47,741 bases of DNA. Origin: Candidatus Thermoflexus tengchongensis. Lineage in GTDB: Bacteria; Chloroflexota; Anaerolineae; Thermoflexales; Thermoflexaceae. This document shows, piece by piece, positions 1 through 47,741 of the stretch (within the stretch, counting starts at the first letter, position 1; every line of letters starts with the position of its first letter). Made by a program: the position numbers and the translations under genes. The notes under the pieces are model-generated. The model was not told where the DNA came from, searched no databases, and saw only the letters and a program-made list of their open reading frames with translations. The stretch covers positions 1 to 47,741 of the forward strand of contig JAEVEX010000058.1 in NCBI GenBank assembly GCA_016842085.1, written 5' to 3'.

Positions 1-2
1 AG

Positions 3-161
3 GATGTGCTTAAGATGCACCGCCTGGCAGAGGATGGGGAAGCACTCAGACGCCGTGTCGATGCTTTCCTGGATCAATTCGCCTCCGGCTCTCAGGAGTT
101 GCTCCGGTATGTGGGACTGTTGGGCGATGGCAAACTGGCCCAGGCAATCCATGGCCCATGA
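3..161 (+). CDS. C-terminal end of an unidentified protein (partial)
   Basis: An open frame enters from the left edge and stops with TGA at 159-161. The 52 visible residues are mostly helical and charged and end AQAIHGP. I do not recognise the family. The stop overlaps an ATG at 158 (ATGA) that is in frame with the next gene, so the two genes are probably co-transcribed even if RNase PH starts further in. Too little is visible to give a function. Confidence 0.5.
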
Positions 162-202
162 TTACCGAACTTGATCGTCAAAACTCATTAGGAGGTGACT
201 CG

Positions 203-922
203 ATGCCACGGCCGGATGGCCGCCCGAACGACGCCTTGCGGCCGGTTCGTTTCCATCTGGGCTTCACCGAATACGCCGAGGGATCGGTGCTGATCGAGGC
301 GGGGCGCACCCGCGTGCTGTGCAACGTCACCGTGGAGGAGAACGTCCCCCCGTGGCTCAAGGGCCAGGGGCGGGGCTGGCTCACGGCGGAATATGCCATG
401 CTGCCCCGCAGCACCCATACGCGCACCCCCCGGGAGGCCGGGCTTCAGAGCGGGCGCACCAAGGAGATCCAGCGGCTGATCGGCCGGAGCCTGCGGGCCG
501 CTCTGAACCTGGAGCACCTGGGGGAGCGGACCCTGATGGTGGATTGCGATGTGATCCAGGCCGATGGCGGCACCCGGACGGCGGCGATCACCGGCGGCTA
601 TGTGGCGGTCGTCCTGGCCCTGCGCCGCCTGATCGAAGCCGGAGCGGTTCCCCCCGAGGTCCTGCGGACGCCGGTGGCGGCGGTGAGCGTGGGCATTGTG
701 GAGGGAGAGCCCCGACTGGATCTCTGTTACGCGGAAGACAGCATCGCCGAGGTGGACTTCAACATCGTGATGACCGGCGAGGGGCGCTTCGTGGAGATCC
801 AGGGGACCGGGGAGGGTCGGGCCTTCAGCGGGGAGGAGCTTCAGGCGCTTCTGGATCTGGCCCGCAAGGGAATCGCGGAGCTGCTGGAGGCGCAGGCCCG
901 GGCGCTCCAGGGGATCGCGTAA
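203..922 (+). CDS. rph: RNase PH (tRNA 3'-end phosphorolytic exoribonuclease)
   Basis: A 239-aa protein of normal RNase PH length. The family trims the 3' ends of tRNA precursors in the cytoplasm, using phosphate to release nucleoside diphosphates. It begins [10 protein letters not shown], matching the family's usual start, and carries [10 protein letters not shown] near residues 71-80, [16 protein letters not shown] near 84-99 and [14 protein letters not shown] near 114-127. These are the conserved RNA- and phosphate-binding segments. I chose the ATG at 203 because AGGAGGTG lies just upstream at about 190-197 and because the family starts here. An in-frame ATG at 158 would add 15 residues and overlap the upstream stop. 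It heads a short plus-strand run with the lipoprotein and zinc-ribbon genes. Confidence 0.93.
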
Positions 923-950
923 ATGGGCGTTACGCCGGGGAGAATCGACC

Positions 951-1673
951 ATGAGCCTGAGAGCTAAGATCCCCTGGATCATCCTAACGGTGCTGGCCCT
1001 TCTGGGGCTCAGTGGATGCCTCACCCTGGAGGCGCGGACCCGTTTGCGGAGCGATGGCTCGGTGGAGCGAACCGTGGTGATTGCGGTGGATTCCGTTCTG
1101 CTGCAAACCGCGGCCGTGGATCCTCTGGCGGCACTCCGTGGGAGCGCTGAGGCGAGCGGATGGCAGGTGGAACGCTATCAGGATCCCGCGCGGGAACAGG
1201 AGGGGCTCCGCCTGCGTCGGATGCTGACGACGCTGGAGGACCTGAACCATCTACCCGAAGGGGATCCGCTGGCCGGGCTGGAACAGGTCACCCTTGGGAC
1301 AGAAGGAGAGTTCCAGACCCTGAGCGTGACCTTATCGATCTCGGGGATCCTGGATCGCCTGCGGCTCGCGGCCGGGGAGCCACCGTTTTCGACGGAGGAA
1401 CTTGCCATGCTGCGCGCGGCGGAATTCCGGCTGCTCTACGAGGTGGAGCTCCCAGGCCCCATCGTGGATTACCGGCCTCAGGGCGGCGCGCATGTGGAAG
1501 GCCGGCGGATCCGCTGGATGGTCCCGCTGAACCCGGACCAGCCGGCGATCTCCCTCCAGGTGACGTGGCGACCGGTGCGCCCGGCTCCCGGGTGCACAGG
1601 GGGATGGATCGGTCTTCTGGCCCTCTGGGCCGCGATCCGATGGCGCCCCAGGAAAGAAGGGAGGCCGCTATGA
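951..1673 (+). CDS. Predicted lipoprotein with C-terminal membrane anchor
   Basis: A 240-aa protein with an N-terminal signal sequence: Arg/Lys at residues 4-6, a hydrophobic run at 7-20, then the lipobox LSGC with the lipid-carrying Cys at 23. The mature part alternates charged and hydrophobic stretches, as in a beta-rich extracytoplasmic domain. A short hydrophobic segment (WIGLLALWAA) near residues 221-230 is followed by basic residues. It may be a second membrane contact, as in LppM-like lipoproteins, but I cannot name the family. The gene starts 28 bp after rph, and its TGA overlaps the ATG of the next gene (ATGA at 1670-1673), implying coupled translation. Confidence 0.72.
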   Translation: MSLRAKIPWIILTVLALLGLSGCLTLEARTRLRSDGSVERTVVIAVDSVLLQTAAVDPLAALRGSAEASGWQVERYQDPAREQEGLRLRRMLTTLEDLNHLPEGDPLAGLEQVTLGTEGEFQTLSVTLSISGILDRLRLAAGEPPFSTEELAMLRAAEFRLLYEVELPGPIVDYRPQGGAHVEGRRIRWMVPLNPDQPAISLQVTWRPVRPAPGCTGGWIGLLALWAAIRWRPRKEGRPL

Positions 1674-1909
1674 ACGAGGGCGTCCAGGGCGCTCCGCCGG
1701 TGATAGGGTGCCCTCGCTGTCGGGCCATGCTCCCGGCGGATCAGAAGGAATGCCCGATCTGCGGGGCGCGGATTCCGGAGGCCTCCCCCGGATCGGCGGA
1801 TTTCCTCGGCCTCACCCTCGCTTTCCTGATGTATCCCCTCCTGGCCCTGGGGATCGCCTGTGCCGGTCTGCTGCTCTGCGTGGCTTTGCTCCGATGGCTG
1901 GGCCGGTGA
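1670..1909 (+). CDS. Small zinc-ribbon membrane protein
   Basis: A 79-aa protein. Residues 14-17 (CPRC) and 29-32 (CPIC, then GARIP) form a double CxxC zinc ribbon. A single hydrophobic segment follows (FLMYPLLALGIACAGLLL, about residues 50-67), and the C-terminus is basic. This architecture is common in small bacterial proteins of unknown role. It overlaps the upstream lipoprotein gene by 4 bp, so the two probably act together at the membrane. No specific function can be given. Confidence 0.75.
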   Translation: MNEGVQGAPPVIGCPRCRAMLPADQKECPICGARIPEASPGSADFLGLTLAFLMYPLLALGIACAGLLLCVALLRWLGR

Positions 1910-1997
1910 GGAAGAACCGGTTCAGGGGTTACATCGTCGGGCTCCGGTTGATGAAGACCCGATCGCCGCTCCCGACGACTCGGGGTGGAACAGGCTG

Positions 1998-2025
1998 TGG
2001 GGTCCAGGCTCCTGCCTGGACCCCA
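1998..2025. terminator. Perfect 11-bp inverted repeat between convergent genes
   Basis: TGGGGTCCAGG at 1998-2008 and CCTGGACCCCA at 2015-2025 are exact reverse complements separated by 6 nt. The hairpin sits between the end of the plus-strand zinc-ribbon gene and the end of the minus-strand E2 gene, the usual place for a bidirectional terminator. No T-tract follows on either strand, so the terminator role is inferred from position and stem strength. Confidence 0.55.
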
Positions 2026-2055
2026 GAATAAAGCCGGCATATGCGGCCGTAAGAT

Positions 2056-3327
2056 CTATTCGATCAGCAGGAGCAGAGGGTTCTCCAGGTATCGGCGGAA
2101 CGCCTGGAGGAACCGCGCGACCTCCGCCCCATCCGTCACCCGGTGGTCCGCGGAGACCGTCACTTTCATCCGCTGCCCCACGGTCAGCTGACCGTTCTTC
2201 ACCACCGGCACCTCGCGGACGCTGCCCACGGCCATGATCGCGGCCTCAGGCGGGTTGATGATGGCGATGAAATGCTCCACCTCATACATCCCCAGGTTGC
2301 TCACCGTGAACACGCTCCCCTCGATGTCCTCCGGCCGGACTTTGCCGCTCCGCGCCCGTTCCACCAGCTCCTTGCTTTCCCGCGCGATCTGGGCCAGCGG
2401 CTTCTTATCCGCGTCCCGCAGCACCACGGTGATCAACCCTTCCTCCAGCGCCACGGCGATCCCGATATGGATGGCCTCGTGGCGCACAATGCCGCCTTCC
2501 TGATACGAAGAGCGCAACGCCGGGAACTCCCGCAGGGCCAGGGCTGCCGCTTTCACGACCATATCGTTCACCGAGACCTTGCCCCGCTCCCCCAGCGCCT
2601 CGTTGATCCGGGCCCGCCAGGCCATCGCTTCGTCCATATCCACCTCGACGGTGACATAAAAATGGGGCACGGTCTGTTTGCTGGCCGTCATCCGCCGGGC
2701 GATGGCCTGACGGAGCGGGCTGACGGGGATGGCCGTCGGCGGTGAAACGGGCGGAGGCGTTGGGGCGACAGCAGGGGCAGGAGCCGCCGCCGGCGTTGGA
2801 GCAGGAGCCCGGGCCTGCAGGTAGCGATCGATATCCCGCTTCACCACCCGGCCACCGGGTCCGGTTCCGGGGATCTCCCGGAGGTCGATCCCAGCCTCCC
2901 GGGCCAGCCGCCGGGCCAGAGGCGAGGCCTTCACCCGCCCGCCAGGCGCTGGGGTGGGGGTGGGAGCGGCAGGTGGAGCCGCCGGAGCGGGAACGGGCGT
3001 GGGGGCCGGGGCCGCGGGCGCTGGAGCGGGCGGGGCGGTCGGGGCAGGGGCCTGCGCTGGGGCCGCTCCTGGGACTTCCACCGGCTCATCGGGGGCTCCG
3101 ATGATGGCGATGGGAGTGCCCACCGGCACGGTGGTCCCCTCCTCGATCAGCACGGCCTTCAGCACGCCCGAGGCCGGGGCTTCAAACTCGATGTTGACTT
3201 TCTCCGTCTCGATCTCCGCCAGGGGCTCCCCGGCCCGAACCGGATCCCCTACTTTTTTCAGCCAGCGGAGCAGCTTCCCCTCCACCATATCGAAGCCCAT
3301 TTTGGGCATCGTGACCGTTGTGGCCAT
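2056..3327 (-). CDS. pdhC: 2-oxoacid dehydrogenase complex E2 (dihydrolipoamide acyltransferase)
   Basis: A 423-aa protein with the full E2 architecture. The N-terminal lipoyl domain has Lys43 in IETEKVN as the lipoylation site. A long Ala/Pro linker runs from about 80 to 137. A peripheral subunit-binding domain follows (ASPLARRLAREAGIDL to RVVKRDIDRYL), then a second Ala/Pro linker. The C-terminal catalytic acyltransferase domain has the active-site motif DHRVTDG near residues 394-400. The enzyme moves the acyl group from E1-bound thiamine diphosphate to CoA. The start at 3327 is chosen over an in-frame ATG six codons upstream because GGAGG lies 6 nt before it and MATTVTMPKMGF matches family N-termini. 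It is last in the E1alpha-E1beta-E2 operon. No E3 gene is in the window. The substrate (pyruvate, branched-chain oxoacids or acetoin) cannot be decided from sequence. Confidence 0.93.
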   Translation of the reverse strand: MATTVTMPKMGFDMVEGKLLRWLKKVGDPVRAGEPLAEIETEKVNIEFEAPASGVLKAVLIEEGTTVPVGTPIAIIGAPDEPVEVPGAAPAQAPAPTAPPAPAPAAPAPTPVPAPAAPPAAPTPTPAPGGRVKASPLARRLAREAGIDLREIPGTGPGGRVVKRDIDRYLQARAPAPTPAAAPAPAVAPTPPPVSPPTAIPVSPLRQAIARRMTASKQTVPHFYVTVEVDMDEAMAWRARINEALGERGKVSVNDMVVKAAALALREFPALRSSYQEGGIVRHEAIHIGIAVALEEGLITVVLRDADKKPLAQIARESKELVERARSGKVRPEDIEGSVFTVSNLGMYEVEHFIAIINPPEAAIMAVGSVREVPVVKNGQLTVGQRMKVTVSADHRVTDGAEVARFLQAFRRYLENPLLLLIE

Positions 3328-3416
3328 CCCTTGCCTCCACGGCATATGTTTCCGGACAGGACCTCGCAGAGCGCTTACAGGGAGCAGCGGCCGGCTTGCC
3401 CTGATGGCCTCTTCCC

Positions 3417-4388
3417 TTATCGCAGCAGCAGCTTCACCGCCTTCACCACATCCTCCGGCCAGGGAAGAACCGCCCGCTCGTGGTGCTTGTTATAGGGCAT
3501 GGGAACCTCCCGGCTCCCCAGGCGCATCACCGGGGCGTCGAGCTCATCGAAGGCGTGTTCCTGGATACGGGCCGCCACCTCGGCGCCCACGCCGAAGGAG
3601 CGCCACTCTTCGGTGACGACCAGGGCCCGGTGGGTTTTGGCGACGGATTCATAAACCGGCTCCATATCCAGCGGGCGCAAGGTGCGCAGATCCACGATTT
3701 CCACCTCAATCCCCTCCCGGGCCAGCTGTTCCGCCGCCTGGAGGCTGGCCTGCAGCATCCGCCCATACGTCACGATGGTGCAATCCCGCCCGACCCGCTT
3801 GACCTCGCTCCGGCCGATGGGGACCACATAATCGCCCTCCGGCACCTCACCCCGCACCGGGTAGAGGGCGGTGTGTTCGATGTAGATCACCGGATCCTCG
3901 TCCCGCAGGGCCGCCTTGAGCATCCCCTTCGCATCATAGGGCGTGCCCGGGTAGACCACCTTCAGCCCGGGGACGTAGGCGAAATACACCTCGAAGGTCT
4001 GGGAGTGGGTGGCCGCGAGCTGACCCCAGCCGGCCGGCACCCGGATGACCAGGGGCACCTTGAACTGGCCGCCGAACATGTAGGACATCTTGGCGGCATG
4101 GTTGACGATCTGATCCAGGGCCAGGAGGATGAAGTTGATGGTCATGATCTCGGCGACCGGGCGCAGCCCTCCGAGCGCCGCTCCCAGGGCCACCCCCACG
4201 ATGGCGGATTCGGCGATGGGCGTGTCGCGCACCCGTTCCTCCCCGAACTCCTCGTAAAGGCCGCGGGTGACGGCATACGTTCCACCGTAAGCGCCGACGT
4301 CCTCCCCCATAATGAAGACCCGATGGTCCCGCTGCATCTCCTCCCGCAGGGCCTGCCGGATCGCCTCCCGGATGGTCATCACCGGCAT
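3417..4388 (-). CDS. pdhB: 2-oxoacid dehydrogenase E1 component, beta subunit
   Basis: A 323-aa protein of normal E1beta length, starting MPVMTIREAIRQALREEM. Family signatures include MGEDVGAYGG, a thiamine-diphosphate-proximal segment, and DTPIAESAIVGVALGAAL. The C-terminal transketolase half contains VVTEEWRSFGVGAEVAARI, with MPYNKHHE near the end. With the alpha subunit it decarboxylates a 2-oxoacid and acylates the E2 lipoyl group. The ATG at 4388 is preceded on its strand by GAGGAGG. A longer in-frame ORF reaches 4520 but would overlap the E1alpha gene and lacks a family-like N-terminus. It lies 97 bp downstream of E1alpha and 89 bp upstream of the E2 start. Confidence 0.94.
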   Translation of the reverse strand: MPVMTIREAIRQALREEMQRDHRVFIMGEDVGAYGGTYAVTRGLYEEFGEERVRDTPIAESAIVGVALGAALGGLRPVAEIMTINFILLALDQIVNHAAKMSYMFGGQFKVPLVIRVPAGWGQLAATHSQTFEVYFAYVPGLKVVYPGTPYDAKGMLKAALRDEDPVIYIEHTALYPVRGEVPEGDYVVPIGRSEVKRVGRDCTIVTYGRMLQASLQAAEQLAREGIEVEIVDLRTLRPLDMEPVYESVAKTHRALVVTEEWRSFGVGAEVAARIQEHAFDELDAPVMRLGSREVPMPYNKHHERAVLPWPEDVVKAVKLLLR

Positions 4389-4485
4389 GGTGGATCTTCC
4401 TCCTCGTGATTTCCGGTGGGATGCAGAGTATAGAACCGCAGGAACGCCGCTCTGGATGACCTGCCCTGTCAGCGAGCCATCCCGA

Positions 4486-5553
4486 TCATGCGCTCTCCCA
4501 CTCTCGGAGGAACCGTTCATCCCCGCGCCATGCCCCTACGGGGTTGGCGTAGATGAAGTCGTAAAGCTCCTCCAGCGGGGGATCCGGGCTTTCCTCCGCG
4601 AAGCGCATGACCTCCTCCATCTCCCGTTCCACATCCTCGTGGATCGCATCCAGCTGCGCCTCCGGGATCCCCTCCACCTCGATCAGATGCCGGCGGAAGC
4701 GCTGGATGGGATCCCGCTGCTTCCACTTCTCGATCTCTTCCTTGGTGCGATAGAGCTCGGGGTCGGCGACCGAGTGGCCCTGGAAGCGGTAACACACAGC
4801 CTCCAGGAAGTAGGGGCCATTTCCGGCGCGCGCCCATTCCACCGCCCGCGTAGCCGCTTCGTAGACCGTTAGGACATCCATCCCATCGATCCGCTCCGCC
4901 GGGATGTTGGCCATGCAGGCTTTCTTATAAACTTCCGTAACCGCGGAGGCCTTCTCGATGGCCACGCCCATCCCGTAGAGGTTGTTCTCGCAGAGGAAGA
5001 CGATGGGGGTTTTCCAGAGGGCCGCCATGTTCAGCGATTCGTAGAATTCCCCGATATCCGTGGCCGCATCCCCGAAGATGGCCATCGTCACCCGGGGTTC
5101 CCCCAGATATTTGGCGGCGAAGGCCAGGCCGACCGCCATCGGGAGATGCCCCCCCACGATCGCATGGCCGCCCCAGAAATTGTGCTCCCGGCTGGCGAAG
5201 TGCATCGAGCCACCGCGGCCCCGGCTGCATCCGGTCACCTTCCCGAAGAGCTCCGCCATCAGGATACGGGGATCCAGGCCCCGGGCGATCGCATGGCCGT
5301 GGTCCCGGTAGTGGGTGAGGAGATGATCCTCCGGCCGCAAGGCGGCGATGGCTCCCACCGCGACGGCCTCTTCCCCGATGTAAAGGTGCAGGAAGCCGGC
5401 GATCTTCCCCTGCTGATACGCGATGCGGGCCAGCTCCTCGAAGCGACGGATCAGGACCATCTGGCGATAAAACGAGAGTTTGGTCGCCGTATCCAGCTGC
5501 ACGCCCGCCGCTGCAACCGCCTTCGAGGCGTTTCCTTTCCCTCGACTGCTCAT
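4486..5553 (-). CDS. pdhA: 2-oxoacid dehydrogenase E1 component, alpha subunit
   Basis: A 355-aa thiamine-diphosphate enzyme subunit. The cofactor motif runs from GDAATDIGEF at 161-170 to the terminal NN at 190-191, the GDG...NN pattern with Ala in place of the third residue. Other E1alpha marks are HYRDHGHA near 81-88, GKVTGCSRGRGGSMHF near 104-119, and FQGHS followed by the YRTKEEI loop. It forms the alpha2-beta2 E1 with the next gene. GGAGGAGG lies just upstream of the ATG. It is first in the operon and faces a 536-bp divergent intergenic region shared with the giant Rhs gene. Confidence 0.94.
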   Translation of the reverse strand: MSSRGKGNASKAVAAAGVQLDTATKLSFYRQMVLIRRFEELARIAYQQGKIAGFLHLYIGEEAVAVGAIAALRPEDHLLTHYRDHGHAIARGLDPRILMAELFGKVTGCSRGRGGSMHFASREHNFWGGHAIVGGHLPMAVGLAFAAKYLGEPRVTMAIFGDAATDIGEFYESLNMAALWKTPIVFLCENNLYGMGVAIEKASAVTEVYKKACMANIPAERIDGMDVLTVYEAATRAVEWARAGNGPYFLEAVCYRFQGHSVADPELYRTKEEIEKWKQRDPIQRFRRHLIEVEGIPEAQLDAIHEDVEREMEEVMRFAEESPDPPLEELYDFIYANPVGAWRGDERFLREWESA

Positions 5554-5771
5554 CGGTGACCTCCTCCGACTCGTGCTCAGAAAATCTCTCAGGCGGATCC
5601 GACCAGCGTATAACCGGGCAGAGCGCTACGGATGGGTTGCTGGGCGGTCCGAATCATCCCTTCCCCATGGCCCCGGGCACCATCCGCCTCCGGCGAACTT
5701 CCCCCTCGCGTGGCGCTCTGGACCTTCAGGAGAGAGGATCCCACAGGTGCCAGTTTACATTATTCCCGGTG

Positions 5772-5800
5772 ATTATAACACGCCCGGCGCGGAGCGTCCC
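5772..5800 (-). promoter_or_regulatory. Possible promoter for the 2-oxoacid dehydrogenase operon
   Basis: On the minus strand 5772-5777 reads TATAAT. A weak -35 (GGGACG at 5795-5800) lies 17 nt upstream. The predicted leader would be about 210 nt. The -10 is perfect but the -35 matches at only 3 of 6 positions, so this is tentative. Confidence 0.35.
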
Positions 5801-6025
5801 TTTTCGGAGGGCCGGAGTGATCGAACCAGTTTCCCCCCGAGGTCCCAGCGCCGGGATTTCTTGCATACGGATGTGGGGAAGAGGAGTTAAGTTCCTGGAA
5901 CCCCTCGAATTCACCGACACCGGCTCGCAACCGTTGTGGAACCTGTGCCCAGACGGGTTGGAGGAAAGCAGCCCCGCCTCCCGGATCTCACAGGAAATGC
6001 GCCTTCGGATCGGGCAGACGCCGGC

Positions 6026-6055
6026 TTGACCGATGGCTTTTTTCAAGGGTATCAT
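6026..6055 (+). promoter_or_regulatory. Sigma70-like promoter for the giant Rhs gene
   Basis: TTGACC at 6026-6031 and TATCAT at 6050-6055 are separated by 18 nt. Transcription would begin near 6062, leaving a leader of about 28 nt that carries GGAAGGAGG ahead of the ATG at 6090. This arrangement also argues against an earlier in-frame start at 6033. Confidence 0.55.
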
Positions 6056-6089
6056 ATTCCCAGAACCCGGAGCGGGAAGGAGGGCCCGG

Positions 6090-9000
6090 ATGGCACGGAT
6101 GCGTCTCCCCGTGGTGGCCCTGGTGCTCATCGGCCTGCTGGGCCAGCCCCTTTCGCCCCTGCCCAGATCGCCGGTGGCTTCTCCCCCTGCCGCTACGCTC
6201 AGTAAGCCTGTCGCCGCCCCCCGCTTTCAGAGCCCATTGCCGCCGCCCACCCCGCCTGCGCCTGCCCCCTCCCCGCCGCCGCCCCTTCCCCTGCCACCTC
6301 CGGAGGAGATCCCGGTCACGCCCGGCACGGCCGCCCGCTTCCTGCACGGGCGGGTCACGGTGGAGGTCCCCCCCGCCGCCCCCATCGCCCGGTTGCGGCT
6401 GGCCATGCGGGAACAGCGCCGTCTGGGGGCGGGGCAGGCGGGGATCGCCCTCGCCTTCGATCTGCAGGCGGCGGATGGGACCGGCGCTCCCCTCTCCCGC
6501 TTCGCCGCGCCCCTGACCATCACCCTGCGCCTGGGGGAGTGGGTGAACTGGTCCTCCCGGCCGGACTGGCTGCGGCCGTGGGTCGGGTATTTCGATGAGG
6601 CCGCGCGCCGCTGGGTTCCCATCTCCCCGACCTTCGTGGATGAAGCGGCCGGCATCCTCGCCTTCCCCACGGATCACCTCTCGGTGTTTGGGGCCGGCAC
6701 CCAGGGGGTGACGGTCAGCGGGTGGGTCCTCAACTTCAACGACACCCGGGTGGATCGCTTCGCCGGCGCCCTGGTGTGGGCATACCCCCTCGACCTTCCC
6801 CCGGGGCCAGGAGGGATTCGGCCGACCCTGGGCCTCGCTTACAACAGCCGCCGGATCGATGGGGTGCTGACCTGGGCCCAATCCGACGGCGTCGGCTGGG
6901 GCTGGAGCCTCGATGTCGCCGAGATCATGTGGCGGAACGTCCGGCGATGCTGGGATGGGGCGCACTATTACCTGTGCTGGGACGCGGTGCCGTTGCTGGT
7001 GCTCAACGGGGAAGCGTTGAAGCTGGTCCCGGAAACCGCTTTGCCCGGCAACGTCCAGTATCTCGGGCCCGGGTCGGAGTATCACTTCCGCACGGAGGAC
7101 GAGCGGTTCTGGCGCATCGTGTGGAAGCCAGGGCCGGAGAACGGGTGGTGGGAGGTCACCCTCCCGGACGGCACCCGCTACCGCCTGGGGACCACCCCCG
7201 ACAGCCGGCAGACCCTGCGGGGGTCCATCGGGCAGACCACGGGGGTGGCCACGGTCCGCTGGCGGGTGAAGGAGATCGTCTACCCCGCCGGGGTCACGGC
7301 GGCCTTCACTTACACGGAGCAGACCCTGAGCCAGCAGTGCGATCTCTTCCGGGCCGCCGGGCTGATGGGGAGCAACGAGAACTGCACGGGGGATGATCCG
7401 AACTCGGAGCGGGCCAGCTATCTCACCCAGATCGAATACCCCGGGACGCGGGTGCGGATCGTCTGGGACCGCCGCTGGAACGGCAACGGGCCCAACGACG
7501 GCTTCGGGGCCCAGGCCTATCGGGGGGACTTCACCGACGCCGGGATGGCGGCCATCTTCTGGCAGACCGACGCCGTGCAGAGGGTAGTGGTGGAGCGCCA
7601 GCGGGGGGATGGGACCTGGGCCGTGGTCCGGGAGATCCGCTTCACCTACGGGACCTTCATCCCCGAGGATGAGACGAACAAGCGCCTGCGGATCCTGACC
7701 CAGATCCAGGAGTGGGCCCCGGAGGGCAGCGCCTGGAAGGCCCTGCCTCCCCTCACCTTCGGCTACACCGGGTATCCGAATAAAGACTGGTGCAATGTCT
7801 TCGCCCAGCCCTGCTCGGAATGGGACCAGGCCCGCTTCTTCTACCCCCGCCTGACCCGCCTCGACAACGGCTATGGGGGGAGGATCGAGATCGGCTACGA
7901 AACCCCCGACGGCGGCCACTGGCAGGCCAAGAACTACCGGGTGGCGTGGCGGACGGTCACCGACGGCCTGGGCGGGGGATGGCAGGAGGCCTACGCCTAC
8001 AGCGGCGACCCCCGGGGGCGCTGCTATCTCTTCTGGGGCGAGGACCAGACCGGCTGCACCTGGCCGGACGCCTTCACCGGCCCCACCGGCGGCCCCTTCC
8101 TGGGCTACCGGGAGGTGAGCGTGGCGATCCGGGATCTCGCCGGGTCGCTGGTGCGAAGCGAGTGGAACCGGTTCGCCCTCCCCGAAGGCCCCACCAACGA
8201 CCCCTGGCCGGTCCGGGGCCGGATGCGCCAAGCCGCCCTCTCGGATCCCGACGGTCGGGTTCTGCAGACGGTGGACATCGCCTATGGGATCTCCCCCACC
8301 GCAGGCGGGGCACACTTCGTCTTCCCCCAGCGCCAGGACACCGCCACCGACGGCCGCACGGCCCGCACCGAATGGCGCTACGACGCCTACGGGAACGTCA
8401 CCGCCGTCTTCGAGCACGGCTTCCTGGACGTCTCCGGGGACGAGCGCACCACCCACCGGGGCTACGCCTACAACCTCTCCGCCTGGATCCTGGACAAAGT
8501 CGCCTGGGAGCGGGTCTACGAGGGCCTCACCGAGGACATCGGCGGGACGGCCCTGCAGACCGAAACCCGCTTCTTCTACGATGGCGCCTCCTCCTTCACC
8601 ACCCCACCCACGAAAGGCCTCCTCACCCGGGTGGACCGGGGGAAAGAGGGCTGGGGCTGGGTGACGGAGCAGGCCGCCTACGACGCCTATGGCAACCCCA
8701 CCGTCCTCACCGACGCCCGGGGCTTTACCACAACGTTCGGCTATGATCCGAGCGGGGTCTACCGGGTGTGGGAGCGCAACGCCCTGGGGCACACCACCCG
8801 CTATGAATACTACGGGGTGAACGAGAGCGACCCCGGCGCCGGGCGGGGGCCGGTGGGGGCTTTGAAGCGGGTGGTGGACCCCAACGGGGCGGCCACCGCC
8901 TACACCTACGACCCCTTCGGGCGGCTGGTGGGGGAAATCCATCCCGGGGACAGCTGGACGCTGCCCACGCGGCAGTGGGTCTATGGAACCCCGCGGCCGG

Positions 9001-12000
9001 CCGCCCTGTTCCCCAACGGAGACTTTGAGGCCGATGGGGGATGGGCCAGCTATGGAAGCGGGATCGCCTGGGGCTATGCCGCCGGGGCGGGCCGAAATGG
9101 GAGCCGGGCCCTCTGGATCCGCACCACCCAGGAAGGCGACCACTGGGTGGGGAACTTCTCCAGCAGCTGGCAGGCCGGAGCGCCTTACTGGATCGGGGCC
9201 TGGGTGCGGGGGAGCGGAGGGGTGTGCCTGACGGTGTCCGCCCGAGCCGGATGGGAGCAAGCGGCAGCCTGCGGGACGGCGACGACGGACTGGCAGTGGC
9301 TGGAAGGGCGGATCGTCCTCCCACCGGATGCCACCCAGTTCCACCTCCTGATCCGAACGGGGGTGGGAGAGGTCTGGATCGATGAGGTGCGCATCGGCCC
9401 ACCCCTGACCCCATGGCGGATCGAACGCTGGGATCGGGAGGTCAGCGGATGCAGTGGATGTGTGCAGCCTACCTTCACCTTCTACAACGGACTGGGATGG
9501 AAGCTGCAGGAGCGCATCGAGAAGGACAACGGGACGCTTCAGAGCGTGCGCAACTGGGTTTATGATCCCCTGGGGCGGGTGATGCGGGAGGACCTCCCGG
9601 TGGAGGAGCTATTTTCCTGGGAGTTCCTCCGACCGACCGGATGGGAGAGCCGACCGGCCACCCGCACGACCTACGATGCCCTGGATCGCCCTCTTACCAT
9701 CACCGCCCCCGACGGCTCCGTCACCCGCTATGCCTACGCCGACGGCGGCGTCCTGGCCCTCGATCCCAACGGCCACCAGACCTTACGGTGCACCGACGGC
9801 CTGGGCCGCCTGGCCGAAGTCTACACCTTCCAGGGCGCCTTCTCCGCCCCCACCCTCGCCGCCCAGCCCCTCGCCGTCGCCCGCTACCGCTTCAACGCCC
9901 TCGACCGCCTCACCGACGTCCGGGACCCCCTGGGCAACCGGATCCGCATCGCCTACGACCCCCTGGGCCGCAAGGTGCGGATGGACGACCCGGCGATGGG
10001 GACCTGGTTCTACCGCTACGACCCGGCCGGCAACCTCCTCGCCCAGGTGGACGGACGGGGCTGGGCGGTGAACTTCTACTACGACCCCCTCAACCGGCTG
10101 AAGGGGAAGACCTACACGCCGGGTATTTCCGACGGCGCCGCCTACGTCCCGCCGCCGGATCCGGGGCCTTCCGGATATGCCGTGGGCTATGCCTACGACG
10201 AGCCCGGATACGGGGCCTCCCTCGGCCGCAAGACCCGCGCCTGGACCGCCGACGGCATCCAGCGGACCTGGGCCTACGACCCCCGGGGCCGGGTCACCAC
10301 CGCCACCCTCACCATAGACGGCCAGCCCTTCCTCCAGACCTTCGCCTACGACGCGATGGATCGCCTCACCCGGCGGGTGGACCCCGACGGCGAGGCCCTC
10401 CAGCTCGCCTACGGCCCCCACGGCTGGCCCACCGCCCTCACCGGATGGGGCACCTACGCCCAGAACGCCACCTACAACGCGGCAGGCCAGCTCACCGGGC
10501 TCTCCCTCCTCGGCGGTGGCGTGCTGAACCGCACCTACGACCCCCGCACCCTGCGGGTGACCCGCATCCAGGGCCCCGGGCTGGACCTGGGCTACGCCTA
10601 CGATCCGGCCGGGAACGTCCTTCGGATCACCGACACGGCCCGCTCGGAGGTCTGGACCTTCGCCTACGACGAGCTGGACCGCCTCATCGGGATGAGCGGG
10701 CCGGTGAGCGGGACCTGGACCCTGGACGAAGGAGGGCGGTGGCTGCAGCGGACGGAAGGGGCGCAGACCTGGACGTATGACTACGGCGACCCCGCCCCGC
10801 CCTCCGCTCCGCCGGGGCCTTACCGGGTCTACCTCCCCCTGATCGCCAAAAGCCCCACTGTCCGCTGCCTGGACGAGGCCTGGCACGCCGCCTGGGTGGA
10901 GCGCGATACAGGCCGCTCCTGGCGGCTGCTTTCCGTAAGCGATGGCACCACATTGGGGTATGATGGGAACGGGAACGTCCTCACCCGCACCGTGGGCGGT
11001 GCCGAATGGCGCTATGTTTACGATGCGGAGAACCGCCTGGCGGAGGTGTGGCGGGGCGCGGAGCGGGTGGCCGCCTTCCGCTACGACGCCGAAGGGAACC
11101 GGACCGTGCGGGAGGTGGCGGGGGTCCGCACCGTGGCCGTGGACGACGGCTACGAGGTCCGGGGCGGGGTGGTGCGGAAGGTCTACCGCCTGGGCGGCGA
11201 GGCGGTGGCCGTGCGGGAGGGGGGCGGAGTCTGGGCCGTGGTAGGGGACCACCTGGGCAGCCTCGCCGTCCTGGCCCAGGGGGGAAGCCCGGCGGGCCTC
11301 ACCCGCTATCTCCCGTATGGCGCCATCCGCCTGGAGACCGGCCTCTTCCCCACCGACCGCCGCTTCACCGGCCAGCGGTGGGAAGTGGTGCTGGGACTCT
11401 ATGACTACCGGGCGCGATTCTATGACCCGACGCTGGGGCGGTTCCTCCAGCCGGACAGCCTGGTGCAGGCCGATGCCAGGAACCCAACACCTTACTTACC
11501 TCTGGCGGTCTCTTACGCTCATCCGAAGACCCTGGAACAGTGGAACCAGCTCCAGCAGTCACGCTGGCAGCCGAAGTCCCAGGCCCCCAGCACGCCGGCG
11601 GTCCTGGACCCGCAGTTCCTGAACCGCTATGCTTACGCCCGCAACAACCCCCTGGCCTATGTGGATGACACAGGCCACATCGCCTGGTGGGTGGTGGGCG
11701 GTATTTTTGGCGGGGTGGTGGGCCTCGGGGCTTATGCCCTTACCCATCGGGATCGCTTTGACTGGCGGGAGGCAGCGCTGTGGACGGCAGGCGGGGCGGT
11801 GGTCGGTGCCACCTTTGGGGCGGGAGCCCAGTGGGTGGCCGGGGCGCTGGGGACGGCAGAGGCCGCTACGACAGCGGCGACGGCAGCGACGGCAACCAGT
11901 CCTTGGGCTTTGCCGGCCCTCCAGCGTGGTCAGCTGATTCACCGCATGCTGGGGGCCAATCTCCCCCCGAACTTCCCAGTCATTGACCGCTTTGTGAACG

Positions 12001-12269
12001 GAGTGGCGACAAGCATCAAAACGCTGGATCTTAATGCTCCAACCTACCAGAATATCAGTATGCTGACAAACAAGGTGCAGGGCTATATCAACACACTGGC
12101 TAATTTCCAAGGAGCTCGACATATACAAGCGCATATGATTACAGGGCGTGAATTGCTCTTGGCTGTCCCGAGTGGTGCGGGCACGCAGGCACAATGGGCT
12201 GCGCTTCAGGCATTGCAGCAATATGCAGCGAACCTGGGCGTGATACTGACCATTGTTCAGATCCCATGA
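6090..12269 (+). CDS. Giant secreted Rhs/YD-repeat polymorphic toxin with predicted nuclease tip
   Basis: A 2059-aa protein. Residues 1-20 look like a Sec signal (hydrophobic PVVALVLIGLLG). A Pro-rich spacer follows at about 50-72. An SpvB/TcaC-like region lies near 230-260 (GGIRPTLGLAYNSRRIDG). YD repeats run from about 760 to 1720, interrupted near 970-1105 by a jelly-roll-like insert that could bind carbohydrate. RVYLPLIAK lies near 1580. The Rhs core end has DRRFTGQRW and NRYAYARNNPLAYVDDTGH (to about 1860). A hydrophobic pretoxin segment precedes a toxin domain from about 1944 to the end. That domain has RGQLIHRMLG, NFPVIDRF and ATSIKTLDL, resembling PD-(D/E)XK-type nuclease toxins of contact-dependent systems (from memory). 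The family builds a YD shell around the cleaved toxin. The ATG at 6090 is chosen for its RBS, signal peptide and promoter spacing. The presumed immunity gene starts 20 nt after the stop. Confidence 0.9.
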   Translation: MARMRLPVVALVLIGLLGQPLSPLPRSPVASPPAATLSKPVAAPRFQSPLPPPTPPAPAPSPPPPLPLPPPEEIPVTPGTAARFLHGRVTVEVPPAAPIARLRLAMREQRRLGAGQAGIALAFDLQAADGTGAPLSRFAAPLTITLRLGEWVNWSSRPDWLRPWVGYFDEAARRWVPISPTFVDEAAGILAFPTDHLSVFGAGTQGVTVSGWVLNFNDTRVDRFAGALVWAYPLDLPPGPGGIRPTLGLAYNSRRIDGVLTWAQSDGVGWGWSLDVAEIMWRNVRRCWDGAHYYLCWDAVPLLVLNGEALKLVPETALPGNVQYLGPGSEYHFRTEDERFWRIVWKPGPENGWWEVTLPDGTRYRLGTTPDSRQTLRGSIGQTTGVATVRWRVKEIVYPAGVTAAFTYTEQTLSQQCDLFRAAGLMGSNENCTGDDPNSERASYLTQIEYPGTRVRIVWDRRWNGNGPNDGFGAQAYRGDFTDAGMAAIFWQTDAVQRVVVERQRGDGTWAVVREIRFTYGTFIPEDETNKRLRILTQIQEWAPEGSAWKALPPLTFGYTGYPNKDWCNVFAQPCSEWDQARFFYPRLTRLDNGYGGRIEIGYETPDGGHWQAKNYRVAWRTVTDGLGGGWQEAYAYSGDPRGRCYLFWGEDQTGCTWPDAFTGPTGGPFLGYREVSVAIRDLAGSLVRSEWNRFALPEGPTNDPWPVRGRMRQAALSDPDGRVLQTVDIAYGISPTAGGAHFVFPQRQDTATDGRTARTEWRYDAYGNVTAVFEHGFLDVSGDERTTHRGYAYNLSAWILDKVAWERVYEGLTEDIGGTALQTETRFFYDGASSFTTPPTKGLLTRVDRGKEGWGWVTEQAAYDAYGNPTVLTDARGFTTTFGYDPSGVYRVWERNALGHTTRYEYYGVNESDPGAGRGPVGALKRVVDPNGAATAYTYDPFGRLVGEIHPGDSWTLPTRQWVYGTPRPAALFPNGDFEADGGWASYGSGIAWGYAAGAGRNGSRALWIRTTQEGDHWVGNFSSSWQAGAPYWIGAWVRGSGGVCLTVSARAGWEQAAACGTATTDWQWLEGRIVLPPDATQFHLLIRTGVGEVWIDEVRIGPPLTPWRIERWDREVSGCSGCVQPTFTFYNGLGWKLQERIEKDNGTLQSVRNWVYDPLGRVMREDLPVEELFSWEFLRPTGWESRPATRTTYDALDRPLTITAPDGSVTRYAYADGGVLALDPNGHQTLRCTDGLGRLAEVYTFQGAFSAPTLAAQPLAVARYRFNALDRLTDVRDPLGNRIRIAYDPLGRKVRMDDPAMGTWFYRYDPAGNLLAQVDGRGWAVNFYYDPLNRLKGKTYTPGISDGAAYVPPPDPGPSGYAVGYAYDEPGYGASLGRKTRAWTADGIQRTWAYDPRGRVTTATLTIDGQPFLQTFAYDAMDRLTRRVDPDGEALQLAYGPHGWPTALTGWGTYAQNATYNAAGQLTGLSLLGGGVLNRTYDPRTLRVTRIQGPGLDLGYAYDPAGNVLRITDTARSEVWTFAYDELDRLIGMSGPVSGTWTLDEGGRWLQRTEGAQTWTYDYGDPAPPSAPPGPYRVYLPLIAKSPTVRCLDEAWHAAWVERDTGRSWRLLSVSDGTTLGYDGNGNVLTRTVGGAEWRYVYDAENRLAEVWRGAERVAAFRYDAEGNRTVREVAGVRTVAVDDGYEVRGGVVRKVYRLGGEAVAVREGGGVWAVVGDHLGSLAVLAQGGSPAGLTRYLPYGAIRLETGLFPTDRRFTGQRWEVVLGLYDYRARFYDPTLGRFLQPDSLVQADARNPTPYLPLAVSYAHPKTLEQWNQLQQSRWQPKSQAPSTPAVLDPQFLNRYAYARNNPLAYVDDTGHIAWWVVGGIFGGVVGLGAYALTHRDRFDWREAALWTAGGAVVGATFGAGAQWVAGALGTAEAATTAATAATATSPWALPALQRGQLIHRMLGANLPPNFPVIDRFVNGVATSIKTLDLNAPTYQNISMLTNKVQGYINTLANFQGARHIQAHMITGRELLLAVPSGAGTQAQWAALQALQQYAANLGVILTIVQIP

Positions 12270-12289
12270 CCTGATGGAGGAGAAGCGGC

Positions 12290-12748
12290 ATGATCGAGGT
12301 GGCTGAAGTCTTCATCTGGGGCAACAAAGCGTATCTCCCCGTCATTGGCAAGACGGAGGTTGGTTTTTTCTGGGAAACCGGTCCACTCCTGACCGCGGAA
12401 CTCACCGTCGATGCGTTGACCACAGCCCTGGAGGAGATTGTTAGAATCGGCAATCCTCCGATGCGCCATCCAACCCAGGCCGAGTTTCGCCGATTGACGC
12501 CGGTTCAGAAGGCCATTGGTATACGCAGCTGGAAGAAGATGGCTCAGGCGGGGGTCATTCGCTGTGGAATCTGGTGGACAAAGGACAGGATCCTGGTGGC
12601 CTTTTCACCTCGGGAGGCAAAGGACATTCAAGAGATCGATTTTGCACATCAGAAGGAATTCCCCCTCGACACCCCGCTGAGAGCTATTGCCGAATTCATT
12701 CTACAAGAAGTGTATGCTCGGCGAGCCGGGTCAACCGAGAAGGCATAA
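12290..12748 (+). CDS. Presumed immunity protein for the first Rhs toxin
   Basis: A 152-aa soluble protein beginning MIEVAEVFIWGNKAYLP, with a mixed alpha/beta pattern and no signal or membrane segment. GGAGGAG lies about 8 nt before the ATG, and only 20 nt separate it from the toxin stop. The immunity role is inferred from this fixed position, as for rhsI or cdiI genes. I recognise no named immunity family. It would act in the cytoplasm by binding the nuclease tip. Confidence 0.6.
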   Translation: MIEVAEVFIWGNKAYLPVIGKTEVGFFWETGPLLTAELTVDALTTALEEIVRIGNPPMRHPTQAEFRRLTPVQKAIGIRSWKKMAQAGVIRCGIWWTKDRILVAFSPREAKDIQEIDFAHQKEFPLDTPLRAIAEFILQEVYARRAGSTEKA

Positions 12749-12777
12749 ATTCTAAACCCCCGTTGGATAGTGAGTAG

Positions 12778-12879
12778 AGGGATGAGCAGAGTGTAGTGCG
12801 AGGGTATGAGGTGGTAGGGCGTGGGATCCAGGTAGCGGAAGGGGTGTTTCAGATCAGCAATGCCCTCGTAAGGAGGTGA
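12778..12879 (+). pseudogene. Stub of a deleted toxin C-terminus
   Basis: A 33-codon open stretch encodes a tail ending RGIQVAEGVFQISNALVRR and then TGA. It stops 3 nt before the ATG of the TPR gene, with the gene's RBS (AAGGAGGTGAGGG) inside the last codons. This is the same spacing seen for the other toxin/immunity pairs in the array. It is therefore best read as the last residues of a lost toxin whose core and most of whose toxin domain were deleted. No core homology remains. Confidence 0.4.
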
Positions 12880-12882
12880 GGG

Positions 12883-13455
12883 ATGGAGTGGGAGCTGGTG
12901 GAGAAACTGATTCGGGGGAACGAGTTGCGACTCCAGAAGGGCTTTGAAAAAGCGCTGGAGATCTATTTCGGACTTCCCAATCGGCTCCCGGAAGATTCAG
13001 AGCTGCGAGCCTACATATATGCGCTGATCTCAAGCTGTTACTTTCATCTGAATCGTTACTATGAGGCGGTGGCTTTCACCGAGAAGGCCGTGGCGCGAAT
13101 GCCGGAGGAAGTCCGATGGCACGAACAGTTGGCCGAATATTGCTGGCTGGGGACACTGGATCTGGAGCGGGCGGCTCAGGAAGTGCGCAAGGCCATCCAG
13201 CTGAACCCGAATTATGTGGGAGCCCTGGTGCTGGGGGCTGCCATTTATGGGGAGCCGGAGGAGGTGATCCGCCTGGAGGAGGCCATCGAGTGGATGGAGC
13301 GAGCCGTGCAGCTGGATCCGAATAATCCAGACTATTACATTCGTTTGGGCGCTCTTTATCATGATGCAGGTCGGGTGGAGGAAGCAAAGCGAGTGTGGAT
13401 GAAGGCCCTTTTGTGCAGGGTTCCCCTTCGAGCGGAATCCGTGGGATGGGTTTGA
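12883..13455 (+). CDS. TPR-repeat protein, probable orphan immunity gene
   Basis: A 190-aa protein of helical TPR-type repeats. Clear units include AIQLNPNYVGALVLGAAIY, AVQLDPNNPDYYIRLGALY (about 143-161) and an earlier AVARMPEEVRWHEQLAEYC. There is no signal peptide. A strong AGGAGG lies 7 nt before the ATG. It follows a 33-codon toxin stub and precedes a restarted Rhs core, exactly where the other cassettes carry immunity genes. I infer an immunity gene kept after loss of its toxin. A general TPR scaffold role is the alternative. Confidence 0.6.
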   Translation: MEWELVEKLIRGNELRLQKGFEKALEIYFGLPNRLPEDSELRAYIYALISSCYFHLNRYYEAVAFTEKAVARMPEEVRWHEQLAEYCWLGTLDLERAAQEVRKAIQLNPNYVGALVLGAAIYGEPEEVIRLEEAIEWMERAVQLDPNNPDYYIRLGALYHDAGRVEEAKRVWMKALLCRVPLRAESVGWV

Positions 13456-13497
13456 GAACATCTTCTCGGGGAGTAAGGGGGCGAAGCGCTTTTCCGC

Positions 13498-14439
13498 AGC
13501 CTCACCGTCCTGGCCCAGGGGGGAAGCCCGGCGGGTGTGGCCCGGTATCTCCCGTATGGCGCCATTCGTTTTGAGACCGGCCTCTTCCCCACCGACCGCC
13601 GCTTCACTGGCCAGCGGTGGGAGGCGTCGCTGGGACTCTATGACTACCGGGCGCGGTTCTACGACCCCGCCCTGGGCCGCTTCTTGCAACCGGACCCCAT
13701 CGTGCCTGAGCCGGGGAACCCGCAGGCCCTCAACCGGTATGCCTACGTTTACAACAACCCGTTGCGCTACCTGGATGATGGGGGGCATCTCCCGATCGTC
13801 CCCCTCCTGGTGGCGGGGGCGATCATCGCCCTCAAGGTCATCGACTACGGCTGGACGGCGTGGGATGCCTCCCAGAGCCTCCGGGTGCTGCAGGATCCCA
13901 ACGTCTCGGAGGCCGCGAAGGCGGAAGCCGCGGCGAACCTGGCCTTGATAGCGGCCACTGAAGCCGCCGAGCCCGACGAGCTACTACCCATAGCCCTGCC
14001 CCTGGACGACCTGGCCCGCAAAGGCCTCCTGAAGGCAGGTCGGGAGATAGGAGAGCAAGCAACGCAACAGGCCGTGGAGGAGGTCGCATCTGCGGCCATC
14101 CGGAAGCCGCCCATTGTCATCGGGGAGAATATGGAGCGAGTGCGAAGGTACGCTCAGCAAATCGGCGGTGAGACTATTGAGGATTTCATCCCAAAGGGCG
14201 AATGGACTTTCGAGAAAAACCGAATCTGGATTCGGCAAATGCGGGAAGAAGGTCGTCTCATTGTGGATATCGGTCCAGACTTCAGTCGGCGGGTGCAACG
14301 CTGGAAGGAGGGGGAAGTTCCATGGTCCTGGGTTTATAACATGGAGCGGATGGAGTTGAAGGGATACGAAGGATATCGGAAAATCTTTCAGCGTTTTGGG
14401 AAGTGGCGTGGAGGAGTTACGGGCATAGATTTTGACTGA
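13498..14439 (+). CDS. Orphan Rhs tip 1: core end, pretoxin and GENMxRV-type toxin
   Basis: The frame restarts inside the Rhs core at SLTVLAQGGSPAG, copying the first Rhs gene from about nt 11260. It continues through [43 protein letters not shown] and YLDDGGH. The pretoxin (VPLLVAGAIIALKVIDYGW, then LPLDDLARKG) is nearly identical to tip 6. The toxin domain follows: GENMERVRRYAQQIGG, then IWIRQMREEGRLIVDIGPDF, then MERMELKGYEGY. I associate this pattern with C-termini of LXG/Rhs-type toxins but cannot name its activity. It has no credible start: the first GTG is at 13537 and has no RBS. It is probably a silent donor cassette rather than an expressed gene. Confidence 0.75.
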   Translation, partial: SLTVLAQGGSPAGVARYLPYGAIRFETGLFPTDRRFTGQRWEASLGLYDYRARFYDPALGRFLQPDPIVPEPGNPQALNRYAYVYNNPLRYLDDGGHLPIVPLLVAGAIIALKVIDYGWTAWDASQSLRVLQDPNVSEAAKAEAAANLALIAATEAAEPDELLPIALPLDDLARKGLLKAGREIGEQATQQAVEEVASAAIRKPPIVIGENMERVRRYAQQIGGETIEDFIPKGEWTFEKNRIWIRQMREEGRLIVDIGPDFSRRVQRWKEGEVPWSWVYNMERMELKGYEGYRKIFQRFGKWRGGVTGIDFD

Positions 14440-14450
14440 GGAGGTGAGCG

Positions 14451-14885
14451 ATGAGCGTTTTGCTTTCCCAGTTTTTCCTGGAGACTGTTCGGTCAGAGTT
14501 CGCCTTCCTGGTGGAACAGTACGGCTTCTCTGGACCTTATTCAGACTTTTCTTCGTATGTAGACAAAGTTTGGTTTATGGGCAAGAATCTGGCAATCGAG
14601 TTCACTTTCGAATGGCGGGATCAAGATATCTCCTGTCTCATTGTTCGCCTGGAAGATGGGAAAATGCCATCGGGCTGGGCTGTAAATGAGAAGGGGGAAC
14701 GAATTCGGATTTATTTGGCGGTTTGGCTTCAAGAACGAGGCATTCATGAGCCATTATTTACCAAAATAACATCAAAAGATATAGAAGAAAAGATTAAAAC
14801 ACGCATTAAAGATTACGCCAAAATATTGAAGGAATATGGTCATGATATATTACGAGACCAAGCAGATGTTGTGTTTGGATCGTGA
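14451..14885 (+). CDS. Presumed immunity protein of tip 1
   Basis: A 144-aa soluble protein beginning MSVLLSQFFLETV, acidic, with a Lys-rich C-terminal helix (KIKTRIKDYAKILKEYG). GAGGAGGTGAG lies just upstream of the ATG. The gene starts 11 nt after the stop of tip 1. Its DNA is clearly more AT-rich than the core, especially from 14740 to 14880. The function is inferred from position alone; I do not recognise the family. Confidence 0.55.
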   Translation: MSVLLSQFFLETVRSEFAFLVEQYGFSGPYSDFSSYVDKVWFMGKNLAIEFTFEWRDQDISCLIVRLEDGKMPSGWAVNEKGERIRIYLAVWLQERGIHEPLFTKITSKDIEEKIKTRIKDYAKILKEYGHDILRDQADVVFGS

Positions 14886-14906
14886 AGCGACAAGTCACCC
14901 TAGGGC

Positions 14907-15030
14907 ATTGCCTGCAACCGGATCTGCTGGTGCCGGGGCTGGGGAACCCGTAGGACTTTAACAGATACACATATGCCCCCAATAATCCCTGCGCTACACC
15001 GACCCCAGCGGCCACGTTCCGGTCATCCTG
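14907..15030 (+). pseudogene. Degenerate Rhs core end before tip 2
   Basis: The stretch is recognisable as the core end (LGHCLQPDLLVPGLGNP, then NRYTYAPNNP). It carries an in-frame TAG at 14951-14953 and has lost one base near 14990 relative to the other copies, so the reading frame shifts before the PSGH codons. The frame after the shift continues into the tip 2 ORF. It cannot be translated as one protein, so this cassette could be revived only by recombination downstream of the damage or by gene conversion. Confidence 0.7.
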
Positions 15031-15753
15031 GTGATGATGGGGATCGGTGCAGTCAGCGGTGCCCTCATCAACTACGGCTTCCAGGTGGTGGCCAACATCC
15101 GCCAGAACGGCCTCACCGTCCAGGCCTTTACCCACGTCAATTTGGCCTCCATCGGTGCCAGCGCCCTCGCCGGAGCTGTGGGTGGAGCTACATTCTATGG
15201 AGCCAGCGCCGTGCTGGGAACAGGCTTGTGGGGAATGATAGGTGCAGGCGCCTTCAGTGGGGCAACCTCCGGACAAGTCGCACGAGCAACGGAGAACCTC
15301 CTGACCGGAAGGCCGGTGGGGGAAGGATTGGGGGATCCCGCCGAACTGGGACGGGATGCCCTGATCGGTGGCCTCAGCGGCGGGGTCTTTCACGGTGTGG
15401 ATCGGATGGTAATGCGAGCGGCATTTCGGGGAACCTACGTCCGCTATATCTCCGAGGGAGAACTTCAAGCCATCCAGGAAACCGGATTGCTCCGGGGAGG
15501 GAGGCCAGGTAAAACTTATTTTACCACCGATAAATTTGAGGCAGGAGAAGCCTTAAGTCGCTTGGCCTTAAAAGAAGCCCCGATGTATCGAATAGAGTTT
15601 GAGATTAGTTCCCAGGTTCGCATCTATGGTCCTCAGCGAATTCGGCCTTGGTTCTGGCCACGAGATCCTGGATTCCGGGCTGGCTGGGGGATTGAATATT
15701 GGTCCCCAGATCCTGTTCACCCCCGCCTTTTACGCATTGAGCGTTTGAAATAA
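15031..15753 (+). CDS. Orphan Rhs tip 2: pretoxin plus ADP-ribosyltransferase-like toxin
   Basis: A 240-aa frame that continues the degenerate core in a shifted frame. The pretoxin has NGLTVQAFTHVNLA, AGAVGGATFYGAS and ATENLLTGRPVGEGLGDP. It is homologous to the tip 4 pretoxin, Gly/Ala-rich and probably membrane-active. The toxin part begins TYVRYISEGELQAIQETGL, then GRPGKTYFTTDKFEAGEA and MYRIEFEISS. From memory this resembles HYD1-type ADP-ribosyltransferase-like toxin domains, which would modify a target with NAD. The ATG at 15031 lies within the pretoxin and has no RBS, so it is unlikely to be a genuine start. Confidence 0.62.
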   Translation: MMMGIGAVSGALINYGFQVVANIRQNGLTVQAFTHVNLASIGASALAGAVGGATFYGASAVLGTGLWGMIGAGAFSGATSGQVARATENLLTGRPVGEGLGDPAELGRDALIGGLSGGVFHGVDRMVMRAAFRGTYVRYISEGELQAIQETGLLRGGRPGKTYFTTDKFEAGEALSRLALKEAPMYRIEFEISSQVRIYGPQRIRPWFWPRDPGFRAGWGIEYWSPDPVHPRLLRIERLK

Positions 15754-15765
15754 GGGGATATAATT

Positions 15766-16011
15766 ATGGGAACAAAATCCCAGTTAATTATCGTAGAACC
15801 TTATGATGAGTTTGAAATCATTTATGGAGAAGTTTCTCGAATTCCTTTCCTGTTTCGAGCCACAGATGGCCGTGTTTTCTATTTATGGCCCTACGGATTG
15901 CTTGATCAATTGCTAAATTGGTGGCTAAATGGAATTATGGATGTGATGATAATAGATCATAAAACTAAGAAATGGATAGGTAGGGGAGATTTAAAGAAAA
16001 TTAAAATGTAA
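15766..16011 (+). CDS. Presumed immunity protein of tip 2
   Basis: An 81-aa protein beginning MGTKSQLIIVEPYDEF, with a hydrophobic Trp-rich middle (LLDQLLNWWLNGIM) and a Lys-rich tail. It starts 12 nt after the tip 2 stop. The upstream AAGGGGATA is a fair RBS. The DNA is markedly AT-rich compared with the flanking cores, suggesting separate ancestry. The immunity role rests on position only. Confidence 0.5.
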   Translation: MGTKSQLIIVEPYDEFEIIYGEVSRIPFLFRATDGRVFYLWPYGLLDQLLNWWLNGIMDVMIIDHKTKKWIGRGDLKKIKM

Positions 16012-16021
16012 TGTAAGGTTC

Positions 16022-16939
16022 TTGGCGGATCGCCGCTTCACTGGCCAGCGGTGGGAGGCATCTCTGGGCCTGTATGACTACCAGGCGCGCTTCTATGACC
16101 CGGCCCTGGGCCACTTCCTCCAGCCCGATCCCCTGGTCCCGGAGCCGGGGAACCCGCAGGCCCTCAACCGGTATGCCTATGTTTACAACAACCCCTTACG
16201 CTACACCGACCCCAGCGGGCATTGCGCCCTGCTGGAGGAGCAGGCCAGCGGGCTCTGTGTTCGCTTCACCCCCGAAGGCACCCTGCACATCGTCCAGGGC
16301 GGCTCGGTCTTCGTCAATTGGGTGGAAGTGGCCCTCGCTAATGCCCTGCTCTCCGGAAACCCCCGTTACCTGGAGAACCTCCCCAATGGAGCCGGATGGG
16401 CCATCGCCCCATCCCTTTCCCGGGTGAGGACAGAGCTGGAAGAAGCCAATGGGGAGGGATCCACCAGGGGGCTGGGGTTGGATCCCTTATGGCTGTTGGG
16501 GCTGGCAATGGCAGCGGGGAAAGCGGGGGAAGATCCTGCAGGTCCGCCCCCGGTATGGCTCGAGCTGGTCCCCCCGAAATACCGGGAGACCGTAGCCCGA
16601 CCCTTCCAGGGCACCCCCCAGGTCATCACCCTCCAGGAAGACTTGATCGTCTATCGCCACTGGGGAGGCGAGGCTCGCGAGACAGGATCTCCCTGGTTTT
16701 CTCCGAAACCCTACGTTCGACCAGGGAACGCTCGGCGTTATCTGGCTCTCCCACCATGGAATACAGCAGAGAGGATCTCGGTGTTCCGAATTCCAGCCGG
16801 CACCACTGTTATCATTGGAAGGGTAGCTCCGCAAGTTGAAAGCTATGGACCTTACGCAACTGGAGGAGGTATCCAGATTTATCTTCCCCGCCCTGAAGCG
16901 GCAGTTTTAATTGGACCCCTGGATCTAACTGGACGCTAA
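16022..16939 (+). CDS. Orphan Rhs tip 3 with unassigned toxin
   Basis: It restarts at DRRFTGQRWEASLGLYDYQ about 13 nt after the previous immunity stop. It runs through [36 protein letters not shown], then a linker and a C-terminal domain: VYRHWGGEARETGSPWFS, PGNARRYLALP, then TTVIIGRVAPQ and YATGGGIQIYL. The WGG...SPWFS pattern with a terminal GGG-Q strand looks like an ADP-ribosyl/RES-fold toxin, but I would not insist on this. The only upstream start is a TTG at 16022 without an RBS, so it is probably not expressed by itself. Confidence 0.68.
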   Translation: MADRRFTGQRWEASLGLYDYQARFYDPALGHFLQPDPLVPEPGNPQALNRYAYVYNNPLRYTDPSGHCALLEEQASGLCVRFTPEGTLHIVQGGSVFVNWVEVALANALLSGNPRYLENLPNGAGWAIAPSLSRVRTELEEANGEGSTRGLGLDPLWLLGLAMAAGKAGEDPAGPPPVWLELVPPKYRETVARPFQGTPQVITLQEDLIVYRHWGGEARETGSPWFSPKPYVRPGNARRYLALPPWNTAERISVFRIPAGTTVIIGRVAPQVESYGPYATGGGIQIYLPRPEAAVLIGPLDLTGR

Positions 16940-16949
16940 GGAGGCAAAC

Positions 16950-17243
16950 ATGGAGGAAGAGCTCAAATTAAAGATAAAAAAAGCGATTTATGAAATTGAT
17001 AAGCGAATAATTGAGCCAAATTCCCCCAAATTATTGATATATATGCGTGAGTGGTTGCAGCAAATGATGGATGAGCTTGAGAAGCCAACACCCAACTCTC
17101 AGAAGTTACTTGGATTGGCCAGCGGGTTAGGACGGGGAGTTACAGATGATTATGAATTCTCATCAGGGCCGTTAGGAAGCCAATTATTGGAGATTGTTTC
17201 TGATATCGTTCGCATGTATGATCCTCGATTCCAAAATAAGTAA
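16950..17243 (+). CDS. Presumed immunity protein of tip 3
   Basis: A 97-aa, largely helical, charged protein (MEEELKLKIKKAIYEIDKR at the start). AAGGAGG lies 5 nt before the ATG. It starts 10 nt after the toxin stop. The gene is AT-rich. The next Rhs core copy begins only about 5 nt after its TAA. The function is inferred from position in the array. Confidence 0.52.
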   Translation: MEEELKLKIKKAIYEIDKRIIEPNSPKLLIYMREWLQQMMDELEKPTPNSQKLLGLASGLGRGVTDDYEFSSGPLGSQLLEIVSDIVRMYDPRFQNK

Positions 17244-17248
17244 TTTAT

Positions 17249-18139
17249 ATCTACGATCCCATCCTGGGCCGCTTCCTGCAACCCGACCCCATTGTGCCCG
17301 AGCCCGGCAATCCGCAGGCGCTCAACCGGTATGCCTATGTCTACCACAACCCCCTGCGCTATACCGATCCCAGCGGCCACTGCCCCTGGTGCGTGATCAT
17401 CGGATTTGGGGCCCTGATCGGCGCGGGGGTGAGCTACGGCGTTCAGGTGGCCGCGAACATCAGCCAGAACGGCCTCACCGTCCAGGCCTTCACGAATGTC
17501 AACTGGGCCGTCGTGGGGGCTGGAGCTGTGGCCGGGGCGGTGGGAGGTGCGACGTTTGGTTTGGGCACCGCGGTGTTCGGGACCGGGGCGGTGGGCACCG
17601 TGGCCGCTGGGGCTGTCAGCGGGGCCGCGGCCGGACAGGCGGCCCGGGCGACCGAAAACGTCCTCAGCGGACGAGCGATCGGGGAAGGCCTGGGAGATCC
17701 AGGAGATCTCCTGCGGGACGCAGCAATCGGCGGGGCGCTGGCCGGCATCGGATATGGGATGGGGCGGCTGGCATCGCCGGCAGCGGCGGAGGCGGCCGGA
17801 AGCCTGGAACCCCCGATGCTGCGAGCGGGACGCCTGGCCCACCAGCGGTCAGGAGTCAGATATCTGGAGGGGATTCCCCCGGAGCAGCGGCCCTTCGTGG
17901 ATATCGATCAAACCTTCGTGGACCTGACCGGCCGGCGCTTCCGCCCCGATGTCGTCAACCACGTCACCGGCGAGGTGGTGGAATTCAAACCCCAAAGCTG
18001 GTTAAAAGATGCGAAATTAAAAGCTAAAGCGGAAAACCAGGCAAAGAGTTATGCAGCTCGCTTGAACGCGTTATATGGGGACTGGCGCCGGTTGGAGGGG
18101 CTGCCGGAATACTGGTGGCGGGTGGAGTATTACCGCTGA
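17249..18139 (+). CDS. Orphan Rhs tip 4 with REase-like nuclease toxin
   Basis: The core restarts late, at IYDPILGRFLQPDPIVPEP, and runs through [19 protein letters not shown]. The pretoxin (NGLTVQAFTNVNWA, AGAVGGATFGLG, ATENVLSGRAIGEGLGDP) is homologous to tip 2. The toxin begins near MLRAGRLAHQRSGVRYL. It has FVDIDQTFVDLTG and then FRPDVVNHVTGEVVEFKP, a strand-turn-strand with Asp and Glu-x-Lys spacing expected of a PD-(D/E)XK nuclease, followed by a Lys/Ala-rich helix. A GTG at 17294 is the first formal start, without a clear RBS. It is probably a donor cassette. Confidence 0.7.
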   Translation: MYDPILGRFLQPDPIVPEPGNPQALNRYAYVYHNPLRYTDPSGHCPWCVIIGFGALIGAGVSYGVQVAANISQNGLTVQAFTNVNWAVVGAGAVAGAVGGATFGLGTAVFGTGAVGTVAAGAVSGAAAGQAARATENVLSGRAIGEGLGDPGDLLRDAAIGGALAGIGYGMGRLASPAAAEAAGSLEPPMLRAGRLAHQRSGVRYLEGIPPEQRPFVDIDQTFVDLTGRRFRPDVVNHVTGEVVEFKPQSWLKDAKLKAKAENQAKSYAARLNALYGDWRRLEGLPEYWWRVEYYR

Positions 18140-18151
18140 GGAGGCGAAGGA

Positions 18152-19072
18152 ATGAACGAGATCCGGGCGGTAGGAATGGTGATCTACACCTACGAGAGGC
18201 TGGAGCAGCGACTGGATCCCCTATGGGACTGGCTGCATCACGTGGAACAGTGGGCCGGCCGATCTTATGCGGAATTCAACTTCGCTTCCCAGGCCAGGGA
18301 GTCGCTACGAGTCTGGAAAGCCACCTCCCAGAATCTGGAGAAACTCTACCAGCGATTGCAAACAGAGCAACCATGGTCTGAAGTCCTCTTCGGATGGCCA
18401 AGAGGAGCGTTGAGGGATGAGACTATTTTAAAGCAAGGCTTACTCGTTGCTATCAAATCCCGTCCTCAACCGGAGCGGGGGATGGAAAGCTATCGCACCC
18501 CCTCCTATGTTTATCTGCAAGCTCATCCAGATGTGATCCAAGCAAGCACAGGAGGCGTGGAGGGATTTGTGAGGCTGGGGATGGCCGCCTGGGAGATCGC
18601 GGAAGGCGTATACGGCTTCATCGATGTGGAAACCGGCATCCCCCTCCAGGATGATATTTTTCGCAACGCCATCCATCTCTTTGACAGCACCGTGCCCCCC
18701 GAATATCACCGGGAGTTCCGGGCGTGGCAGGAGCTGATGCCCAAACTGGACAAGCGGGCCTGGAAGGCCTTCTGGGGCAACTTCCTGGGAGCGGAACATC
18801 TGCGCCAGCTGGGCGGTATCCAGGAATTGCGGCGCGCCGATCCCCTTTACCAGCTGCGGCCGGAATACCTGGAGCAGGCCTACCAGCGGGGGAAAGAGAT
18901 CCTCCGCGCCAGTAAGAGCTATGTCGGCTGGTATGAGCTGGCCGGAGGCGGGGTGCTGTTGACCCTTTCCGCTTCGCCCCTGGAGGGGTTGGAAAAGGAG
19001 GTCCAGGAACGGCGCGAGCGGTTGCAAGCGGTGCTGGCGCCCATCGCCCTCTCGGTGACACCAGAGGAATAA
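18152..19072 (+). CDS. Presumed immunity protein of tip 4 (FWxNFxG family)
   Basis: A 306-aa soluble protein, large for an immunity gene. It starts MNEIRAVGMVIYTYERLEQ, with GAGGAGG about 9 nt upstream, 12 nt after the toxin stop. The C-terminal half has EGVYGFIDVETGIPL, KAFWGNFLGAEHLRQLGG and GGGVLLTLSASPLEG. These align with the tip 7 immunity gene ([38 protein letters not shown]). The two are therefore one family serving two different REase-like toxins. I do not know its published name. Confidence 0.6.
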   Translation: MNEIRAVGMVIYTYERLEQRLDPLWDWLHHVEQWAGRSYAEFNFASQARESLRVWKATSQNLEKLYQRLQTEQPWSEVLFGWPRGALRDETILKQGLLVAIKSRPQPERGMESYRTPSYVYLQAHPDVIQASTGGVEGFVRLGMAAWEIAEGVYGFIDVETGIPLQDDIFRNAIHLFDSTVPPEYHREFRAWQELMPKLDKRAWKAFWGNFLGAEHLRQLGGIQELRRADPLYQLRPEYLEQAYQRGKEILRASKSYVGWYELAGGGVLLTLSASPLEGLEKEVQERRERLQAVLAPIALSVTPEE

Positions 19073-19094
19073 GCGCCCAGGGATCGTTGCCTTC

Positions 19095-19994
19095 TTCCCC
19101 ACCGACCGCCGCTTCACCGGCCAGCGGTGGGAAGCTTCCCTGGGACTCTACGATTATCGAGCGCGGTTCTATGACCCCGCCCTGGGCCGCTTCCTCCAGC
19201 CCGATCCCCTGGTCCCGGAGCCGGGGAACCCCCAGGCCCTCAACCGGTATGCCTATGTCTACAACAACCCCCTGCGCTACACCGACCCCAGCGGCCACTG
19301 GCTGGAGACCGTCTGGGACATCGCCAACATCATCTGGGATATCTACGAAATCCGCAAGGACCCCGGCAATGGGTGGAACTGGGGTGCGCTGGTGGTGGAC
19401 GTGGGGGCGGCGATCTTGCCGTTTGTGCCCGGCGGTGTCGGCGCCGTGGTGCACGGCGGCAAGGCAGCCCGGTCGGCCGTGGAAGCCGCCCGCCACGCCG
19501 ATGAGGTGGTGGATGCAGCCCGGGTGGTCGCGGAGGCAGCCACCCACGCCGATGAGGCTGTAGATGCGCTACGGGCAGCCGAACGCCTATCCCAGGCGGG
19601 GATTAGCCTGGAGCGGTTCCGCAGCGTCGGACGGGAAAGCATCCCTCGCGTCCTGGAGGCATTCGGCGATGCGATCCGACCGATGGGTGACATCCCGGAG
19701 GCATTCCGAGGTCGGCGAGTGACAACCCTGGGGCGGACGTGGGATATTGAGGCAGCAAAAGAGCTGGGCGGCTTTCGGGTGCTGGATGATCCCAACTGGA
19801 CAATCGAGCGCAACTTCGAGTGGCTGAAGGAGGCAATTGAAAATGGGGATGTGTTCTACCTCGCCTCTCCTGTGACGGAAGCGAACTTATGGAATCCTAA
19901 AAGAGGAGACGTCACGGTCTATTTGCGTGAACTTGACATGCTATTGCAAGCAGGATATCGGCGGATAGGCGATTACTTGATTCCACCCCAATAG
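19095..19994 (+). CDS. Orphan Rhs tip 5 with toxin of unknown activity
   Basis: The core restarts at FPTDRRFTGQRWEASLGLYDY about 20 nt after the tip 4 immunity stop and runs to [18 protein letters not shown]. The pretoxin differs from the other tips (DVGAAILPFVPGGVGAVVHG, then Ala/Asp-rich helices). The terminal domain has VTTLGRTWDIEAAKELGG, then ENGDVFYLASPVTEANLW, then VTVYLRELDMLLQAGYRR. I recall FYLASPVT...LRELxxLxxxGY as a recurrent uncharacterised polymorphic-toxin ending, but its reaction is unknown to me. There is no plausible start codon with an RBS near the 5' end. Confidence 0.68.
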   Translation, partial: FPTDRRFTGQRWEASLGLYDYRARFYDPALGRFLQPDPLVPEPGNPQALNRYAYVYNNPLRYTDPSGHWLETVWDIANIIWDIYEIRKDPGNGWNWGALVVDVGAAILPFVPGGVGAVVHGGKAARSAVEAARHADEVVDAARVVAEAATHADEAVDALRAAERLSQAGISLERFRSVGRESIPRVLEAFGDAIRPMGDIPEAFRGRRVTTLGRTWDIEAAKELGGFRVLDDPNWTIERNFEWLKEAIENGDVFYLASPVTEANLWNPKRGDVTVYLRELDMLLQAGYRRIGDYLIPPQ

Positions 19995-20007
19995 GAGAGA
20001 AGAGTAT

Positions 20008-20562
20008 ATGCCAGAAATGATAACAATACACGAAGCTGCCAAAATTATTAATCAGATTCCCGCTAATCATTATTGGGAAAAGAAATTACCATCTAAAGAG
20101 GATAATCTCATCTGCAAAATCTGCAGCGCCTATCAGAAAGCCTCTTCAGGTGAGCAACAAAAATTCAGGAAAGATTTGGAGACAAATGGATGGCAAGTGC
20201 TATGGTCATTCCTGAGGCGGGCAGCGATGTTAGGGGCGCGTGAGAGAATAACCCAATGGATTGTGTGTGGACTCATCAGCTTGACGATTTGTGCAGAGGA
20301 TCCTGAAACGGAACCCTATGATGTGCTCATAGATCTGGCAATTCTCTATCACAGCGCGTGCCAAGTGGGAGACCCCCGTCGGATCTTTGAAGCCGGTGTG
20401 CAACATGTGGAAGACGAGCGCATCCGACAGTTGATTCTGGGCTTTCTCGACCGCGATCCTCGAGATCAACGTCCAGAAGCAATGGGATGGGAAATCATTC
20501 AAGGACCGAGCGGCCTCATCTACCGGTTTGACGATCAGCCTATCCCGGAAGGTCATCTCTGA
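20008..20562 (+). CDS. Presumed immunity protein of tip 5
   Basis: A 184-aa soluble, helical protein starting MPEMITIHEAAKIINQ, with a HEAT/armadillo-like feel (AVLYHSACQ-type helices, DERIRQLILGFL). TAGGAGAGAAG precedes the ATG. It starts 13 nt after the toxin stop. The 5' half is AT-rich. No family is recognised; the role is inferred from position. Confidence 0.55.
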   Translation: MPEMITIHEAAKIINQIPANHYWEKKLPSKEDNLICKICSAYQKASSGEQQKFRKDLETNGWQVLWSFLRRAAMLGARERITQWIVCGLISLTICAEDPETEPYDVLIDLAILYHSACQVGDPRRIFEAGVQHVEDERIRQLILGFLDRDPRDQRPEAMGWEIIQGPSGLIYRFDDQPIPEGHL

Positions 20563-20610
20563 TTCACAGATCCTGGCACTTTAACAACTCAAGCGCGCCG
20601 TTGCGGCTCC

Positions 20611-21453
20611 TTCCCCACCGACCGTCGCTTCACCGGCCAGCGGTGGGAGGCGTCGCTGGGGCTCTACGACTACCGGGCCCGCTACTACGACCCCGCCCTG
20701 GGCCGCTTCCTCCAGCCCGACCCGCTGATTCCGCAGCTGGGGGATGTCAGGGCGTGGAACCGGTATGCCTACGTTTACAACAACCCGCTGCGCTACCTGG
20801 ATGACGGAGGGCATCTCCCGATCGTCCCCCTTCTGGTGGCCGGGGCGATCATCGCCCTCAAGGTCATCGACTACGGCTGGACGGCGTGGGATGCCTCCCA
20901 GAGCCTCCGGGTGCTGCAGGATCCCAATGCCTCGCAGGCCGCGAAGGCGGAAGCCGCCGCCAACCTGGCCCTGATCGCCGCCACCGAGGCCGCTGAGCCC
21001 GATGACCTGCTCCCGGTCGCCCTGCCCCTGGATGACCTGGCCCGGAAGGGGATCTTGAAGGCAGGTCGAGAGGTGGCCGAGGAAGCCGCCGAGCGGGCGG
21101 GGAAGGAGGCGGGCGAGGAGGCTGGTCGCCTCATCCGCCACCATATCGCCACCAACAAGAACTGGATCCGAGACCCGAGATGGTCGGAGCGATTCCACAA
21201 ACTCTTTGCCCGGGGTGGGATGACCCTGGAGGATGCGGCGAACATCGTGGAATTGCCGGCTGAGCTGCACAAGGGTCCTCATTCGCAGGCATATCATCAG
21301 TGGGTGTACCGGCGGCTGCAGGAGGCGATTGCGGGGTTAGATGATCCAACGAAGGTTCGTGCCCGGTTGGAAGCGGAATTGCGAGCCATTGCGGAGGAAC
21401 TGAAGGCCCACCCGGAATACTTGCGGAATCCGCCGATGGGAGGAGGGCGGTAA
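20611..21453 (+). CDS. Orphan Rhs tip 6 with AHH-type HNH nuclease toxin
   Basis: The core restarts at FPTDRRFTGQRWEASLGLYDY. It has a variant hinge (PLIPQLGDVRAWNRYAYVY) and YLDDGGHLPIVPLL, then the pretoxin almost identical to tip 1. The toxin begins after AGRLIRHHIATNKNWI. It continues FARGGMTLEDAANIVELP and HKGPHSQAYHQWVYRRL. The double His, the second HKGPH and the YHxxV are the hallmarks of the AHH family, an HNH/EndoVII-type nuclease. It would cleave nucleic acid in a target cell. Upstream starts lack an RBS. Its stop TAA overlaps the ATG of the next gene (TAATG). Confidence 0.78.
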   Translation, partial: FPTDRRFTGQRWEASLGLYDYRARYYDPALGRFLQPDPLIPQLGDVRAWNRYAYVYNNPLRYLDDGGHLPIVPLLVAGAIIALKVIDYGWTAWDASQSLRVLQDPNASQAAKAEAAANLALIAATEAAEPDDLLPVALPLDDLARKGILKAGREVAEEAAERAGKEAGEEAGRLIRHHIATNKNWIRDPRWSERFHKLFARGGMTLEDAANIVELPAELHKGPHSQAYHQWVYRRLQEAIAGLDDPTKVRARLEAELRAIAEELKAHPEYLRNPPMGGGR

Positions 21454-22058
21454 TGCGCTACTATGAGTGGACAGCGAACTCAGAGGGCAATTGCGTAGTT
21501 CGGGACTTCAAAGTTCGGGGATGGGAAGATGAGTTCAAGTTGCTGTGGAGGCTGGAGGAGGGGCGTCCACTGAGGGAAAGCGAATGGGACGCGGAGGCTG
21601 TGGCTTATTGGGCGGAGGATGCTCCTTTAACGGATTTGCCTTTCACCGTCCCTGATTTCGTGCTCCTTTCTCCTCGTCTGAAAGAACTTCTGGAGAGTTT
21701 GGGACTGGGCCCTGAGGTTCAGTTTCTGCCCATTCGGGTGATCGGGGAGAAGAGCGGACGGGAGGTGGGTGTTTACTATGTGGCTAACTTCCTGCGGCGC
21801 ATCCCTTGCTTGGATCTGGAACATTCCATATATGGCCGATATGGGGATCATCCGGAGGATTTCCGGGTTTTTCCTGAGAAGATTGGACAGATCCGCCATG
21901 TCTTGAAAGCAGTGTTGCGGCAAGAGGCAATTGGCGATGCCTGGTTGTTTCGGGTGGATGAGTGGGAGTATATCGTGGTGATCCATGAGGAGGTGAAGCG
22001 GGCGATGGAGGAGGCTGAGATCACCGGGTGCTGGTATCAAGAGTTAGAGGTGGTGTAG
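21453..22058 (+). CDS. Presumed immunity protein of tip 6 (Imm11/DUF1629-like)
   Basis: A 201-aa soluble protein starting MRYYEWTANSEGNC. Its middle has FTVPDFVLLSPRLKELLESL, then VQFLPIRVIGEKSG and IPCLDLEHSIYGR. This order (last strand, SxxLKxLLE, PVxV, then LDxxxS) resembles Imm11/DUF1629 or the related Imm43 families. From memory these often sit beside AHH toxins. The ATG overlaps the toxin stop (TAATG), the tightest coupling in the array, and GGAGGAGGG sits in the toxin tail as RBS. Confidence 0.62.
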   Translation: MRYYEWTANSEGNCVVRDFKVRGWEDEFKLLWRLEEGRPLRESEWDAEAVAYWAEDAPLTDLPFTVPDFVLLSPRLKELLESLGLGPEVQFLPIRVIGEKSGREVGVYYVANFLRRIPCLDLEHSIYGRYGDHPEDFRVFPEKIGQIRHVLKAVLRQEAIGDAWLFRVDEWEYIVVIHEEVKRAMEEAEITGCWYQELEVV

Positions 22059-22083
22059 GTTCAGCCCTTTAACAACCAAATAC

Positions 22084-22950
22084 CGCCGCTTCACCGGCCA
22101 GCGGTGGGAGGGGACGCTGGGCCTTTATGACTACCAGGCGCGCTTCTATGACCCGACCCTGGGCCGCTTCCTGCAACCGGACCCCATCGTGCCCGAGCCT
22201 GGCAACCCGCAGGCGCTCAACCGCTACGCCTACGTCTACAACAACCCGCTGCGCTACACCGACCCCAGCGGGCACGTCGTCCAGCTTCCCTGCCCCTGGT
22301 GCGATCGCCCCTGGATCTCCACCCAGGGCTGGCCAGGCCTCGCCGTCGGTCTGGCCAAAGGCGCCTGCGCCGTCCTGGGCTGTCAGATCGACCCCGTCAC
22401 TGGCCTCCTCTCGGGACCTTCCTATGCAGAATGGCTCCAGGCTCAGACCCTGGGCCTGGGAGGGCTGGCAAGCCCGGTCCAGACCCCCAGTGGCTGGCTG
22501 AAGGCCAGTGGAGTCGAAGTGGCCGCCGAGCTTCGAGCCCTGGGCGCACGAGGCGTGCCGGGCGTGGAGCGCCTGGCGGCGATGATTGAAGGAGGCCTGC
22601 GCGGGGCTGTCTTCCAGGGCCAGCGAGCCCTCCATTACGCCGAACAACTCCTGGGCGTCGAGGTGGAAATCGCATTTCCCAAAGGCCTCGGGCGTGTGGA
22701 CCTCCTCCTCACCGGCAACCGCATCGTCGAAACCAAAGCCTGGGAAAATTGGGAAAAACTGGGGCCTGAAATTCGGAGAAGCATCCTCAGGCAATTTGAG
22801 GAGCAGATGACGAAATACTTGAGTGATGCACGTTATACTGTGCTGGTCGAGTTCAAGGGGAGGATCCCAGAAGAAGCGCTCCAGGTGCTTCAGAAGCTGA
22901 CTCAGGACCCCCATTACACAGGGCGTCTGAACTGGACCACGGTTCCATAG
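22084..22950 (+). CDS. Orphan Rhs tip 7 with REase-like nuclease toxin
   Basis: The core restarts at RRFTGQRWEGTLGLYDYQ, runs through [17 protein letters not shown] and [19 protein letters not shown], then a linker with CPWC and a Leu/Gly-rich stretch. The toxin is at the C-terminus: HYAEQLLGVEVEIAFPKG, LGRVDLLLTGNRIVETKA, a helix, then YTVLVEFKGRIPEEAL. Asp in RVDLL and Glu-Thr-Lys in VETKA fit a PD-(D/E)XK nuclease core. The first formal start is a GTG at 22189 inside the core, so expression is doubtful. Confidence 0.72.
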   Translation, partial: RRFTGQRWEGTLGLYDYQARFYDPTLGRFLQPDPIVPEPGNPQALNRYAYVYNNPLRYTDPSGHVVQLPCPWCDRPWISTQGWPGLAVGLAKGACAVLGCQIDPVTGLLSGPSYAEWLQAQTLGLGGLASPVQTPSGWLKASGVEVAAELRALGARGVPGVERLAAMIEGGLRGAVFQGQRALHYAEQLLGVEVEIAFPKGLGRVDLLLTGNRIVETKAWENWEKLGPEIRRSILRQFEEQMTKYLSDARYTVLVEFKGRIPEEALQVLQKLTQDPHYTGRLNWTTVP

Positions 22951-22966
22951 CTGTCGGAGGAAATCA

Positions 22967-23743
22967 ATGCTCCCGCGAGATTGGGTGGAAGCCCTCGAGC
23001 TGAATCTAAGCTTTTGCGAGCGCCTGGATCCTGAACAAGGCGCTACTCAGCTGATTCGCCTGATTGATCAGCATGGAGGCAAGTTCTTGAAATTGAATCG
23101 CCGCGAAGTGGAACCTGAGCCCCTGGCAGATATGGTCAATCTCTTCGTTCCCATTGAGCACCATCTGCTCCAGCCTGATGCCATGACAGATCCCGAAAGG
23201 GGAAAAGGACAGGCTTCGTTAAGCTTCGTGCCGGAAAGCCTGTACGTGAGCATCCGCCAGAACGTTTCTTTCCCGGATCTCCAGCGGGTGGATCCAGTGG
23301 CTCTGGGCCTGCTGACCCTCGGCCGGCTCCTCTACCCGGATCTGCGCCCCATATATGGATGGATCGATGAGCCCAGTGGGAATATCCCAGAGACCTCAGA
23401 AATCGCCTCCACCCAGCTCCGATATATCTTCTGGGCCAACTTCTGGGGACCAGCGTATGTGGAGCGGTATGGGCGGGATTTTCTGCGAGGGGCGCCAGGC
23501 TGGCGGGTGGAGGAGCTCGAAGACGGGGGGATCCTGTATGTGACCACCGCCAGCTATGTGGAGTGGTGGCTGATGACCCGCCTGGACCATCTGGATCCGG
23601 AGCGCCCGCGGCTGCGGCGGTGGCTGCTCGAACGGCGCGGGCAGCTGGCCGTGCAGCGGGCCGCCATCCTGGGATATTTCCGGGCGCGCATTCCGGAAAT
23701 CGAGCTGTATTGGGCAAAGGTCGATCTGGATTGGCTTCCCTGA
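22967..23743 (+). CDS. Presumed immunity protein of tip 7 (FWxNFxG family)
   Basis: A 258-aa soluble protein starting [16 protein letters not shown]. The ATG is preceded by CGGAGGAAATCA and lies 16 nt after the toxin stop. The C-terminal half ([47 protein letters not shown]) is related to the tip 4 immunity gene. Its TGA at 23741-23743 is also the first three bases of the following core scar (TGATCCC), so the scar may have trimmed the original C-terminus. Confidence 0.6.
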
Positions 23744-23855
23744 TCCCACCCCGGTCCCGGAGCCGGGGAACCCGCAGGCGTTGAACCGGTATGCCTATGT
23801 TTACAACAACCCGCTGCGCTACACCGACCCCAGCGGGCACTGGCTGGAGGAGCGC
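23742..23855 (+). pseudogene. Empty Rhs core scar closing the array
   Basis: A short core copy without a toxin. It reads [32 protein letters not shown], then about 200 bp of unrelated sequence. It has no RRFTGQRW part, pretoxin or immunity gene. It is open in frame with the MBL-fold gene downstream, but this is probably chance. It marks the 3' end of the array and could serve as a recombination landing site. Confidence 0.7.
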
Positions 23856-24001
23856 AAAAAGCCCCTGGCCCATCTCGGCGTGGCTCCATCGGGCATCCCC
23901 AGATTCCAGGGAACAGCCGGCTGCGCAAGGGAGGAGCTCGCCGCTGGTCAACGCCAGGGGTCCACCGCGGCAAGCCCACCTGTGATACGATTAATCCGCG
24001 C

Positions 24002-24028
24002 AGGACCTGGCCCCTCCGGGCCGGTCCT
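24002..24028. terminator. Hairpin between the Rhs array and the MBL-fold gene
   Basis: AGGACC at 24002-24007 plus GGCCC at 24009-24013 pair with GGGCC at 24018-24022 plus GGTCCT at 24023-24028. This gives an 11-bp stem with one bulged T and a 4-nt loop. No T-tract follows. Its position after the last array element and before a new gene suggests a terminator or a leader structure. It lies only 35 nt before the next ATG. Confidence 0.4.
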
Positions 24029-24062
24029 GCTGAAACCCATCCTGTCACGAGGCGCTGGAGCG

Positions 24063-24719
24063 ATGGAGATCACATGGTTTGGCCTGAGTTGCTTTCGTAT
24101 CCGCAGCCGGACCGCGACGATTGTGACGGACCCGTATGACAAAAGCGTGGGGCTCAACCTGCCCCGCCTGAAAGCGGATATCGTCACCGTCAGCCACGAC
24201 GCCCCGGGCCATAACGCCGTCCGCTCGGTGAAGGGCGAGCCGCACGTTCTCAGCGGGCCCGGGGAATACGAAATCGGCGGCGTGTTCATCACCGGCCTCG
24301 ATATCCGGCCGGAGAACCGCCGCAAGCGGGATCGCGAGCGGCGCAATACGATCTTCCTCTTCGAGCTGGAAGATCTGCGGGTCTGCCACCTGGGAGACCT
24401 CCAGCATGTGCCCTCCCAGGCCGAGGTGGAGGAGGCTCTGGGGGAGGTGGATGTATTGCTCATCCCGGTCGGCGGTGGGGAGGCGCTGAACGCCGCCCAG
24501 GCCGCTGAGGTCGTCAGCCTCCTCGAACCCCGCATCGTGATCCCTATGCACTACCGGGTGCCCGGGTTGACCCTCAAACTGGATCCGGTCCAGAAGTTCC
24601 TGAAGGAAATGGGCAGCGAGAAAGCACCCGCCCTCGATGTCCTGAAGATCTCGCGGGGGGACCTGCCGGAGGAAACCCAGGTGATCGTCCTCAACCTCCA
24701 GGCTCAGGAGGAAGGATGA
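24063..24719 (+). CDS. MBL-fold metal-dependent hydrolase
   Basis: A 218-aa protein of the compact metallo-beta-lactamase superfamily type. It starts [15 protein letters not shown]. Metal-ligand positions visible are His45, Asp46 and His50 in VSHDAPGHN, then HLGDLQH and the late PMHYRVPG. The second ligand motif departs from the classical HxHxDH. This group includes UPF0173/UlaG-like proteins of mostly unknown substrate. I chose the ATG at 24063 because the family begins here, although the frame is open back into the Rhs scar; the RBS is weak (GGAG, 2 nt away). It overlaps the TPR lipoprotein gene by 4 bp. Confidence 0.85.
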
Positions 24720-25483
24720 GGCAAGGGCTTCTCCTCGCCCTGGTCCTGGCATGGATGGGGTTCAGCTCCGCCTGTCGCCCCACGCCGACTCCCCCACCAA
24801 CCCCTACCCTGGAGCCCCGGCTGCTCCAGGCCCGGGAGGCGCTGCAGCGGGGCGATGGCATCGCCGCCATCGCCGCGCTGGAGCCCTTCGTCCGGGAACA
24901 TCCCGAGGCCCTCGACGCCCGGGTCTGGCTGGGGGACGCGTATGCGATGGCCGGCCGGATGGCGGAGGCCGAGCAGGCCTATCGGGAGGTCCTGCGGCAG
25001 GTCCCGGAACACGCCTCCGCCCGCCTGGGCCTGGGGACGGTGTTGTATCAAAGCGGTCGCCTGAGCGAGGCGATGGCCGAAGCCCAGCGAGTTCTGGCCA
25101 GGCATCCTCAGGAAGCACGGGCTCATTATCTGCTGGGCGCAGCCCTCCTCCAGCAGAATCGAATCCCGCAAGCCCGACAGGCCTTCGAGCAGGCCCTCCA
25201 GCTCCGATCCGATTTCCCGGAAGCCTACGTCGGACGTGGGGCGGCCCGCCTGCTCGAGGGGGATTTCGCCGGCGCCGAGGCGGACCTCCGACGGGCGCTG
25301 GCTTTGCGCCCCGGGATGCCGGAGGCTCACTACTGGCTCGGCCGGCTGCTCGCCCAGCAGGGTCAGGTGGACGAGGCTCAGCAGCATCTGCGCGCCTTCC
25401 TGGAGGGTCCCGCTCCTTCCCCGTTCCGGGAGGAGGCGGAGGCCCTCCTCCAGCTGCTTCAGGGTGCCTCCCCCGCCCGTTGA
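24716..25483 (+). CDS. TPR-repeat lipoprotein
   Basis: A 255-aa protein with a signal sequence and lipobox FSSAC, lipid Cys at residue 20. A short Pro/Thr spacer ([13 protein letters not shown]) follows, then about five TPR units (for example [40 protein letters not shown] and [20 protein letters not shown]). It is probably a surface or periplasm-facing scaffold for protein contacts. The ATG overlaps the stop of the MBL gene (ATGA), with AGGAGGAAGG just upstream. It converges with hemH, leaving only 10 bp, where GAGCG-GG-CGCTC forms a small palindrome. Confidence 0.82.
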
Positions 25484-25493
25484 GAGCGGGCGC

Positions 25494-26417
25494 TCACCCG
25501 CCGGCGACGGCCTCGATGACCAGCGCGGCCAGACACTCGATGAGGAGGGGATCGTCGTTCAGGGAGCGGGTGCGCCGGAAGGTCAGCCCCCACCCTTGCG
25601 CCGCCTCCCGGGCTTCCACGTCCAGGTCGTAAAGGATCTCCAGGTGGTCGGCCACAAAGCCAATGGGGCAGATCACGATGTGGCGTGCTTCCCTTTCCTG
25701 CGCGATCGCCTCCAGGACTTCGAGGAGATCCGGCCCCAACCACGGCTCGCCCGTCGCACTGACGCTCTGATAGGCGAAGCGCCAGCGCTTCCATCCCAGC
25801 ATCCGCGCCACCCGCCGCGCGGAATCCAGCAATTCCACCTCATAGGGATCCCCCTCCTCCCGTAACCGGGCGGGCAGGCTGTGAGCCGTGAAGATCACGA
25901 GGGTCTCCCCTTCGGGAAGATCCTCCAGCGCTTCCCTCAGGCGTTCCGCCATGGCCATGATGAAGAGAGGATGAGCGCCCCAGCCTCCGATCTCCACCAC
26001 GGGGATCGTTGCGCCGTGAGCGACGAGCGCGCGCCGGACGGCAGCGTGGTAGGCGCCTACGCTCATCCGGGAGAAATGCGGGGCCAGGGCCAGGGCGATC
26101 AGGTGGTCCACGCCCTCCGCGAGCAACCCGGCGACCGCTTCCTCAATGAAGGGGGGCGCATGCCGCATCCCCACCCGAACACAAAAGGAATGCCCGAGGG
26201 AGAGCTGGGCCAGACGAGCCTCCAGCGCCTGGCCCTGCCGCATGGTGATCTCCAGCAACGGGGAACGCCCGCCGATGCGGCGGTAGCGCTCCCGCAGCGC
26301 TTCCACCTGCTCGGGAGAAGGCGGACGTCCCCCCCGGATATGGGTGTAGTAGGCCTCCACTTCCTCCAGCGAGCGCGGCGTCCCATAAGCCATCAGCAAT
26401 ACCCCGATGCGTGCCAT
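25494..26417 (-). CDS. hemH: Ferrochelatase (probably coproporphyrin III ferrochelatase)
   Basis: A 307-aa protein starting MARIGVLLMAYGTPRSLEEV, the classic ferrochelatase N-terminus. The catalytic His is at 179 in TAHSLP. FAYQSVSATGEPWLGPDL near 214-231 and the CPIGFVADHLEILYDLD segment are diagnostic. It inserts iron into the porphyrin ring. Because the operon also encodes HemQ, I expect coproporphyrin III as substrate (CpfC), though sequence alone does not settle this. The length matches the short soluble bacterial form without a C-terminal extension. It is the last gene of the haem operon. Confidence 0.93.
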   Translation of the reverse strand: MARIGVLLMAYGTPRSLEEVEAYYTHIRGGRPPSPEQVEALRERYRRIGGRSPLLEITMRQGQALEARLAQLSLGHSFCVRVGMRHAPPFIEEAVAGLLAEGVDHLIALALAPHFSRMSVGAYHAAVRRALVAHGATIPVVEIGGWGAHPLFIMAMAERLREALEDLPEGETLVIFTAHSLPARLREEGDPYEVELLDSARRVARMLGWKRWRFAYQSVSATGEPWLGPDLLEVLEAIAQEREARHIVICPIGFVADHLEILYDLDVEAREAAQGWGLTFRRTRSLNDDPLLIECLAALVIEAVAGG

Positions 26418-26455
26418 GTCCAGACCCCCACCAGATGATTGCTTTCACCGGGCGG

Positions 26456-27883
26456 TCAGGCCTCCCCACAGGCCGCTGCCGGTGGATCCCAGCGGCCGGT
26501 CTTCGAAGCGGAGAGCAGCTTCGTCGCTGTTTCCCGCGCCTGTCGGATCAGATCCGGGATCCCGACCCCTCGATATGAGGCTCCCGTCAGCAGGAGACCG
26601 GGGAACGCCCGGAGCGCTCCCTCGATCGCCCGAAGGCGTTCCAGATGCCCGACCGTATACTGGGGCATCCCCTGCGGCCAGCGGTGCACCCATGTCCGCA
26701 CCGGATCCCCGCGCAGGCCCAGCAGGGGCCGCAGGGCCTCCACGCTCCGCCGGATCAGAACGGGATCCTCCGCTTCCATCGCCCCCGAATCCCCCGCCCA
26801 TCCCAGAAAGGCCCGCAGCAACACGAACCCCTCCGGCGCCCGACCTGGCCATTTGGAGGAGGTCCAGGTGCAGCCGGTCAGCGGGAAAGGCTCCTTCCGC
26901 GGCACCAGGAACCCGCTCCCCTGCAGGGGATGGGCGACCTGATCCCGGCGGAACGCCAGGGTCACCACCGCCGTGGAGGCGAACGGGATCTCCTGGAGCC
27001 GCGCCGCCGCCGCCGGGGCGAACGCGGCGATCAAGCGGGCGGCCTCCATGGCCGGAACGGCCAGCACCACCCCATCGGCCTCCAGGGTTTCCCCATCCTC
27101 CAGCGCCACCCGGTATCGGACCGCATCCCCCTCGCGGGTCGGAACCAGCGCGAGGACGGCGCGATCGAGCAGGACGCGGGTCTGTCGCAACGAGGCGGCC
27201 AGTCGATCCGTCAGGGCGCCCATGCCGGACCGCAGGGAGACAAACAGGGGTTCAGGGGATCCGGAGGGACGCGCGCTTCCCAACCCGCGCGTGAGGCTTC
27301 CAAACCGCCGCTCCATGGCGAGGAGGTGAGGGTAGAGCGCCTGCGTGCTCAGGCGCTCCGGGTCCCCCGCGTGGATGCCCGCGGTTAACGGCTCCGCGAT
27401 GCCTTCGGCGAAGGCGCGGCCGAACCGGCGTCGGAGGAAGGCCGCCAGGGGCTCATCGCCATCATCCCGGCGCGGCGGGATCCACGGCTCCAGGAGCGCC
27501 CGGAGCCGCCCCCACCACGCCAGGCCGCGTGCCTGAAGCACAGCTCGGGGATCCGGGCGCAGGGCGAGGAGCGCCGGGGGGATCGGAACGAGCTGGCCCC
27601 GATGAAGCCGGTATACCGTGTGGGATCGGGGCGTGATAACTTCTTCCTCCAGCCCCAGCTCTCGAAGCAACGCCATCCCCTCCGCCTTCGCCCTCAGGAT
27701 GGCATCCGGCCCTCCTTCCACCACAAACCCATCCTCGTGCACCGTGAGGATCTTCCCGCCCAGCCGGGGCGTTCGCTCGATCAGGAAGAGCTCGCCGTGC
27801 CATCGCCCCTCCACAATGGCGCGCTCCAGGAAACAGGCCACGCTCAGCCCCGTGATCCCTCCACCGACGATCACCACCCGCAT
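26456..27883 (-). CDS. hemG: Coproporphyrinogen/protoporphyrinogen oxidase, FAD-dependent
   Basis: A 475-aa flavoprotein of the HemY/PPOX type (also named cgoX). The FAD dinucleotide motif is at the N-terminus (VVIVGGGITGLSVACFLE) and the second signature is IERTPRLGGKILT. The C-terminal part has a family-like FAD contact near GLLLTGASYRGVGIPDLI. It removes six electrons from the porphyrinogen. With HemQ present, coproporphyrinogen III is the likely substrate. The ATG at 27883 has GGAGG upstream and starts exactly at the FAD motif; an in-frame extension to 28075 would overlap hemE and has no family similarity. It lies 17 bp after hemE and 38 bp before hemH. Confidence 0.9.
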   Translation of the reverse strand: MRVVIVGGGITGLSVACFLERAIVEGRWHGELFLIERTPRLGGKILTVHEDGFVVEGGPDAILRAKAEGMALLRELGLEEEVITPRSHTVYRLHRGQLVPIPPALLALRPDPRAVLQARGLAWWGRLRALLEPWIPPRRDDGDEPLAAFLRRRFGRAFAEGIAEPLTAGIHAGDPERLSTQALYPHLLAMERRFGSLTRGLGSARPSGSPEPLFVSLRSGMGALTDRLAASLRQTRVLLDRAVLALVPTREGDAVRYRVALEDGETLEADGVVLAVPAMEAARLIAAFAPAAAARLQEIPFASTAVVTLAFRRDQVAHPLQGSGFLVPRKEPFPLTGCTWTSSKWPGRAPEGFVLLRAFLGWAGDSGAMEAEDPVLIRRSVEALRPLLGLRGDPVRTWVHRWPQGMPQYTVGHLERLRAIEGALRAFPGLLLTGASYRGVGIPDLIRQARETATKLLSASKTGRWDPPAAACGEA

Positions 27884-27899
27884 CGTGGGGCCTCCCGAT

Positions 27900-28949
27900 T
27901 CATCCCCGCCCTTCCACGGGCGGGTCCAGACGATAGGTGTGTATCCAATCGACCAGGCGGGCCACCGTGTCCGGCGGCGTCTCCGGCAGCAGCCCGTGGC
28001 CCGTGTTGAAGATGTGGCCCGGCCGGCCGCCGGCCTGTCGCAGGATCCGCTCCGCGTGGGCCGCCACCACCTCAAAGGGCGTCAGCAACACCGCCGGGTC
28101 CAGGTTCCCCTGGACCGCTACCCGATAGCCCAGACGTGCCCACGCCTGATCCAGCGGCACCCGCCAGTCCAGCCCGATCACCGTTCCCCCTGTCTCCGCC
28201 AGATCCTCCAGGAGCGCCGCCGTTCCGGTCCCGAACAGGATCACCGGGATCCCTGTCAGGCACACGGATTCCATCAGGCGCTGCAAATAGGGGTGGACGA
28301 ACATCCGGTAATCCAGCGGGTTGAGCGTCCCGATCCAGCTCTCGAAGATCTGCAGAGCGTGGACCCCTGCGGCGGCCTGAGCGCGGGCGTAGCGGCTCAG
28401 GCTTTCCGTCAGCAGCGCCATCAGCGCGTGCCAGGCTCGCGGTTCCTGGAACATCAGCGCCCGAACCCGACTGAAATCCCGGGAGGCTCGACCTTCCACC
28501 AGGTAGCAGGCCATCGTGAAGGGCCCGCCGATAAAGCCGATCAGGGGCACCCGGAGCTCAGCCCGCAGCAGACGGATCGTCTCCAGCACGAACGGGAGAT
28601 CGGCTTCCGGCTCCAGGACCCGCAGCCGGGCGATATCGGCCGTGCGCCGGATGGGGGCTTCAATCACCGGGCCAGTCCCCTCTTCCAGCGTTAGGGGCAC
28701 CCCCATCCCCAGGAAGGGGAGGCTGAGATCCGAGAACAGGATGGCCGCGTCGACTTCGAAGCGCCGGAGCGGCATGCAGGTGATCTCCGCTGCCAGTTCC
28801 GGCTGCCGGCAGAGCTCCAGGAACCCATAACGCTTCCGCAGGGTCCGGTATTCCGGGAGATAGCGGCCGGCCTGACGCATGAACCAGACCGGCGTGGCGT
28901 CCACGGGCTCGCGGCGGCAGGCCCGCAGGAACCGATCGTTAAAGGCCAC
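27900..28949 (-). CDS. hemE: Uroporphyrinogen decarboxylase
   Basis: A 349-aa enzyme that converts uroporphyrinogen III to coproporphyrinogen III. Signature 1 is [13 protein letters not shown] at residues 23-35. [38 protein letters not shown] and the late [15 protein letters not shown] are further family marks. The start is GTG at 28949, preceded by GGAGGT, and gives [20 protein letters not shown], which matches normal HemE N-termini. A longer in-frame ATG at 29243 would read through hemL. The GTG overlaps the hemL stop by 11 bp, implying translational coupling. Confidence 0.94.
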
Positions 28950-30231
28950 GGGCCACCTCCCGGAACGCCGCCCGGGCGGCCCGCAGGGTGCGCTCGATGT
29001 GGGCTCCGGTGTGGGCGGCGGAGACGAACCATGCCTCCAGTGGGGAAGGGGGGAGATAAACGCCACGCTCCAGCATGGCGTGGAAGAACCGGGCGTAGCG
29101 CGCGCGATCGGTGGAGGCGGCCGTGGCGTAATCCACCACCGGGCGCTCGGTGAAAAACACGCTGAGCATGGACCCGACCCGGTGAATCTGAACCGGCACG
29201 CCCGCCTGTTCGGCCGCCTCCCGCAGGCCCTCCGCCAGGGCAACCGATCGCTCCTCCAGCTGCCGGTAGAGCACAGGGGTCAGTTGCTCCAGGGTGACCC
29301 GCCCGGCGATCATCGAAAGGGGGTTGCCGGCGAGCGTGCCCGCCTGATAGACCGGCCCGGCCGGCGCCACCTGATCCATCAGATCCGCCCGCCCTCCATA
29401 TGCCCCGACTGGAAGCCCGCCGCCGATGATCTTCCCCAGACAGGTCAGATCCGGTTCCACCCCGTAAAGGGTCTGAGCGCCTCCCCACGCCACCCGGAAG
29501 CCGGTGATGACCTCATCGAAGATCAGCAGCGCCCCATAGCGGCGCGTGAGCGCCCGCAAGCCTTCCAGGAAGCCCGGCTTCGGCGGCACCACGCCCATGT
29601 TCCCGGCCACCGGCTCCACGATCACCGCCGCGATCTGATCGGGGAACCGCTCGAAGAGAGCGGCGACGGCGTCCAGGTCGTTATAGGGCGCCACCAGGGT
29701 GTCCCGAACCCAGGCCTCGGGAACCCCTGCGCTGTCCGGGAGCCCGAACGTCGCCAGGCCCGAGCCGGCCCGGGCGAGGAGGAAATCGGCATGGCCGTGG
29801 TAGGCTCCTTCGAACTTGATGATTTTCGAGCGGCCGGTGGCCGCCCGGGCCACCCGCAGGGCACTCATCGTCGCCTCGGTCCCCGAATTCACAAATCGAA
29901 TTTTTTGAATGGAAGGGAACGCCTCCTGGATCCGCAGGGCCAGCTCGAGCTCGGCCTCTGTGGGCGCGCCGTAGCTGGTGCCCCGGCGGATCGCCTCCCG
30001 CAGGGCGCGGACCACCGCCGGGTGAGCGTGGCCCAGGATCAGCGCGCCCCATGAGCCCACGTAGTCGATGTAGCGGTTGCCGTCCACATCCTCCAGGATG
30101 GCGCCACGCCCACGGGCGATGAAGCGGGGCGTGCCGCCCACCGCCCCGAAGGCCCGCACCGGGCTGGAGACCCCGCCGGGCATCCGCATCCGGGCCATGG
30201 CGTAAAGCTGCTCGGAGCGCTCGGTGCGCAT
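28939..30231 (-). CDS. hemL: Glutamate-1-semialdehyde 2,1-aminomutase
   Basis: A 430-aa PLP enzyme that converts glutamate-1-semialdehyde to 5-aminolaevulinate, second step of the C5 route. The PLP lysine is Lys267 in [37 protein letters not shown] (113-130), EGAYHGHAD and FDEVITGFR are family signatures. The ATG at 30231 has AGGAGG 5 nt upstream and gives [14 protein letters not shown]; a longer frame to 30300 lacks support. It overlaps hemE and follows the radical SAM gene by 10 bp. Confidence 0.95.
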
Positions 30232-30241
30232 CGCCGCCTCC

Positions 30242-31270
30242 TCAGGCCGGAAGATACGGGCACAGGGGATCGCTCTCCAGGGGATCTCCCATGTGCGCAT
30301 ACGCGCGGGCCCGGGATCCGCCGCAGATGGCCCGGAAGGGACAGCGCCCGCACTTCCCCTTCAGCGCGTCCGGATCCCGCAGGGCGCGGAACAGGGGATG
30401 CTCCCGGTAGATCGCCACCGGATCCTCCCGGCGCACGTCCCCCACGGGGATCGGCAGGAAGCCGGAAGGGTAGATCTCCCCGACGTAGGAGATGAACATC
30501 ACCCCGTTGCCGTCCCGAACCCCGAACCCGCGGCGCGCAGCAGGGGGGAGGTGCCCGCCCGCCCGCTCCACCAGAACCCGCCGGTAGTGATGGGCCTCGG
30601 TGGTCTTGATCTCGAAGGGCACCTGGGGGGCCAGATCGATCAGCCAGTGCATCAGCCGCTCGCTCTCCTCCGGAGAGATCTCGCGGAGGAGCCGGCCGCG
30701 GCCGGTGGGGATCAGGAAAAAGAGGCTCCAGCGGCGGGCCCCCAGGGCGGCCACCCGTTCGGCGATCGCCGGTAAATCGGGCCGGGTTTCCGCACAGACC
30801 AGGGTGTTGATCTGGAGGGGAAGGCCGGCGGCGACCGCCCACTGAGCGGCCCGCACGGTCTGGGCGAAGCTCCCCAGCACCCCGCGCAGGGCGTCGTGGC
30901 GCTCCGCCGTGGATCCATCCAGGCTCAGGGCCATCATCCAGATCCCGGCCTCCTTCAGGCGAGCGACCACCGCCTCGGTGAGGGCATAGGTGCCGCTGGG
31001 GGTGAGCGCCACCGGAAAGCCCAGACGCCGGGCCTCCGCAATGAGATCGAACAGATCCGGGCGCTTCAGGGGATCCCCGCCGGTGAGCACCAGATGGGGG
31101 AGGGGATCCCCAAAGGCGGTCAGACGGCCCAGCAGCGCGAGGCCCTCCGCGGTGGAAAGCTCCCGCGGATCCCGCCAGGGGATCGCCTCCGCGCGGCAGT
31201 GCCGGCAGGCCAGATCGCACGCGCGAGTCAATTCCCAGTAGATCAGCAGGGGACGTTCCGTGTAGCGCAT
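30242..31270 (-). CDS. Radical SAM/SPASM protein of the haem cluster (AhbD-like)
   Basis: A 342-aa radical SAM enzyme. The 4Fe-4S cluster cysteines are Cys18, 22 and 25 in [23 protein letters not shown]-binding VLTGGDPL follows. The C-terminal SPASM region has [13 protein letters not shown] and [10 protein letters not shown] for auxiliary clusters. Its closest kin are AhbC/AhbD-like haem proteins and the TIGR04053 family commonly seen beside haem genes. Its exact role here is not clear: HemQ already supplies the last decarboxylation, so it may be an alternative decarboxylase, an anaerobic bypass, or a haem-modifying enzyme. It sits between hemQ and hemL, 12 bp from hemQ. Confidence 0.85.
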
Positions 31271-31282
31271 CGGGGCCTTCCC

Positions 31283-31963
31283 TCATCCCAGCAGATCCAG
31301 GACCGCCTCCGGGGGCCGGTGAAGGGCGGTGAAGATCGGGGTGTCCCGCAGGGTGTATTGACGGGCCTCCGTGCTCCGCAGGGCCTGGACCAGATCGGAG
31401 AACAGGACCAGGTCCTCCGTCTCATAGACCACCACGAACTCCTGATCCTGGAGGCCGAAGGCGTAAAGCAGCCACTGGCGGATCGCCGGATATTGCTTCC
31501 CCACCCGGATGTGCTCGTTCATCATCCCCTGGCGGGCGTCCTTGCTCATCCGATACCAGTCCGCTGTCTTCACGAAGGGATAAACGATCAGATAGGGCTT
31601 GCGGTCCCCATCGAAGGGATCGATCTCCTGGGGGGAGCGCCCGGCGGCGTAGATAGAGGGGCGGGTGAAGCCCCAGAGGGCGAGGACGGGCTGGAAGAGG
31701 GTCCGGCAATCGTTGACGGCCCGGGCGAACCGTTCAAAGAAGCGGGCCGGGAGGTCCGTCGTCTCCACCGGATCCGCGCTCCAGACCAGCAGATCGGCCT
31801 CCACACGGCTGGGGAAGACCTGATACAGTTCCACGCGCGCGGCGACGCCCTGAAGCCGTTCCCACCAGGCAGAAGCCTGAGCCCGGCGCTGAGCCGCCGG
31901 CAGCGCCCAGAAGGAATCGCTCAGCCGGAAGAAGGCGAAATGCCCGAGGACCGTTTTCTCCAT
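31283..31963 (-). CDS. hemQ: Coproheme decarboxylase (HemQ, chlorite-dismutase family)
   Basis: A 226-aa protein of the chlorite dismutase-like fold. The catalytic Tyr segment is RKPYLIVYPFVKTADWY (121-137). The probable proximal haem ligand is His151 in MNEHIRVGKQYP, followed by the late QEFVVVYETED strand. HemQ uses peroxide to remove two propionate carboxyls from coproheme, giving haem b. This marks the coproporphyrin-dependent branch, though an in vivo chlorite or other role is possible for distant members. The start is supported by GGAGGGA 4 nt upstream. It follows hemB after 57 bp that hold a small palindrome. Confidence 0.9.
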   Translation of the reverse strand: MEKTVLGHFAFFRLSDSFWALPAAQRRAQASAWWERLQGVAARVELYQVFPSRVEADLLVWSADPVETTDLPARFFERFARAVNDCRTLFQPVLALWGFTRPSIYAAGRSPQEIDPFDGDRKPYLIVYPFVKTADWYRMSKDARQGMMNEHIRVGKQYPAIRQWLLYAFGLQDQEFVVVYETEDLVLFSDLVQALRSTEARQYTLRDTPIFTALHRPPEAVLDLLG

Positions 31964-31997
31964 CGCGTCCCTCCGGATGGGAGGATATAGGGGAAAC

Positions 31998-32022
31998 AGG
32001 GGCGCAGCGGCGCCATGCCCCT
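31998..32022. repeat. Palindrome between hemB and hemQ
   Basis: AGGGGC at 31998-32003 and GCCCCT at 32017-32022 are inverted copies. Inside them GGCGCC can pair in an alternative fold. The element begins at the hemB stop codon. It could be a weak intra-operon terminator, an RNA-stabilising hairpin, or a copy of an interspersed palindrome; only one copy was noticed in the window. Confidence 0.35.
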
Positions 32023-33019
32023 ACTCGCGCAATCGGCGGGCGGCCTCCCGGGCGAAATAGGTGATGATGAGATCGGCCCCCGCCCGTTTGATGGCGGTGA
32101 GGATCTCCATCATGGCCCGCTCCTCGTCCAGCCAGCCCATCTGGGCCGCCGCCTTCACCATGCTGTATTCCCCGCTCACGTTGTAGGCCGCGAGGGGGTG
32201 ATCGAAGCGCTCCCGGGCCCGGCGGATCACGTCCAGATAGGCCAGGGCCGGCTTGACCATCACGATGTCCGCCCCCTGGGCGATATCCCGCTCGATCTCC
32301 CGCAGGGCCTCCCGCGCGTTCGGAGGGTCCATCTGGTAGCTCCGGCGATCGCCAAAGCGCGGGGCGGAGTCCGCCGCCTCCCGGAACGGCCCATAGAAGG
32401 CGGAGGCGAACTTCGCGGAGTAGGCCATGATCCCCACATGGGGGAAGCCCGCCTCATCGAGCGCTTCCCGGATCGCCCGGACCTGGCCGTCCATCATCGC
32501 GCTCGGGGCCACCAGATCCGCCCCGGCGGCCGCATGGGCCAGCGCCATCCGGGCCAGAAGGGCCAGCGTGGCGTCGTTGTCCACCTCCCCGTCCCGCACC
32601 AGGCCACAGTGCCCGTGGTCGGTGTAAGCGCACACGCACACATCCGTGATCACCACGAGCTCGGGGGCAAGCGCCTTGATGCGGCGGATCGCCTGAGGAA
32701 CCACGCCGTTCTCATCGTAAGCCTCCCGGGCCTCGGGGTCCTTCCGCTCGGCCAGCCCGAAGAGCAGCACCGCCCGGATCCCCAGGCGGACGATCTCCTC
32801 GATCTCCGCCCCCAGGCGATCGACGGTGAAGCGGAACTGGCCCGGCATCGAAGGGATGGGTTCCTGGACGTTCCGCCCCGGCCGGATGAAGAGGGGGTAG
32901 ATGAAATCCGCTGGCGACAGCCGGGTCTCCCGGACCAGCGCCCGCAGCCCTTCCGTGCGCCGCAGGCGCCGCAATCGATCCATCGGCTCCACCGATGTTC
33001 GCACGGAGATCGAAACCAT
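32021..33019 (-). CDS. hemB: Delta-aminolaevulinic acid dehydratase (porphobilinogen synthase)
   Basis: A 332-aa enzyme that condenses two 5-aminolaevulinate molecules to porphobilinogen. The zinc-binding cysteines are Cys128, 130 and 138 in [14 protein letters not shown], so this is the zinc type. The two Schiff-base lysines are Lys203 in [15 protein letters not shown] and Lys256 in [19 protein letters not shown] lies upstream of the ATG at 33019. It lies 10 bp after the hemD stop. Confidence 0.95.
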
Positions 33020-33029
33020 ATGCAGCCTC

Positions 33030-33821
33030 CTACGCCAGAGGATCCGAAAGATGGCCTGCCCAGCTCTCCACCAGGGCCTGGATGAGACCCTCCCGCGTAT
33101 GCTCCCGGGCCACCGCCGCGATCGGGAAGCCCAGGGCCCTGGCTTCCGCCGCGGTGACCGGCCCGATGCACACGGCGGGCAGATCCGCGGGCCGGAGGGG
33201 TTCCGGTAGACGTTCCAGGAGCTCGGCCAGGGCGCGGGCCGTCGAAGGGCTGGTGAAGGTCACCCGATGGGGCCGTGGGGTGAGGATCGCTCGCAGGGCC
33301 TCTGGATCCCCGCCCAGCGCCACCCGGTAAGCTGTCACTTCCACCACCTCTGCCCCACGGGCCCGCAGACGCTCCGCCAGTTCCCGGCGGGCGATGTCCG
33401 CACGAGGAAGCAGGATGCGACGCCCCTTCACCTCCTCCAGCCCATCGGCGATGGCCTCGGAAAGATAGACGGGGGGAAGGTAATTCACGGTCAGGCCGTA
33501 TTGCTGAAGGGCCCGGGCGGTCGCTGGACCGATCGCCCCCAGGCGAACCCGGGCCAGATCCCCCCGCGATCCGCCGGCGGCCTGAAGGGCTTCCATGAAG
33601 GCGTGAACCCCACTGGCGCTGGTGAAGAGGATCCAGTCGAACGCGGAGGCCTGCCGGGCTGCTTCCTCCAGCGGCCGGGGATCCTCGGGCGGCCGGATGT
33701 CGATGGTCGGGAACAGCAGGGGGATCGCCCCCAGTGCCTGAAGGCGCTCCGCCAGGTCCTCCCCCGCGCGGCGCGGACGGGTGATCAGCACGCGGCATCC
33801 GGCGAGCGGAAGTCGTTTCAT
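33030..33821 (-). CDS. hemD: Uroporphyrinogen-III synthase
   Basis: A 263-aa protein with the two-domain HemD pattern. It starts [20 protein letters not shown] and has the paired signatures [13 protein letters not shown] in domain 1 and [16 protein letters not shown] in domain 2, plus [14 protein letters not shown]. It cyclises hydroxymethylbilane with inversion of ring D. Sequence conservation in this family is low, so the call leans on both motifs and on gene order. The start codon overlaps the hemC stop (ATGA, 33818-33821). Confidence 0.9.
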
Positions 33822-34738
33822 CCCCTTCCCTCCAGCAGCACGGATCCATCGGCGGCCCTGATCCGTTCCGCCAGCGCCTCCCCCAGGGCCTCCGCGGCCT
33901 CGGCCGGGCCCTCAATCTGCCCTCGGACCGCCCGGGCCCCATCGGGCGCCATCACCCGTCCTTCCAGCGTCAAGCGATCCCCGTGGACTTCCGCATAGGC
34001 CGCGATGGGGACGCGGCAGCCACCTCCCAGGGCCCGCAGGAACGCCCGCTCCGCGGCCACCGCCCACCAGGTCGGAAGATGATTCAGATGCTCCACGAGG
34101 GCCAGAGCTGGGGCGTCGTCCGCCCGGACCTCCACGGCGATGGCACCCTGGCCGGGAGCGGGAAGAAGCTGTTCCAGCGGGAACACCTCGGTCACCCGAT
34201 CCATCCGTCCCAGACGGATCAACCCCGCCATCGCCAGCACGATCGCCTCGTAATGCCCTTCCTCCAGTCGCCGCAACCGGGTATCCACATTGCCGACCAG
34301 GGGGAGGTAAACCAGATCCGGCCGCAGCGCCCGCAGCTGGGCGGTGCGGCGGGGGCTGCCGGTTCCCACCCGCGCGCCCGGTGGCAGCGTCGCCCAGGTC
34401 CATCCCTCCCGCGCGATGAGCGCCTCGCGGGGATCCTCCCGCTCCAGCACCGCGGCCAGCCGCAGCCCGGGCACTGGATCCGTCGGGAGATCCTTCAAGC
34501 TGTGCACCGCCAGATCGATCCGTCCCTCCAGGAGCGCGTGCTGCAGCTCCTTGACGAAAGCCCCCCGCACCTCCCGTTGCCCGCGATCGCCGCTGGTGCG
34601 GATGATCACGGTTTCCACCGGAAGCCCGGGATCCAGAGCCCGCAGCCTGCCGAGGACCAGCTCGGTTTGCGCCCGGGCCAGGGCGCTTCCTCGCGTGCCG
34701 ATGCGCAGGGGACGCGATCGGATCATGGAGAGCTTCAC
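33818..34738 (-). CDS. hemC: Porphobilinogen deaminase (hydroxymethylbilane synthase)
   Basis: A 306-aa enzyme that polymerises four porphobilinogens. The N-terminal signature is LRIGTRGSALARAQTELV. RTSGDRGQ and AVHSLKDLPT follow. The dipyrromethane cofactor Cys is Cys241 in ALGGGCRVPIAAYAE. The start is uncertain: GTG at 34738 gives four extra residues over an ATG at 34726, and neither has a strong Shine-Dalgarno. The first is reported. It is 64 bp after the hemA stop and overlaps hemD by 4 bp. Confidence 0.94.
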   Translation of the reverse strand: MKLSMIRSRPLRIGTRGSALARAQTELVLGRLRALDPGLPVETVIIRTSGDRGQREVRGAFVKELQHALLEGRIDLAVHSLKDLPTDPVPGLRLAAVLEREDPREALIAREGWTWATLPPGARVGTGSPRRTAQLRALRPDLVYLPLVGNVDTRLRRLEEGHYEAIVLAMAGLIRLGRMDRVTEVFPLEQLLPAPGQGAIAVEVRADDAPALALVEHLNHLPTWWAVAAERAFLRALGGGCRVPIAAYAEVHGDRLTLEGRVMAPDGARAVRGQIEGPAEAAEALGEALAERIRAADGSVLLEGRG

Positions 34739-34802
34739 CGTCTAACGAATGAGATGGGTTCACCGGCGGGATCCCGCTTCGCCGCGAACGGATCGAACCG
34801 GG

Positions 34803-36086
34803 CTACCCGCATCCTCCTTCACCCTCCCCGGAGCGCGACTCCGACGGAAGCGCCATCCGCGCATCCCCCTCCAGCCCCCATTGCCGCTGGAGCCGCTGGA
34901 GCGCATGGGGATCCCCGGCGATCCCTTTCAGGCCAGCGATCTGAACGTGGAGAAGCTTCTGGACCAGGCGATGGGCGAACTGTTCGATCCGCGCTCGCTG
35001 GGCAGGGGTCAGCTCCCCGAGCTTGGGCCAGAGCCATTCCAGCTCCTGTCGCCGGAGGGCATCGGCATGCTGTTGCAGCCGGGCAATCAAGGGCCCAATC
35101 TGGCGATCCCGCCACCATCGCTCCCACTCCTCCACAGCTTCCGCCACCATCCCTTCTGCCCGGGCGATGGCCTCCGCCATTCGTTCCCGATACTGGGCAT
35201 TGAGGGCCTGCAGATCCTCCAGGCGGATGGAATGGAGTCCCGATGGCAGGACCCCGTCGAGACCCACATTGGGCGGTGCCCCCAGGTCCACCAGCCAGAG
35301 CGGCGCCCCGTCACGAGCGGCGATGATCGCCTGCAGATCCGACGCAGAAAGGATCGGTTGGGGAGCAGCCAGGGCGAAAAAGGCCACATCCGCCCGGATC
35401 AGGGCGGATGGGAGATCCCTCAACGTCCCCGCCTCTCCGCCCACCTGCTCGGCCAGGACACGCGCTCGTTCCCGCGTCCGGCTGAGCACCCGTATCGAAG
35501 CGGGCCGATGTCGAAGGACGGCGTGCGCGATCTGGGTGCCCATCGTTCCCGCCCCGGCGACCAGGATCTTCTTTCCCTCTAAGGAGATCTGACGGTGGGC
35601 TTCCTGGACCGCCAGGGTAGCCAGCGATAAGGGGAGGCGGCCGAGCTCCGTTCGGGCACGGACCGCCCGGCCCAGGGCCAGGGCGCGCTCCAGCAGCGGG
35701 CCCAGGATCGGCCCGGCCGCTCCCACTTCCCGGGCGATGGCCAGAGCGCTCCGGATCTGACCGAGGATCTCCGTCTCCCCAATCGCCGTGGAATCCAGGC
35801 CCGCGGCGACCCGGAACAGATGGGTAACCGCCGCCCGGCCGACCCAGATCGCGGGGGACCGGCCGGATAGGGAGCGGCGCAGGAGGGCCACAGCCTCCTC
35901 GAGCGGGCCGATGCCGTAGATCTCCAGGCGTTCACAGGTGCTCAGGACGACCGCTTCCCTCATCCCCAGGGCCTGAAAAGCCGCCAGCCGCTCCCGCACC
36001 TTCTCCGGCGGAAGCCCCAGCCACGCCGCCAAACCCCCAAGCCCCTCCCGCCGATGAAAACCTGCCCCGAACAGCCCGAATTCCAT
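34803..36086 (-). CDS. hemA: Glutamyl-tRNA reductase
   Basis: A 427-aa NADPH-dependent enzyme. It reduces glutamyl-tRNA(Glu) to glutamate-1-semialdehyde, the committed step of the C5 pathway. The catalytic Cys is Cys51 in VVLSTCERLEIYG. The next block is GETEILGQIRSAL. The nucleotide-binding motif ILVAGAGTMG precedes a C-terminal helical dimerisation domain. The ATG at 36086 has GGAG 5 nt upstream and gives a family-like MEFGLFGAGFHRREG; a GTG at 36122 would add 12 residues and is less likely. It is the first gene of the operon, 49 bp downstream of a strong promoter. Confidence 0.94.
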   Translation of the reverse strand: MEFGLFGAGFHRREGLGGLAAWLGLPPEKVRERLAAFQALGMREAVVLSTCERLEIYGIGPLEEAVALLRRSLSGRSPAIWVGRAAVTHLFRVAAGLDSTAIGETEILGQIRSALAIAREVGAAGPILGPLLERALALGRAVRARTELGRLPLSLATLAVQEAHRQISLEGKKILVAGAGTMGTQIAHAVLRHRPASIRVLSRTRERARVLAEQVGGEAGTLRDLPSALIRADVAFFALAAPQPILSASDLQAIIAARDGAPLWLVDLGAPPNVGLDGVLPSGLHSIRLEDLQALNAQYRERMAEAIARAEGMVAEAVEEWERWWRDRQIGPLIARLQQHADALRRQELEWLWPKLGELTPAQRARIEQFAHRLVQKLLHVQIAGLKGIAGDPHALQRLQRQWGLEGDARMALPSESRSGEGEGGCG

Positions 36087-36134
36087 CGCCGCTCCAGATC
36101 CCCCGGGGAATTCCTTCCCCACCCGTCGCCTGCT

Positions 36135-36164
36135 ATTCTACGTTTTCCTAAACTTCTTTGTCAA
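36135..36164 (-). promoter_or_regulatory. hemA: Strong sigma70-like promoter of the haem operon
   Basis: On the minus strand 36159-36164 reads TTGACA, a perfect -35. An 18-nt spacer follows, then TAGAAT at 36135-36140 (5 of 6 matches to TATAAT). The region is AT-rich, in contrast to its surroundings. Transcription would start near 36128, just before the hemA start at 36086. No second comparable promoter was seen within the ten-gene run, which supports a single transcript. Confidence 0.7.
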
Positions 36165-36308
36165 GATTGCTAAGAATTTTTTGGGCTCCGTGATCCAGAT
36201 TACGGGGATTCGCGGAGGGGGTCTTTTCGCGTCTGGAGATCCGGAGGGAAATCCGGATGGGACCTCTGGCCCCCTGTGCCCTGAAGGTCTACGGGAGGGA
36301 AGCTGTGG
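36165..36308. other. Intergenic region upstream of the second Rhs gene
   Basis: About 144 bp between the haem promoter and the second Rhs gene. It holds a 7-bp inverted repeat (ATCCGGA at 36239-36245, TCCGGAT at 36252-36258). I found no convincing plus-strand promoter. Short overlapping frames here have no recognisable product. Confidence 0.5.
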
Positions 36309-39300
36309 ATGGCGAGACCTCCGGCGGCTTCTGCGGCTCCGGGAAGGACGGCTCCTGCTCCCTATCCACCCGAGCAGCTTTTACCCTCTCCCCTGCCAGA
36401 ACTTCCCGCTGCCCGTGCTCCCCTGCCGGTAGACCTACCATCCCCCTCCATGCTCTCCGTTCCCCTTCCTCAACCGGAAGTGCCCAACCCGCGCCCGGTT
36501 GTGCCAGTCCAGGAAGCCCGGGCCAGTGCCCTGGGTGTCCCCCGATCGGAGGTTCCCCTGGCCCCGCACACCCATCCGTCCCGGAGTCCCTCCGGGAAGG
36601 AGCCGGCGGAGCCTGCCCCACGACAGACTCCGCCGCGGGTTTTCGCTCCATCCCCCGAAGAGGGGAGAAGCGGGCCTGAGAAGTCCACCCAGGCCCTGCC
36701 GGTCTCCCCAGCCTCCGGCTCCTCCGCTTCCTTCCCCTTCCGCCTCTTCCTCCCCCTGGTGGTCCGGAACCATGAGCCTGGTCTGATCTCCTATCGGGGT
36801 GGGACCTACACCTCGCCGGACGGACGGGTGACGGTGGTTTTCCCGCCCGGCGCGGTGGGTCAGGCGGTGCGGGTCCACTACCGAGAGGCACGCCATCCGA
36901 TGCCGGAGGGCTTCGTGGCCCTGGGCTTTTTCTCTCTGGAAGCCGAAGAGGCGGCCAGCGGCAGACCCGTGACCACTTTCGGAGCACCGCTGGAGATCCG
37001 GGTGCGGTATTCGGATGCGGGTCTCCCCTTCGGGTTGGAGGGTCGCCTTCACCTCTACTACGAGGCCGGGGATGGACGCTGGGAGCGATTGCCCTCTGTG
37101 GCCGACCCGGAGCGGAACGAAGTGGTGGCCTGGACCACCCATATGAGCGATTTCGGACTGCTGGCCGAGACCGGAGATAACCCCTGCGACCAGGCCGTGA
37201 ATTTGGCCCCGGCCATCCCTTCCGGCACGGCCCCCTCCCTGCCGTATACCTTCTTCAGCGGCGTGACCCGTTTGGATTATTACTCCGGCACCCTGATTTA
37301 CCTCTCCAGCAATGAGGCAGGCACCGGCGCCATATTCACCCGGGACCACGCTCGGATCACGGCCTCCGGCCCCGGCGGTGGAACGTGGGAGCACGCTTTC
37401 AGCGGCTCTTCCATCCCGCCCCAGGAGATCAGCCGCGATCTTTTCCCCAACGCCCCCTTCAGCGCCACGTATTCGATCCAGACCCTCTTATGGACCGAGG
37501 CCTATACCCTGTATGCCTCCTCCGCCTATTACCTGACGATGAAAGATGTGACCCCGCCGGAGATCCGGGACGCCACGATCTGGCCGGACGGGGAAGGGGG
37601 CTATTACCTGGAGGTGACGGCGGTGGACAACTGTGCGGTGGCCTCGGTGGATCTGGTCGCCAGCAGTAGCAGCGGCGGAGGCGCCAGCGCCGGAATGGGG
37701 CGGGTTGGCCCGGACCGCTACGGGGCTGCGGTCCGCCTCCCTCGCATCGGATTCAACACGTTCGTCATCATCGCCACGGACGCAGCCGGCAACTCCAGCA
37801 TCTGGACCGCCCGGCTGCCTTCCACCTACTCCGGCGGCTTTGGCTTCACCTGCCTCAAGGGCCCATGCGGCGGTCACCAGGGCACCGAAGGGGACCCCAT
37901 CAACACCGCCTCCGGCAACTTCGTCACCCGCACCCTGGACCTGCGGTTGCCGGGCATCGGGAACACCGAAATCCGGGTGGAGCGGACCTACAACGCCCAG
38001 GCCGTCCCGCCGAAAGGGGATTTCACCCTCATCGGGATGGACCCCGGCCCCTTCGGCCCCGGCTGGTCCTGGCCCTTTGACTTCCGCCTGGAGTTCGTGG
38101 ATAACCTCCTGCTGCGCGGCGTCAAAGTCCATTATCCCGATGGCCACACGGCCCTCTTCGAGCGGGAACCTGACGGGGCCTTCACGCCCAGGACCCCCGG
38201 CAACACCGACACCCTTCGGGCCATCCCCGGCGGCTACGTCCTGAAGCAGAAGGACCTCACCGAATACCGCTTTGACGCCGGAGGCCGCCTTGTGGAGGTC
38301 CGTGACCCCAACGGCAACACCCAGACCCTGACCTACGACGGGGCCGGGCGGCTGGTCCGGGTGGAGAACAGCGCCGGGCGGTGGATCGAGATCGCCTACA
38401 CCCCTGAAGGGCTCATCCGGGAGATCACCGCCCCGGAGGGGGTCCGCCTCCAGTATGCATACACCGATGGCCTCCTCACCGCCTTCACCGACGCGCGGGG
38501 CCAGACCTGGCGCTACACCTACAACGCCTTCGGCTGGCTCACCGCCATCCTCAGCCCGAAGGGGCACCCCATCCTGCGGCTGCGGTATGGCGAGAGCCGG
38601 GACGACCCCACCTTCGGCCGGGTCGTGGAGCAGATCGAGGGCGCCACCGCCCGCCGCACCTTCGCCTACGACGACCCAGCCCACCGGCGCACCATCATCG
38701 ACGCCTACGGCCACACCACCGTCCACCAGTATGACGATGCCTACCGCCTCATCCGGGTCACCGACCCCCTGGGATACCGCGAAGCATACGGCTACGACAA
38801 CCAGGACCGGCGGATCTCCTTCAAGGACAAGGAGGGGCGGGAGTGGCACTATTTCTATGACGATAGGGGCAACCTCATCCGGGAAGAAGGCCCCCTGGGG
38901 TGGGTGCGCGAGTGGGAATACAATGATCTGGACCGCCTGACGCTGGAGCGGGACCCGGCCGGCCGCGAGACCCGCTACGGCTACGATGAGCGGGGCAACC
39001 TCACCGTCATCACCAGCGCCCTGGGCTTCACCCGCACCTTCGCTTACGACCCCCGCGGCCTCCCGATCCGCATCACGGACTTTAACGGCAACGTCATCAC
39101 CCACACCTACGACGCCGCGGGGAACCTCATCGCCGCTGAAAACGGTGTGGGCGCCGTCACCCGCTACGCCTACGACGGCCTGGGCCGGACAACAGGGATG
39201 ACCACCCCGCAGGGCACCGTCTTCACCTACACCTACGACGGGGGAAGCGCCCTCCTCACCGGGATCTTCGGCCCCCTGGGCTATCGGGAAACCTACGAAT

Positions 39301-42300
39301 ACGACCCCAACGGGAACCTGGTCCGCCGCGTGGATCCCAACGGCCACGAAACCCGTTATGAATACGACAGCTCGGATCGACTGGTGGCCGAGATCAACGC
39401 CTTAGGTTTCACCACCGTTTACACCTACGGCCTGATGGGCGAACGGGTGGCGATGCAGGACCCCGAAGGACGGGTGACCACCTACGAGTACGACGCCCTC
39501 CTGCGCCTGACGGCCGTCCACGCCCCCGAAGGGGCCACCACCCGCTACGAATACGACGGCGTGGGGAACCTGGTCGCCGCGACCGATCCCGAAGGCCGGG
39601 TGACCCGCTACATCTACAACGCCCTGGACCGCCTGGAGCAGCGCATCCAGAATTACATCCCCGGCGGCCCCCAGAACGCCGATGTGAACGTCACCACCCG
39701 CTACGAATATGACCCGGCGGGGAACCTGACGAAGGTCATTGACCCCAACGGCACCGTCACCTGCTACGAGTATGACAACCAGAACCGGCTGATCACGGAG
39801 ATCCGCAACTGCCGTCCCGGCGAGCCGGCAGGGCCGGACGTGAACGTCACCACCCGCTACGAATACGACCCCAACGGCAACCTGATCCGCCGGGTGAACC
39901 CCAGGGGCTACGCCACCACCTACGCCTACGACGCCGCCAACCGCCTCATCGCCGTCACCGATGCCCTCTCCCAGACCACCACCTATGCCTACGACCCGGA
40001 GGGGAACCTCATCGCCGTCACCGACCCGGCCGGGATGACCATCCGCTACGAATACGACCTTCTGAACCGCCGCACCGCCGAGATCCGCAACTTCCGGGAA
40101 GGCGAGCCGCCCTCCGCCGACGTCAACGTCACCACCCGCTACGCGTACGATCCGGCCGGTAACCTCGTGAAGGTCACCGATCCCAACGGCGTCCCCACCT
40201 GCTACGAATACGACGCCCTCAACCGCCGCACGGCCGAGATCCGCAACTGCCGGCCGGGCGAGCCGGCGGGGCCGGACGTCAACGTCACCACCCGCTACGA
40301 ATACGACCGGGTGGGGAACCTCGTCCGGCTCACCGACCCCAACGGCCACGCCACCCGCTTCGTCTACGACGGCCTGAACCGGCTGGTGGCCCGCACGGAC
40401 CCGGAGGGGCACACGATCACCTTCGCCTACGACCGGGTGGGGAACCTCCTCCGGCAGGTGGACGCCCGGGGGTACGCCACCGCCTGGGCCTATGACGCCC
40501 TGAACCGGCCCATCACCGTCACCGACGCCCTTTCGGGCACCACGGTCTTCCGCTACGACCCGGCCGGCAACCTCCTGGCCCGGACCGACCCCAACGGCCA
40601 CACCACCCACTATGCCTATGACGGTCTCTACCGCCGGACGGCCGTGACCGACGCGGAGGGCTACGTCACCCGCTACGAGTACGACGCAGGCGGCAACCGC
40701 ACCGCCGTGGTGGACGCCAACGGGAACCGCACCGAGTTCACCTACGATCCCCTGGACCGCCTTGAGACGATAACCAACGCGGAGGGCGAAACCACCCGCT
40801 ACCTCTACGACCCCGTGGGCAACCAGACCGACCTCATCGAGCCCGACGGGGTGGTGACCCACTACGAATACGACGGGGTGTACCGGCTGAGGCGGGTCCT
40901 GCTCAACTACCGCCCCGGCTTCCGGCCCGACCACCAGACCAACGTGGCCTACGAGTACACCTACTACCCCAACGGCAACCTGGTGGAGGTGAAACTGCCG
41001 CCCAACGCGGCCGCTTCCGATCGCCGGTTAAGATACGAGTACGACGCCCTCAACCGGCTGGTGGCCGAGACCGACCCCTCAGGCAACACCTGGCGCTACG
41101 CCTACGATCCGGCCGGCAACCGCATCCGCCGGGCCGACCCCAACGGGCACGTCACGGTCTACACCTACAACGCCGACCACCTCCTGATCCGCATCGCCTA
41201 TGACGACGGAACCGCCGTGGCGTTCGCTTACGACGAGAACCACAACCGGACGGTGATGACCGATACCCTCGGGGTGACCCGGTGGGTTTACGACCCCCTC
41301 AACCGGGTGGTGGCGATCACCGACAGCCTGGGGCGGGCGCTGGGCTACGCCTACGACGCGGTGGGCAACCGGATCGCCATCACCTACCCGGTCACGGGGA
41401 CGGTGACCTATACCTATGACGCCAACAACCGGCTGCGGGGCGTCACCGACCCCTACGGGCACACCACCCGCTACGAGCGGGACGGGGTGGGGAACCTCAT
41501 CCGCCAGCTCAACCCCAACGGCACCGTCACGGAAGCCGCATACGACCGGGCGAACCGTCTGGTGAGCCTTTCCACCCGCCGTCCAGACGGCGCCATCATC
41601 GCCGCCTTCGCCTATGAGGTGAACGAAGTAGGCCTGCGGACGGGGATGACCGCCACCTACGGCTGGCGGAACCCGCCGGTGGTGGTGGAGCGCTACACCT
41701 ACGACCCCCTGCGCCGCCTTACCGGTGTTACGGACAGCGAGGGCTTCCGGGAGATCTACGAATACGATGCGGCGGGCAACCGGGTGCGCTGGTGGGCCAA
41801 TGACGACCGGACCACCCCGCGGCCCCGGGACGGCTTTGAGGTCACCTACACCTACGACGCTGCGGACCGGCTGCTGGAGGCGGTGCGGGTGAGCGGCCCA
41901 CCGGAGGGGACCCAGCGGTTCGTCTACACCTACGACGCCAACGGCAACCGGGTGAACCTCAACTGGCCGGGTCCGCCGGGGCCGAACACCCAGGGGCTGG
42001 ACTATACTTACGACCGGGAGAACCGGCTCATCGCCGCCCAGGCCTACCAGACCAACCACCGGGGCCACCGCATCGATCGGGAGATCACCCGCCTGTTCTA
42101 CGACGGCCTGGGCCGGCGGCTGGTGAAGGAATACGATCCCAACGATGGCGGGGGTGGGGTCAAGCGGACGGAATACGTGCTGGACGGCCTGGACCCGGTG
42201 GCCGAATACGAGATATGGAACGGGCAATGGCGGGACTACTACCGGGGCGGGGTGGAGGCCTTCAGCCCCACCCCGATGCTGCTGGCGATGCGGCGCTTCC

Positions 42301-43472
42301 CGGAGGGCACCGAGGGCCAGACTTACTGGTATCATCTGGACGGGCGGGGGAGCGTGGCGGGCCTCACCAAGCACCAGGGCCAGTCCACCCACAACTACCG
42401 CTACGATGCCTATGGGCAACTGCTCCCGGCCCAGGGCAACTGGACCGATCCGCACAACCCCTACACCTTCCTGGGCAAGGAGTGGGACGAGCACTTAGCG
42501 CTTTACGAATTCGGCGTGCGGCTGTATGACCCATGGGCGGGGGTGTGGCTCACGCGGGAGCCTTTGCCGGGGGATGCCTGGTGGCCCCGCACGTGGCACC
42601 GGTATCAGTATACCTATGCCAATCCCATCAGTTACTACGACCCGTATGGACTGCAGGTGCCGCCGCCAGTCACCCCCGTGCCGGCGCCCACCCCACCGCC
42701 CTATACCCCGGTGCCCTGGCCCACACCCACCCCGGGGCCCTCGCCCACGCCTACGGCTACGCCCGCGCCGCAGCCGGTGCCTACCCCGCCGCTCGCTTCA
42801 ACGCCCATCCAGGCCCCAACCCCCACCGGCGCTTCCATCTGCCTCATCAGCCCAGCCGACCTTTACACCCTGGGCTATGGGGGCTATCAGGCCTGGCGTG
42901 CTGGGCAAATGCTCCGAGGTGGGCTGAGGTTTGTTCCGGGGAGCGCCTATCCGGGCCAGATCATCGTATACGGCTCCCGGGAAGCCCGTCGGGCGGCGGG
43001 GCTTTCTCCCTTTTTCATCCACGCCCGCCGGACCCATCCGGGCCTGGTTCGCTATCTTTCCCCGGGGGCAGCGTTTTCCCGGGAGCTGCTCTCCGGATCC
43101 ACGGGGGTGGGGGTGGCGCTGAGCGTGGGGTGGGATGTATACGAGTATGGGTGGGGGAGCAAGCGGGAGGTGGGGCTGGGGAGCACCGAGTTCGCCGCCG
43201 CCGTCACGGTGGATGTCGGAACAACGGCGTTGCTCCCGGCATTGGGAGCGGCGGCAGGGGGACTCATATGCGGGCCGGGAGCTCCCGCATGTGTGGTTGG
43301 AGGCGCGGCTTTAGGAAACTTCTTAGTCGTGTGGTTCAGCGCATCGGGGCTTCGAGAACGGAGCGTGGAGGCAGTGAGCGGTTTTTATGAAACCATCCTT
43401 CAGCCACCCCCATCGGCCCCGGAATCCTGGGAGGAAATCTGGCCGGATTGGCCGAACATCCCCGCTCCCTGA
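36309..43472 (+). CDS. Second giant Rhs/YD-repeat polymorphic toxin with hydrophobic tip
   Basis: A 2387-aa protein. It opens with a Pro-rich region (to about 150), then FRLFLPLVVRNH. A ZU5/autoproteolytic-like region follows (TYTSPDGRVTVVFPPGAVG). A DUF6531-type Rhs N-terminal domain lies near 525-600 (DPINTASGNFVTRTLDLRLP). YD repeats run from about 660 to 2000. The core end has YRYDAYGQLLPAQGNW, LYEFGVRLYDPWAGVWLTRE and SYYDPYGLQ. A Pro/Thr spacer follows at about 2116-2175. The last 210 residues are Gly/Ala-rich and hydrophobic (VGVALSVGWDVYEYGW, ALGAAAGGLICGPGAPACVV), suggesting a membrane-acting toxin. No N-terminal signal peptide is visible. The ATG at 36309 has GGGAGGG upstream, and the next upstream in-frame codon is a stop at 36282-36284. 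A membrane immunity gene follows by 11 nt. Confidence 0.88.
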   Translation: MARPPAASAAPGRTAPAPYPPEQLLPSPLPELPAARAPLPVDLPSPSMLSVPLPQPEVPNPRPVVPVQEARASALGVPRSEVPLAPHTHPSRSPSGKEPAEPAPRQTPPRVFAPSPEEGRSGPEKSTQALPVSPASGSSASFPFRLFLPLVVRNHEPGLISYRGGTYTSPDGRVTVVFPPGAVGQAVRVHYREARHPMPEGFVALGFFSLEAEEAASGRPVTTFGAPLEIRVRYSDAGLPFGLEGRLHLYYEAGDGRWERLPSVADPERNEVVAWTTHMSDFGLLAETGDNPCDQAVNLAPAIPSGTAPSLPYTFFSGVTRLDYYSGTLIYLSSNEAGTGAIFTRDHARITASGPGGGTWEHAFSGSSIPPQEISRDLFPNAPFSATYSIQTLLWTEAYTLYASSAYYLTMKDVTPPEIRDATIWPDGEGGYYLEVTAVDNCAVASVDLVASSSSGGGASAGMGRVGPDRYGAAVRLPRIGFNTFVIIATDAAGNSSIWTARLPSTYSGGFGFTCLKGPCGGHQGTEGDPINTASGNFVTRTLDLRLPGIGNTEIRVERTYNAQAVPPKGDFTLIGMDPGPFGPGWSWPFDFRLEFVDNLLLRGVKVHYPDGHTALFEREPDGAFTPRTPGNTDTLRAIPGGYVLKQKDLTEYRFDAGGRLVEVRDPNGNTQTLTYDGAGRLVRVENSAGRWIEIAYTPEGLIREITAPEGVRLQYAYTDGLLTAFTDARGQTWRYTYNAFGWLTAILSPKGHPILRLRYGESRDDPTFGRVVEQIEGATARRTFAYDDPAHRRTIIDAYGHTTVHQYDDAYRLIRVTDPLGYREAYGYDNQDRRISFKDKEGREWHYFYDDRGNLIREEGPLGWVREWEYNDLDRLTLERDPAGRETRYGYDERGNLTVITSALGFTRTFAYDPRGLPIRITDFNGNVITHTYDAAGNLIAAENGVGAVTRYAYDGLGRTTGMTTPQGTVFTYTYDGGSALLTGIFGPLGYRETYEYDPNGNLVRRVDPNGHETRYEYDSSDRLVAEINALGFTTVYTYGLMGERVAMQDPEGRVTTYEYDALLRLTAVHAPEGATTRYEYDGVGNLVAATDPEGRVTRYIYNALDRLEQRIQNYIPGGPQNADVNVTTRYEYDPAGNLTKVIDPNGTVTCYEYDNQNRLITEIRNCRPGEPAGPDVNVTTRYEYDPNGNLIRRVNPRGYATTYAYDAANRLIAVTDALSQTTTYAYDPEGNLIAVTDPAGMTIRYEYDLLNRRTAEIRNFREGEPPSADVNVTTRYAYDPAGNLVKVTDPNGVPTCYEYDALNRRTAEIRNCRPGEPAGPDVNVTTRYEYDRVGNLVRLTDPNGHATRFVYDGLNRLVARTDPEGHTITFAYDRVGNLLRQVDARGYATAWAYDALNRPITVTDALSGTTVFRYDPAGNLLARTDPNGHTTHYAYDGLYRRTAVTDAEGYVTRYEYDAGGNRTAVVDANGNRTEFTYDPLDRLETITNAEGETTRYLYDPVGNQTDLIEPDGVVTHYEYDGVYRLRRVLLNYRPGFRPDHQTNVAYEYTYYPNGNLVEVKLPPNAAASDRRLRYEYDALNRLVAETDPSGNTWRYAYDPAGNRIRRADPNGHVTVYTYNADHLLIRIAYDDGTAVAFAYDENHNRTVMTDTLGVTRWVYDPLNRVVAITDSLGRALGYAYDAVGNRIAITYPVTGTVTYTYDANNRLRGVTDPYGHTTRYERDGVGNLIRQLNPNGTVTEAAYDRANRLVSLSTRRPDGAIIAAFAYEVNEVGLRTGMTATYGWRNPPVVVERYTYDPLRRLTGVTDSEGFREIYEYDAAGNRVRWWANDDRTTPRPRDGFEVTYTYDAADRLLEAVRVSGPPEGTQRFVYTYDANGNRVNLNWPGPPGPNTQGLDYTYDRENRLIAAQAYQTNHRGHRIDREITRLFYDGLGRRLVKEYDPNDGGGGVKRTEYVLDGLDPVAEYEIWNGQWRDYYRGGVEAFSPTPMLLAMRRFPEGTEGQTYWYHLDGRGSVAGLTKHQGQSTHNYRYDAYGQLLPAQGNWTDPHNPYTFLGKEWDEHLALYEFGVRLYDPWAGVWLTREPLPGDAWWPRTWHRYQYTYANPISYYDPYGLQVPPPVTPVPAPTPPPYTPVPWPTPTPGPSPTPTATPAPQPVPTPPLASTPIQAPTPTGASICLISPADLYTLGYGGYQAWRAGQMLRGGLRFVPGSAYPGQIIVYGSREARRAAGLSPFFIHARRTHPGLVRYLSPGAAFSRELLSGSTGVGVALSVGWDVYEYGWGSKREVGLGSTEFAAAVTVDVGTTALLPALGAAAGGLICGPGAPACVVGGAALGNFLVVWFSASGLRERSVEAVSGFYETILQPPPSAPESWEEIWPDWPNIPAP
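39641..40518 (+). repeat. Tandem duplication of a 438-bp unit inside the second Rhs gene
   Basis: The block beginning RIQNYIPGGPQNADVNVTTR at about 39641 recurs as EIRNFREGEPPSADVNVTTR at about 40080. The internal EIRNCRPGEPAGPDVNVTTR at about 39798 recurs at about 40236. Both offsets are 438-439 bp, or 146 codons. DNA identity is high, especially in the AACGTCACCACCCGCTACG segment. The duplication adds YD units without breaking the frame. Confidence 0.7.
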
Positions 43473-43483
43473 GGGAGGTCTGG

Positions 43484-44263
43484 ATGCGCCAGCGGGCGAA
43501 GCGGCGACACAGCCCTCTGACGGATCAGGAAGTCCTCCAGCGTGTCACCCAGAAGGCGGGCTGGTATTTCTATAACAACCTCCAGGAGGCCCGAAGGGAT
43601 TTCTGGAAGAGGGCGGCATTGGGCGCCTTCTTCGCTGGCCCCTTCGCCAGCTTGGGAGGAGTAATGGGGTTCATCGTTCTGGATCAGGCGCGCTTCATCC
43701 CCCTGCTTCTGGGACTGAACGCCGGCATTTGCTTCCTGTTCCCCATAGGGTTCAGCCTCCATTCCGCGCGGTATGAACAATTCCCCCTGGAGTATCAGGC
43801 GCGATGGAAAGATGATGTGAGCTTCTGGAACTACCTTCTCCTTGGATGGATCGGTTTGTTGGGCTCAGTGACGCTATTGTTTGCTACTATAATCATTTTT
43901 CTGAAGAATGTGATGAATGATTATGTGGGGGTGGGGGTATTGGTTGGGGTCTATCTGGCGGCTGGGGTTGTTCTTTGGAGGAGGCGGATGATCTTTCTTC
44001 GCGCCATTGCTGAACCGGAAGCCTATCCCTGGGTGCGCCTTTACCTGGGCTTCTCTGTAGGCACAGCGATTCTTTCTGCTGCCCTGCTCCGCATTCTCCT
44101 GGATATCATCGGAGGGACCATCAGCCCGGCTTTCTCGTCTATGATCGTGGTAGCCCTCGGGTTAACTGTCTCGCTCCTCCTGCTGGGGCTATCCTTATTA
44201 GCCTGGATCCTGGCGTATCTTTACTACCAGAAATGGCGGGGGGCGGAGGAGTTGAGGGTGTGA
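43484..44263 (+). CDS. Polytopic membrane protein, presumed immunity for the second Rhs toxin
   Basis: A 259-aa protein with about six hydrophobic segments (for example AALGAFFAGPFASLGGVMGFIV, LLGWIGLLGSVTLLFATIII and VVALGLTVSLLLLGLSLLAW). The N-terminus is basic and cytosolic. GGGAGG lies about 5 nt before the ATG at 43484; a TTG start 12 codons upstream would overlap the Rhs stop. It begins 11 nt after the toxin gene, the spacing of an immunity gene. A polytopic immunity fits a membrane-inserting toxin, as seen for other membrane-targeting polymorphic toxins. The role is inferred. Confidence 0.68.
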   Translation: MRQRAKRRHSPLTDQEVLQRVTQKAGWYFYNNLQEARRDFWKRAALGAFFAGPFASLGGVMGFIVLDQARFIPLLLGLNAGICFLFPIGFSLHSARYEQFPLEYQARWKDDVSFWNYLLLGWIGLLGSVTLLFATIIIFLKNVMNDYVGVGVLVGVYLAAGVVLWRRRMIFLRAIAEPEAYPWVRLYLGFSVGTAILSAALLRILLDIIGGTISPAFSSMIVVALGLTVSLLLLGLSLLAWILAYLYYQKWRGAEELRV

Positions 44264-44367
44264 GCGCAAAGCCCTTGGAGATCGGGCCCCGCTGGTCCCA
44301 TCCCGGCTCGAATGGAACAGCGCTCAGGGGCTGAACCCCGTTTCCACTCGGGAGGTTCACCCGCCTT

Positions 44368-44730
44368 TTCTTCCCCGAGGGCGCGGAAGGCCAGACTTAC
44401 GGGTATCATCTGGACGGGCGGGGCAGCATCGCGAGGCTCACCAAACACCTGGGGCAGAGCACCCCCAACTACCGCTACGACGCCTACGGCCAGGTGCTCC
44501 CGGCCCAGGGCAACTGGACCGACCCGCACAACCACTACACCTTCCTGGGCAAGGAGTGGGATGAGTACCTGGGCCTCTACGAGTTCGGCGTGCGGCTGTA
44601 TGACCCCTGGGCGGGGGTATGGCTCACGCGGGAGCCGTTGCCAGGGGATGCCTGACGGCCCAGGACGTGGCACCGGTATGGGTATGCGTTTGCCAGCCCC
44701 ATCAGCTACTACGATGCGCATGGGCTGCAG
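44368..44730 (+). pseudogene. Decayed duplicate of the second Rhs core end
   Basis: The DNA closely matches 42294-42660 of the second Rhs gene (YHLDGRGSIARLTKH, YRYDAYGQVLPAQGNW, LYEFGVRLYDPWAGVWLTRE). A TGG codon has become TGA at 44653-44655, just before the RPRTWHRYGYAFASP part. The end motif reads SYYDAHGLQ, with Ala-His in place of Pro-Tyr. The frame continues with a short, possibly toxin-derived tail (SLEWVIECAKAVWRGRLD) and drifts into the adenine deaminase leader, so the toxin is truncated and no immunity gene remains. It is a displaced tip of the same kind as those in the first array. Confidence 0.75.
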
Positions 44731-44885
44731 CCATCGTTGGAGTGGGTGATCGAGTGCGCGAAGGCGGTGTGGCGTGGGCGATTGGATTTCTCCCAGGCGG
44801 GATGTGCCCCTTCCGGTTACAGTCCCCAGGCCGCCAACCTGCAAGCGTGCTGGATTGTGGCCCGCTGGTTCTTCTCCTTCAGGAT

Positions 44886-44913
44886 TTGCTCATTCCTTAT
44901 CTTCGACTATAAT
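44886..44913 (+). promoter_or_regulatory. Possible promoter for adenine deaminase
   Basis: TATAAT at 44908-44913 is perfect. A weak TTGCTC at 44886-44891 lies 16 nt upstream. Transcription would start near 44920, giving a leader of about 70 nt. A run of T follows the -10. The -35 is poor, so the call rests on the -10 and on the position between a pseudogene and an intact gene. Confidence 0.4.
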
Positions 44914-44950
44914 TTTTTCAAATACGTTCACCCCCTCAGGACATCCGACA

Positions 44951-44977
44951 TTCCGGAATTCCACTCTCAATCCGGAA
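44951..44977 (+). promoter_or_regulatory. Leader hairpin touching the adenine deaminase ribosome site
   Basis: TTCCGGA at 44951-44957 and TCCGGAA at 44971-44977 are exact inverted copies with a 13-nt loop. The right arm overlaps the Shine-Dalgarno AAGGAGG (44976-44982) by two bases. Such a hairpin could limit ribosome access or protect the 5' end. No ligand is implied. Confidence 0.35.
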
Positions 44978-44989
44978 GGAGGATCTCTT

Positions 44990-46702
44990 ATGGAGCTGGC
45001 CCACCGGATCCGCCTGGCGCGCGGTCAGGAGCCGGCCGATCTGCTCCTCAAAGGAGGACGCCTGATCAATGTGTTTACCGGGGATGTTTATGAGGCCGAT
45101 ATCGCGATTCACAATTCATGGATTGTGGGCATCGGTGAGGGCTACACGGCCCGGGAGGTCATCGATCTGAAAGGCCGCTTTGTGGCCCCTGGGTTCATCG
45201 ATGCCCATGTTCATATCGAAAGCAGCATGGTCCCCCCGCCCGAGTTCGCCCGCGCCGTCGTCCCCCGGGGCACCACCACCGTGATCATCGACCCCCATGA
45301 GATCGCCAACGTCCTGGGCCTGGATGGTATCCGCTATATGCTGAACGCCGCCAAATACAACCCTCTGAGTGTCTTCGTGATGCTCCCCTCTTGCGTTCCG
45401 GCCTCCCCCATGGAGACCGCTGGGGCCGCGCTTTACTGGTATGATCTGCAGCCGTTGCTCTCCAGCCCATGGGTGTTGGGGCTGGCCGAGATGATGAATT
45501 ACCCGGGGGTGATCAACGGTGACCCGGCGGTGCTGGACAAGCTCCGGGCCTTCGCCCACGTGGTCCGCGACGGTCACGCCCCACAGCTCACCGGACGAGA
45601 CCTGGTGGCCTATGTGGCGGCAGGGATCACCTCGGATCATGAATGCACGACCGCAGAGGAGGCCCGGGAGAAAGCCCGTCTGGGGATGTATGTTTTCGTC
45701 CGCGAATCCTCGGTGGCCCGCAATCTCGCGGATCTCCTTCCCGCCATCACCCCGGCGAACAGCCGCCGCTTCTGCTTCTGCACCGACGACCGCCACCCCC
45801 TCGATCTGCTGGATGAAGGTCACATCGATTTCCTGATCCGCAAAGCGGTGCGCCTGGGCCTGGACCCGGTCATCGCGATCCAGATGGCCACCCTGAACCC
45901 GGCGGAGCATTTCCGCCTTCACGATCGGGGTGCCATCGCGCCGGGCCGGGTCGCCGACCTGGTGGTGTTCTCCGATCTTTACGATCTCCGCCCGGAGCTC
46001 GTGTTCCGCCACGGGGTCCTGGTCGCAGAGAACGGCCGGCCGCTCTGGGAGCCGGTCAGCCGGAGGGTGGACCTGCGGAGCACGATGAACATCGCCTGGG
46101 ATCGGATCCAGTTTCGGATCCCGGCCCGGGGTCGCCGGATCCATGTGATCGGGGTGATCCCGGATCAGCTGATCACGCTGCACCTGATCGAGGACGCCCG
46201 CATTCTCGACGGCGATGCGGTGGCGGATCCGGAGCGGGATCTGCTGAAGATCGCGGTGATCGAACGCCACCGGGCCACCGGGCAGATGGGCCTCGGGTTT
46301 GTGAAGGGGATGGGATTGCGGCGGGGCGCGCTGGCTTCCTCAGTGGCTCACGATCACCACAACATTGTGGTGATCGGGGCCGATGATCCCTCGATGATGA
46401 CGGCGGTTCGGGCGGTGGCGGAGGTCGGTGGAGGCATGGCGGTCGCCGACGGCGAGCGGGTGCTGGCTCGGGTTCCGCTCCCGATCGCCGGGCTGATGTC
46501 CGATCAGCCCATCGAAACGGTCCGCAAGCAGATGGAGGACGTGCTGGGAGCCGCCCGGGCCCTGGGGAGCGAACTCCCCAACCCCCTGATGACCATGAGC
46601 TTCCTGGCCCTGGAGGTGATCCCGGAGCTGAAGATCACGGACCTCGGCCTGGTGGATGTCAACCGATTCGAGCGGATCCCCCTCTTTGTGGAAGAGGCGT
46701 GA
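44990..46702 (+). CDS. ade: Adenine deaminase
   Basis: A 570-aa amidohydrolase-family protein of normal bacterial adenine deaminase length. It deaminates adenine to hypoxanthine in purine salvage. Metal-binding DAHVHIESSM is near residue 68. HEIANVLGLDGI, TSDHECTT, FCTDDRHPLDLL and the C-terminal SSVAHDHHNIVVIG are family-specific. The ATG at 44990 has AAGGAGG about 7 nt upstream and starts MELAHRIRLARGQEPADLLL, as in homologues; an in-frame extension to 44774 reads through the Rhs remnant. It stands alone and converges with the PEP carboxylase gene. Confidence 0.93.
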   Translation: MELAHRIRLARGQEPADLLLKGGRLINVFTGDVYEADIAIHNSWIVGIGEGYTAREVIDLKGRFVAPGFIDAHVHIESSMVPPPEFARAVVPRGTTTVIIDPHEIANVLGLDGIRYMLNAAKYNPLSVFVMLPSCVPASPMETAGAALYWYDLQPLLSSPWVLGLAEMMNYPGVINGDPAVLDKLRAFAHVVRDGHAPQLTGRDLVAYVAAGITSDHECTTAEEAREKARLGMYVFVRESSVARNLADLLPAITPANSRRFCFCTDDRHPLDLLDEGHIDFLIRKAVRLGLDPVIAIQMATLNPAEHFRLHDRGAIAPGRVADLVVFSDLYDLRPELVFRHGVLVAENGRPLWEPVSRRVDLRSTMNIAWDRIQFRIPARGRRIHVIGVIPDQLITLHLIEDARILDGDAVADPERDLLKIAVIERHRATGQMGLGFVKGMGLRRGALASSVAHDHHNIVVIGADDPSMMTAVRAVAEVGGGMAVADGERVLARVPLPIAGLMSDQPIETVRKQMEDVLGAARALGSELPNPLMTMSFLALEVIPELKITDLGLVDVNRFERIPLFVEEA

Positions 46703-46717
46703 CAGGGGTTGAAAGGA

Positions 46718-46747
46718 TGGGGCGGGTCGCTTTCGCCGCCCGCCCCA
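46718..46747. terminator. GC-rich hairpin between convergent ade and ppc genes
   Basis: TGGGGCGGG at 46718-46726 and CCCGCCCCA at 46739-46747 are exact inverted copies around a 12-nt loop. The hairpin lies just after both stop codons of the convergent pair and is likely a shared terminator. No T-tract is present. Confidence 0.55.
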
Positions 46748-46761
46748 CCCCGGCCCCCAGC

Positions 46762-47741
46762 CTATCCGGTGGTCCGCAACCCGGCAGCGACCCCCTGAAC
46801 GGTGAGCCACAGGGCCTCCCGCAGACCCTCCGCCTCCGGCTGTTCCCGCCAGCGCCGAAGCAAGAGGATCTGAATGAAGTTCAGGGGATCCACATACGGG
46901 TTCCGCACCTGGATCGAACGCTTCAGCCACGGGATGTCCTCCAGCAGATCCGGCAACCCCGTGATGCGCAGAAGCGCCCGCCGGGTCCGATGGTATTCCC
47001 GCTCGATCCGGGCCCAGATGGCCTCGCGGATGGACTCGTCGGGCACCAGCCCGGCGTAGGCCCGGGCGATCCCCAGGTCGGTCTTCGCGAGGGCCAGGGC
47101 CGCATCGGCCAGGACCACCTGGAAGAACGGCCAGCGGCGGGCCATCTCCTCCAGAAGGGACCACCCGGAGGCCCCTTCCGCCTGCACGAAGGCCTCCACG
47201 CCGGTCCCCAACCCGAACCATCCGGGGAGCAGATGGCGGCTCTGGGTCCAGGAGAACACCCATGGGATCGCCCGCAGATCTTCCAGTCGCCGCTCCGGCC
47301 GCCGGCGGGCGGGGCGGGAGGCGATGGGCAGTTCCTCAATGCCATCGATGGGCGTCGCGTGTTCAAAATAGGTGAGAAAGCCGGGGGTCTCCAGGAGCTC
47401 CCGATACGCGCGATAGGCCGCTTCGCTCATCCGCTCCATCGCTTCCACCCACGCGGCCTGCGGCTCCGGGGAAGGCAGGGCGGAGACCAGCAGCGTCGCC
47501 CACAGGACCTGTTCCAGATGGCGGTAGGCGATCTGCGGATCATCGTAACGCTCCGCCAGCACCTCGCCCTGCTCGGTCATGCGCAGGCGCCCGCCCACCG
47601 CGTCGGGCGGGAGACCCAGGATGCTCCGGGCCGCCGGGCCGCCCCCCCGCCCCAGCGCCCCGCCCCGGCCGTGGAAGAACGTGAGGGTGATCCCATGGGC
47701 GCGGGCCACGCGGACCATCTCCGCCTGCGCTCGATAGAGGG
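46762..47741 (-). CDS. ppc: Phosphoenolpyruvate carboxylase, C-terminal part (runs off the right edge)
   Basis: The visible 326 residues are the C-terminal third of PEP carboxylase, which fixes bicarbonate onto PEP to give oxaloacetate. Diagnostic motifs are LTFFHGRGGALGRGGGPAA (the bicarbonate/PEP-site loop), RMTEQGEVLAERYDDPQIAY, and near the end IQVRNPYVDPLNFIQILLLR. The terminal VAAGLRTTG corresponds to the usual MRNTG, with Thr in place of the conserved Asn. The frame is open to 47741; the N-terminal two thirds lie outside the window. An internal ATG at 47718 is not the start. Confidence 0.95.
   Translation of the reverse strand, partial: LYRAQAEMVRVARAHGITLTFFHGRGGALGRGGGPAARSILGLPPDAVGGRLRMTEQGEVLAERYDDPQIAYRHLEQVLWATLLVSALPSPEPQAAWVEAMERMSEAAYRAYRELLETPGFLTYFEHATPIDGIEELPIASRPARRRPERRLEDLRAIPWVFSWTQSRHLLPGWFGLGTGVEAFVQAEGASGWSLLEEMARRWPFFQVVLADAALALAKTDLGIARAYAGLVPDESIREAIWARIEREYHRTRRALLRITGLPDLLEDIPWLKRSIQVRNPYVDPLNFIQILLLRRWREQPEAEGLREALWLTVQGVAAGLRTTG

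What the first reader, a model, noticed from the sequence alone, without database searches (positions are those of the whole stretch)
12270..23860. Array of displaced Rhs toxin/immunity tips behind a complete Rhs gene
After the complete Rhs gene, the same core end ([31 protein letters not shown]) restarts at about 13.5, 14.9, 16.0, 17.25, 19.1, 20.6, 22.1 and 23.75 kb. Each of the first seven restarts leads into a different C-terminal domain, followed at 0-16 nt by a different small gene. None of the tips has a credible start codon. This matches the orphan-tip arrangement described for enterobacterial Rhs and CDI loci, but here it is unusually long and in a probable Chloroflexota. It looks like an archive for toxin switching in a monoderm-type thermophile, where delivery of such proteins is not well described.
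Basis: partly seen in the sequence, partly recalled or inferred. Interest (0 to 1): 0.9.

Follow-up and report, generated by a model that had tools for sequence, protein, structure and literature searches.

The report
Rhs toxin gene with spare-tip array
A hot-spring bacterium (Thermoflexus) keeps, behind a complete surface-toxin gene, seven spare toxin tips each with its own antidote gene; this is a long example of a known arrangement, and relatives carrying the same tips on their working gene show that the spares are preserved and reused.

Summary
Behind an intact Rhs gene (start probably 6090, end 12269), the Rhs core end recurs eight times. Seven copies lead into distinct toxin domains, each followed within -1 to +16 nt by an immunity gene. 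Core copies are 75-89% identical DNA. The immunity genes have ATG starts and nearly all a good Shine-Dalgarno; the tips have neither. One restart (T2) has a stop and a frame change in its own core, and the last is a bare remnant. The host is a Thermoflexus sp. (Chloroflexota).

A second locus in the same genome, two loci in a complete congener and several relatives hold the same tips in other orders; several tips that are orphans in one locus sit on the full-length gene in another. Orphan toxins are under purifying selection (dN/dS 0.08-0.28), like the Rhs backbone (0.22). Two congeners have the site without any Rhs. No T6SS, VgrG or WXG100 gene was found; the Rhs N-terminus looks like a Sec signal.

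This is the orphan rhs-CT/rhsI array known from enterobacteria and surveyed as cassettes in many phyla. It most likely works as a toxin-silent, immunity-expressed reservoir reshuffled by homologous recombination over evolutionary time, not as a fast switch.

The parts
6090..12269 (+). Full-length Rhs/YD-repeat polymorphic toxin gene (ORF from 6033; probable start 6090, about 2059 aa), with hydrophobic signal-like N-terminus
   Evidence: RHS_repeat PF05593 6.7e-48; SD AAGGAGG before ATG 6090; similar basic-then-hydrophobic N-termini ending LLGQP or alike in 7 loci
11679..12266 (+). Active toxin tip A: CDI toxin EC869-like nuclease, joined at about 11466 to a divergent core end
   Evidence: PF21111 6.8e-12; PDB 4g6u EC869 CdiA-CT 4.7e-9, 4zqu 1.5e-9
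12290..12748 (+). Immunity gene of tip A
   Evidence: SD GGAGG, ATG; 82% identical in G006
12883..13455 (+). TPR protein gene of unknown role (possible extra immunity or accessory gene)
   Evidence: TPR_2 4e-17; SD AAGGAGG
13477..14439 (+). Orphan tip T1: longest core, linker LPIVPLLVAG, toxin of unnamed family
   Evidence: Rhs_assc_core 1.3e-21; homologue is the active tip of C88, orphan in G004a and G051
14451..14885 (+). Immunity gene of T1
   Evidence: AGGAGG SD; pairs with T1 in G051, C88 and G004a
14905..15753 (+). Orphan tip T2: degenerate core with TAG 14951 and a 1-nt deletion; intact linker and toxin from 14986
   Evidence: 85% identical intact tip in G004b
15766..16011 (+). Immunity gene of T2 (weak SD)
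   Evidence: 81% identical beside T2 in G004b
15995..16939 (+). Orphan tip T3; possible TNT-like NAD glycohydrolase
   Evidence: Rhs_assc_core 1.5e-20; TNT PF14021 only 0.028, below cut-off; two alleles in G004a
16950..17243 (+). Immunity gene of T3
   Evidence: AAGGAGG SD; 67% identical in G004a
17240..18139 (+). Orphan tip T4: truncated core, linker shared with T2; nuclease-like toxin by motif only
   Evidence: Rhs_assc_core 4.4e-11; G001b carries the same linker and tip start
18152..19072 (+). Immunity gene of T4
   Evidence: GAGGAGG SD; weak TsiV 0.0059, below cut-off
19059..19994 (+). Orphan tip T5: WLE linker and toxin of unnamed family
   Evidence: Rhs_assc_core 2.2e-21; G004a orphan, G081, and behind a WXG100-like N-terminus in G196
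20008..20562 (+). Immunity gene of T5
   Evidence: similar proteins follow the T5 toxin in G004a, G081 and G196
20563..21453 (+). Orphan tip T6: T1-type linker joined to an AHH nuclease
   Evidence: PF14412 AHH 3.6e-15; AHH tip on two other linkers in G001a and G001b
21453..22058 (+). Immunity gene of T6, Imm11
   Evidence: PF07791 2.5e-18
22048..22950 (+). Orphan tip T7; nuclease-like toxin by motif only
   Evidence: Rhs_assc_core 3.6e-21; cassette 22084-23822 is 91.8% identical in C88
22967..23743 (+). Immunity gene of T7
   Evidence: SD CGGAGG; 93% identical in C88
23749..23849 (+). Terminal core remnant without a tip
   Evidence: 92% to T5 core; same junction after T7 immunity in C88
5790..23981 (.). 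Extent of the locus relative to the rhs-less site in congeners (approximate edges)
   Evidence: In G005 and G001 the E1 and MBL genes are 672 and 362 nt apart; homology stops near 5790 and resumes near 23981

Best explanation
This is a Sec-exported, WapA/Rhs-type polymorphic toxin locus of Thermoflexus with a reservoir of displaced toxin/immunity cassettes. The full-length gene makes one surface toxin whose current tip is an EC869-type nuclease (inferred from homology). The seven orphan tips are not translated (inferred from missing starts and SDs), while their immunity genes probably are (inferred from strong SDs), giving immunity to seven further toxins. Modules move between the active position, the array, a second locus and other species by homologous recombination or gene conversion in the repeated core and, at a second level, in the shared linkers between core and toxin. 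Movement is supported by comparative sequence; the recombination mechanism itself is inferred. Each replacement at the active tip pushes the older tip and antidote downstream; lost or broken cores mark the oldest remnants.
For: Anatomy. Toxin and immunity families: PF21111, AHH, Imm11; AHH with Imm11 is a known pairing (PMC3482391). Exchange: T1-type tip active in C88, orphan here, in G004a and in G051; a WLE-linker nuclease tip active in G051, orphan in G004b and G030; EC869-type tip active here and in G004b on a different linker (by eye for G004b); Ntox44 orphan in C88. Cassette unit: T7 with its immunity gene matches C88 from core to next core at 91.8%, and the sequences differ outside. Mosaic identity: the G004a active gene and an orphan lead are 100% identical over about 350 nt, then fall to 72% and rise to 96%. 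Selection: orphan toxins dN/dS 0.08-0.28, Fisher p between 8e-10 and 1e-34 for five of them and 4e-8 for T7. Vehicle: signal-like N-termini; no T6SS sheath, VgrG or WXG100 found. Complete genome G004 has two arrays, so the pattern is no assembly artefact.
Against: No expression data. Core copies are diverged (75-89%), with exact matches to the active gene of at most 42 nt, so recombination inside this array should be rare. No recombinant intermediate was seen. dN/dS may partly reflect earlier time on the active gene. Most orphan toxins have no confident family.
Confidence: 0.85

Rival explanations
1. A graveyard: displaced tips are leftovers of past replacements with no present use and are decaying.
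For: T2 core carries a stop and a deletion, T4 core is truncated, the last copy is bare; C88 has a truncated T2 linker and a probably broken GIY-YIG tip, G006 has a tip with stops.
Against: All seven window toxins are open, and pairs that are orphan in both genomes show dN/dS 0.08-0.28 at dS 0.2-1.8; several are active in relatives.
Confidence: 0.12
2. A polyimmunity array: only the immunity genes are selected, and toxins are carried along.
For: Strong SDs on immunity genes, none on tips. E. coli EC93 makes its orphan CdiI but apparently not the orphan toxin (PMC3150448).
Against: Toxin moieties are as constrained as, or more constrained than, the immunity genes (T5 tox 0.28 vs imm 0.44; T3 0.12 vs 0.16). 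Polyimmunity loci as defined have no toxin cassettes between the immunity genes (PMC3482391).
Confidence: 0.1
3. A fast switching archive like silent pilin cassettes, with frequent conversion of the active tip within a clone.
For: Mosaic identity and a 347-nt exact match between active gene and an orphan lead in G004a; 143 nt in C88; Salmonella recombines main and orphan rhs in culture (PMC3967940).
Against: In this window the active gene shares at most 42 exact nt with any orphan; simple recombination would delete intervening cassettes; no invertible or site-specific element was identified.
Confidence: 0.06
4. Orphan tips are independently expressed toxin-antitoxin modules inside the cell.
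For: RHS elements were reported to act as type II toxin-antitoxin modules in Salmonella (PMC7043789, abstract).
Against: No start codon with SD found for the tips; promoter-like sites 8 found versus 4.5 (sd 2.3) in shuffles, not informative.
Confidence: 0.04

Closest known systems
Orphan rhs-CT/rhsI and cdiA-CT/cdiI arrays (Yersinia, Dickeya, E. coli; PMC3150448)
   Same: Core or VENN restarts, no translation start on tips, adjacent immunity gene, cassette homology running from one conserved motif to the next, tips active in other strains
   Different: Those are Proteobacteria, with CdiB or other Gram-negative delivery; here a Chloroflexota member, with an additional layer of shared linkers
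Salmonella Typhimurium rhs main/orphan locus (PMC3967940)
   Same: Full-length gene followed by an orphan tip sharing core DNA; recombination can load the orphan
   Different: There a single orphan with 95% identity over 522 bp and switching observed in culture; here seven orphans at 75-89% and no switching observed
WapA of Bacillus and Streptococcus (PMC12704120)
   Same: YD-repeat protein with signal peptide and variable C-terminal toxin in a monoderm
   Different: No wall-binding module was found by Pfam in the window protein; wall passage unknown
Polymorphic toxin cassettes surveyed across phyla (PMC3482391)
   Same: Stand-alone toxin/immunity cassettes recombining to the 3' end of the full gene; Chloroflexi listed as rich in such systems
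   Different: The passages read do not describe a Thermoflexus locus; within-genus exchange, selection on orphans and the rhs-less site are shown here

Membership tests
Rhs/YD-repeat polymorphic toxin | RHS repeats followed by Rhs_assc_core and a variable C-terminal toxin | tested here: met
   PF05593 6.7e-48, TIGR03696, PF21111 tip
Rhs/YD-repeat polymorphic toxin | Tip varies between otherwise homologous genes | tested here: met
   N-terminal parts 69-82% identical between loci with different tips
Orphan rhs-CT/rhsI array | Displaced tips retain core DNA and lack initiation signals | tested here: met
Orphan rhs-CT/rhsI array | Each tip followed by an immunity gene with its own start | tested here: met
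   conserved pairing of T1, T2, T3, T5, T6 and T7 in other loci
Orphan rhs-CT/rhsI array | Orphan toxins are toxic and neutralised only by the cognate immunity protein | not testable with these tools
   needs expression experiments
Orphan rhs-CT/rhsI array | Same tips found on full-length genes elsewhere | tested here: met
   T1-type on C88; WLE nuclease tip of G004b on G051
T6SS Rhs effector | T6SS apparatus and VgrG vehicle in the genome | tested here: not met
   no PF05943 or PF04717 match in the 95% complete genome
WapA | Sec signal peptide | tested here: inconclusive
   signal-like basic plus hydrophobic N-terminus in 7 loci, read by eye only
WapA | Cell-wall binding module | tested here: not met
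   no such Pfam domain in the full-length protein
CdiA (two-partner secretion) | Filamentous haemagglutinin repeats and CdiB partner | tested here: not met
   protein is RHS-repeat, no haemagglutinin family in the Pfam scan; CdiB itself was not searched

The most novel reading that the evidence does not exclude
The array is a working, two-level cassette archive: tips are reloaded often in living populations by conversion at either the core or one of a few shared linkers, so that linkers and toxins are mixed independently, and cassettes pass between families of the class through DNA uptake (a ComEC gene is present).
Probability: 0.15. Interest if true: 0.65.

Novelty: new member of a known kind. 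Interest (0 to 1): 0.38.

Why it matters
It extends the displaced-tip arrangement to a thermophilic Chloroflexota genus with enough related loci to measure it. Silent toxins are shown to be under purifying selection comparable to the backbone, cassettes are seen to move as core-to-core units, and linkers act as a second exchange point. That makes the question of whether orphan tips are reservoirs or debris testable with sequence alone. It also supplies several toxin/immunity pairs with no named family (T1, T2, T5, and probably T4 and T7).

Tried and rejected
AlphaFold2 models of the T1 and T5 toxin domains were low confidence (pLDDT 69.5 and 60.9) and Foldseek gave no match below E 0.1; nothing was concluded. 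PDB sequence searches with T1, T2, T3, T5 and T7 gave nothing credible. TNT for T3 and TsiV for T4 immunity stay below the curated cut-offs. T4 and T7 immunity proteins are not demonstrably related. PADLOC gave only weak PDC-M20B hits on T4 immunity. Promoter and terminator counts did not stand out from shuffles. An assembly artefact was rejected because complete genome G004 shows the same layout twice. A first dN/dS of the Rhs body was out of frame and was replaced. Paper searches for Thermoflexus with Rhs, and for Rhs with Chloroflexi and orphan, found none. A wider search for the T7 toxin in 199 genomes of the class found it only in this genome.
Full report
Setting. The window is a whole 47,741-nt contig (C11) of a 3.89-Mb, 95% complete genome bin in 100 contigs. 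The closest named Rhs relative is a Thermoflexus sp. bin (SKYG36, the record behind G002, same genus), so the host is a Thermoflexus species, phylum Chloroflexota.

Observation. A full-length Rhs gene (ORF 6033-12269; the better start is ATG 6090 with AAGGAGG upstream) is followed by eight restarts of its core end at the stated places. Core copies in full register are 75-89% identical at DNA level, and changes between them are mostly synonymous (dN/dS 0.02-0.18). Seven restarts lead into open toxin frames of 212-252 residues after the core, each followed at -1 to 16 nt by a small gene. The toxins are mutually unrelated except for shared linkers (T1/T6, T2/T4) and a faint T1/T5 resemblance; the immunity proteins are unrelated to one another. 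All immunity genes and the extra TPR gene start with ATG, nearly all behind AGGAGG/GGAGG-type sites, while none of the five candidate tip starts examined has a convincing site. Two blemishes were missed: T2's core has an in-frame TAG at 14951 and a 1-nt deletion, so it cannot be read into its tip, and the last copy leads nowhere.

What the tips are. The active tip matches the EC869 CdiA-CT toxin (PF21111, 6.8e-12; PDB 4g6u, 4.7e-9). T6 is an AHH nuclease with Imm11, a pairing listed by Zhang and colleagues (PMC3482391). C88 carries an Ntox44 orphan (1.6e-16). T3 may be TNT-like (0.028, below cut-off). T1, T2 and T5 have no named family; T4 and T7 look like restriction-type nucleases by motif only. 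The T5 toxin with its immunity gene recurs in a different family of the class (G081, 80-82% identical) and behind a WXG100-like N-terminus in G196 (the WXG100 reading is by eye). This argues that it is a real toxin/immunity pair carried by more than one vehicle.

Comparison of loci. The same genome has a second Rhs locus (C88, 54-67 kb). Its backbone is 91% identical to the window gene over 3.66 kb, but its active tip is of the T1 type, which is an orphan here; it has an Ntox44 orphan, the T7 cassette, a GIY-YIG-like tip and a truncated T2 linker. The complete genome G004 has two arrays: active HNH-like tip (by eye, no Pfam match) then T1, T3, T3', T5, T2, remnant; and active EC869-type tip then T2, a WLE-linker nuclease tip, remnant. 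In G051 that WLE-linker nuclease tip is on the full-length gene and T2 and T1 are orphans. AHH occurs on three different linkers, EC869-type on two, T5 toxin on two. Order and active tip therefore change between loci and relatives, and linkers and toxins are exchanged separately.

Units and marks of recombination. The T7 cassette matches C88 from inside its own core to inside the next core (22084-23822, 91.8%), and the flanks differ beyond both cores. This is the kind of unit described for VENN-bounded CDI cassettes (PMC3150448). The divergence of the T7 toxin between the two loci (28 of 172 synonymous sites) is close to that of the backbone (194 of 937). One reading is that T7 was inherited when the locus duplicated and nearly everything else has been replaced since; this is inference. 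Identity is patchy: G004a's active gene and an orphan lead run 97, 100, 100, 100, 89, 98, 93, 77, 72, 90, 96% per 100 nt, a sign of recent exchange.

Selection. Pairs that are orphan in both genomes give toxin dN/dS of 0.18 (T7), 0.10 (T2), 0.12 (T3), 0.28 (T5), 0.13 (T1) and 0.08 (T6), with no stops; the backbone gives 0.22. Silent toxins have thus been kept functional over most of their history, either by repeated returns to the active position or because each was displaced only recently. NG86 estimates at dS above 1 are rough.

The locus as an insert. In congeners G005 and G001 the genes flanking the array (a dehydrogenase E1 component and a metallo-hydrolase) are 672 and 362 nt apart with no Rhs; homology to the window stops near 5790 and resumes near 23981. 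G008 has the E1-Rhs junction at 94% identity. The locus has been gained or lost as a block; the direction was not resolved.

Delivery. Seven homologous genes share a basic then hydrophobic N-terminus, read by eye as a Sec signal. No T6SS sheath, VgrG/baseplate-V or WXG100 match was found in the genome. The protein is WapA-like in being a probably exported YD-repeat protein, but no wall-binding module was found. How it crosses the wall and enters targets is unknown.

Mechanism and verdict. The evidence fits a toxin-silent, immunity-expressed cassette reservoir serving one exported Rhs protein, reshuffled by homologous recombination at core and linkers. Shown: anatomy, exchange between loci and relatives, purifying selection, the rhs-less site. 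Inferred: expression states, recombination machinery, toxicity and neutralisation, Sec export. Rapid switching is not supported in this window because the active gene shares at most 42 identical nt with any orphan. The kind is known from enterobacteria (PMC3150448, PMC3967940) and from surveys (PMC3482391). Array length is not a record: eleven pairs are reported in E. coli EC869 (PMC3150448), and other genomes of the class have multi-copy arrays. This is a new member of a known kind, valuable mainly because the related loci make the reservoir hypothesis measurable.

Noticed in passing
window 36309-43472 and 44335-44709: A second, dissimilar Rhs gene (2387 aa, 32 RHS repeats, DUF6531) is followed by one degenerate core copy with an internal TGA, so it may have lost an orphan tip of its own.
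   Followed up: partly
L033 and L035 (G004:C1:1758001-1778000 and 3072001-3092000, reverse strand): Both full-length rhs genes of the complete genome G004 are each split by a frameshift in the repeat region, while window and C88 copies are intact; sequencing error and real inactivation were not separated.
   Followed up: no
L092 (G196:C88): The T5 toxin and immunity pair occurs behind a WXG100-like N-terminal domain, i.e. on another delivery vehicle.
   Followed up: partly
L032 / G051 contig (Anaerolineae RSWS10): This contig is assigned to a different family but carries a Thermoflexus-like Rhs locus with T1 at 91% aa identity; horizontal transfer or mis-binning.
   Followed up: no
L068 and G008:C43: Two contigs of G008 break at the same Rhs residue (163), suggesting two collapsed Rhs loci and arrays missing from short-read bins.
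   Followed up: no
L048 7190-7384 (G000:C31): A lone core fragment without backbone or tip elsewhere in the genome.
   Followed up: no
window 12883-13455: A TPR gene with a strong SD sits between the active immunity gene and T1; its role is unknown, and distant relatives lie near Rhs fragments in G014.
   Followed up: partly

Follow-up and report, generated by a model that had tools for sequence, protein, structure and literature searches.

What does the second Rhs protein encoded on this contig carry at its C-terminus, and is the membrane protein gene that follows it the matching immunity gene? A sequence-only reading of the window (the whole analysed stretch of 47,741 nucleotides from Candidatus Thermoflexus tengchongensis) had proposed that positions 42657-44263, which begin directly after the core-ending YYDPYGLQ, encode a membrane-acting toxin tip and a polytopic immunity protein, and that this pair differs from the nuclease-type tips of the first Rhs array. 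It suggested structure prediction of the tip and topology prediction of the neighbouring protein as checks. To our knowledge, few Rhs-borne membrane toxins have been characterised. Here we report that the tip and its neighbour form a real and intact cassette of a known kind, and that both the tip family and the immunity are undescribed. In our view, an Rhs cage probably ends here in a mobile toxin-immunity cassette (positions 42813-44263), composed of a membrane-depolarising tip and a membrane immunity protein. The features on which the analysis is based are as follows.

36309-43472, forward strand: Rhs2, the full-length Rhs/YD-repeat protein that carries the tip, a single intact ORF of 2387 aa
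42402-42653, forward strand: Rhs-associated core domain (TIGR03696), residues 2032-2115 of Rhs2, end of the putative cage
42621-42656, forward strand: core-ending motif, sequence NPISYYDPYGLQ
42657-42812, forward strand: proline-rich linker of 52 residues, 78% GC, absent from the HR08 copy described below
42813-43472, forward strand: tip (polymorphic toxin domain) of about 211 aa, 85% aa identity to the HR08 copy
42903-43121, forward strand: conserved N-terminal block of the tip, GSxYPxQIxVYGSxEAxxxAGLxPxxxH, common to WXG100-fused type VII substrates
43188-43352, forward strand: hydrophobic hairpin candidate, two segments of about 20-25 residues around an Ala-Pro turn (GPGAP)
43473-43478, forward strand: GGGAGG ribosome-binding site, abutting the Rhs2 stop and 5 nt before the ATG of the next gene, conserved in HR08
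43484-44263, forward strand: candidate immunity protein of 259 aa with six predicted membrane spans
44370-44727, forward strand: orphan piece of an Rhs core end from a displaced cassette, interrupted by an in-frame TGA (44653-44655)
44728-44960, forward strand: probable remnant of the displaced former tip, of low GC

Rhs2 fits the layout of Rhs polymorphic toxins, in which a YD-repeat core leads through an NPxxxxDPxGL boundary into a variable tip. It begins with a Pro-rich region, followed by the repeats, and matches Pfam RHS_repeat at E 4.6e-215, with 35 RHS repeat stretches scored. By analogy with other Rhs proteins, the core-ending motif NPISYYDPYGLQ is presumably the point of autoproteolysis or the domain boundary. 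No signal peptide was seen by eye at the Rhs2 start or in other upstream frames (window 36100-36500). An N-terminal WXG100 or LXG domain is absent from Rhs2, and no WXG100 match was obtained anywhere in the genome. A displaced orphan tip cassette, typical of Rhs polymorphic toxins, is present downstream of Rhs2, where 44370-44960 is the probable fossil of an earlier tip exchange. The contrast with the first array holds for Rhs1 (window 6033-12269), which combines a signal peptide-like N-terminus with a nuclease tip resembling CDI_toxin_EC869 (E 6.8e-12), but it cannot be extended to the array as a whole, most of whose orphan tips match no family. Several orphan Rhs-core fragments lie after Rhs1 (window 13537-24000), with an Imm11 protein among them (21453-22058, E 2.5e-18).

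The gene downstream of Rhs2 agrees with its earlier description as lying 11 nt away and encoding about six membrane spans. Its ATG at 43484 is 11 nt after the Rhs2 stop (43470-43472), and topology prediction for the 259-aa product, which has a GRAVY of +0.59, yielded six non-overlapping membrane-span windows. The AlphaFold model of this protein also contains six helices, at low confidence (pLDDT 48.8). Searches of Pfam, NCBIfam, PHROGs, PADLOC and PDB returned no family for it, and no other plausible gene lies between it and the orphan Rhs fragment at 44370.

Whether the two genes belong together can be judged from a second genome. A scan of 84,980 species genomes yielded one relative only, on a contig of 3.5 kb from the metagenome-assembled genome Bacterium HR08; both the tip and the neighbour are missing from 8 other genomes of the genus. 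On the HR08 contig, an Rhs core end similar to that of Rhs2 (89% DNA identity) leads into a different tip. Two small hydrophobic ORFs come next, and behind them lies an orphan cassette in which a short piece of Rhs core precedes the tip and the neighbour seen in the window, the neighbour being about 90% identical over its first 134 codons. The alignment between the window and HR08 is gapless from 42810 to 43886, that is, through the tip, the stop, the Shine-Dalgarno (SD) sequence and the start of the neighbour. As the proline-rich linker is absent from the HR08 copy, a recombination boundary is placed at the tip start, where homology begins (42810-42813). The proposed pairing was thus borne out: the second genome has both genes in another Rhs context, with gene order and SD-stop junction preserved, and tip and neighbour co-occur at both places where either is found (2/2). 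Comparison of the window with HR08 gave dN/dS values of 0.24 (tip), 0.15 (neighbour) and 0.19 (core), which indicates that tip and neighbour are both maintained as proteins. Found in HR08 as an orphan cassette and kept under purifying selection, tip and neighbour travel together, as toxin-immunity cassettes do.

The same comparison bears on the idea of a module that has decayed or lost its activity, in which the tip would be a hydrophobic Rhs end devoid of toxicity beside a bystander membrane gene. Such decay would suit the visibly broken state of the adjacent displaced cassette (44370-44960) and a glycine zipper that is weak relative to those of the type VII relatives described below. However, the frames are intact, the tip C-terminus is identical in the two genomes, dN/dS stays at 0.15-0.24 and the SD-stop junction is conserved, and we therefore regard this explanation as very improbable. 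It is important to note that the HR08 neighbour copy stops at about 134-141 residues, close to the contig end (a broken gene or the end of the assembly).

The main Rhs gene of the HR08 contig (L002, 515-1911) is of some interest in its own right. Its tip is also unclassified and is followed by the two hydrophobic ORFs, of 132 and 100 aa with two spans each, which is possibly a second membrane-type toxin/immunity set. An in-frame TAG lies in this Rhs core just ahead of the unclassified tip.

The C-terminal 210 residues of Rhs2 had been described as Gly/Ala-rich and hydrophobic. Compared with the core, they are: the last 211 aa contain 27.5% Gly+Ala (18.7% on average in the core) and have a GRAVY of +0.23, whereas the core averages -0.57 and the best equal-length core window sampled reaches -0.005. 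Strong hydrophobicity, however, covers only about 55 residues, mainly at 43188-43352, while the first ~115 tip residues are not strongly hydrophobic. Both stretches of the candidate hairpin are borderline as membrane spans (KD 1.6-1.75). A strict glycine zipper in its extended form, (G/A/S)xxxGxxxG, was matched once in the tip, compared with about 2.0 matches expected from shuffles, and not at all in the HR08 tip. The suggested structure prediction of the tip was uninformative (AlphaFold pLDDT 29.5); the models of tip and neighbour were each built on two-row alignments and are too poor for a fold search. Plasmid, phage and viral-contig searches returned no relative. A DUF1129 match (E 0.0076) and ankyrin/Pro-rich PDB matches, from searches of both proteins, were treated as compositional.

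Relatives of the tip were found on a different carrier. A two-sequence tip profile, run over 400 genomes of the same phylum, matched the C-terminal regions of proteins that begin with a WXG100 domain: L035 (E 3.8e-9) and, more weakly, L037, L038 and L042. When the L035 tip was in turn used as the query over 400 genomes, the Rhs2 tip was recovered at E 3.3e-8. Another match, L036 (E 4e-6), was rejected; it is a frame that contains a stop and runs antisense to, or overlaps, ordinary metabolic and membrane genes. Since this example shows that E values near 1e-5 can be compositional with the tip as query, the non-hydrophobic half was tested separately. Alone, it scores 35.9 bits (46.9 for HR08) against 8.9 for the best shuffle, and in a set of 3388 real ORF fragments the next hit, a decoy, has an E of 1.7; the hydrophobic half alone is only marginal (16.3 vs 15.5 bits). 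The homology of the tip to WXG100 C-termini is significant, and composition does not explain it. Six other weak matches (L040, L043-L045, L047 and L052) were discarded as ordinary membrane or unrelated genes. For the neighbour, no comparably strong relative was found among the 400 genomes, and its weak matches there (best E 2e-4) are probably due to membrane composition.

The four WXG100-fused relatives share with the Rhs2 tip the N-terminal ~75 residues, which include the conserved block, and the hydrophobic hairpin with its Ala-Pro turn. Residues invariant in the family include the Tyr and Gln of YPxQI, the Pro and His of LxPxxxH and the Ala-Pro of the hairpin turn. In two further relatives, L076 and L091, the match to the profile is confined to the zipper half, which they have kept. 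Extended glycine zippers are above chance in L035, L038, L042, L091 and L076, where the counts for L076 and L091 include Gly-rich linkers. Unlike Rhs2, the relatives L035, L037, L038 and L042 have a WXG100 carrier and, in most cases, strong zippers, and the gene behind them encodes a soluble partner that belongs to no named family.

These partners were examined at six loci. Genes for an FtsK/SpoIIIE ATPase (FtsK/EccC), YukD and FHA proteins adjoin the relatives at both widely read loci (L084 and L085). The gene after the WXG100 relative encodes a protein of 261-293 residues in all six cases read (L084, L085, L086, L087, L076 and L091); the five that were aligned are mutually related, and the L091 partner is similar by eye. 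All six are essentially devoid of membrane spans, and no polytopic gene is adjacent, in contrast to the six-span neighbour of Rhs2. No match was obtained for the four partners tested against Pfam or, as profiles, against PDB. These soluble proteins may be chaperones or soluble antidotes; an assignment as EspG-type chaperones was considered and, with no PDB or Pfam match, is unconfirmed.

Does the tip then act on membranes, as first proposed? Its homology to zipper- or hairpin-ended type VII substrates, together with the lack of a match to any enzyme family, points in this direction, whereas several observations count against it: the zipper is weak and not enriched, the spans are borderline and the model is uninformative. 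Counting against the cassette reading as a whole, the HR08 immunity copy is cut off and the pair occurs in two genomes only. On balance we infer a membrane target. The tip could instead be a toxin with a soluble cytoplasmic action (enzymatic or binding), with the hairpin being merely an entry or translocation element and the neighbour blocking entry rather than a pore. This is conceivable, as conservation within the family is highest in the non-hydrophobic N-terminal block, the Rhs2 copy has a weak zipper motif, and CDI ionophore tips have distinct entry and killing domains (PMC11630599). Nevertheless, we consider it unlikely: the tip has no family in Pfam, NCBIfam, PHROGs or PADLOC, enzymatic or otherwise, and no PDB match by sequence; the invariant residues are mostly Gly, Pro or aromatic and do not form a conserved catalytic-looking set; and L076 and L091 retain the zipper half and match the profile in that half only.

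For the membrane-depolarising cassette that we favour, the following course of events can be envisaged. The Rhs shell would enclose the ~211-aa tip and release it at the target cell. Within the tip, the conserved N-terminal block may serve folding or entry, and the C-terminal hairpin would insert into the target cytoplasmic membrane and collapse its potential. In the producer, the co-translated six-span protein would reside in the cell's own membrane and block toxin coming from outside; if the tip is caged until delivery, a soluble antidote would be unnecessary. A tip that is caged by Rhs and has a six-span protein, but no soluble antidote, encoded beside it fits the logic of a membrane-depolarising toxin with membrane immunity, as in EsxX and Tse5.

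Membrane toxins with a glycine zipper or an Rhs carrier, such as EsxX, TelE and Tse5, depolarise or destabilise membranes (PMC12744356, PMC10434224, PMC9637101). EsxX depolarises membranes; the polytopic ExiC and ExiD protect from outside and the soluble ExiA and ExiB in the cytoplasm, and the authors argue that the Rhs-caged Tse5 requires no cytoplasmic antidote (PMC12744356). Tse5 is a pore-forming Rhs effector of Pseudomonas aeruginosa, against which the membrane protein Tsi5 protects (PMC9637101). In overall layout, Rhs2 resembles Tse5/Tsi5 in having an Rhs cage, a putatively membrane-acting C-terminal domain and an adjacent gene for a membrane protein, in Rhs2 a candidate immunity. It differs in that Tse5 rides on a type VI system, whereas the T6SS sheath gene (VipB/TssC) had no match in the Rhs2 genome (95% complete) or in 8 congeners, and in that Tsi5 has two spans and the Rhs2 neighbour six. 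Likened by description, EsxX/ExiABCD and TelE/TipE (type VIIb LXG) share with Rhs2 a C-terminal domain with hydrophobic stretches, borderline as spans in Rhs2, and, in ExiC and ExiD, a six-span membrane protein, which in Rhs2 is a candidate immunity protein; Rhs2 departs from EsxX and TelE in its Rhs rather than LXG carrier, in a strict glycine zipper that is not enriched and in having no adjacent soluble antidote gene. CDI ionophore toxins also combine membrane-depolarising tips, a property presumed for Rhs2, with polymorphic membrane immunity, and have a CdiA carrier, a predicted five-helix bundle and two-span immunity proteins of their own (PMC11630599).

TelE calls for caution here, as a six-span protein encoded alongside a toxin need not be the antidote when protection is tested by cytoplasmic expression: in E. 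coli its own gave no protection, while a soluble DUF5085 protein did (PMC10434224). In the case of EsxX, the polytopic proteins counter the extracellular toxin only (PMC12744356). The Rhs2 pair could accordingly be real while its polytopic gene is not, or not only, an immunity gene, acting as cargo or as an export or insertion helper with the true antidote encoded elsewhere. We give this little credence, since the stretch up to the orphan Rhs fragment at 44370 offers no other candidate and the Rhs cage would make a cytoplasmic antidote unnecessary, as argued for Tse5 (PMC12744356).

The most interesting aspect of the Rhs2 pair is that its tip is common to Rhs and type VII carriers while the partner genes differ. 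We tentatively suggest, as a possibility rather than an expectation, that, within one phylum, a single membrane-toxin family is shared between Rhs cages and the WXG100 carriers of type VII systems, and that the immunity class switches with the carrier: the Rhs-caged form would be met by a six-span membrane protein alone, and the uncaged, WXG100-borne form by a soluble, chaperone-like antidote. With the same family found caged and uncaged next to different partner genes, the idea that the carrier decides the antidote is directly testable. If true, the carrier switch would amount to a natural experiment that shows which compartment is the first to be endangered by a depolarising toxin. The Rhs2 pair in any case adds an undescribed tip and immunity family that is linked to type VII substrates. 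Another Rhs protein of the same phylum (L078) has a glycine-rich hydrophobic tip of about 80 residues directly after its core.
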